Origin: Bacteroidales bacterium
GTDB taxonomy: Bacteria > Bacteroidota > Bacteroidia > Bacteroidales > JAFGHD01
Reading direction: 5' to 3'
Assembly (NCBI GenBank): GCA_016939365.1
Contig: JAFGHD010000088.1
Span: forward strand, 1-34,081
Length of the DNA stretch: 34,081 bases
The translations under genes and the position numbers were made by a program. Within the stretch, counting starts at the first letter, position 1. Each line of letters starts with the position of its first letter. Of this stretch, positions 1 to 34,081 are shown piece after piece. The notes beneath the pieces were generated by a model. The model did no database searches. It saw only the letters and a program-made list of their open reading frames with translations, and was not told the origin of the DNA.

Positions 1-71
1 ATACCGAACTCGAAGATGATCAGATGAAATACATCACTGACCATGTATTGCGTTATTTTGATCACCAATGA
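1..71 (+). CDS. C-terminal end of a DegT/DnrJ/EryC1-type sugar aminotransferase (partial)
   Basis: Only the last 22 codons are present, in frame 3, ending in TGA at 69-71. The residues ([19 protein letters not shown] and a short tail) resemble the C-terminal helix of DegT-family PLP aminotransferases, where a 'L-[TS]-xx-[ED]-Q-xx-I' segment closes the protein. The stop overlaps the ATG of the next gene in an ATGA tetranucleotide (68-71), so the two are translationally coupled. The next three genes are WbpD-, WbpB- and WbpA-like, so the expected identity is WbpE/WlbC, the aminotransferase that installs the 3-amino group on UDP-2-acetamido-3-keto-glucuronate. The fragment is too short to prove this; the assignment rests mainly on context. 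Confidence 0.6.
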
Positions 72-661
72 TTATGGGAAAGGACTATTTTGCTCACGAG
101 ACCGCAGTAATTGACGAGGGATGCACTATCGGCAAGGGAACCCGTATCTGGCACTTCAGCCACATCATGCCTTCTTGTGTCATTGGTGAAAACTGCAATA
201 TCGGGCAGAATGTGGTGGTTTCACCCGGGGTGGTTCTGGGACACAATGTGAAGGTGCAGAACAATGTCAGCATTTATGCGGGAGTGATTTGCGAGGACGA
301 TGTCTTTCTGGGGCCCTCCATGGTCTTCACCAACATCATCAATCCCAGGAGCGCAGTGGTCAGACGGGACATGTACATGAAGACCATCGTAAGGAAAGGC
401 GCCTCCATAGGAGCCAACGCCACCATTGTGTGCGGTGTGGAGATTGGTGAATATGCCTTCATTGGGGCGGGAGCCGTGGTTACCAAAAGTGTGCCTGCCT
501 ATGCGCTTGTGGTGGGCAATCCGGCACGTCATGCAGGCTGGATGAGCGAGTTCGGCCACCGACTTCATTTCAATGAAAAGGGAGAAGCATTGTGCCCCGA
601 AAGCCGGGAAAAATACATACTGTTGAACAACAGGGTCAGCAAGTCATCCGAGAAATCATGA
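68..661 (+). CDS. wbpD: WbpD/WlbB-like UDP-2-acetamido-3-amino-glucuronate N-acetyltransferase
   Basis: The 197-residue protein is a left-handed beta-helix acyltransferase. Hexapeptide repeats run from about residue 12 to 155, for example [26 protein letters not shown] and [25 protein letters not shown], and the end [16 protein letters not shown] is characteristic of the WbpD/WlbB group. Family members transfer acetyl from acetyl-CoA to the 3-amino group of UDP-GlcNAc3NA, giving UDP-2,3-diacetamido-2,3-dideoxy-glucuronate in the cytoplasm. The gene overlaps the preceding aminotransferase fragment by ATGA and the following dehydrogenase by ATGA (658-661), so three steps of one pathway are coupled. 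The length is normal for the family. QdtC/FdtC-type sugar N-acetyltransferases are the main alternative, but the WbpB/WbpA neighbours favour WbpD. Confidence 0.88.
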
Positions 662-1629
662 GCAATACGGATAACAAATCGATCAATTTTGCGCTTATTG
701 GCGCAGCGGGTTATATTGCCCCGAGACATATGAAGGCAATCCGGGAAACCGGAAACGTCCTTGTCGCCATACTGGATAAATATGACGGCGTCGGCATCAT
801 CGACAGCTATTTCCCGGAGGCAGACTTTTTTACTGAGCCTGAAAGGTTTGACCGACACCTGGACAAGCTCAGAAGACAGGGGGAACGGAAAATCGACTAT
901 GTCAGCATCTGCTCTCCCAATTATCTCCATGATTCCCATATCAGGCTCGCCCTGAGAAATGATGCCCATGCCATCTGCGAAAAACCCATTGTCCTGAATC
1001 CATGGAACCTCGATGCTTTAAAGATCATTGAGGATGAGTACCACAAAAAGATATATAACATCCTGCAGCTCAGGTATCATCCAACCATTGTTCAGCTGAA
1101 GCAGGATATTGACAACGGACCTGCCGGCAAGATTTACGATATCGATCTGACCTATATCACCAGCCGGGGCAACTGGTATTTCAGATCCTGGAAAGGAGAT
1201 GTCACCAAGTCCGGTGGAGTGGCCACCAATATCGGCGTTCATTTCTTCGATATGCTGACATGGATATTCGGTAAACCGGCTGAAAATGTGGTTCATCTGC
1301 TCAGTGACGACAAATCGGCAGGCTTCCTTGCCCTTGAGAAAGCCCGTGTAAGATGGTTCCTGAGCATCGATTACAACACCCTGCCTGAAAAGGTCAGATT
1401 GTCCGGACAGCGTACTTACCGCTCTATAGTGATTGAGGGCAGGGAGATTGAATTCAGTGGGGGTTTTACCGATCTTCATACGGTCACCTATCAGCAGATT
1501 TTGCAGGGTAACGGTTTTGGGCTGGATGATGCACGTTCCGCCATAGAGACGGTTTTCACCATCCGGAATGCGAAACCCATCGGTCTCAGCGGTGAGTACC
1601 ATCCCCTGCTGAAAAATATACCCGTATAG
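658..1629 (+). CDS. wbpB: WbpB/WlbA-like UDP-N-acetylglucosaminuronate 3-dehydrogenase (Gfo/Idh/MocA family)
   Basis: The 323-residue oxidoreductase opens with a Rossmann fold ([20 protein letters not shown], residues ~11-30). It carries the EKP motif of the Gfo/Idh/MocA family ([12 protein letters not shown]) and a C-terminal substrate domain with the segment [15 protein letters not shown], including the catalytic-region histidine. WlbA/WbpB oxidises C3 of UDP-GlcNAcA to the 3-keto sugar, which the adjacent aminotransferase then aminates. An upstream start at 592 is open in this frame, but ATG 658 places the Rossmann strand close to the N terminus and makes an ATGA overlap with the acetyltransferase stop. 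I therefore chose 658. The family is firm; the substrate is inferred from the gene set. Confidence 0.85.
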
Positions 1630-1644
1630 TCAAATTGCCTGTCC

Positions 1645-2940
1645 ATGGACCTTTATCAGCAACTTAAGCTTAAAAAAACCCGGTTGTCACTGATCGGGCT
1701 GGGATATGTGGGTTTGCCGATTGCCCTTGAATTCGCCAGGAAAATCAGTGTGATCGGTTTTGATATCCGGGAGGATCGCATCGCAATGATGCGCCGTGGG
1801 GAGGATCCCAGCCGGGAGTTGCCCCCGAAGGCATTTGAAGGCTGCGACATCGAATTTACTTCCGATCCTGAAGACCTTAGAAAAGCAGACTTTCATATCG
1901 TAGCTGTTCCGACTCCCATCGACAGCCATAACCTGCCGGATCTTCGGCCCCTGCTGTCGGCTACACGGACCGTAGGCGCTATCCTGAAGAAGGGGGATTA
2001 CGTGGTTTACGAATCTACTGTTTACCCGGGAGCGACAGAAGAGGATTGCGTGCCGATCCTTGAAGAAATGTCGGGATTGAAATACATCCGGGATTTCAAG
2101 GTGGGGTATTCGCCTGAAAGGATCAATCCGGGTGACCGCGAACATACCATTACCACCATAAGAAAAGTGGTTTCGGGCTGTGATAGGGAATCCGCTGAAA
2201 TCATTGCGAAAGTTTATGAAATGGTGGTGACTGCAGGTGTCTTCAAAGCTGCATCCATCAAGGTGGCCGAGGCCGCCAAGATCATCGAGAACACCCAGCG
2301 CGACGTGAACATCGCCCTGATGAATGAATTATCGATGATATTCAGTAAGATGAACATCAACACCTTTGATGTGTTGGAAGCGGCCGCCACCAAGTGGAAC
2401 TTTCTGAAATTCTACCCGGGACTTGTCGGCGGACACTGTATCGGGGTGGATCCTTACTACCTGGCCTTCAAAGCCAAGGAATACCGCCACCATCCCCAGA
2501 TGATCAACTCGGGAAGGGCCGTGAACGATGAAATGGGTTATTATGTAGCCCATCAACTGGTTAAAAACCTCATTGCAGCAGGCAAGAATGTCCAGAAATC
2601 CAGAATACTGATCATGGGAGCCACTTTCAAGGAAAACGTCAGCGATATCCGCAATTCAAAGGTGGCAGATGTGGTGGTGGAGCTCAAAATTTACGGCTGT
2701 GAAGTGGATGTCATTGATCCCTATGCCTCTTCAGAAGAAGTGCAGCATGAGTACGGCTTCTCCCTTGCCGGAAAACCGTCCGGTGATTATGATGCAGTTG
2801 TAGTAGCCGTTGCCCACAGGCAATACGCAGATCTGGATGAGGACTATTTCCTCTCGGTCAGCGGGGATCATGCCATCCTGTTCGACCTCAAGGGCATTTT
2901 CAGGAACCGGATCAGGAAAATGAAATACTGGAGCCTGTAG
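1645..2940 (+). CDS. wbpA: UDP-N-acetyl-D-glucosamine 6-dehydrogenase (WbpA/TviB-like nucleotide-sugar dehydrogenase)
   Basis: The 431-residue protein has the three-domain layout of UDP-glucose/UDP-HexNAc 6-dehydrogenases. The N-terminal NAD-binding Rossmann motif is LSLIGLGYVGLPIALEF (residues ~14-30). The motif VPTPID and the segment YESTVYPGATEE follow. The catalytic cysteine sits in PGLVGGHCIGVDPYYL (about residue 264). The C-terminal UDP-binding domain contains MGATFKENVSDIRNSK. Enzymes of the WbpA/WbpO/TviB group oxidise C6 of UDP-GlcNAc or UDP-GalNAc to the uronate with two NAD+ and feed WbpB. The start is 15 bp after wbpB, so it is probably in the same operon. The exact HexNAc specificity cannot be read from the motifs; with WbpB/D next door UDP-GlcNAc is the likely substrate. 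Confidence 0.88.
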   Translation: MDLYQQLKLKKTRLSLIGLGYVGLPIALEFARKISVIGFDIREDRIAMMRRGEDPSRELPPKAFEGCDIEFTSDPEDLRKADFHIVAVPTPIDSHNLPDLRPLLSATRTVGAILKKGDYVVYESTVYPGATEEDCVPILEEMSGLKYIRDFKVGYSPERINPGDREHTITTIRKVVSGCDRESAEIIAKVYEMVVTAGVFKAASIKVAEAAKIIENTQRDVNIALMNELSMIFSKMNINTFDVLEAAATKWNFLKFYPGLVGGHCIGVDPYYLAFKAKEYRHHPQMINSGRAVNDEMGYYVAHQLVKNLIAAGKNVQKSRILIMGATFKENVSDIRNSKVADVVVELKIYGCEVDVIDPYASSEEVQHEYGFSLAGKPSGDYDAVVVAVAHRQYADLDEDYFLSVSGDHAILFDLKGIFRNRIRKMKYWSL

Positions 2941-3007
2941 ACTAATCAGTACGCATGGCAGACCGGCGGCCTTGCGTCGATCAGCAGGCTCCTTCACCTG
3001 AAATATC

Positions 3008-4024
3008 ATGAAGATACTTGTCACCGGGGGCACCGGGTACATTGGATCCCATACAGCGGTCGAACTGCAGGAAGCCGGCTTCGAGGTGATTATCGCAGAT
3101 AATCTGTCCAATTCTGAAGCCGGTGTGATCGACAGAATAGCAGAAATAACCGGAACCCGGCCGGCATTTGAGGTTGTCGATCTGACCGATGTGGATGCCA
3201 CAGGAAAGCTGTTCCTTAAATACCCTGGAATCATTGCAGTAATACATTTTGCCGCGCTGAAATCCGTCAGCGAATCGGTGGAGAGACCTCTGGCCTACTA
3301 TCAGAACAATATCGTTTCGTTGTTGAATCTGATACGGGAAATGGAGTGCCAACACATTCCGCACCTGGTTTTTTCGTCGTCATGCACTGTTTATGGTCAG
3401 CCTGAAAAATTACCTGTCACCGAGGATGCGCCCTTTCGTACTCCCTGGTCCCCTTATGGAAATACCAAGCAGGTTTCAGAGCAGATCATCCGGGATGTAT
3501 GCAGGGTGAGTTCGTTCAACAGCATCCTCCTTCGATATTTCAATCCTGCAGGGGCACACCATACAGCCCTGATCGGTGAGCTCCCGCTCGGCGTTCCCAA
3601 TAATCTTGTACCCTACATCACCCAAACGGCCGCAGGCAAGCGGGATTATCTGAGAATATTCGGTAACGACTATAATACCCCTGACGGGACCGCTATCCGT
3701 GATTATATTCATGTAGTGGACCTGGCCAAAGCCCATGTTGCCGCCCTTACCAGGCTGGTGGAGCGGAAGAACACGCAGCAGGCGGAGGCATTCAACCTGG
3801 GAACCGGGAAAGGGTATTCCGTTATGGAAGTGGTTCAATCGTTCGAGAGGGTTTCAGGTGTCAGGCTGAACTACCGTTATGTCCCCAGAAGGCCCGGTGA
3901 CGTGGAGCAGGTCTGGGCCGATCCCTCCCTGGCAAACAGGGAGCTGGCCTGGAAGGCTGAGCAAGACCTCGATGAAATGCTGCGATCCGCCTGGAATTGG
4001 GAAAAAAGGCTGATGGAACGTTGA
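3008..4024 (+). CDS. galE: UDP-glucose/UDP-GlcNAc 4-epimerase
   Basis: The 338-residue extended short-chain dehydrogenase is of ordinary GalE length. The NAD-binding motif TGGTGYIGSH is at residues 6-15. The catalytic serine lies in the SSSCTVYG segment (residues ~123-130), and Y150xxxK154 (in SPYGNTK) is the catalytic pair. GTAIRDYIHVVDLAKAH and the C-terminal RRPGDVEQVWADP stretch are hallmark GalE segments. The enzyme interconverts UDP-Glc/UDP-Gal and, in many members, UDP-GlcNAc/UDP-GalNAc in the cytoplasm, supplying galacto-configured precursors to the polysaccharide. It lies 67 bp after the wbpA-like gene and 126 bp before rmlB. The spacer after it contains a long inverted repeat. Confidence 0.93.
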   Translation: MKILVTGGTGYIGSHTAVELQEAGFEVIIADNLSNSEAGVIDRIAEITGTRPAFEVVDLTDVDATGKLFLKYPGIIAVIHFAALKSVSESVERPLAYYQNNIVSLLNLIREMECQHIPHLVFSSSCTVYGQPEKLPVTEDAPFRTPWSPYGNTKQVSEQIIRDVCRVSSFNSILLRYFNPAGAHHTALIGELPLGVPNNLVPYITQTAAGKRDYLRIFGNDYNTPDGTAIRDYIHVVDLAKAHVAALTRLVERKNTQQAEAFNLGTGKGYSVMEVVQSFERVSGVRLNYRYVPRRPGDVEQVWADPSLANRELAWKAEQDLDEMLRSAWNWEKRLMER

Positions 4025-4066
4025 AGCCTCCGGACCAATGCAGCAATATATTGACAACAGATCAAA

Positions 4067-4135
4067 ATCCCGGCAGGTGGGATAATTGGTGCACCGGAAC
4101 TCCAGTCCGGCAGTTCATCCATCAGGTGCCGGGAT
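4067..4135 (+). other. Nested inverted repeat in the galE-rmlB spacer (possible structured RNA)
   Basis: The nine bases ATCCCGGCA (4067-4075) are exactly complementary to TGCCGGGAT (4127-4135). Inside the 51-base loop is a second hairpin, CCGGA (4094-4098) with TCCGG (4106-4110), and the palindrome GGTGCACC (4088-4095). A transcript could fold as a closed stem around an internal hairpin, ending about 15 bases before the rmlB start. No U-tract follows, so it does not look like an intrinsic terminator. It could be a leader structure, a processing site or an attenuator; no known riboswitch class is recognised. Confidence 0.4.
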
Positions 4136-4150
4136 ATCATTAAGAATTAA

Positions 4151-5254
4151 ATGTTTTATCAGATGAAAAGAGGTTCTTTCAAGAAAACGATCCTGATCAC
4201 CGGCGGGGCCGGTTTCATCGGCTCCCATCTTGTCAGGCATTTGGTCAAACGTTATCCGGATTACATGATCATCAACCTCGATAAGCTGACTTATGCAGGC
4301 AACCTGTCCAATCTGAAGGATGTGGAGCACTGTGCCAATTACCGTTTTGTCAGGGGGGATATTGTTGACCAGCCGTTCGTATCAGATCTGTTTGACCAGA
4401 TCCCCCTGGACGGTGTGATCCACCTTGCGGCGGAATCCCATGTGGACCGTTCTATTGTGAGCCCTGACGACTTCATCAGGACCAATATCACCGGGACCTT
4501 CAATCTGCTGCATGCGGCCAAGACTCATTGGCACGGCACAACAGGCGGGAAGCTGTTTTATCATGTATCGACGGATGAGGTTTACGGCACCCTCGGTCCC
4601 GAAGGATCGTTTACCGAACAGTCGCCCTATGACCCCCGCAGCCCCTATTCAGCCTCCAAGGCCAGCTCTGACCATCTCGTAAGGGCCTATTTCCACACTT
4701 ACGGCCTTCCGGTGACCCTGTCCAACTGCTCCAATAATTTCGGACCGTTTCAGTTTCCTGAAAAGCTGATCCCCCTTGTCATCAATAACATCAGGAACAT
4801 GAAACCGATACCGGTTTACGGCAAAGGGGAAAATGTCAGGGACTGGCTTTACGTGGAAGATCATGTAGCCGCCATCGACCTGCTCTTTCATCAGGGCCGG
4901 CGGGGACAAACCTACAACATAGGAGGGGGCAACGAGTGGAGGAATATCGACCTGGTGCGCCTGATCTGCAGGCTTTCCGACGGTATTCTCGGAAGAACGC
5001 CGGGTTCTTCTGAAAAGCTGATCACCTTTGTCACCGACAGGCCGGGGCATGACCTGCGCTATGCCATCGATGCAGGCAAGCTCAGGAAAGAACTGGGATG
5101 GAGTCCGGCACGGGAGTTTGAAAAAGCGCTCGATGCTACTATCAGGTGGTATCTGGAAAATGATGAATGGCTCAATTCAGTTACCTCCGGCGAGTATCAG
5201 AAATACTACACGGAGCAATACTCAGGATTGAAGAAGGACTCATCCGGAGAATGA
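4151..5254 (+). CDS. rfbB: dTDP-glucose 4,6-dehydratase
   Basis: This 367-residue RmlB-type extended SDR carries GGAGFIGSH (residues ~18-26), the LDKLTYAGN segment that marks dTDP-glucose dehydratases, the catalytic T141-D142-E143 triad (STDEVYG), Y166xxxK170 (SPYSASK) and the nucleotide-binding NFGPFQFPEKLIP block. It converts dTDP-glucose to dTDP-4-keto-6-deoxyglucose, the branch point for rhamnose and for amino-dideoxy sugars such as Fuc4N, Qui4N and Fuc3N. RmlA, RmlC and RmlD partners are not visible nearby; a C4-type aminotransferase occurs at 19139. ATG 4163 is an equally possible start, 4 codons shorter. The gene converges with fabD, leaving only 10 bp between the two stop codons. Confidence 0.92.
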   Translation: MFYQMKRGSFKKTILITGGAGFIGSHLVRHLVKRYPDYMIINLDKLTYAGNLSNLKDVEHCANYRFVRGDIVDQPFVSDLFDQIPLDGVIHLAAESHVDRSIVSPDDFIRTNITGTFNLLHAAKTHWHGTTGGKLFYHVSTDEVYGTLGPEGSFTEQSPYDPRSPYSASKASSDHLVRAYFHTYGLPVTLSNCSNNFGPFQFPEKLIPLVINNIRNMKPIPVYGKGENVRDWLYVEDHVAAIDLLFHQGRRGQTYNIGGGNEWRNIDLVRLICRLSDGILGRTPGSSEKLITFVTDRPGHDLRYAIDAGKLRKELGWSPAREFEKALDATIRWYLENDEWLNSVTSGEYQKYYTEQYSGLKKDSSGE

Positions 5255-5264
5255 TTGAGGTTGG

Positions 5265-6155
5265 CTATGCCTTTTTCCATTCCACTGTCCGTGTTTCAAC
5301 AGCAGGATCCACCTTTTTGATGAGGCCCTGAAGCACATTCCCCGGACCGGTTTCCAGGAAGATACCGGCACCGTCTGAGATCATGTTCCGGACGGTCTGG
5401 GTCCAGCGGACCGGTGATGTCAGTTGGGCCACCAGGTTCTTTCTGATTTCCTCAGGATCCGTTGAGGGAAGACCTGTGACATTCTGGTAAACAGGGCAAA
5501 TGGGATTTTGGAAGGCAGTGGATTCGATGGCTGCTGCCAGCTCGATGCGGGCCGGTTCCATCAGGGGCGAATGGAAGGCGCCTCCAACTTTCAGGGGGAT
5601 GGCCCTCCTGGCGCCTGCCTGGCGCAGGAGCTCACAGGCCAGCTCAATGCCCCTGACCGATCCCGATATGACCAGCTGACCCGGGCTGTTGAAGTTGGCG
5701 GGCACGACCACTTCGGGGACCTCCTTCAGCAACCGTTCCACCTGATCATCCTCCAGACCCAGGATCGCAGCCATGGTGGAGGGCTCTATCTCGCACGCCT
5801 TCTGCATGGCCATTGCCCGTGCGTAAACCAGCCTGAGGCCGTCTTCCATGGAAAGTGCCCGGTTGGCCACCAGTGCGGAAAACTCCCCCAGCGAATGGCC
5901 GGCTACCATGTCCGGCTGGAAATCACCTCCCAGCAAACGGACCAGTACCACGGAATGCAGGAATATGGCAGGTTGGGTGACACGCGTCTGCCGGAGCTCT
6001 TCCTCGCTGCCTTCAAACATCACATCCGTGATGCGGAATCCCAGTATCCCGTTGGCCTCCTCAAACAGCTGCCTGGCCAGCCCGGATTGCTCATACAGAT
6101 CCTTTCCCATCCCGCAATACTGCGCCCCCTGGCCCGGAAAAACGTATGCTTTCAT
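5265..6155 (-). CDS. fabD: Malonyl-CoA:ACP transacylase
   Basis: This is the only - strand gene in the window. The 296-residue protein starts MKAYVFPGQGAQ, has the nucleophile motif GHSLGEF (Ser88), an arginine in the YARAMAMQ segment, and the active-site histidine in GGAFHSPLM (His195). It transfers malonyl from CoA to acyl carrier protein in the first step of type II fatty-acid elongation. The frame is open upstream to 6269, but the family N terminus (MxAyvFPGQGsQ) fits ATG 6155-6153 exactly. It sits tail to tail with rmlB and is divergent from wza. Nothing indicates a role in the polysaccharide pathway, though a carrier-protein gene is present at 14499. Confidence 0.95.
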   Translation of the reverse strand: MKAYVFPGQGAQYCGMGKDLYEQSGLARQLFEEANGILGFRITDVMFEGSEEELRQTRVTQPAIFLHSVVLVRLLGGDFQPDMVAGHSLGEFSALVANRALSMEDGLRLVYARAMAMQKACEIEPSTMAAILGLEDDQVERLLKEVPEVVVPANFNSPGQLVISGSVRGIELACELLRQAGARRAIPLKVGGAFHSPLMEPARIELAAAIESTAFQNPICPVYQNVTGLPSTDPEEIRKNLVAQLTSPVRWTQTVRNMISDGAGIFLETGPGNVLQGLIKKVDPAVETRTVEWKKA

Positions 6156-6232
6156 CAGGATATAGAATTGTTGATTATTTGCTTGATGCCATTCCCCCAC
6201 ATCCCGAAAACCATGAAGAACAGAATGGCTTG

Positions 6233-6240
6233 CAAAAATA
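6233..6240 (-). promoter_or_regulatory. fabD: Candidate Bacteroidota -7 box for fabD
   Basis: On the - strand the sequence reads TATTTTTG, an exact fit to TAnnTTTG, lying about 78 bp before the fabD ATG. No clear TTTG -33 box is seen at the expected 19-21 bp spacing, so the call rests on the -7 box and the location in a divergent spacer. Confidence 0.35.
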
Positions 6241-6320
6241 GTGATTCTGATAAGTACACGCCGGATCACCGGGATCCGTCATCCCTTAATCCTCCTGAAG
6301 ATCAACGCTGGCTAAAAAAG

Positions 6321-6352
6321 TTTTCAGAATTTGTAAAAATCGTTTACTTTTG
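6321..6352 (+). promoter_or_regulatory. Candidate Bacteroidota promoter for wza-wzc-cysDN
   Basis: TACTTTTG at 6345-6352 matches the Bacteroidota -7 consensus TAnnTTTG. A TTTT at 6321-6324 lies 20 bp upstream, in the place of the -33 TTTG (three of four matches). Transcription would begin near 6358-6360, about 30 bases before the wza ATG at 6391. The box is followed by GCCCCCTG, which recurs after the -7 box at 11985. Confidence 0.55.
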
Positions 6353-6390
6353 CCCCCTGCTTTGAAAAACCACACAATTAGCAACGACTG

Positions 6391-7176
6391 ATGCAAAGTT
6401 TCTTTCGAAATCCTTCCAGGGGGTGGATGATGGTACTGATACTGGCAATGATTTTCACATCTTGTGTTCCAAGGAAGAGAACCCTCTATTTTCAGTCCCT
6501 TCAGGAAGGAGATTCAATCAGGCCCGAGTACATGGTGAAGGAAATACCTGAGTATCGCCTTCAACCTGGTGATAATCTGCATATAAAGATACTCAGTGCT
6601 GAGGAAGACGCATCGAAGCTGTTATCGGATTTTGCACAGGGATCCAATACCTATTACGATGCCGGAGTTTATCTCAGTAGTTTTTATATCAGCGATTCCG
6701 GTATAGTCCGGTTACCTTTTATTGGCAATATTGCTGCCGGAGGCAAAACGATCGAGGAGGTCAGGGATTTGATCCAGGAAGAGATTGACATGTATATGAC
6801 CGGTACGGCTGTTAATGTCAGATTGGTCAATTTCATCGTTACTGTTTTGGGTGAAGTGCAGAGGCCGGGCCAGTATAAAATCTACCAGGATATGGTGAAT
6901 ATTTACGAAATGATAGGTATGGCCGGTGATATGACGAGCGTTGCACTGAGGGATGAAGTGCTTTTGATCCGAAAAACACAAAATGGGTCATCTATTCATA
7001 AGATCAATATGCTGGATGTGAGATTGCTGGAGTCAGATTATTTTTATTTAAGGCCCAATGATATCATATATGTGAAACCGGTTAAAGCAAAGAATTTTGC
7101 TTTCGGAACATTTCCTTATGCGGTATTTTTCGGAACCGTTACATCACTTTTGCTGATATTAACTTTCTTTAAATAA
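6391..7176 (+). CDS. wza: Wza-like polysaccharide export outer-membrane lipoprotein
   Basis: The 261-residue protein has a lipoprotein signal peptide whose hydrophobic core (WMMVLILAMIF) ends in the lipobox TSC with the lipidated cysteine at residue 25. A poly_export domain follows (YRLQPGDNLHIKI, then YYDAGVYLSSFYISDSGIVRLPFIG), then one SLBB-like segment (VTVLGEVQRPGQYKIY). A C-terminal hydrophobic stretch (about residues 235-258) is typical of the short Bacteroidota Wza proteins. The protein would form the outer-membrane export channel and dock on Wzc, encoded 10 bp downstream. It is shorter than the ~380-residue proteobacterial Wza, which is normal for this phylum. The gene probably heads the operon, given the promoter just upstream. 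Confidence 0.9.
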   Translation: MQSFFRNPSRGWMMVLILAMIFTSCVPRKRTLYFQSLQEGDSIRPEYMVKEIPEYRLQPGDNLHIKILSAEEDASKLLSDFAQGSNTYYDAGVYLSSFYISDSGIVRLPFIGNIAAGGKTIEEVRDLIQEEIDMYMTGTAVNVRLVNFIVTVLGEVQRPGQYKIYQDMVNIYEMIGMAGDMTSVALRDEVLLIRKTQNGSSIHKINMLDVRLLESDYFYLRPNDIIYVKPVKAKNFAFGTFPYAVFFGTVTSLLLILTFFK

Positions 7177-7186
7177 TCCGGGATAA

Positions 7187-9679
7187 GTGGATAACCTGCG
7201 AAATATTGCCCACGAAGAATCTTTCGATTACAGATCGATCTTTTTCAAGTTGTACCGATTCTGGTATTTCTTTATCATTACAGTTTTCATCGCCCTTCTC
7301 ATAGCATTTTTGTTCAACAAGTATACCAAACCGATCTATGAGGTTTACACCACCGTTCTGATCAAGGATGATCGGTCAACCATGGATCCCCAATCCCTCA
7401 TCGGTTTTGGATTCAGGAACACACAGCAAAATGTCGAGAATGAAATAGGCAAGCTGAAATCCTATTCACTGGTCAAAACGGTGGTGAAGGCACTGGATTT
7501 GAAAGTCTCATATTTCATTGAGGAGAATTTCATTACCAACGAACTCTACCGTAACTCACCCTTCTTGGTGGAGCTTGATACCAACGTTTTTCAACCAATC
7601 AACCTCAAATTCAAGGTGATCATTCTTTCCGACAGGGAGTTCAAGCTGGAAGCCGAAGGAAAAAGTGTGAAATTATACGATTACCGGAATTACAGGATCG
7701 CCGATCCGAATCTGTTCAGTGAGGAAGTGAACATCAGTATTGACAGCACTTTTTCTTTTGGACAGCGAATCAAGGGGAAATACTTTAATTTCAGGATACT
7801 GCTGGATGAAACCAACAGGCCTGCAAGGTATATCGGAAAAAGCCTCTATTTCATCTTCAATGACATTGATAAGATGACCAGCGGATTCCGCTCATACGAA
7901 ATAGAACCGATTAAGGATGAGTCATCCATTATCAGGATAGCCCTTAAGGGCAATAATGTGTCGAAATCGGTTGATTTCCTCAATAAAATGACAGAGGTTT
8001 ACCTCCGTTTGAATCTGGAAAAGAAGAACAAGATTGCAGAAAACACCATATCATTTATTGATGTCCAGCTGGGCGAAATTTCCGATTCACTCTATTCCGC
8101 TGAAAGCAATCTTCAGGATTTTCGCGCATCCAATAAGATCATGGACATGGATTTCCAGGCTACGCAGCTTTTTGAGTACCTGAAGGATCTGGATAGCCAG
8201 AGAGCTACCCTGCAGGTGAAATCGAAATACTATTCCACCCTCCTGGACTATATCGAGAGCAACAGGGACATTGCTAATGCATTGGTCATTCCCTCGACAC
8301 TGGGAATCGAGGACCCGATCCTGAACGAGCTGACTTCAGAACTTGCCAAATTATATGCGGAAAAGGAAGAAAAATCGTACTTTTCAACCGAACAAAATCC
8401 TACCATTATTGGTTTGTACCAGAAAATTGAAACGACAAAAAGCGTACTTCTTGAGAACATCAGGAATATTATCAAGGCTTCGGATATTTCGCTCAACGAC
8501 ATCAGCCAGCGTATCAGCGAGCTGGAATCCCGGATCAACCAATTACCCCGTACTCAGAGGCTTTTGCTTGGCTTTGAAAGGAAGTTCAAGCTCAGCGATA
8601 ACCTGTTCACATACCTGCAGCAGAAGAGATCAGAGGCACAGATCACCAAGGCTTCCAATGAGCCTGACAACGAAGTGATTGATATTGCAATGGATATGGG
8701 AAGCCCACCGGTTTTTCCGAAGAAGAGTATGAATTACATGATCGCCATTATCCTTGGGATCATTCTCCCGGTAGTATATATTCTCGGGAAAGATTATTTC
8801 AACGACAAGATCATTGAGCGTAAAGATGTGGAGAATATCACCGCTTTTCCCATCATCGGACATGTGATCCACAGCAACAAGGAGGGTAAGCTCGTGGTCT
8901 CCGAATCCCCCAAATCATCCATTGCTGAGTCGTTCAGGTCTATACGTACGAATCTGCAATTCATCGCCAAAGGAAAGGAGAAACAGATCATCCTGATCAC
9001 TTCTGATATGGTCAGTGCAGGAAAGACCTTCTGTTCAATCAACCTGGCTGCGATTTTTGCCATGTATGGTAAAAAAACACTTCTTATGGGTTTCGACCTG
9101 CGAAAGCCAAAAATTTACCAGGATTTTGGCTTGTCCAATTCGGAGGGTATCAGTTCGTTTCTGATCAACAAAAGCAATTTCGAAGATATCTTACAGGCTT
9201 CCCCCATGGAAAATCTCGACATCCTCATGTCAGGGCCGGTTCCACCCAACCCTGCGGAGTTGATCGCCTCAGACCGAACGGCCGAGCTTTTTACACGCCT
9301 GACGGAAATCTACGATTACATTATTATCGACACACCACCAGTCGGTTTGGTCACCGATGCATTCCTGCTGATGAAGTATACGGATTCAAACATTTTTATT
9401 GTCAGGCAGAATTACACCAACAAAAAGATCTTCGCATCCATTATCAATGATGTTGATAAGCGTGGACTGCCCAATATCAGCATCCTGATCAATGACGTGA
9501 AGCTGACGCGTAGTTCATACGGTTACGGTTACGGCTATGGTTACGGTTACGGCTACGGCTACGGCTACGGTTACGGTTACGGCTACGGCTATGGTTACGG
9601 CTACGGCTACGGGTATTATTCTGATGACAAGGAATTTGAAAAAGAGTCCACCATCAGGAGGATATTCAAGAAAACCTGA
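7187..9679 (+). CDS. wzc: Wzc-like polysaccharide copolymerase / BY-family tyrosine kinase with (GY)16 tail
   Basis: The 830-residue protein combines a Wzz chain-length domain and a bacterial tyrosine kinase. TM1 is at about residues 26-44 and a long, partly coiled periplasmic region follows (about 265-460). TM2 is at about 515-534. The cytoplasmic kinase has Walker A SDMVSAGKT (606-614), Walker A' LLMGFDLRKPK and Walker B YIIIDTPPV. The C terminus carries an unbroken Y(GY)16Y run (residues 778-811), the autophosphorylation tail. Wzc cycles between phosphorylated and unphosphorylated oligomers to control chain length and export through Wza. The start is GTG 7187: an in-frame TAA lies immediately upstream and no other early start exists. 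No cognate phosphatase (Wzb/PHP type) is in the window. Confidence 0.94.
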   Translation: MDNLRNIAHEESFDYRSIFFKLYRFWYFFIITVFIALLIAFLFNKYTKPIYEVYTTVLIKDDRSTMDPQSLIGFGFRNTQQNVENEIGKLKSYSLVKTVVKALDLKVSYFIEENFITNELYRNSPFLVELDTNVFQPINLKFKVIILSDREFKLEAEGKSVKLYDYRNYRIADPNLFSEEVNISIDSTFSFGQRIKGKYFNFRILLDETNRPARYIGKSLYFIFNDIDKMTSGFRSYEIEPIKDESSIIRIALKGNNVSKSVDFLNKMTEVYLRLNLEKKNKIAENTISFIDVQLGEISDSLYSAESNLQDFRASNKIMDMDFQATQLFEYLKDLDSQRATLQVKSKYYSTLLDYIESNRDIANALVIPSTLGIEDPILNELTSELAKLYAEKEEKSYFSTEQNPTIIGLYQKIETTKSVLLENIRNIIKASDISLNDISQRISELESRINQLPRTQRLLLGFERKFKLSDNLFTYLQQKRSEAQITKASNEPDNEVIDIAMDMGSPPVFPKKSMNYMIAIILGIILPVVYILGKDYFNDKIIERKDVENITAFPIIGHVIHSNKEGKLVVSESPKSSIAESFRSIRTNLQFIAKGKEKQIILITSDMVSAGKTFCSINLAAIFAMYGKKTLLMGFDLRKPKIYQDFGLSNSEGISSFLINKSNFEDILQASPMENLDILMSGPVPPNPAELIASDRTAELFTRLTEIYDYIIIDTPPVGLVTDAFLLMKYTDSNIFIVRQNYTNKKIFASIINDVDKRGLPNISILINDVKLTRSSYGYGYGYGYGYGYGYGYGYGYGYGYGYGYGYGYYSDDKEFEKESTIRRIFKKT
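9518..9619 (+). repeat. Hexanucleotide tandem repeat (GGYTAY) encoding the Wzc tyrosine tail
   Basis: Sixteen consecutive six-base units run from 9521 to 9616, mostly GGTTAC or GGCTAC with GGCTAT twice and GGGTAT last. They are preceded by TAC (9518) and followed by TAT (9617), so the reading is Y(GY)16Y with 18 tyrosines. Units differ only at the third base of either codon. Because the period is six, gain or loss of units by slippage keeps the frame and changes only the number of tyrosines. Confidence 0.95.
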
Positions 9680-9745
9680 TCAGGCCAGTGGTATCCCAGC
9701 CAGGCTTATCTGGTTTTGTTAATTGCAATGACACTGCCGTAAGGG

Positions 9746-10651
9746 ATGAACAACTATCATATCAATCATTTAAAGGAGCTTGAATCAGAGGCCATTTATA
9801 TCATCCGGGAGGTTGCAGCGCAATTTGAACGACCCGCACTGCTGTTTTCCGGCGGCAAGGATTCCATCGTGATGGTTCATCTGGCACGCAAGGCATTCTG
9901 GCCTGCCCTTCTCCCGTTTCCCTTATTGCACATAGATACCGGCCATAACTTCGAGGAAACCCTTGCCTTCCGGGACCAACTGGTGGAAAAGATCGGGGCG
10001 CGGCTCGTTGTGGGATATGTCCAGGAATCGATCGACAGCGGCAGGGCCGTGGAGGAAACGGGATATTATGCCAGCCGTAATATCCTGCAGACGGTCACGC
10101 TGCTTGACACCATCGCCAGGCATCGTTTTGATGCCGCCATCGGCGGTGGCCGGCGCGACGAGGAAAAGGCCCGTGCCAAGGAGCGGTTTTTCTCCCACCG
10201 GGATGAGTTCGGACAATGGGACCCCAAAAACCAGCGCCCGGAACTGTGGAATATTTTCAACGGCAAAAAGAAGCAGGGCGAACACTTCAGGGTCTTCCCA
10301 CTCAGCAACTGGACCGAAATGGATATCTGGCAATATATTTACCTGGATGGGATTGAGCTGCCGGAGTTGTATTTTACCCATGAACGTGAAGCTTTCAACA
10401 GGGATGGCGTGTGGCTCGCATATGCGCCTTTCATGAAGATGAAACCGGATGAAAAAGTGGAGGTCCTGCGCGTCAGATGCCGCACCATCGGTGATATCAC
10501 CTGTACCGGCCTGACCCTTTCAATGGCTGAAACACTCGAAGATATTATCCGGGAGATAGCTGCCACCCGGGTCACTGAAAGGGGATCAAGGGCCGATGAC
10601 CTCCGTTCGGAATCAGCTATGGAAGACAGAAAACGGGAGGGGTATTTTTAA
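9746..10651 (+). CDS. cysD: Sulfate adenylyltransferase subunit 2
   Basis: The 301-residue PP-loop ATP pyrophosphatase of the PAPS reductase/CysD family carries the SGGKDS motif at residues 35-40 (ALLFSGGKDSIVMVHLA). CysD signature blocks follow: HIDTGHNFEE, GGGRRDEEKARAKERFFS and FRVFPLSNWTEMDIWQYI. With CysN it makes adenosine 5'-phosphosulfate from sulfate and ATP, driven by GTP hydrolysis. The length equals that of proteobacterial CysD. It begins 66 bp after wzc and is followed 11 bp later by cysN, so the pair may be cotranscribed with wza-wzc. No APS kinase, APS/PAPS reductase or sulfotransferase is seen in the window. Confidence 0.95.
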   Translation: MNNYHINHLKELESEAIYIIREVAAQFERPALLFSGGKDSIVMVHLARKAFWPALLPFPLLHIDTGHNFEETLAFRDQLVEKIGARLVVGYVQESIDSGRAVEETGYYASRNILQTVTLLDTIARHRFDAAIGGGRRDEEKARAKERFFSHRDEFGQWDPKNQRPELWNIFNGKKKQGEHFRVFPLSNWTEMDIWQYIYLDGIELPELYFTHEREAFNRDGVWLAYAPFMKMKPDEKVEVLRVRCRTIGDITCTGLTLSMAETLEDIIREIAATRVTERGSRADDLRSESAMEDRKREGYF

Positions 10652-10662
10652 TCCTCAACAGG

Positions 10663-11940
10663 ATGGAGAAACAGTTCTCTTCACAAGCATACCTGGATAT
10701 GGAGCTGTTGCGGTTCACCACAGCAGGAAGTGTGGACGATGGCAAGAGTACGCTCATCGGGAGGTTACTTTATGACAGCAAATCCATCTTCGAGGATCAG
10801 CTCGACGCAGTCAAGCGTGCAAGCCTCCAGCGCGGCAATGAACATATCAACCTGGCCCTGCTGACCGATGGTCTGAGAGCGGAACGGGAACAGGGGATCA
10901 CCATCGACGTGGCCTACCGGTATTTTGCCACCCCCAAACGCAAGTTCATCATCGCTGACACCCCGGGACATATCCAATACACCCGGAACATGGTCACGGG
11001 TGCTTCCACAGCCAATGTGGCCATTATCCTGATCGATGCCCGAAACGGGGTCACGGAACAAACCCACAGGCATGCATATATTGCCTCGCTCCTGCAGATA
11101 CCCCATATGATCATCTGCATCAACAAAATGGACCTGGTAGATTATCAGGAAGATGTGTACGAAGGGATCAAAAAACAATTCAACACCTTTGCCGCCAGGC
11201 TCGAGGTGCGGGATATCCGGTTCGTACCGATCAGTGCACTAAAGGGTGACAATGTGGTCGATCGCTCGAATAGCATGCGATGGTATAACGGCGCCACACT
11301 GCTTCATTTGCTGGAGACAATCCATATCGCCAGCGATCACAATTTCACTGATGCCCGCTTTCCGGTGCAATATGTAATCCGTCCTCAATCCGATCAACAT
11401 CATGATTTCAGGGGATATGCCGGACGTGTGGCGGGCGGTGTCTTTTCCAAAGGTGATGCCATAACTGTATTACCTTCAGGTTTCACAAGCAAAATCAAAT
11501 CGATCCATATTTCCGGCCAGGAGATCAATGAAGCATTTCCCCCCCTTTCGGTAACCCTGACACTGGAAGACGATATCGATGTGGGCAGAGGAGACATGAT
11601 CGTCAGGGAAAATAACCTTCCCCTGACCGGCCAGGATATCGATCTGATGATGTGCTGGATGAGTGAAAGACCGTTGAATACACAGACCAGATATATCCTG
11701 ATGCACACCACGCGCGAGGCAAGGTGTCTGATCAGGGAGGTTTCCTACAAGGTGAACGTCAATACCATCGAAAGGATTCCTGACGATGTGCAGGTCAGGC
11801 TCAACGATATCGCCCGGTTGAGGATCAGGACCACCCAGCCCCTGTTTTTTGATCCCTACAGGAAAAACAGGAAAACAGGAAGCCTGGTCATCATAGATGA
11901 GGCCAGCAACAATACAGTAGGCGTTGGTATGATCATCTGA
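10663..11940 (+). CDS. cysN: Sulfate adenylyltransferase subunit 1 (GTPase)
   Basis: The 425-residue translation-factor-like GTPase has its P-loop at AGSVDDGKST (residues 21-30), a switch region around EREQGITIDVAYRYF, the G3 motif DTPGH (99-103) and the G4 motif NKMD (154-157). EF-Tu-like beta-barrel domains II and III follow. It is the regulatory GTPase of ATP sulfurylase and pairs with the adjacent CysD. It is somewhat shorter than E. coli CysN and has no C-terminal APS-kinase domain, so it is not a CysNC/NodQ fusion. Sulfate activation next to wza-wzc suggests the cluster may supply sulfate for polysaccharide sulfation, but ordinary sulfur assimilation is equally possible. Confidence 0.95.
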   Translation: MEKQFSSQAYLDMELLRFTTAGSVDDGKSTLIGRLLYDSKSIFEDQLDAVKRASLQRGNEHINLALLTDGLRAEREQGITIDVAYRYFATPKRKFIIADTPGHIQYTRNMVTGASTANVAIILIDARNGVTEQTHRHAYIASLLQIPHMIICINKMDLVDYQEDVYEGIKKQFNTFAARLEVRDIRFVPISALKGDNVVDRSNSMRWYNGATLLHLLETIHIASDHNFTDARFPVQYVIRPQSDQHHDFRGYAGRVAGGVFSKGDAITVLPSGFTSKIKSIHISGQEINEAFPPLSVTLTLEDDIDVGRGDMIVRENNLPLTGQDIDLMMCWMSERPLNTQTRYILMHTTREARCLIREVSYKVNVNTIERIPDDVQVRLNDIARLRIRTTQPLFFDPYRKNRKTGSLVIIDEASNNTVGVGMII

Positions 11941-11984
11941 AGCTTTATGCAGGCAAGCCCTGAAATTGTTATCAGAGAGTTTTT

Positions 11985-11992
11985 TATATTTG
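11985..11992 (+). promoter_or_regulatory. Candidate Bacteroidota -7 box for the Dlt-like module
   Basis: TATATTTG matches TAnnTTTG and lies in the 109-base gap between cysN and the adenylating enzyme, 58 bases before ATG 12050. No good -33 TTTG is seen at the usual spacing. It is followed immediately by GGCCCCCTG, nearly the same bases as after the wza -7 box. Confidence 0.45.
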
Positions 11993-12049
11993 GCCCCCTG
12001 ATTATTTTTTCATCGGTACCGTTATCAATACAGGGTGGGAAAAACATTC

Positions 12050-13552
12050 ATGATGCTGTTGGAACAGATCATAAAGGCCTGTGAATCCTTTTCGGAAAGA
12101 AACGCTTTCTTTACAGGAGAGCAGTATTACACATACCGTGAATTCGCTGCCGCCATTGCAGCCGTTGTGGAACAGGTTCATGAAAGGAACAGCCTCATTG
12201 GTCTCATTTCCGAAGATGATTTCGCAACCTATGCGTCTCTTTTCGGGATTCTTTTTTCGGGCAACGGATTTGTTCCGATCAATCCGGACAGTCCCCCGGA
12301 AAGAAACCTGCAGATCATCAGACAGGCGGGTATCCGTACCATTCTCTCCAGCCGGCCTTTCAAATCACAAAATGAGCTGGTTGAAGTCGGTTTACGATGT
12401 GTCTTTACAGGCAACCTGCCCCCGGCAAAAACCGTTCCTGCACTCCCGGGAGTGTCTGAAGAGAGCACGGCCTATATAATATTCACCTCCGGCAGCACAG
12501 GCATTCCCAAAGGGGTTCCCATCACCCGGAAGAACATCAGCGCTTTCATCAATGCTTTCTTTGACTATTTCGGGAATATTGATGAAAGGGACAGCTTTCT
12601 TCAAATGTATGACCTGACTTTTGATGCTTCGGTCATGCATTACCTTCCCGCCCTGTGCCGGGGAGCTTGTGTTTATACCGTACCAAGGCATGAGATCAAA
12701 TACCTTTACGCTTACAAGCTGCTTTCTGAGCACCCCATTTCCTTTTCTCTTCTGATGCCCTCCACGCTTAACTATCTGCGGCCCTACTTCAAAAAAATCC
12801 GACTGAACGACCTTCGTTATTCCCTTTTCGGTGGTGAAGCCGTTTTTCAGCAAATCATTCAGGAATGGTCGGACTGTGTACCTAACGCAAGAATATTCAA
12901 TGCTTACGGCCCAACAGAAGCCAGCATTTTCTTTATGATCTATGAATGGGATCCCGCAAAGAGCGGAAGAAAAGCCTTCAACGGAATGGTTCCGATCGGC
13001 AAACCCATGAAAGATACTGTAGTAGCCCTGGTTGATGAAAACCTGAACCCTGTCACCGGTAAGGGTGCCACAGGTGAGCTAGTCATGGCCGGGCCTCAGC
13101 TCACTCCAGGATATCTCAATCAGCCCGGGAAAAACCGCGAAACCTTCTTTACCATGGAATATCAGGGAGAATCCGGAAGGTTCTACCGTACCGGGGATCT
13201 GGCCTTTAAAGATGAAGAAGGTGATTATATGTTTTGTGGCCGGGCCGACAATCAGGTTCAGATCCAGGGTTTCCGCGTGGAACTGGGTGAGATTGAACAT
13301 CATGCCAGGAAATTCACAAAGATACCCAATGTGGCAGCGGTCGCTTTCCAGAATGAAGTAGGCAGTGTTCAGATACACCTGTTCCTTGAGTCCTACAGCG
13401 GAAAGAAAAAAGAGGTGAACGAATACCTGAAAGCAAAGCTGCCTTCATATATGATCCCGGCAGGGATAAGCAGCCTGGAGCAGTTACCCGTGAGCAGCAA
13501 CGGAAAAATCGACCGGAAAGCACTTGCACGATTGGCTGAAAATCTTCATTGA
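12050..13552 (+). CDS. DltA-like amino-acid adenylating enzyme (carrier-protein ligase)
   Basis: The 500-residue stand-alone adenylation domain shows the ANL core motifs in order: A3 TSGSTGIPKG (146-155), A4 FDASVM (191-196), A5 NAYGPTEAS (284-292), A7 YRTGD (379-383), A8 GRADNQVQIQGFRVEL and A10 NGKIDRK with the catalytic lysine near 486. Length and layout fit DltA (~500 residues), and the FDxSVM pocket motif resembles that of D-alanine:carrier ligases. It would activate a small amino acid as the adenylate and load it on the carrier protein encoded at 14499. A GTG at 12035 is possible, but ATG 12050 gives a normal N terminus. The order adenylase, GNAT, carrier, MBOAT, SGNH suggests a Dlt-like surface modification. 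The substrate cannot be fixed from the sequence; another amino acid or acyl acid is possible. Confidence 0.82.
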   Translation: MMLLEQIIKACESFSERNAFFTGEQYYTYREFAAAIAAVVEQVHERNSLIGLISEDDFATYASLFGILFSGNGFVPINPDSPPERNLQIIRQAGIRTILSSRPFKSQNELVEVGLRCVFTGNLPPAKTVPALPGVSEESTAYIIFTSGSTGIPKGVPITRKNISAFINAFFDYFGNIDERDSFLQMYDLTFDASVMHYLPALCRGACVYTVPRHEIKYLYAYKLLSEHPISFSLLMPSTLNYLRPYFKKIRLNDLRYSLFGGEAVFQQIIQEWSDCVPNARIFNAYGPTEASIFFMIYEWDPAKSGRKAFNGMVPIGKPMKDTVVALVDENLNPVTGKGATGELVMAGPQLTPGYLNQPGKNRETFFTMEYQGESGRFYRTGDLAFKDEEGDYMFCGRADNQVQIQGFRVELGEIEHHARKFTKIPNVAAVAFQNEVGSVQIHLFLESYSGKKKEVNEYLKAKLPSYMIPAGISSLEQLPVSSNGKIDRKALARLAENLH

Positions 13553-13556
13553 ACGG

Positions 13557-14363
13557 ATGACAAACGAAAAATATTCAGACGTCTGCAAGGAATCCATTCT
13601 GGGAGTGGAAGAGAATCTGTATGACCTGTATATCCAAATGGGCAAAATCTCCAATAGAATCCTCCATGTTGCAGAAGATATCAGCTGGGTGAACTGCAGG
13701 CCAACAGCCTGGCCTAACTTTATTTTCAATCCCCTGATTCCGGAATCATCAGCCCGGGAAAGGGTCGGGTGGATTTGTGACCAGATCAGGAAAAAAATTG
13801 CACCCCCGTTCTGGCTCACCAGTCCGAAAACGAAACCAGATGGTCTCGCGATTTTAATGGAGGAGCAGGGGATGCGTGTCATTGCCGAATGGCCCGGCAT
13901 TGTGATGGACAGCAACAACATCCATGACTACGACAGGCCATTGGACTATATAACAATTCCGGTAACCCACCATAGTGAACTGGAACCATGGCTGAAAATT
14001 GCCAGCAGGGTGTTGTTCAACAACGGATTGCTCGAAACAGAAATATTTGAAAAACTGATCCCTGATCCACGCTTTGATCTCTTTCTCGGATTGCTGGATG
14101 ATAAGCCGGTGGCCAGTGAAATGAACTACTATGCCGCTGGGGTCAATGGAATGTATATGGGTGCCACTCTTCCTGAATACCGTAAAATGGGCATCGGCAA
14201 AGCCATAGTATACGATGCCGCCATATCCGGACGTGAAAAAGGGTTTCCGATTGCTATTGCCCAGTCATCCGTGATGGGATTACCATCATGGAAAAAACTG
14301 GGATTCAACTTGCATTACAATATGTATCTCTGGTGGATGGTTGGAAAGGAATTCAAACAGTGA
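13557..14363 (+). CDS. GNAT-family N-acyltransferase inside the Dlt-like module
   Basis: The 268-residue protein starts 4 bp after the adenylase stop. Its C-terminal third is a GNAT domain: beta-strand NGMYMGATLPEYR, then the acyl-CoA pyrophosphate loop KMGIGKAIVYDA (R/Q-x-x-G-x-G/A type), then the closing segment PSWKKLGF. The first ~150 residues are poorly recognised and may be a degenerate second GNAT lobe. GNATs transfer acyl groups from CoA, and sometimes aminoacyl groups from a carrier, to amines. Tight coupling to the adenylase suggests it acts on the activated amino acid, for example N-acylating it on the carrier, or transfers it. An alternative TTG start at 13524 would overlap the previous gene by 29 bp and is less likely. 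No dlt operon of the classic type includes such a gene. Confidence 0.7.
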   Translation: MTNEKYSDVCKESILGVEENLYDLYIQMGKISNRILHVAEDISWVNCRPTAWPNFIFNPLIPESSARERVGWICDQIRKKIAPPFWLTSPKTKPDGLAILMEEQGMRVIAEWPGIVMDSNNIHDYDRPLDYITIPVTHHSELEPWLKIASRVLFNNGLLETEIFEKLIPDPRFDLFLGLLDDKPVASEMNYYAAGVNGMYMGATLPEYRKMGIGKAIVYDAAISGREKGFPIAIAQSSVMGLPSWKKLGFNLHYNMYLWWMVGKEFKQ

Positions 14364-14382
14364 ACTGACCTGTTGCGGCGAG

Positions 14383-14434
14383 TCGGAAGTGGTCATCTTT
14401 GACTGAAACCGGAACAACCGCACCAGGCTTCCGA
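14383..14434 (+). other. Inverted repeat before the carrier-protein gene
   Basis: TCGGAAG (14383-14389) pairs exactly with CTTCCGA (14428-14434) across a 38-base loop, in the 135-base gap ahead of the carrier-protein gene. A seven-base match is only modestly above chance. No promoter box of the TAnnTTTG type is seen in this gap. Confidence 0.2.
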
Positions 14435-14498
14435 AAACCATAGAGGAAGCAATAGGGAAAATGGAAGAAACTGATTATTAATCCAACGATACTTCATT

Positions 14499-14741
14499 AT
14501 GGAATTAGCAGAAATCTTCAAGCAGGTAAACGAGATATTCAAGGATATCTTCGAAGAGGATGACATCGTGATTGAGGCGGAAACTTCTGCAAAGGATATT
14601 GACGGATGGGACTCTCTCACCCATATGCAGATGATCACAGCAGTTGAGAAACACTTCAAGATTAAATTCGAGCTGAATGAAATCCTGAATTTCAAAAACG
14701 CCGGAGACATGTGCAGGCTGATACAAACCAAGCTCGGATGA
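14499..14741 (+). CDS. Acyl/aminoacyl carrier protein (DltC-like)
   Basis: This 80-residue acidic helical protein has the phosphopantetheine attachment motif GWDSLTHMQ, with the modified serine at residue 39. Family knowledge: apo-carrier proteins are primed by a phosphopantetheinyl transferase and carry the substrate as a thioester. Size, the D-S-L motif and the position between an adenylating enzyme and an MBOAT protein all match DltC. The housekeeping fatty-acid ACP usually lies by fabF, so this looks like a dedicated carrier. Spacers of 135 and 101 bases flank it, both wider than elsewhere in the module and each holding a short inverted repeat. This may allow the carrier to be expressed at a different level. 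Confidence 0.88.
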   Translation: MELAEIFKQVNEIFKDIFEEDDIVIEAETSAKDIDGWDSLTHMQMITAVEKHFKIKFELNEILNFKNAGDMCRLIQTKLG

Positions 14742-14780
14742 TGATTCCTGAAGGATTCAGTAATTGAATTTCATGGGCAG

Positions 14781-14803
14781 GGAATGAAACGGGCACTCAT
14801 TCC
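14781..14803 (+). other. Short hairpin between the carrier protein and the MBOAT gene
   Basis: GGAATGA (14781-14787) pairs exactly with TCATTCC (14797-14803) around a nine-base loop, 39 bases before the MBOAT start. No U-run follows, so it is not a typical terminator. It could stabilise or process the upstream carrier-protein mRNA. Confidence 0.3.
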
Positions 14804-14842
14804 GGTATGAAAGTCTTTGCTCAACAGATAATCTGACAGGAA

Positions 14843-16285
14843 ATGCTCTTCAACTCGTTCGAATTTCTCCTTTTTTTCCCGGCCGTTGTGGTATTGTTCT
14901 ACCTGACACCACACCGTTGGAGATGGCTGATGGTATCCCTGTCCAGTGCTTTTTTCATGGCTTTTGCCCGTCTGGATTTTGTTCTGGTGATCCTGTCAAT
15001 CATCATGGTCAATTACCTGTCTGCCATCCTGATGGAAAGATCAGCGGGTTGCTACGGGAAAAAATGGGCCCTGGCAGCCAGTCTTATTCTGGATATCGGA
15101 CTTTTAAGCTACTTCAAATACTTCAATTTCCTTGCCGATAATTTCAACAGCCTGTTTGATCTGCTGGGGCTGAATCTGGACATTCCCCATCTTTCCGTGG
15201 TACTGCCCCTGGGGATTTCCTTCTACACCTTTCAGGCAATCGGATATAACATTGAAGTGTATCGCGGGAGCATGAAAGCCGAGAGAAACCTGCCGCTTTT
15301 CCTGACCTACCTTCTCTTTTTCCCGAAGCTGATCGCAGGTCCCATTGAAAGGGCCCAGAATTTTCTTCCCCAGTTGCACAGCCGGATCAGCCTGAATTTC
15401 CATAACATCAACTCCGGCATCAAGCTGATGATATGGGGATTCTTCAAGAAACTGGTAGTGGCCGACCGGATTGACATCTATGTCAATGCCGTCTACGGAA
15501 ACATTGAGCAACATTCTTCCATTACCCTTTTTACCGCATCCGTCCTTTTTGCATTCCAGATTTACGCTGACTTTTCAGGTTATACGGACATTGCCCGGGG
15601 TGTCGCACGCGTGATGGGATTCCGGCTGATGGAAAATTTCGAGAGACCTTTCCTGGCCCTTTCAGTCTCTGAATTCTGGAGAAGATGGCACATTTCACTG
15701 TCTTCCTGGGCGGACGATTATATATTCAAACCTATTGTAGCCCAGAAAAGATATTGGGGTAACTGGGGCGTGCTATATGGTGTCATCATTACTTTTTTTG
15801 TCATCGGTATCTGGCACGGCCCTTCATGGAATTTTGTGCTCTTCGGCTTGTTCCAGGCTGTCGTGATTTTCTACGAGCTGCTCACCAAGAAATCGAGAAA
15901 AAGGTTCAGAAAAAAGCTTACATCCCCGCTGATAAAGGGATTACACAATCATTCCACCCGCATTCTTACATTTCTTTTCATCACATTCTCAATGGTATTC
16001 TTCAAGGCACCGACCTTCGATGATGCCATGATGATCCTTTCAAGGGTGGCCACCTTTGAGACGGGAACCCTGTTTTTAGGCTCGCTCTCCACCTTTGTAT
16101 TTGCATGGTCCGGAATCGTTTTCCTGGTGCTGGCAGAGATCCGGAGAGAATATGGATGGTTTGATTTTGGTTTCCTGAGCAATAAATATATGCTCGTCAG
16201 GTTATTGAAGTATTCGTTACTGGTTCTGATCATTCTGATGATCGGGGTATTTGACGGCGGGCAGTTTATTTATTTCCAATTCTGA
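14843..16285 (+). CDS. MBOAT-family membrane O-acyltransferase (DltB/AlgI-like)
   Basis: The 480-residue polytopic membrane protein has about ten hydrophobic segments and the MBOAT signatures: PLGISFYTFQAIGY (~122-135), FPKLIAGPIERAQNF (~160-174), YADFSGYTDIARG (~241-253), SEFWRRWHISLSSW with His283, and WHGPSWNFVLFG with the catalytic-type His325. MBOATs such as DltB and AlgI pass an acyl group across the inner membrane to an extracytoplasmic polysaccharide acceptor. AlgI/PatA-type proteins use an acetyl donor, while DltB takes D-alanine from DltC. The carrier protein just upstream favours the DltB mode here. The next gene, an SGNH protein, matches the usual MBOAT partner. Confidence 0.9.
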   Translation: MLFNSFEFLLFFPAVVVLFYLTPHRWRWLMVSLSSAFFMAFARLDFVLVILSIIMVNYLSAILMERSAGCYGKKWALAASLILDIGLLSYFKYFNFLADNFNSLFDLLGLNLDIPHLSVVLPLGISFYTFQAIGYNIEVYRGSMKAERNLPLFLTYLLFFPKLIAGPIERAQNFLPQLHSRISLNFHNINSGIKLMIWGFFKKLVVADRIDIYVNAVYGNIEQHSSITLFTASVLFAFQIYADFSGYTDIARGVARVMGFRLMENFERPFLALSVSEFWRRWHISLSSWADDYIFKPIVAQKRYWGNWGVLYGVIITFFVIGIWHGPSWNFVLFGLFQAVVIFYELLTKKSRKRFRKKLTSPLIKGLHNHSTRILTFLFITFSMVFFKAPTFDDAMMILSRVATFETGTLFLGSLSTFVFAWSGIVFLVLAEIRREYGWFDFGFLSNKYMLVRLLKYSLLVLIILMIGVFDGGQFIYFQF

Positions 16286-16298
16286 TCAACAGGCTGTG

Positions 16299-17318
16299 AT
16301 GAAGATGAATGATATGATTACAGGTTCACCAGTCCGCAGGTTTTTGATCAAGGCATTGATTTTTATTTCAATGATCATGGCCGGCGACCTGCTAACCGGA
16401 AGCATTCTTCGAACCTTTTATTTCCAGCAAACCGAAGGAAGCAGCTACAGGACAACACTGGCCATGGAGAAGACCCAGGCAGACCTGTTGATATTTGGTT
16501 CTTCATCAGCACTTCACCATTACGTCCCGAAAGTTTTCACGGACAGCCTCGCAGTAAGCTATTTCAATGCCGGACGTGACGGACAAAGTGTCTTCTATTT
16601 TGATGCTGTCCTCAGGGCCATCCTGAAGCGTTACATCCCAAGGATGATCATTCTCGACATTCATCCCAAACAACTCTTCAGAATGCAAGAAAGCTATGAC
16701 CGCCTCTCGGCCATACTGCCTTACTACAGAAATCATCCGGAAATCAGGGAGGTGATCACTCTCAAAAGCAGGTTTGAGAAATACAAGATGCTTTCCAGCA
16801 TTTATCCATTTAATTCCCAAATATTCAGCATTCTTTCGTCACACAGGATGCTGCATCCCACACCACACGGAGATGAAAGCGGTTATGTGCCCCTTCGCCG
16901 CAGCATGATGGCACAGCCGCGCGATACCATAACATTCCGTCCTGAAATGAAGATCGACCCTAATAAAATTGAGGCCCTTGACCAGTTTATCGGGAACTGT
17001 GTGCAGAAGGGGATCAAACTTTATGTGATACAATCACCCGGACATTGGCATTACCCTGATAATATATCAGATACGGCACTGGCCATAATCCTTGGCAAAT
17101 ACAGCGTTGAATTATGGGATTATGCGGATGACCCGCAATTCTATACAAGGACTGAATTGTTTCAGGACCTTAGCCATCTGAATCATGATGGAGCAGTCAT
17201 TTTCTCATCGGTTGTCGCTCAAAGGATGGCGATAGAACCGGTTGCCGAATACGTGAAAAAACATAGGGCTTCTGATGTTTCAGTTTCGGATCCGGGGTAC
17301 ATCAGGCCAAATGATTAA
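16299..17318 (+). CDS. Membrane-anchored SGNH/DltD-like acyltransferase
   Basis: The 339-residue protein has one N-terminal transmembrane anchor (about residues 15-34) and a periplasmic SGNH-type domain. The nucleophile block is [15 protein letters not shown] (GSS with candidate Ser68), and the C-terminal Asp-His motif is [11 protein letters not shown] (Asp290, His293). DltD, AlgX/AlgJ and related partners of MBOAT proteins share this plan and finish acyl transfer to the glycan on the outer face of the inner membrane. A TTG at 16251 would overlap the MBOAT gene; ATG 16299, 13 bp after its stop, is preferred. Similarity to DltD proper is at the architecture and motif level, so the acyl group is not settled. 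Confidence 0.78.
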
Positions 17319-17323
17319 TTTTG
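17316..17323 (+). promoter_or_regulatory. Possible -7 box before gmd
   Basis: TAATTTTG fits TAnnTTTG and overlaps the TAA stop of the SGNH gene, 25 bases before the gmd ATG. No -33 box is evident and the box is close to the start codon, so the call is weak. Confidence 0.25.
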
Positions 17324-17347
17324 CATTTCGCAAAGAATTCGAATGCT

Positions 17348-18499
17348 ATGAAAACAGCCTTAGTTACCGGTATTACAGGTCAGGACGGTGCTTATCTTAC
17401 CGAGCTGCTCCTGTCCAAGGGATATACTGTATGGGGGATAAAGCGTAGGTCTTCACTCTTCAATACAGCCCGCATTGACCATCTGTTTCACAACGACCGG
17501 GAACAGGGTGATAACCGGTTCAAATATCTCTACGGAGACCTGACCGATTCAAGCAACCTGATCCGGGCCATACAGGAGATACAGCCGGATGAAATATACA
17601 ACCTGGCGGCTATGTCTCATGTGAAGGTGAGTTTTGACACCCCCGAGTATACTGCCAATGCGGATGGATTAGGAACCCTCAGGATACTGGAAGCTGTGAG
17701 ACTGCTAGGTATGGTGGACAAAACCCGCATCTACCAGGCATCCACTTCTGAGCTGTTCGGGAAGGTGGCTGAAATTCCCCAGACGGAAAAAACACCTTTC
17801 TATCCCAGAAGCCCATATGGAGCTGCAAAGTTGTATGCATACTGGATAACGGTTAACTACCGGGAAGCCTATAATATGTTCGCCTCAAATGGTATCCTCT
17901 TTAATCATGAATCACCGCTGAGGGGTGAAACATTCGTTACCCGGAAAATCACACGTGCCATTGCCAATATCTCGCTCGGTCTGCAGAAAAAGCTCCACCT
18001 GGGCAACCTCTCGGCACAGCGCGACTGGGGGCATGCAAGGGATTACGTGGTGGCCATGTGGCTCATACTGCAACACCATGAACCCGATGACTTCGTGATA
18101 GCCACCGGGAGAACAGCAAGTGTAAGGGATTTCGTCAGGATGTCGTTTGATTATGCCGGGATCACTCTCGCCTTCCAGGGAGAGGGAATTGATGAAACAG
18201 GAGTGGTAGATGACATCGATCCGGCACGTTTCGAAGAAACCATCGGGATCAAACCTCACTTTCTTCAGAAGGGACAGGTAGTAGTGGCGGTCGATCCCTT
18301 CTACTTCCGGCCTACAGAAGTGGAACTGCTTATCGGTGATGCTTCAAAGGCCCGGGACCTTCTTAGCTGGACCCCGTCCACAAAACTGGAAGACTTGGTC
18401 AGTGAAATGATGAGAAACGATATCAGCTTGATGAAAAGGGATGAGTACCTGAAAAAAGGAGGGTTCAGCGTGCTTCCCAAAATCGAAGATATTCAGTAA
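17348..18499 (+). CDS. gmd: GDP-mannose 4,6-dehydratase
   Basis: This 383-residue extended SDR starts [17 protein letters not shown], the Gmd NADP-binding signature. It carries [14 protein letters not shown], the catalytic Ser/Thr-Glu region [12 protein letters not shown], YxxxK in [29 protein letters not shown] and [17 protein letters not shown]. It converts GDP-D-mannose to GDP-4-keto-6-deoxymannose. The usual partner for L-fucose (GMER/WcaG) is absent. Instead an RmlC-like epimerase and a sugar aminotransferase follow, pointing to a 4-amino-4,6-dideoxy sugar or another 6-deoxy derivative. TTG 17321 is open in frame, but ATG 17348 matches the family N terminus. Confidence 0.95.
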
Positions 18500-18591
18500 C
18501 CCTGTCTGCAGACCCGAATATTGTCAGCCTCTAAGAAACAATTCCCAACATATCCTTGCCGTTCTGTCCGGCAGGAATCAAATCCAATGCT

Positions 18592-19131
18592 ATGTCATTT
18601 AAAGAGCTTTCAATTACACATTCCGCTGTATTGCCTGAAGTGATGGTCATTAAACCTTCTGTTTACAGTGACCTGAGAGGTAATATCTACACTTCCTTCA
18701 ACCGTGAACTTTATAGGGGATTGTTGCCTGATGGCATCGATTTCATCCATGACAAGTTTGCCGAGTCACGGTTCAATGTGCTGCGTGGCCTGCACGGAGA
18801 CACCAAGACTTGGAAACTGGTTTCATGTGTTTTCGGTGAGCTGTACGAGGTAGTGGCCGATGTAAGGAGAGGGTCACCAACCTTTGGGAAATGGGATGCC
18901 TTTTTGCTCAGGGGAGATGATTACATTCAGATACTGATCCCTCCGGGATATGTCAACGGCTATTATGTCAAAAGCGACAAGGCCGTTTTTCACTACAAGC
19001 TGGCCTATACCGGTGATTATGTTGATGCATCCGACCAGATGACCATTTTTTGGAATGATCCGGATCTGGCCATAGAATGGCCATGCTCCGCTCCGATCCT
19101 GCAGGAAAGAGATATGAAACCCAAAAATTGA
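18592..19131 (+). CDS. RmlC-like nucleotide-sugar 3,5-epimerase of the GDP-sugar (DdahB/MlghB-like) type
   Basis: The 179-residue cupin is of RmlC size. It has the catalytic-histidine block FNVLRGLHGDTKTWKLVSCVFGE and ends with the DP-x-L-x-I-x-WP motif (FWNDPDLAIEWP). As I recall them, the HDKF, RG[LI]HGDxKTxKLV and YKLAYxGxYxDAxDQ segments match the Campylobacter DdahB/MlghB epimerases better than dTDP-rhamnose RmlC (RGLHYQ, GFAHGF). Those enzymes epimerise C3 and/or C5 of GDP-4-keto-6-deoxy-manno-heptose. Its place directly after gmd supports a GDP-linked 4-keto-6-deoxy substrate. It lies 92 bp after gmd and 7 bp before the aminotransferase. RmlC acting on the RmlB product is the alternative. 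Confidence 0.8.
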   Translation: MSFKELSITHSAVLPEVMVIKPSVYSDLRGNIYTSFNRELYRGLLPDGIDFIHDKFAESRFNVLRGLHGDTKTWKLVSCVFGELYEVVADVRRGSPTFGKWDAFLLRGDDYIQILIPPGYVNGYYVKSDKAVFHYKLAYTGDYVDASDQMTIFWNDPDLAIEWPCSAPILQERDMKPKN

Positions 19132-19138
19132 GCAATCT

Positions 19139-20329
19139 ATGTCAAAATCAGATAGTAAACTGGCGATAAACGGCGGCAAGCCGGTGTCCGAGAAACCGGT
19201 GCTGATCCACAAACCCTACCTGATGGAGGATGATTTCGCTGCCGTGGATCGGGCGATCCGCTCTAGGTTTGTTTCAGGCGATGGTCCTGATTGCAGGGAA
19301 TTTGAAAGACAACTGGCCCAGTACCTGGGTGCTAGGCATGTACTTTTTGTGAATTCTGCCACCTCGGCCCTCGAACTGGCTTTCCGGGTGAAGGGATTCC
19401 CGCCGGGATCCGAAGTGATCGTACCGGATTTTACATATACCTCGACCGCCCTGGGCCCGCTTTACAACAATCTTGCCATCAGGCTGGCCGATGTTTATCC
19501 GGATAACGGAAATCTTGATCTGGCAAAGCTGGAAGGATATATAACCCCGAAAACAGTGGCAATTGTTGCTGTGGATTATGCCGGAAATCCAGTTGAGATG
19601 GATGAAATCATGCAACTAGCGAATAAATATAACCTCTATGTAGTTCATGATACGGCGCAATCCATCGGATCGGTATACAAAGGCCGCAAGACAGGAAATC
19701 AGGGACATGTGTCGACCTTCAGCTTCCACGGAACAAAGAATCTGACTACCGGGGAAGGCGGGGCAGTCGTCACTTCAGATGATCAAATCGCCGACAGGAT
19801 CAGAATCCTCAGGGAAAAAGGTACCAACAAATACTCCTTTCTGACGGATAACATCACCCGGGGCTATTACGAATACGTGGACATCGGCAACTCTTATGTA
19901 CAGTCGAATATCCTGGGTGCGCTGGGGACTTCACAACTTGCCCGGCTCGACTGGATGAATGCCGAGAGAAAGAAGATCGCTGAATATTACCTCCATAACC
20001 TGAAAGACATACCCAACCTGGGATTTCTCAGGCAGACCGGAGATTCATCAACAAACTGGCATATCTTTGTCATCTTGGTGCCGCGGGAGGAAAAATACTG
20101 GATCATGGACGCCCTCCGGGCAGAAGGGATCCATGCCAACGTGCATTATACCCCGCTGCACAGAAATGCCTACTACAAACACCTCGGTGCAGATATTGAT
20201 TTCCCTGGGGCAATGGGGTTCTTCGGAGGGCTGCTCCGCCTTCCCGTTTACCCGTCTCTTGGCTTTGAAGAGATGGGAAAAACCATAGAGGCGGTGAGAA
20301 AGGTATTCAGTGCACTCTTTGCAGATTAA
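19139..20329 (+). CDS. DegT/DnrJ/EryC1-family nucleotide-sugar C4 aminotransferase (WecE/perosamine-synthase-like)
   Basis: This 396-residue PLP enzyme has the PLP-binding aspartate region VVHDTAQSIGS, the Schiff-base lysine in SFHGTKNLTTGEGGAVV, and the segments REKGTNKYSFL and YVDIGNSYVQSN. The last two align with WecE-type dTDP-4-amino-4,6-dideoxygalactose transaminases. The TTGEGG run is also seen in perosamine synthases. It would move an amino group from glutamate to C4 of a 4-keto-6-deoxy sugar. The donor could be the GDP sugar from gmd and the epimerase just upstream, or the dTDP sugar from rmlB at 4151. Adjacency favours the GDP route. The following ATP-grasp gene may act on the new amine. 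Confidence 0.87.
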   Translation: MSKSDSKLAINGGKPVSEKPVLIHKPYLMEDDFAAVDRAIRSRFVSGDGPDCREFERQLAQYLGARHVLFVNSATSALELAFRVKGFPPGSEVIVPDFTYTSTALGPLYNNLAIRLADVYPDNGNLDLAKLEGYITPKTVAIVAVDYAGNPVEMDEIMQLANKYNLYVVHDTAQSIGSVYKGRKTGNQGHVSTFSFHGTKNLTTGEGGAVVTSDDQIADRIRILREKGTNKYSFLTDNITRGYYEYVDIGNSYVQSNILGALGTSQLARLDWMNAERKKIAEYYLHNLKDIPNLGFLRQTGDSSTNWHIFVILVPREEKYWIMDALRAEGIHANVHYTPLHRNAYYKHLGADIDFPGAMGFFGGLLRLPVYPSLGFEEMGKTIEAVRKVFSALFAD

Positions 20330-20403
20330 TAATCCATATTGCTCCCTGTTCATGCGGACGTTCGTTATAAATCCCAAAAAAGAATGGAAAAATCCGTCAA
20401 GTC

Positions 20404-21606
20404 TTGAATAAGCGGATCCTGATTTTCGGTGCGGGAGAAAACCAATTGACCCTGATTCGGAAGGCAAAGGAGATGGGTTTGATTACTGTGGTAATTGATC
20501 CTGCTCCGGATCCTCCGGGCAGGAAACTGGCTGATATCTTCGAAAAGGTGGATGCGAATGATCTTGAGAAAACCATCGGGATGTCCAAAATACACCGCGT
20601 TGAGGGTATCATCACATCTCAGATGGAAAATCCCCTGCGGTTGATGGCACGTGTGGCGGAGAAGTTGGGATTCAGGTTTCCTTCCGTGGAGCATATCGAA
20701 CAATGCCGCAACAAGTTCCTGATGAAACAGGCCTTCCTGCGATCAGGCGTTCCATGTGCAAAAGGAGTATTGATCCGGCCAGGTATGGCATTGGATCATG
20801 ATGAAATAAGCGATCTGGGATGGCCCCTGATTATTAAACCCCTGGATGCCTTTTCAAGCCGGGGTGTATTCAGGATGGAAACCACTGAGGATATTGAGCG
20901 GCATCTTGATACGGCCCGCTCATATTCCTCCAACGGACAAGTCCTTATCGAAGAGTTCATTGAAGGACCCGAATTCAGTGTCGAAAGCATTACCTATGAA
21001 GGTCAGACCCATATTTTTCAGATCACTGACAAGGTGATCACCATGTATCCTTCCACTGTCGAATTGGCTCATATCCAACCTGCCGCCATTGATTTTATCT
21101 CCCGGAGTGCAATCGAAAACACAGTGATAAAGGCCATTAAAGCCCTTGGGATTGACTTCACCGCATCTCATACCGAGCTGAAACTGTCTCCCCGCGGACC
21201 AGTCATCATTGAAGTGGGAGCAAGACTGGGAGGGGACTTTATCTCATCCTACCTGACAGAAACCTCTACCGGAACCAGCCTGGAAAAGGCAGCGATCCGG
21301 GCAGCTCTCGGTATTCCTCCTGAGGTACAACCCAGACATGAACAGGGTGCAGTCATCCGCTACCTGCTGCTTGAGGAAGACATGATCGTACAACATGTCG
21401 GAAACTGGAAACAGTTGCTGGAAGAGCCCGATATGATATATGCCAACGTTTATTTAAAACCGGGTGACAGGATCCCTCCGGTTACCGACAGCGCCAAGAG
21501 GCCGGGATTCGTCATCGTCAAGGGAAACACCAGGGATGAAGCACTTGCAAACAGTATCATACGTTTGGAAGAATTGAAATCTTTCATCCATTTGAAGTCT
21601 GTTTGA
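20404..21606 (+). CDS. ATP-grasp carboxylate-amine ligase (sugar N-acylation candidate)
   Basis: The 400-residue ATP-grasp protein opens with a PreATP-grasp Rossmann strand, ILIFGAGENQLTLIRKA (residues ~5-21). The nucleotide lysine lies in PLIIKPLDAFSSRGV (~141-155), with the adenine-side segment VLIEEFIEGPEFSVES (~180-195) and the metal-binding block VIIEVGARLGGDFISSYL (~267-284). ATP-grasp ligases join a carboxylate, through an acyl phosphate, to an amine. Following gmd, an epimerase and a C4 aminotransferase, it is a good candidate for attaching an amino acid or other carboxylate to the 4-amino group. It starts at TTG 20404; the only nearby ATG (20384) is out of frame, and the next internal Met would remove the N-terminal strand. 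The substrate is unknown. Confidence 0.8.
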   Translation: MNKRILIFGAGENQLTLIRKAKEMGLITVVIDPAPDPPGRKLADIFEKVDANDLEKTIGMSKIHRVEGIITSQMENPLRLMARVAEKLGFRFPSVEHIEQCRNKFLMKQAFLRSGVPCAKGVLIRPGMALDHDEISDLGWPLIIKPLDAFSSRGVFRMETTEDIERHLDTARSYSSNGQVLIEEFIEGPEFSVESITYEGQTHIFQITDKVITMYPSTVELAHIQPAAIDFISRSAIENTVIKAIKALGIDFTASHTELKLSPRGPVIIEVGARLGGDFISSYLTETSTGTSLEKAAIRAALGIPPEVQPRHEQGAVIRYLLLEEDMIVQHVGNWKQLLEEPDMIYANVYLKPGDRIPPVTDSAKRPGFVIVKGNTRDEALANSIIRLEELKSFIHLKSV

Positions 21607-21746
21607 GAATGAGATGTTAGCAATCCCTGACTGGATGTTGTGTTGGGCCCGGCAATTTTGAATCTGAGTCTGACTGCTTTTTATCCCCCTCTCCGGTTTC
21701 GTGATTTGCCTCAATTTCAGGCAATCAATTAAATACCGGAGTGATG

Positions 21747-21778
21747 TTTTACCAATAGTTCAAAAGTTACGACATTTG
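21747..21778 (+). promoter_or_regulatory. Weak promoter candidate before wzy
   Basis: GACATTTG (21771-21778) resembles TAnnTTTG with one mismatch and is preceded, 20 bp upstream, by TTTT (21747-21750). The spacing is the same as in the wza promoter candidate. The 225-base gap also holds a six-base hairpin (TTGCCT 21706-21711 with AGGCAA 21719-21724). A promoter is expected here, but the match is poor. Confidence 0.22.
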
Positions 21779-21831
21779 CAGTGCAGAATTTTCAGAAATC
21801 TGCGGGATGTTGATGAATTCCAAATCTGTTA

Positions 21832-23370
21832 ATGGAAGCCATATCCTTAAATCAGCAGTTCAGAAGGGAAACATTGAGGGACATCATCCTGTTAATGGGG
21901 CTTTTCTTCATCTCGATTGTGGTGATGTACTTCACGCCGAAGACCATGGGTGCCGTCTTCATCTTCATTCTGATGTTTCTTTTCCTGGCCTCCCGCAAGG
22001 ACTATTTCTGGCTGGCCTATTTGTTCGTGGTCATCTGCCGGCCCAACAACCTGTTTTATGCACCGGGTGCTGAAGGGCGGTACATGACGTTTGATCCCAA
22101 CATGACAGGCGCCTTTCCGGAAATCGACATCGGTATTGGAATCTCTATCTCCTCCCTGGAGCTTTTTCTGATTTTGGCAGTGTTCAAGGCACTGGCACGA
22201 CGCAAGTCCATGCCCTTCAATTTCAAGAGACCTATGGTACTTCTGTTCTTTTATGGCATGTTCCTGGTTATTCTGTCATTTACTCTCTTTAATGGCGATC
22301 CCATCCGGATATTGAAGGATGTCCGCTACATGCTGATCTTTTTTGCCATCATTCCTTTCTCATCCCTCATCACCAAACCTGAGGAAGGATACAAATTCGT
22401 CTATTTGATATTGCCCTTCGGATTTTTCATTTTCCTGGGACAGCTTTTTTATTATGTTACCGGGGAATACCTCACCAATTTTCTTGCTGGAACCCAGATA
22501 ATAGGCAATATAGAGTATTCTAACATCGAAGATCGTCTGTCCATGCTGGGAGGAGAACAGTTCCTGCTTTTTTTCATTTATGTGTTCTCCGTTTTTATGC
22601 TCTACCGGAATCTGAGTGCAAAAGATGGCGGACCATCGTACTATTTCATTATCATTGCCATGCTCAGCTTCCTGTCCATTTTTGCAACTGCCACCAGGGT
22701 ATGGTTTGTTGCTTTTGTATTCTTTATCGTGGTGACCCTGGTTATAAAACGCAACTTTAAGATGGTTACTTTGATAGCAGGGGCTTTGCTGTTATTCGGG
22801 GCGATTTATCTTCTCTTTCCCCAGCTGGGGGAAGGGTACAGCAGGAGCTACGAACGGATCGCCACTCTGGCTGGGGTAGGGGAAGAAGATAACGTTTACC
22901 AGGAACGGTATACACTTCTGGCTGCAAAGGACCTTCCTCCGATGATCCGAGGGATCCGGAAGAATCCCTTTTTTGGATATGGCTTTTCTGAAGAATACTA
23001 TCTGCATGCCAATGCAGATGTCGGGAATATCAATTTCATCTATCAGGGCGGATTTATCGGATTCGGACTGCTGCTCTATCTGATAAGCATGTTCTACCGT
23101 TTATCCAAGCGTGTCAACCGAGCCTTACTGCCCGAAAACCCCTTTAAAAAAACGCTGATGTTGCTCTTTGTAGGATTGATGACCCTTTCGGTACCCCATT
23201 TTACTACTACTCAGGTGTTCGCCTTTAATATGCCTCATTCTGCTTCTATCAGTATAGCGGCCTTTCTATCCATTTCAAGTTTTTTCCTGGATGAGGCCCT
23301 CCGGGTTAACGCAGCGATGAAGAATACCGCCGGTAAAAGGGAAGAACATCCCCTCCCACATGTGGCATGA
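21832..23370 (+). CDS. Wzy-like O-antigen/polysaccharide polymerase
   Basis: The 512-residue protein has many transmembrane segments, beginning with DIILLMGLFFISIVVMYF at about residue 17. A central cluster (FLSIFATATRVWFVAFVFFIVV) is followed by a hydrophilic loop (about residues 330-400) and further TM helices, the layout of the Wzy_C/O-antigen ligase superfamily. The conserved arginine-containing segment TRVW and the glycine-rich FFGYGF in the loop fit this family. Wzy polymerases join lipid-linked repeat units in the periplasm. The gene is followed directly by wzx. WaaL-type O-antigen ligase has the same fold, but the Wza/Wzc/Wzx company favours polymerase. Confidence 0.8.
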   Translation: MEAISLNQQFRRETLRDIILLMGLFFISIVVMYFTPKTMGAVFIFILMFLFLASRKDYFWLAYLFVVICRPNNLFYAPGAEGRYMTFDPNMTGAFPEIDIGIGISISSLELFLILAVFKALARRKSMPFNFKRPMVLLFFYGMFLVILSFTLFNGDPIRILKDVRYMLIFFAIIPFSSLITKPEEGYKFVYLILPFGFFIFLGQLFYYVTGEYLTNFLAGTQIIGNIEYSNIEDRLSMLGGEQFLLFFIYVFSVFMLYRNLSAKDGGPSYYFIIIAMLSFLSIFATATRVWFVAFVFFIVVTLVIKRNFKMVTLIAGALLLFGAIYLLFPQLGEGYSRSYERIATLAGVGEEDNVYQERYTLLAAKDLPPMIRGIRKNPFFGYGFSEEYYLHANADVGNINFIYQGGFIGFGLLLYLISMFYRLSKRVNRALLPENPFKKTLMLLFVGLMTLSVPHFTTTQVFAFNMPHSASISIAAFLSISSFFLDEALRVNAAMKNTAGKREEHPLPHVA

Positions 23371-24724
23371 AATGACCCGAACGCAGTTGGATTTGTTTTT
23401 AAAAGACCGCAAGGTGTTCATTGCAGAAGAGCATAGGAAACGTAAGAGCCTTAGGTATTGGTTGTTCAGATTTCGCAGCATCCTGAAAAATCTCTCCTAC
23501 CGAATCAGCGGAAATATCATTTCCAAAATCCTTGCCCTCATATCCCTTCCCATCATTACCCGCGCCCTCGGGCCGGAGAACTATGGGAATTTCAGCCTGG
23601 TTACAGTCATCATCAACTATACCGCCGTACTGATCACATTCGGGATCGTACCTTTCGGTATTCGGGAAGTAGCTTCAGGTAAAAACCCTTTTGGTGTGAT
23701 CAGGCAGCTTCTCTCTGCCCGGATCATTTTTGCCGCAGTATCCATCCTGGTAAGCGCTCTGACGACATGGCTCATCTACAAGGATGACGGAGAATTTTAC
23801 CTGGTTATACTGGTAAGCTATATCGCTGTAGTCGCACAAGCCTTTAATATCGACTATTACTTTTACGGTAGCCGCAATATGCTGGTTCCGACCATCGCAC
23901 AACTTTCCGGGCAGGTGATATACGTGATGGGTGCAATCCTTTTCATCCGGAAACCGGAACATCTGGGCCTTCTGGTGTTTTTTTATTCTTTATACATGCT
24001 TGCCGATGCACTCGTCGGCCAGATCAGCTTCCTGGCATTGCACAAAAGACTGCCGGAGATTCGACTTTCAGTGCAAAATGCCATTTTTACACTGAAAACA
24101 ACTTTCAGACTTGGCATCGCTTCCAAATTGGAGCTTCTTATGACCTCCTTCCCCATCATTATTATCTCAGTTATGCTTGGCTCATATCAGCTGGGGCTTT
24201 TTTCAGCTGCTTTTCGATTTTTTTCGATCCTGTTGATCCTGTACCAGGCGATTATGCTTACCATGGCTCCCTATATCGTCAAACTCAAAGATGCAGGGAT
24301 AAATAAAAAAATCCGCTACATCCAGCTTTTGGTGGCGGGAGTTTTCTTTCTGGGGGCTTTTATGGGACTTTTCTTTTTCGGAATGGGAGAATGGACAGTG
24401 AACATTTTATTCGGGAAGTCATTCGGAGAATCCACACCGATCCTCAAACTAATCTGCCTGCTTATGATCCCCTTCTGGCCGGTGAATATGGCCCTGGGAT
24501 CCGTTCTGCTCTACTTTGGTTATGAAAAGAAGTACCTGTATGCCAATTTCTTTGCCGGTGGGTTCATTCTTTTGTTCACACCGCTTCTCATCACTTTTTT
24601 CTCGCTTAAAGGCTCGGTCATTGCTATAGGCATCTCGAATCTTGCCTCCATTATCGTTAACATGATATATATTAACCAGTTGTTGAATGGCCGGTTTATA
24701 AAGATCCGTATTAAAACCAGGTAA
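23360..24724 (+). CDS. wzx: Wzx-like polysaccharide flippase (MOP superfamily)
   Basis: The 454-residue polytopic protein begins with a basic N-terminal extension of about 40 residues. Next comes the Wzx opening YRISGNIISKILALISLPIITRALGPENYGNFSLV, in which the 'R-x-L-G-P-E-x-Y-G' motif is typical of the family, followed by roughly 12-14 membrane helices. Wzx turns undecaprenyl-diphosphate-linked repeat units to the periplasmic face for Wzy. The ATG at 23360 overlaps wzy by 11 bp; ATG 23372, one base after the wzy stop, is in frame and equally plausible. The next gene starts one base after its stop, so polymerase, flippase and glycosyltransferases are tightly packed. Confidence 0.9.
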   Translation: MWHEMTRTQLDLFLKDRKVFIAEEHRKRKSLRYWLFRFRSILKNLSYRISGNIISKILALISLPIITRALGPENYGNFSLVTVIINYTAVLITFGIVPFGIREVASGKNPFGVIRQLLSARIIFAAVSILVSALTTWLIYKDDGEFYLVILVSYIAVVAQAFNIDYYFYGSRNMLVPTIAQLSGQVIYVMGAILFIRKPEHLGLLVFFYSLYMLADALVGQISFLALHKRLPEIRLSVQNAIFTLKTTFRLGIASKLELLMTSFPIIIISVMLGSYQLGLFSAAFRFFSILLILYQAIMLTMAPYIVKLKDAGINKKIRYIQLLVAGVFFLGAFMGLFFFGMGEWTVNILFGKSFGESTPILKLICLLMIPFWPVNMALGSVLLYFGYEKKYLYANFFAGGFILLFTPLLITFFSLKGSVIAIGISNLASIIVNMIYINQLLNGRFIKIRIKTR

Positions 24725-24725
24725 A

Positions 24726-25769
24726 ATGAAAGTCATTCTGTTCCTGCCGGACGTGTATTCCCTGACGGAGATGTTCGTGAGCGGATTCAGGAATGTGGGA
24801 TGGGACGTCCAGCTTTACAACTATAAAGACCAGCTCCCGCGATGGAAGGTTAAAATGAACACGCAGACTTTCCGGTTGCCTCATAGAATGAGAAAAATCT
24901 GGGATAATAACTACCTGAAAAAAATCAATTATGACTATTTGAAAACGATTCGGTCTGAAAAGCCGGACCTGGTATTGGTCTACAACCACCAGATGCTGCT
25001 TCCGGAGACCGCCCGGGAGTTGAAAAAAATATGCAAACTTGCGTTTTTCCTTGGAGATAATCCCTATTACATCTTCAATATACCTTTTTACCTGACCCTC
25101 CTGTTTGAAGCCGATTATATCATGTGCCCAGACTCATTCTGGCTTGAGCAGCTTCGGTTGATCGGCATCAGAAACATTCATCATGATGTGCTGGGATACA
25201 GCAAAAACCTGAATTATATCAGGGAGGTAACGGAAGAAGAGAGGGTCCGCTTCGGCCACGATGTAGTATTTATTGGCAGCTGCTATAAAGACACCTGGGG
25301 GTTTAAGCGGGCCCTTTACCTGAATCAGTTTGCCCGCCTTGACCTCCGTATCTTTGGCAATTCAGCCTGGGCACGCTGGTTCGGATCATTCCCCGGACTC
25401 AGGGAAAAGATCGAGATTATGGATGAACGAATGAGTTTTGATTTGCTTAATACCATTTGTAATTGCTGCAAAGTCTATCCGGTCGAATCCAATCCCGGCC
25501 TGATCCATGGAACCCATTTGAGAATTTTCGAATGCATCGGTTCTGGAATACTGCCTATTGTGGATTACCGTAAGGATGTCGACATCCTGTTCAGGGATAT
25601 TGATATTCCGGTTGTGAAAGACTATAGAAGCGCATACGAAATCGCAAGCTTCTATATCGAGCATGATAACGAAAGGAGGGAACTTGTCAGCAATCTCAGG
25701 AAATATGTAGAAAATAAATTCCAGCCGGAACATGCCATCGAAAGGCTTATCAGCGGATTGTTCTCCTAA
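24726..25769 (+). CDS. CgeB-like glycosyltransferase
   Basis: The 347-residue protein has a GT-B layout. The N-terminal nucleotide-free domain opens MKVILFLPDVYSLTEMF and contains EKPDLVLVYNHQMLL. The C-terminal domain contains VVFIGSCY and the donor-binding stretch YPVESNPGLIHGTHLRIFECIGSGILPIVD, where HLRIFE resembles the R-x-(F/Y)-E motif of the CgeB/YkvP group (Glyco_trans_1_2). It would add one sugar to the lipid-linked repeat unit at the cytoplasmic face of the membrane. It starts one base after wzx and overlaps or abuts the next glycosyltransferase. Donor and acceptor cannot be read from the sequence. Confidence 0.75.
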   Translation: MKVILFLPDVYSLTEMFVSGFRNVGWDVQLYNYKDQLPRWKVKMNTQTFRLPHRMRKIWDNNYLKKINYDYLKTIRSEKPDLVLVYNHQMLLPETARELKKICKLAFFLGDNPYYIFNIPFYLTLLFEADYIMCPDSFWLEQLRLIGIRNIHHDVLGYSKNLNYIREVTEEERVRFGHDVVFIGSCYKDTWGFKRALYLNQFARLDLRIFGNSAWARWFGSFPGLREKIEIMDERMSFDLLNTICNCCKVYPVESNPGLIHGTHLRIFECIGSGILPIVDYRKDVDILFRDIDIPVVKDYRSAYEIASFYIEHDNERRELVSNLRKYVENKFQPEHAIERLISGLFS

Positions 25770-26835
25770 GCCGGTGACTCTGGTCATCTGGAAAGCTTCC
25801 ATGGGGGGGATCGAAAAATCCCTGACCAGCTACCTGAGTGGGCTTGGAAGTGATTTTTCCTTTACCTTATATTCTCTGAGACCTGTCCATGAAATGCCGG
25901 GATTCTACCATGACCTCCTTCATGATTTCAGGCAAAACCGTCACAATGGTGCTGCCCTCTATATTGATTTCCTGAAATACCTCTTTCTCCACCGACACCA
26001 TATTTTCCACCTTTTCAATGCCGGCCCCTTGATTCTGCTGATGACAGCCCTGTTGTGCCGGCGTAAGGTGGTATACCATATCAGGGGTACTGTTTACTGG
26101 AAAAAATCATGGCAGAAACCGGTACGAAAGATGTTATGGAGGCTGGCAGGATATACCAAAGCCGAATTCATCGCCAACTCTAAATACAGCCGGTCGGTTT
26201 TTAACCGGCTGGTGTTACCGGGAAAGAAAGTCAGGATCATTTACAATCCAATCGACGTTAAGTTTTTTGCAGGCCTGGATAAAACAAGTTCCGAACGAAT
26301 CCGGATTTCCTATATCGGGAGACTCGTGGAGGGAAAGAATCTTCACATCTGGATTGACTGTGCAAAATATCTCCTGGATAACGGAGTAAACGCCGTGTTC
26401 CGTATGACCGGAGACGGACCCCTCAGAGATCACCTGGAAGAAAAAACAAATCAACTGGGGATCAGTTCCTTTTTCCGGTTTGATGGTTTCATTAATCAGG
26501 TGGAAAAGGTCTATCGCGAAACGGATGTGGTATTATTTCTGTCAGAGTATGAATCTTTCGGTAACATTGCCGTAGAAGCTATTGTAAGCAGAACCCCCAT
26601 CATCGCCTCTTCAATTCCCTCTATGAAGGAGATATTCATGGAGTTCCCCGAGTTCCTGGTTGACCTGGACCGAAAAGATCTTTTCGAACAGATACTGCTG
26701 AAGGTAATTGATCTGGAATCCTTGAAAAAATCAGCCACAGAGGCGCGTGAACTGTTTATTAAGAGATTCAGGCCAGAGGAACACCTCGAGATGATCCGGA
26801 AAGTTTATCTTGATGAAGAGAAATCTGTCAAATAA
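25732..26835 (+). CDS. GT4-family glycosyltransferase
   Basis: The protein has 367 residues from ATG 25732, or 353 from GTG 25774. The GT4 GT-B fold shows VTLVIWKASMGGIEKSL at the N terminus, an acceptor-side segment with HLFNAGPLILLM, the domain-linking VRIIYNPIDVKFF, the donor-domain opening RISYIGRLVEGKNLHIWI, and the EX7E-type motif SEYESFGNIAVEAIVSRTPII. These enzymes are retaining glycosyltransferases using nucleotide sugars. The ATG start overlaps the previous gene by 38 bp; the GTG begins 4 bp after its stop and gives the usual GT4 N terminus, so 25774 may be the true start. It overlaps the deacetylase gene by 23 bp. Confidence 0.85.
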   Translation: MPSKGLSADCSPKPVTLVIWKASMGGIEKSLTSYLSGLGSDFSFTLYSLRPVHEMPGFYHDLLHDFRQNRHNGAALYIDFLKYLFLHRHHIFHLFNAGPLILLMTALLCRRKVVYHIRGTVYWKKSWQKPVRKMLWRLAGYTKAEFIANSKYSRSVFNRLVLPGKKVRIIYNPIDVKFFAGLDKTSSERIRISYIGRLVEGKNLHIWIDCAKYLLDNGVNAVFRMTGDGPLRDHLEEKTNQLGISSFFRFDGFINQVEKVYRETDVVLFLSEYESFGNIAVEAIVSRTPIIASSIPSMKEIFMEFPEFLVDLDRKDLFEQILLKVIDLESLKKSATEARELFIKRFRPEEHLEMIRKVYLDEEKSVK

Positions 26836-27979
26836 CATCCCGGTGGTTTATTACCACTCGGTGGCACCCACCAGGCATCCCGACTGGTCAAAATCATTCC
26901 TTACCCTGGAAATGAAGTTCTTTGATGCGCAGTTGAAGTATTTTTCACGTCATTATCAGGGAGTTTTCCTGGATGAGGTCTACCAACAGCTAAGAACCCA
27001 GGAAGCCGGAGGAAAGCCGCGGATCTGCATCACTTTCGACGATGGCTACCTGGACAGTTTTGTATATGTTTATCCTTTACTGAAAAAGTACAAGATAAAG
27101 GCAACGGTTTTTGTCAGTCCGGAGTTTGTCGATCCACGACCGGTGGTCCGACCCACACTGGATGATTACTGGAGCGGAGCAGTCAGCATGAAGAATCTCA
27201 ATTCATGGGGATTTCTTTCATGGGATGAAATGAACCAAATGGTAACAAGTGGCTGGGTGGACATCCAATCCCATACCATGACCCATACCAAGTACTTTGT
27301 TTCGGATAAGCTCACCGGGTTTCACCATCCGGGAACGAAAAATACATACCCGCTATGGAACCGGTTTCCAGAGGGAAAACCGTTCTATATCGATGACCGC
27401 GTGCGGTTCGAAAGCCTCCTGCCTTTCGGATTCCCCTCTTTCGAACAGGTCTCGGCCATCATTGCCCGAAGGGTGGAAATCAATCCCGGTTTCACGGCGG
27501 AAGTTGTCGATCATCTGAAGGATTATCCTTTCCACAGTTACAGGTTCGAGCAGGCCTTCTCATGGATAAAATCCATTTACAATCACTACCGAAGGGAAGG
27601 CACTCTGTTACTTTCTGTCGAAACGGAAGAGCAGTATGAGAAGCGGATAGAATGGGAGCTGGCCCATTCCCGGAGGATCATTATGGAAAAACTCGGTAAA
27701 AGCGTCGATTTCTGCTGCTGGCCTCATGGCGACAATAACCACTTTGCCCACCGGAAAGCCATTAGCCTGGGATACCTCGCTTCCACAAGGGGGAAATCCC
27801 GCCCGGGAGATGGGGAAAAACCATATGAGCGAATACCGGGTCGCATCGGTGTCAATAAAGTGAGTAACAATTTGGCATTATCTACCGTAAAGGCTGTATA
27901 TAAGATCAGAAGCGCTGAAAACAGGCAACCCTGGGCCCTTATCAGCAGAATTTATGAATTGACTCGAAAAAAGGCATGA
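26813..27979 (+). CDS. Polysaccharide deacetylase (NodB/CE4-like)
   Basis: The 388-residue protein contains the CE4 motifs: MT1 ITFDDGYLDSF (TFDDGY at 74-79, with the catalytic base and metal aspartates) and MT2 SHTMTH (153-158, metal-binding histidines). A further WPHG motif lies near residue 300, in the place of the WPYG-type motif of related deacetylases. A long insert of about 110 residues separates MT2 from the C-terminal part. No signal peptide is seen, so it is probably cytoplasmic and could N-deacetylate a lipid-linked intermediate, exposing an amine. TTG 26810 is also open; ATG 26813 is chosen. It overlaps the preceding glycosyltransferase by 23 bp and the following ATP-grasp gene by ATGA. 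Confidence 0.85.
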   Translation: MKRNLSNNIPVVYYHSVAPTRHPDWSKSFLTLEMKFFDAQLKYFSRHYQGVFLDEVYQQLRTQEAGGKPRICITFDDGYLDSFVYVYPLLKKYKIKATVFVSPEFVDPRPVVRPTLDDYWSGAVSMKNLNSWGFLSWDEMNQMVTSGWVDIQSHTMTHTKYFVSDKLTGFHHPGTKNTYPLWNRFPEGKPFYIDDRVRFESLLPFGFPSFEQVSAIIARRVEINPGFTAEVVDHLKDYPFHSYRFEQAFSWIKSIYNHYRREGTLLLSVETEEQYEKRIEWELAHSRRIIMEKLGKSVDFCCWPHGDNNHFAHRKAISLGYLASTRGKSRPGDGEKPYERIPGRIGVNKVSNNLALSTVKAVYKIRSAENRQPWALISRIYELTRKKA

Positions 27980-29133
27980 CAGCAAACTATACACAACGTA
28001 CATCCCCTGGCAAAAGGGCTGATGACTTCCGGCTGGTCATTTTGCGAAATGAAAGTGAGTATGACCACCTTGAGTGGGTGGAGTCCATCAGTAGAAGCAC
28101 GAGACCCATCAGCTTGGTTATCATTGATCTGACCAGGGATGACTGGTATGAAAAGGTTGCTGCAGAAGCTGGTGCAGACTGCTTCATTGTAAGACCCCCA
28201 GGTGCCACGGCATATTTCAAGCAACTCTATGACGAAAGGCTTTTCATCATTAGATATGTGCTCGGAAAAAATATCTATCCCACCTATGAAGAAGTGGCTA
28301 TTTATGAGAACAAGAGGATGCTTGATTATTGGATGAAAGCCAATAACGTGCCACACCCGGCAACAAGGATCTTTTACCATTTGGAAGATGCCCTTTATTT
28401 TACCGAACGATGCAATCTGCCCGTGGTAGGGAAAACGGCCATCGGGGCCGGCGGCTCCGGGGTGAGGATATTCAGGGAAAGATCGCAACTGAAAACCTAT
28501 ATCCTGAAGACTTTTTCGGATAAAGGCCTGATGAGGACATGGGGACCAAACCTCAGGAAAGGGAACATTCCGAAACGGATACTGAAAAGACTTGCCCATA
28601 TTCCCTCTACCATATCCTATTTCCGGAAGAAACACCAGCAGGCTACCGTTGATCCTCAAAAGTGGTTCGTCATTCTCCAGGATTTCATACCTGCGGAATT
28701 TGAATGGCGGTGTGTCCGTATCGGTGACTCCTTTTTTGGACATAAAAAGCTACCCGGAAAGGGAGAACTCATCAGTGGCACCTCCCGGGTAAGCTGGGAG
28801 GTGCCACCACCACGACTGCTTGATTTTATTGAGGAAGTAACTGATAAAAGAGGATTTTACAGCCAGGCGGTTGACCTCTTTGAGGATGCGGCCGGGAATT
28901 ATTTTGTCAATGAGCTTCAGTGTTACTTCGGTTCCAAAAATCCCCATCAAATGCTCAGGAACGGAGTACCGGGAAGATTTGTCAGAAAGGGAAAGGAATG
29001 GATTTTTGAGGAGGGAACATTCAACACCAATAATTCGCATGATCTCAGGCTGTCACATGTCATCAGCCTGATTGATCAGGGCTTGTTTAGTAAAAAAAGA
29101 AAACCACAGGACAACTCAGCCAGTCAAACCTGA
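27976..29133 (+). CDS. ATP-grasp ligase-like protein
   Basis: The 385-residue protein is recognised as ATP-grasp from the nucleotide lysine and glycine-rich loop in VVGKTAIGAGGSGVRIF (residues ~150-166), the strand KWFVILQDFIPAEFEWRCVRIG (~229-250) and the metal-binding end VDLFEDAAGNYFVNELQCYFG (~299-319). The N-terminal ~100 residues form a PreATP-grasp-type domain. RimK/carboxylate-amine ligases are the nearest broad group. ATGA overlap with the deacetylase upstream, and a 3-bp gap to the AsnB-like gene downstream, suggest the three act on one intermediate. One option is that the deacetylase exposes an amine to which this enzyme joins a carboxylate. The substrate is not known. Confidence 0.75.
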   Translation: MTANYTQRTSPGKRADDFRLVILRNESEYDHLEWVESISRSTRPISLVIIDLTRDDWYEKVAAEAGADCFIVRPPGATAYFKQLYDERLFIIRYVLGKNIYPTYEEVAIYENKRMLDYWMKANNVPHPATRIFYHLEDALYFTERCNLPVVGKTAIGAGGSGVRIFRERSQLKTYILKTFSDKGLMRTWGPNLRKGNIPKRILKRLAHIPSTISYFRKKHQQATVDPQKWFVILQDFIPAEFEWRCVRIGDSFFGHKKLPGKGELISGTSRVSWEVPPPRLLDFIEEVTDKRGFYSQAVDLFEDAAGNYFVNELQCYFGSKNPHQMLRNGVPGRFVRKGKEWIFEEGTFNTNNSHDLRLSHVISLIDQGLFSKKRKPQDNSASQT

Positions 29134-29136
29134 ATT

Positions 29137-30981
29137 ATGTCAGGACTTTTCGGAATCATTGCCAAAAAGGGAATCATTGATGAGCCCCTGAAACCCGTCC
29201 TCCGGAAGATCTTCCTGGAGATGAGAAAACATGACAGGTATGCAGATATAGCTGAGTTCGGAAATGCTACCGTGTTGGTGTCCAATCTCCATCGCTCAGA
29301 TCATTCCCGGAATAAGGGACAGTATTCAGTCTTCATTGAAGGGGATCTTTTTTCTGCATTGCCACCCGGGAAACTGAATGTCGGGGCGGGCATATCCGCC
29401 GGACATATCAATGATAATGACCTGCTTTCAGACATTTTGGAGTTGAAAGGCGAGCAATTGGTTCACCATATCAAGGGACAGTACAATGTAATCTGCAGGA
29501 ACAATTCTGATGAAAGCTACTTCGTTTTCAATGACATCCTGGGAATCAAGCCGCTCTATCTTTGGGAAAACAATCAATTCTGGTTACTGTCATCCGAACT
29601 CAAATACCTCAGGTATCTTCCGTTTTTTGAAACCGATATTGACCGGATCTCATTGATCGAATTTTTTCTTTTCAATTTTCCTCTGGCGGAAAGAACATTT
29701 TTTCTAAAGGTCAAACTGATCCGTCCCGGTAGCATACTCCGTTTCAAGGGAGACCGGATGGAAATAAATACCTATTTCGATCACATGTCCCTGTTTCAGG
29801 ATAATTTGTTAAGCAAGAATGAAAGCCTCGAATTGCTGAATAGTGTGTTTTCTGAAGTCGTCAACTCATACCTGCCCCGAAACGATAAATTCGCGATTTC
29901 ACTAACCGGTGGATTTGACGGCAGAACCATTTTATCGGTAATCAGAAATCCGGAAAATTTACTGACCTATACTTTTGGGACACATGAATCTTCCGATATC
30001 AAGGTGGCAAGGCAGATTAGTGAAGTTTTGAATCTGATGCACCATACCTTTTATATTGATGACCATTACTACCGCGAATCATTCTTTGACTGCTCCGAGG
30101 AGCTGGTGTGGCGGTCTGACAGTCTCGCAACCTTCGTCAGGTCACATTATATTCATGCATTCAGAGAGCTTGAAAGAAAATGTGACGTTGTTCTCTCAGG
30201 CAATGGAGGCAGCGAGCTGTTCAGGGTGATATACAAGGGAGGAGCTGTGGTTTCACCCATGTTCATTGAATTGCTGATGAACAGTACAGACCTGAGGCAT
30301 ACACTGGTTACACACATAAACGATTCATTGGCGCTCCGCCTCATCAAAGGATTCACTCCGGCTGTCAGGGAAGAATTGATTGAATCCGTCCGTACTGAAC
30401 TCGATCCTTACATCTTCTCAGTGCGGAAAAACAGGGGAATGAACCTTTTCCTGCTCCAGGAGACCATCAGGAAATATTTCGGTATAGAAATGAAGATTGA
30501 AAGCTTTCATGCCCTGAACAGATCTCCTTACATTGATAAAGACTTTCTGATCGCTATCAACAAAACCCCCTTCTCCTCGGCCTATCAGAGCACCTTGACC
30601 CGAAATCCCATCCTCAGAATGAAGGGGCAATATCTCTATTCATATGTCATGGAACGCAACCATCCGCTCCTGGCAAGAATGAAAACCAACAGAGGATACA
30701 GCCCCCACGACGTCTATTCCATATGGCGCAACTTTCGCATTCTCATTCCCTATATCAATAAATTTTTGATGAAAAAGGAGAATGCCTTCAACACATTCAT
30801 GTCTGCCGAATTGTTCTATTCACGACATCTAAACGATCCACAGACCGATAATCCATTTATGAACAGAGCGTTATTGACAGATATGTTCCGTAGTCAACTG
30901 TGGAAAGGTCACCTCTCCGATTTCGCCAAGGCCGTTTCATGGTCATTATGGTACCACCGACTGATGGGAAATCAATCATGA
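29137..30981 (+). CDS. Asparagine-synthase-like protein lacking the glutaminase cysteine
   Basis: This 614-residue protein has the AsnB two-domain layout: an N-terminal Ntn-type glutaminase-like domain (about 1-215) and a C-terminal PP-loop synthetase domain (about 230-560). In active AsnB the mature chain begins with Cys; here it reads MSGLFG, with serine in that place. The PP-loop, normally SGGLDSS, is SLTGGFDGR (255-263). It may therefore not hydrolyse glutamine, and could use free ammonia, an amine made elsewhere, or an intramolecular amine as beta-lactam synthetase does. Proteins of this variant type occur in exopolysaccharide loci. The position after the ATP-grasp gene and before the WbpG-like gene suggests amide formation on a uronate or an amino-acyl group. 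Confidence 0.8.
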   Translation: MSGLFGIIAKKGIIDEPLKPVLRKIFLEMRKHDRYADIAEFGNATVLVSNLHRSDHSRNKGQYSVFIEGDLFSALPPGKLNVGAGISAGHINDNDLLSDILELKGEQLVHHIKGQYNVICRNNSDESYFVFNDILGIKPLYLWENNQFWLLSSELKYLRYLPFFETDIDRISLIEFFLFNFPLAERTFFLKVKLIRPGSILRFKGDRMEINTYFDHMSLFQDNLLSKNESLELLNSVFSEVVNSYLPRNDKFAISLTGGFDGRTILSVIRNPENLLTYTFGTHESSDIKVARQISEVLNLMHHTFYIDDHYYRESFFDCSEELVWRSDSLATFVRSHYIHAFRELERKCDVVLSGNGGSELFRVIYKGGAVVSPMFIELLMNSTDLRHTLVTHINDSLALRLIKGFTPAVREELIESVRTELDPYIFSVRKNRGMNLFLLQETIRKYFGIEMKIESFHALNRSPYIDKDFLIAINKTPFSSAYQSTLTRNPILRMKGQYLYSYVMERNHPLLARMKTNRGYSPHDVYSIWRNFRILIPYINKFLMKKENAFNTFMSAELFYSRHLNDPQTDNPFMNRALLTDMFRSQLWKGHLSDFAKAVSWSLWYHRLMGNQS

Positions 30982-31030
30982 GACCCCGGGAATAGATATT
31001 TCCTGCAGATTCTTTAAGGTAAGTATTTCA

Positions 31031-31057
31031 TCAACCATTGCTTTGCCTGATGGTTGA
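31031..31057 (+). other. Perfect inverted repeat before the WbpG-like gene
   Basis: TCAACCAT (31031-31038) is exactly complementary to ATGGTTGA (31050-31057) around an 11-base loop. It lies in the 192-base gap after the AsnB-like gene, about 30 bases upstream of a -7-like box. No U-run follows. It may be an operator or a hairpin at the end of the upstream transcript. Confidence 0.35.
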
Positions 31058-31088
31058 AACCTGTGAACTCCGAGTGCGAAAAGAAGGT

Positions 31089-31096
31089 TAATTTTG
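31089..31096 (+). promoter_or_regulatory. Candidate -7 box for the WbpG-like operon
   Basis: TAATTTTG matches TAnnTTTG and lies 78 bases before ATG 31174. A convincing -33 TTTG is missing (TGTG at 31062-31065 is 23 bp away). The wide gap in an otherwise packed cluster supports a promoter here. Confidence 0.4.
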
Positions 31097-31173
31097 GAGC
31101 CTTCTTAAACCATTGACCACTTTGGAAATCCATCTGCCAGGAGCGTTTTTAACGAACTCAACAAGCAATTGTT

Positions 31174-32313
31174 ATGGAAATAATCCGGTGCAAAAGATGC
31201 TTACTGCCATCGACCCTGAGTGGGATCACTTTTGACGAAAATGGTATTTGCAATCACTGCAGGAAATATGAAAACGATTTCAGGGAGTGGGACCAGATAA
31301 AGGAGCGCAAAAGGGAAGAATTCGGTAATATCCTTTCAGGGGCGAAAAAGCTCAAAAGACCATATGACTGCCTGGTCCCGCTGAGCGGAGGCAAGGACAG
31401 CACCTACGCACTTTATCTGTGTACCAAAGTCTACAAGATGAAAACCCTGGCCGTCTCACTTGATAACGGATTTCTGTCAGGCATTGCCAAGCAGAATATC
31501 AGGAATGCACTGGAATCATGCAATGCGGATCACATGTTCTATACGATAAACAGGGAAAATTCTTCCCGGCTTTTTAAAGTCTTTACTTTGAAAACAGGGG
31601 ATTTCTGTAGCGGCTGCATGAGGGCCATCAATTATGCAATCGAACTGGCCACAAAAAGCTTTCGTATCCCTCTTGTCATCAAAGGATCGGGCCGGAGGGT
31701 TCAATATGTTTCGCAAATAAAGGAAGTCACAAGCCTGAACACAGCATCCTATTTCGCAAATGTGATCAAGGGTACTGCCGCAGAAGATGATTTTAAGCAC
31801 TTCGCCAGGTACCGTTTCTCACTTGAGTTTCAGAAGATAGCCGGAGGGGTCAATGACATATTCGGTTTGCCGAGAACCCGCCTGATGCGATTCATCCCCC
31901 AGCATATCGGCCTTTATGACTATATCTATCTGCCGTTTAATGAGATTATCGGGATCCTGAAAAAAGAAATGGGTTGGTCGGATGGTGCCGGTTCCGCTGA
32001 GCATCTTGACTGTGAATTGCACGATATCCCATTTTATAAAGACACTCTCAGAATTCAGAATATTACCAGACACACCTTCCATAGCAGCGGGCTTATACGT
32101 CAGGGACTTCTCAGCCGGGAGGGGGCCCTGTTGAAAGAAGAACAGGAAATTGGCAAGGAAAATCCCCCCGCTGAGCTAACTAAATTCCTGCAAGAAAACA
32201 ATATAACCTATGAGGAATATGTGAATTATGTGCAGTATTCCGATACATCAAGGTTTGAACCCAAATGGCAGAAAGTTGCCCGCGACATGTATCACAAATT
32301 CAGGAAATTCTGA
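31174..32313 (+). CDS. wbpG: WbpG-like N-acetyl sugar amidotransferase
   Basis: The 379-residue protein has the features of the N-acetyl sugar amidotransferase family (WbpG/PseA/LegG type). Zinc-binding-type cysteine pairs lie at C6/C9 (CKRCLLP) and C26/C29 (CNHC). The PP-loop is SGGKDST at 71-77, and a later pair C145/C148 is in CSGCMR. WbpG converts an N-acetyl to an N-acetimidoyl (acetamidino) group on a diacetamido-uronate, taking ammonia from HisH/HisF-like partners. The first genes of this window make exactly the diacetamido-uronate on which WbpG acts. No HisH- or HisF-like gene is in the window. It ends directly against the next glycosyltransferase (no gap). Confidence 0.88.
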   Translation: MEIIRCKRCLLPSTLSGITFDENGICNHCRKYENDFREWDQIKERKREEFGNILSGAKKLKRPYDCLVPLSGGKDSTYALYLCTKVYKMKTLAVSLDNGFLSGIAKQNIRNALESCNADHMFYTINRENSSRLFKVFTLKTGDFCSGCMRAINYAIELATKSFRIPLVIKGSGRRVQYVSQIKEVTSLNTASYFANVIKGTAAEDDFKHFARYRFSLEFQKIAGGVNDIFGLPRTRLMRFIPQHIGLYDYIYLPFNEIIGILKKEMGWSDGAGSAEHLDCELHDIPFYKDTLRIQNITRHTFHSSGLIRQGLLSREGALLKEEQEIGKENPPAELTKFLQENNITYEEYVNYVQYSDTSRFEPKWQKVARDMYHKFRKF

Positions 32314-33240
32314 ATGAAAATATTATTTGTCAGCAGCAGCAATTCACGATTCGGGATCAGTCCCATTGTCGGAAATCAGGGTAAATCCCTGCAAAAACAG
32401 GGAATGGAAGTAGAGTATTTCCCGATCATTGGCAAGGGGATGCTGGGATACCTGAGAAACATCGGCTTATTGAGAAAGTATATCCGTTCAAATGATTATG
32501 ATCTGGCTCACGCTCATTATTCCCTGTCGGCCATAGTAGCTTCACTGGCTGGATGCCGCCCACTCGTGGTCAGTCTCATGGGCAGTGATACTCATATTTC
32601 CATGTTCTGGAAATACGTTCTGCTCATGTTCAACCGGCTCTATTGGAGCGCACTGATTGTCAAATCCCCTGGCATGAAGCAACGGCTGAATCTCCAAAGT
32701 GCTCATGTGATCCCCAACGGGGTGGATTTCAGCAAATTCAGACCCGTTGAAAAAGAAGCTGCCCTGAAACGGACCGGATTTGACCCTATGAAAAAGCATA
32801 TCATTTTCATGGCCGATCCGGCCAGACCGGTCAAAAACTGGCAACTCGCCAAAAAGGCGTTCGAACTACTGGATACGGATGATGTTGAAATCCATCCGTT
32901 GGGTGATGTCCCGAATGATGATGTTCCTTACTATTATTACGCTGCCGATATCCTTCTGCTGACTTCGCTCTGGGAGGGTTCCCCCAACGTGATCAAGGAG
33001 GCTATGGCCTGCAACCTTCCCATTGTGGCTACTGATGTTGGCGATATCCGTGAGGTATGTGGAACAACGGAAGGGTGTTTTATTACGACTTTCGATCCAT
33101 CGGAGATATCGGAAAAATTGAAAAATGCCCTGGATTTCAATGGCAGAACAAAAGGCAGGGAACATGTTGGTCATTTGGATGACAGGATTGTGGCCCGGAG
33201 GATCATCGGCATTTACCGGAAAGTGCTGGGAGCAGACTGA
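32314..33240 (+). CDS. GT4-family glycosyltransferase
   Basis: The 308-residue GT-B protein starts MKILFVSSSNSRFGISPIV, has the acceptor-side DYDLAHAHYSLSAIVAS, the linker HVIPNGVDFSKF, the donor-domain opening KHIIFMADPARPVKNW, and the EX7E-type motif SLWEGSPNVIKEAMACNLPIVATDVGDI. It is short for GT4, but all core elements are present. It would add a sugar to the repeat unit in the cytoplasm. The start codon follows the amidotransferase stop with no gap, suggesting the enzyme transfers the sugar made or modified by that protein, as wbpG is linked to glycosyltransferase genes in Pseudomonas O-antigen loci. The donor is not known. Confidence 0.87.
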   Translation: MKILFVSSSNSRFGISPIVGNQGKSLQKQGMEVEYFPIIGKGMLGYLRNIGLLRKYIRSNDYDLAHAHYSLSAIVASLAGCRPLVVSLMGSDTHISMFWKYVLLMFNRLYWSALIVKSPGMKQRLNLQSAHVIPNGVDFSKFRPVEKEAALKRTGFDPMKKHIIFMADPARPVKNWQLAKKAFELLDTDDVEIHPLGDVPNDDVPYYYYAADILLLTSLWEGSPNVIKEAMACNLPIVATDVGDIREVCGTTEGCFITTFDPSEISEKLKNALDFNGRTKGREHVGHLDDRIVARRIIGIYRKVLGAD

Positions 33241-33263
33241 ATTATGGATAAGAATTTTATCAG

Positions 33264-34081
33264 ATGCCTCTTCAGACCCTATTGAATCATCATCAGGTTT
33301 CCCGAAAAGAGTGGGATGAGCTGGTAAGGTCATGCCCCGGGGGAAATATTTTCCAGACGCCCCTGATGTTTGAGTTCTTCGATGAAATTCCACGTTATGA
33401 GTCACTAGCAGTTTTTATAGCCGACAACGGCCGGCTGGTAGGTGTATGCACATGTGTGGTAATGAGGGAGCGTGAAAAAGGCTGGCTGGGCCGGCTTACT
33501 TCAAGAGCGATCATATGGGGCGGACCTGTTGTCGATGAGAACCATCCTGCCCGCAATGATATTCATACCCGCCTGATCGATGGGATCATTCACATAACAA
33601 GAAAAAGGGCAATCTACACCGAATTCCGCAACCTGTTTGACCTGAGCATATTTCAGAATTTTTTCATGAAACGCGGCTTCAGGTTCATCCCATGGCTCAA
33701 TTTTATTGTAGATACCGGCAGTGAGCAGGATGTTATGAAGAAAATTTCTTCCGGCAAGATCAGACAGGTAAAAAAAGGCCTGAAAGCGGGGGCCGAGATT
33801 ATTGAACCGGATGATATCAGCCAGGTCAGGCAGTTCTATAACATCCTGGAAGAGTTGTACCGCACCCGGGTGAAGAAGCCGCTTCCTCCCTGGGAGTTTT
33901 TCGAAAAATATTTTGAATTCTCACTTCGCTCCTCAGAGTTTCGCTATCTCCTGGTGCGGTTCGATGAAAAAATCATCGGAGGAATGGTGTGTCCGGTTTT
34001 CGGCAACAAAACGATTTATGAGTGGTTCATTGCCGGGAATGATGCCTCTTTCAGGGAGGTTTATCCAAGTATTCTTGCCAC
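33264..34081 (+). CDS. FemAB-like / GNAT-fold aminoacyl- or acyltransferase, 5' part (cut by window edge)
   Basis: An open frame runs from ATG 33264 to the window edge without a stop, 272 codons so far. The protein begins MPLQTLLNHHQVSRKEWDEL and has the FemAB layout: NIFQTPLMFEFFDEI (the 'fqsp-x-w' segment), VFIADNGRLVGVC, then WGGPVVDENHP, an FMKRGFRFIPWLNFIVD strand typical of the end of the first GNAT lobe, and a second lobe with KIRQVKKGLKAGAEI (the 'R-x-IRKA-x-K-x-G' segment) and LVRFDEKIIGGMVCPVFG. FemAB proteins transfer amino acids from aminoacyl-tRNA, and related proteins in exopolysaccharide loci have other, largely unknown acyl transfers. It lies 23 bp after the GT4 gene. Substrate and full length cannot be seen. 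Confidence 0.75.
   Translation, partial: MPLQTLLNHHQVSRKEWDELVRSCPGGNIFQTPLMFEFFDEIPRYESLAVFIADNGRLVGVCTCVVMREREKGWLGRLTSRAIIWGGPVVDENHPARNDIHTRLIDGIIHITRKRAIYTEFRNLFDLSIFQNFFMKRGFRFIPWLNFIVDTGSEQDVMKKISSGKIRQVKKGLKAGAEIIEPDDISQVRQFYNILEELYRTRVKKPLPPWEFFEKYFEFSLRSSEFRYLLVRFDEKIIGGMVCPVFGNKTIYEWFIAGNDASFREVYPSILA

Follow-up and report, generated by a model that had tools for sequence, protein, structure and literature searches.

A Dlt-like gene module with an additional GNAT protein in a capsule-type locus of a Bacteroidales genome: a candidate route to N-acyl-aminoacyl glycans

Results

The 34,081-nt Bacteroidales contig analysed here (hereafter the window) carries five uninterrupted, co-directional ORFs (12050-17318, + strand), and we lean slightly towards reading them as a two-compartment module in which an aminoacyl thioester is made, its amine is capped, and the product is exported onto a capsule-type glycan. 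Gene content, gene order and catalytic residues were observed directly. The five products are denoted A, X, C, B and D. A (12050-13552) is a stand-alone amino-acid adenylase of 500 aa (PF00501, 185 bits; TIGR01733). X (13557-14363) is a two-part GNAT of 268 aa (PF13480), the proposed N-acyltransferase acting on the carrier-bound aminoacyl group, and C (14499-14741) is a carrier protein of 80 aa with Ser39 in GWDSL (PF00550, 30.9 bits). B (14843-16285) is an MBOAT acyltransferase of 480 aa with a fused C-terminal shuttle motif (PF03062, 72.3 bits), and D (16299-17318) is an SGNH protein of 339 aa with an N-terminal helix, recognised by its catalytic residues and by Foldseek and proposed as the final glycan transferase. 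When residues and families were checked, all five parts of the original prediction were present, including carrier Ser39, MBOAT His325 and SGNH Ser69/Asp290/His293. The intergenic gaps are 4 bases (A-X), 135 (X-C), 101 (C-B) and 13 (B-D); the X-C and C-B spacings are loose, which was counted against reading the genes as a single machine.

The surroundings bear out the predicted Gram-negative-type capsule setting. Wza-like and Wzc-like export genes of the same locus lie upstream (6391-9679, + strand; Poly_export; Wzz, GNVR and AAA_31), followed, still upstream of the module, by genes for cysD/cysN-like proteins. On the 3' side are Gmd, DegT, and a Wzy-like polymerase and Wzx-like flippase (21832-24724, + strand), the flippase matching Polysacc_synt at 67.9 bits and the polymerase matching Wzy_C only weakly, at 28.7 bits under a cut-off of 31.7. 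The host genome also encodes an ACPS-family protein. Promoter and terminator patterns showed no excess over shuffled sequence.

The adenylase scores 321.2 bits against the amino acid adenylation model TIGR01733, above the cut-off of 317.4, which favours the predicted amino-acid activation over a fatty- or aryl-acid ligase. Against the two NCBI DltA models it reaches 258.5 and 249.4 bits, under cut-offs of 476 and 559.85. Among solved structures it is nearest to NRPS adenylation domains and to DltA, with LgrA as the top PDB match. Many acyl-CoA ligase models also match A, at lower scores, and one could propose that it activates a fatty, hydroxy or aryl acid for another pathway; we consider this very improbable given the TIGR01733 score, the nearest solved proteins and the aspartate at the alpha-amine position, which is present in 99/99 family members read. 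In NRPS adenylases this aspartate binds the alpha-amine of the substrate. A fatty-acid ligase identity for A was rejected on model scores.

To predict the substrate, a 10-residue pocket code was read by mapping GrsA positions by eye; codes for LgrA domains, DltA and 4oxi were also taken by eye. The window code is D-A-M-L-L-G-A-I-F-K. The commonest family code, DLMLLCVIFK, accounts for 42/99 codes, or 41/97 without L092, which lies on the same 33,527-base contig as L176 (the 99 codes include both, and the 80-locus counts given below leave L092 out). Three window residues are smaller than their counterparts in this code (L to A, C to G and V to A), which suggests, as a lead from the pocket residues, a somewhat larger aliphatic amino acid as substrate of A; at the 301 position the window has G instead of the C of DltA.

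The predicted module was then sought in public genomes. A scan with a 91-column adenylase sub-region lacking the universal TSGSTG-type motifs, run as one peptide pattern, gave 304 relatives of A, of which the best 80 were kept (L101-L180), a sample that leans to close relatives of A. Locus architectures were called with HMMs built from these same loci. The midpoint-rooted adenylase tree was uninformative and was re-rooted. Of these 80 loci, 49 have a carrier and an MBOAT in the adenylase gene run; a GNAT or formyltransferase is in the run in 21/49 of these, and neither in 28/49. In 9/80 loci the run has neither carrier nor MBOAT (3 of the 9 runs reach the locus end), and 8/80 have a carrier without MBOAT, N2 or SDR (1 of 8 at the locus end); both groups weigh against the favoured reading. 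The order A-GNAT-C-MBOAT occurs in many loci, and L044 repeats A-X-C-MBOAT. Because unrelated genomes repeat this set of gene types in a matching order, the module is more than a chance arrangement, and the expectation that its kinds of gene would co-occur elsewhere is supported.

The additional enzyme X is barely above the cut-off for Acetyltransf_6 (PF13480; 23.4 bits, cut-off 22). Its predicted model has a pLDDT of 82.6, with GNAT structural matches spanning the whole chain, and it contains an acyl-CoA motif, RKMGIG, of the Q/RxxGxG/A type; the strict [QR]xxGx[GA] form is kept in 7/8 members of the X family. Counting against a capping role, structural matches to the fold include aminoacyl-tRNA-dependent peptide synthases (Z 16.4-16.6) and FemX as well. 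Over the phylum, an X profile matched 281/390 genomes, scoring 328 bits in the window and at most 108 at the other places listed; the latter were therefore treated as general GNATs and left out of module counts. A separate search gave an X match in 7/295 genomes, six of them outside the window. Those of L041 and L044 lie in adenylase-carrier runs, and that of L042 adjoins an MBOAT and an ALGX protein at a place with no A or C. No module parts were found alongside the matches of L043, L045 (by BLAST only) and L046, the last being where the 108-bit score arose. A pattern scan of public genome contigs with X alone confirmed 0 of the 4 stretches that matched the pattern, and the scan for relatives described above was therefore based on the adenylase.

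The adenylases linked to X form one clade of eight (support 0.935), and the X family accompanies this clade in 8/8. Since X is kept while the pocket codes vary (7 distinct among the 8), it should act on a part common to all amino acids. The last step after these triads is N2, a protein unrelated to MBOAT, in 6/8 loci and an MBOAT in 2/8; X as terminal transferase was rejected, X being constant while the last step is either of the two. Elsewhere the second slot is filled by another GNAT family, G4, whose profile can be aligned to X over 53 columns only, or by a Formyl_trans_N/C protein, as A-formyltransferase-C in L168 and L172; in L110 such a protein precedes the adenylase. L119, a single metagenome contig, has GNAT and carrier in one ORF. 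The filling of one slot by two GNAT families or a formyltransferase, together with this fusion, supports capping, and the extra GNAT is best explained by an N-acyl amino acid product. A precedent is the NRPS F domain, which formylates the amino acid after its loading onto the carrier domain (PMC8949500). By a crude pattern, the acyl-CoA motif of 51 G4 copies is strict in 14, loose in 16 and absent in 21, and the capping argument drawn from G4 is weakened accordingly.

These G4 copies without a recognisable motif, together with the 28/49 carrier-MBOAT loci that have no slot enzyme, would fit a different proposal, in which A, C, B and D transfer an uncapped amino acid and add positive charge as in D-alanylation; X would then do something else, trimming misloaded carrier or acetylating a sugar. 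The pockets also offer it some support, the commonest code sharing, by eye, D, L, M, L299 and C301 with DltA and D, L, L278, C301 and I330 with 4oxi. The latter is the best PDB match for the pocket region of family member L108, and we take it to be AlmE with glycyl-AMP. In Segatella copri an alanine racemase gene adjoins a related adenylase-carrier pair, which points the same way; with the Segatella Alr as query, no racemase was found beside family adenylases in 86 loci. We judge transfer of a free amine improbable, since the slot enzymes all belong to one reaction class, the GNAT-carrier fusion exists, and X tracks its adenylase clade throughout.

The MBOAT, with catalytic His325, ends in FIYFQF, which contains Tyr477. 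Against the DltB model TIGR04091 it scores 171.5 bits (cut-off 375) over residues 8-387 of 480, and its only two solved relatives by sequence at E 0.001 are both DltB (116 and 115.1 bits). Among 67 uncut family MBOATs the C-terminal shuttle motif is strict in 60, relaxed in 5 and missing in 2, both short ORFs. A separate DltX, sought among ORFs of 20-90 aa with the motif at their C-terminal end, was not found on either strand between 9000 and 20000. An ordinary dlt operon was rejected, the DltA and DltB models being under cut-off and the shuttle fused. D has GSS (Ser69), Asp290 and His293 and matched nothing in Pfam or NCBIfam at E 0.001. For its predicted model (pLDDT 85.1, helix 11-42), Foldseek ranks 1-4 are all DltD structures, 6pfx and 3bma, with E 9.2e-5 to 3.9e-4, probability 1.00 and a whole-chain TM of only 0.31-0.37.

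The relatives of B and D bear on whether the five genes act together. A second explanation is that A-X-C makes an (N-acyl)aminoacyl carrier consumed in the cytoplasm, for instance on a Gmd/DegT amino sugar, while B-D is an acetyl-CoA-fed O-acetyltransferase pair working on the same glycan. The prevalence of N2 after X-linked triads agrees with this, as do the relatives of D, where 14/14 fetched loci have an MBOAT beside D and no A or C was found in the stretch. Window B also reaches its highest score, 412 bits, with the MBOAT of L049, a locus that has neither A nor C (MBOATs of adenylase loci give at most 378), and bacterial glycans are known to contain amino sugars that bear N-acetyl-alanyl or N-acetylglycyl groups (PMC3210612). 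We nevertheless regard this explanation as unlikely. In the MBOAT tree window B groups with L180, L103, L125, L132 and L109, all adenylase loci (node 0.868), and L044 has A-X-C-MBOAT again with a different MBOAT. One N2 protein (L126) had no match in the window genome, which is 97.5% complete, an empty answer that proves nothing on its own. The last gene of L044 (519 aa) was recognised by no profile or Pfam family, an SGNH motif being read by eye only. With A-X-C mostly followed by N2 and the best-scoring B-D relatives lying in loci where no A or C was found, the window seems to combine two units, A-X-C and B-D. Given that the X-linked adenylases are one clade and that the MBOAT tree places the window protein well away from that of L044, A-X-C was apparently joined to an MBOAT twice, separately.

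Discussion

We infer every chemical step of the capping and export module, and with the steps its substrate, capping and acceptor. Judging by its family, A would use ATP to activate an amino acid and load it onto the phosphopantetheine of C. X, dependent on acyl-CoA, would then attach a cap, probably an acetyl group, to the alpha-amine of the amino acid on C. B may work like PatA and DltB/DltX, using His325 to carry the acyl-aminoacyl group across the membrane from C to its own Tyr477; a shuttle-motif tyrosine is used by both PatA and DltX (PMC12148441). By analogy with PatB and DltD, Ser69 of D would receive the group and pass it to a periplasmic glycan hydroxyl, giving an ester. Of the idea that the exported glycan carries an amino acid or N-acyl amino acid, the part concerning a Dlt-like module in a polysaccharide locus is supported, and the substrate and linkage are putative. 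The description as Dlt parts plus one extra enzyme needs amending: Dlt-like kinds are present, the shuttle tyrosine is fused to the MBOAT, and A-X-C is usually followed by N2.

A broader proposal, which we put forward tentatively and think rather less than evenly probable, is a mix-and-match route in which N-capped (N-acetyl or N-formyl) aminoacyl thioesters are made on a dedicated carrier and leave by two alternative exits: cytoplasmic N2 would give amide-linked N-acyl-aminoacyl sugars, and MBOAT-SGNH would give ester-linked groups outside the membrane. Judged by titles and abstracts, the open-licence PMC literature yielded no description of such a route and no instance of the module. If true, the route would explain some of the N-acetyl-alanyl, N-acetylglycyl and N-acetylthreonyl groups of bacterial glycans. 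The module family would equip capsules and exopolysaccharides with specific amino-acid chemistry, and it makes the origin of N-acyl-aminoacyl glycan groups testable gene by gene. Capping on the carrier would be a step without a Dlt counterpart. According to PMC12148441, MBOAT-SGNH pairs draw on acyl-CoA, and Dlt is the exception in being fed by a carrier; this family would represent a second carrier-fed MBOAT group, in Gram-negatives, with the tyrosine shuttle already fused.

Compared with known systems, the window resembles Dlt in its adenylase, carrier with a serine for phosphopantetheine, MBOAT and SGNH protein, whose best Foldseek match is DltD. It differs in that A and B are under the DltA and DltB cut-offs, the shuttle motif is on the MBOAT with no separate DltX at 9000-20000, and a GNAT and a Gram-negative-type capsule locus are added. 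An MBOAT with C-terminal FXYXXF adjoining a partner SGNH protein is shared with the O-acetyltransferases of the PatA/PatB, AlgI/AlgX-J and WssH type, whereas an adenylase and carrier adjoin the pair in the window; pathways of that type are described as having no carrier, evidently because acyl-CoA is used (PMC12148441). With linear gramicidin LgrA, an N-formylating NRPS start (F-A-T) and top PDB match of A, the likeness is capping on a carrier, and L168 and L172 encode the F-A-T parts as separate proteins in the form A-formyltransferase-C; the window has no condensation domain, continues with an MBOAT, and its capping enzyme would be a GNAT. To our knowledge AlmEFG has no GNAT, and the Bordetella dra locus has neither a GNAT nor a capsule locus. 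AlmEFG is similar in that an adenylase and carrier put an amino acid, glycine, on a Gram-negative envelope molecule, the lipid A of Vibrio (PMC3783018, PMC12930378), and different in its final transferase, since AlmG is an LPLAT-domain protein (PMC3783018) and the window ends in MBOAT and SGNH with no LPLAT-type enzyme. The dra locus, compared by description, is reported to add D-alanine to a Gram-negative outer-membrane component (PMC4448142). A further plasmid match, in Vibrio tubiashii (one of three), lies in a different setting.

Gene content and genomic setting

The five open reading frames of the original prediction (positions 12050-17318) are all present on the + strand without internal stops. 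Profile searches matched the first four proteins, in order, to AMP-binding (the adenylase, A), GNAT (X, a weak match), PP-binding (the carrier, C) and MBOAT (B) families. These searches gave no family match for the fifth, D. Its Ser69, Asp290 and His293 do stand in SGNH positions, as had been proposed, and a structure search with its predicted structure (pLDDT 85.1) returned DltD structures as first matches and PatB lower down. A passed the general model for amino-acid adenylation at its cut-off and scored far under both DltA models. The DltB model scored B at less than half of its cut-off and covered only residues 8-387 of 480.

The placement in a capsule locus also held, with Wza/Wzc-like and cysD/cysN-like genes before the module and Gmd, dTDP-sugar isomerase, DegT, ATP-grasp, Wzy-like and Wzx-like genes after it. 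The cysD-like and cysN-like genes (sulfate activation; 9746-11940) lie between wzc and the module, and neither cysC nor a sulfotransferase was found among the 20 window proteins searched against Pfam. The Wzc-like protein (7187-9679) has a tyrosine-rich tail, its C-terminal 32 residues being alternating Gly-Tyr from residue 779. The ATP-grasp protein (20404-21606), in the same locus as the module, has an L-amino acid ligase C-terminal domain (PF18603, 45 bits) and is possibly a second amino-acid-joining enzyme for the window's glycan.

Recurrence and architecture

The module is a recurrent, modular gene set. We ran the adenylase profile on 395 genomes of the phylum, scoring three candidates per genome, and the scores broke cleanly: the window and four other places, in four genomes in all, reached at least 503 bits, and the place after them scored 314. 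Many of the lower-scoring places were in long multidomain frames. A scan of genome_contigs with the adenylase sub-region gave 304 relatives, of which the best 80 were kept; as titled, these are chiefly Bacteroidota, with Ignavibacteria, one Chlorobiota and two Myxococcales records. The adenylase runs with carrier and MBOAT in 49 of these 80 loci, with carrier and N2 (an unrelated protein in the place of the MBOAT) in 6, and with all three in 1. Another 6 have carrier and SDR, 8 a carrier with none of MBOAT, N2 and SDR, and 1 an MBOAT but no carrier; the remaining 9 lack both carrier and MBOAT. By simple similarity, glycosyltransferase or export genes are near 24 of the 49 carrier-MBOAT loci and not near the other 25.

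A GNAT or formyltransferase is present in 21 of the 49 carrier-MBOAT runs and absent from 28. Of the 21, L110 and L180 have this extra enzyme ahead of the adenylase; the other 19 have it in the position between adenylase and carrier or, in L119, as one ORF with the carrier. Relatives of D were found in 62 of 295 genomes of the class. Of the 61 genomes other than the window's, the 14 heading the list were examined around their best D match; an MBOAT adjoins D in all 14, and none of them has a recognisable A or C.

Several loci have further genes in the run. In L092, L106, L112, L131, L133, L167 and L176 (L092 and L176 being one and the same contig) the family adenylase runs with a carrier, an SDR and a further ligase, apparently a different pathway. 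L161 has A-C-B-D followed by FkbH-carrier-MBOAT-SGNH in one run, which from its gene order would be a second carrier-fed MBOAT pair with FkbH as the loading enzyme instead, perhaps for a glyceryl group. L102 and L104 have two k14 proteins between carrier and MBOAT; each of the pair in L104 matches GDSL lipase models, with LysM repeats present in one, and the k14 proteins of the two loci are possibly peptidoglycan-bound acceptors or transferases.

The membrane end

B ends in FIYFQF, and on its sequence is an MBOAT of the fused-shuttle type. As described in PMC12148441, the tyrosine of a C-terminal FXYXXF motif in PatA is acetylated and then supplies PatB, whereas in Dlt systems the motif sits on DltX. 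A search of window 9000-20000 for a small DltX-like ORF carrying the motif gave nothing. The proposal of a Dlt set with one added enzyme needs correction: the cytoplasmic end is Dlt-like, whereas the membrane end, with its motif fused to B, resembles PatA/AlgI.

The 86 loci contain 73 family MBOATs scoring over 300 bits. A locus end cuts 6 of these; among the remaining 67 the motif is strict in 60, relaxed in 5 and missing from 2, both short ORFs. Since all 16 MBOATs in the 14 D loci where neither A nor C was recognised have it as well, the motif is a general mark of MBOAT-SGNH pairs. WHG is found at the catalytic His in all 64 MBOATs longer than 440 residues.

The extra enzyme

We propose that the added enzyme acts at the carrier stage. 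The slot has three kinds of occupant, namely the X family, a second GNAT family (G4, about 220 residues) and a formyltransferase with both Formyl_trans domains. X and G4 profiles can be aligned over 53 columns only (probability 94), so that we regard them as two families of one superfamily. In L119 a single ORF comprises a GNAT (1-219) and a carrier (221-299). According to PMC8949500, NRPS formylation domains act after the amino acid sits on the carrier domain. The best solved match of A is LgrA, which is built in this way. By analogy, and from its position and chemistry class, we infer that the extra enzyme would N-cap the amino acid while it is carrier-bound. By a crude pattern, the acyl-CoA motif is strict in 14, loose in 16 and absent in 21 of 51 G4 copies, which speaks against such capping.

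The predicted structure of X (pLDDT 82.6) is a two-part GNAT with matches along the full chain, including 4ius (Z 20.8) and mycothiol synthase 2c27 (Z 17.3). Because aminoacyl-tRNA-dependent peptide synthases (Z 16.4-16.6) and FemX (Z 14.7) also match, at larger rmsd, an aminoacyl transferase would be compatible with the predicted fold alone. The strict acyl-CoA motif in 7 of 8 X proteins favours acyl-CoA as the probable donor. The 8 X-linked adenylases form a single clade (support 0.935) and have 7 distinct pocket codes (ten residues at positions mapped by eye from GrsA), so X tracks the adenylase rather than a particular side chain, as would be expected of an enzyme acting on the alpha-amine.

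One machine or two joined units

A-X-C is followed by N2 in 6 of the 8 X loci, and by an MBOAT in the window and L044. In the MBOAT tree the MBOATs of these two are widely separated, which suggests that A-X-C was joined to an MBOAT on two occasions. B groups there with five MBOATs of adenylase loci (node 0.868), although its highest pairwise score is with a solo MBOAT, that is, one beside a D relative in a stretch where no A or C was found. N2, queried with the L126 copy, had no match in the window's genome, and the tested copies (L041, L093, L126) had no Pfam match. The separate joinings, the tree place of B and the lack of an N2 match favour, without settling, one machine over two neighbouring units. 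A polysaccharide-deacetylase-like gene lies in the window at 26810-27979, and one lies immediately before A-X-C-N2 in L041 (3861-4895), L147 and L165, as if the acceptor in the N2 branch were a freed sugar amine.

Substrate

In contrast to the variety within the X clade, a single code, DLMLLCVIFK, makes up 42 of the 99 pocket codes read. Compared to it, the window's code has smaller residues at three positions. Read by eye, DltA and 4oxi, which we take to be AlmE with glycyl-AMP, both have Cys at the 301 position. The smaller residues hint at an aliphatic amino acid somewhat bigger than the glycine or alanine to which DltA and 4oxi point. In the Segatella copri DSM 18205 capsule locus (L212, 8818-12716), a related adenylase (code DFSQICMVFK), a carrier, an AAC(3)-family acyltransferase and an alanine racemase lie in a row; as the racemase follows the adenylase-carrier pair, alanine is suggested as the substrate there. 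With the Segatella racemase as query, none turned up in the other 86 loci. Pocket and racemase are suggestive leads to the substrate. A search of titles and abstracts in the open-licence literature found no description of the gene set. N-acetyl-alanyl, N-acetylglycyl and N-acetylthreonyl groups are described in PMC3210612 as amides on amino sugars in polysaccharides from Gram-negative, in many cases marine, bacteria.
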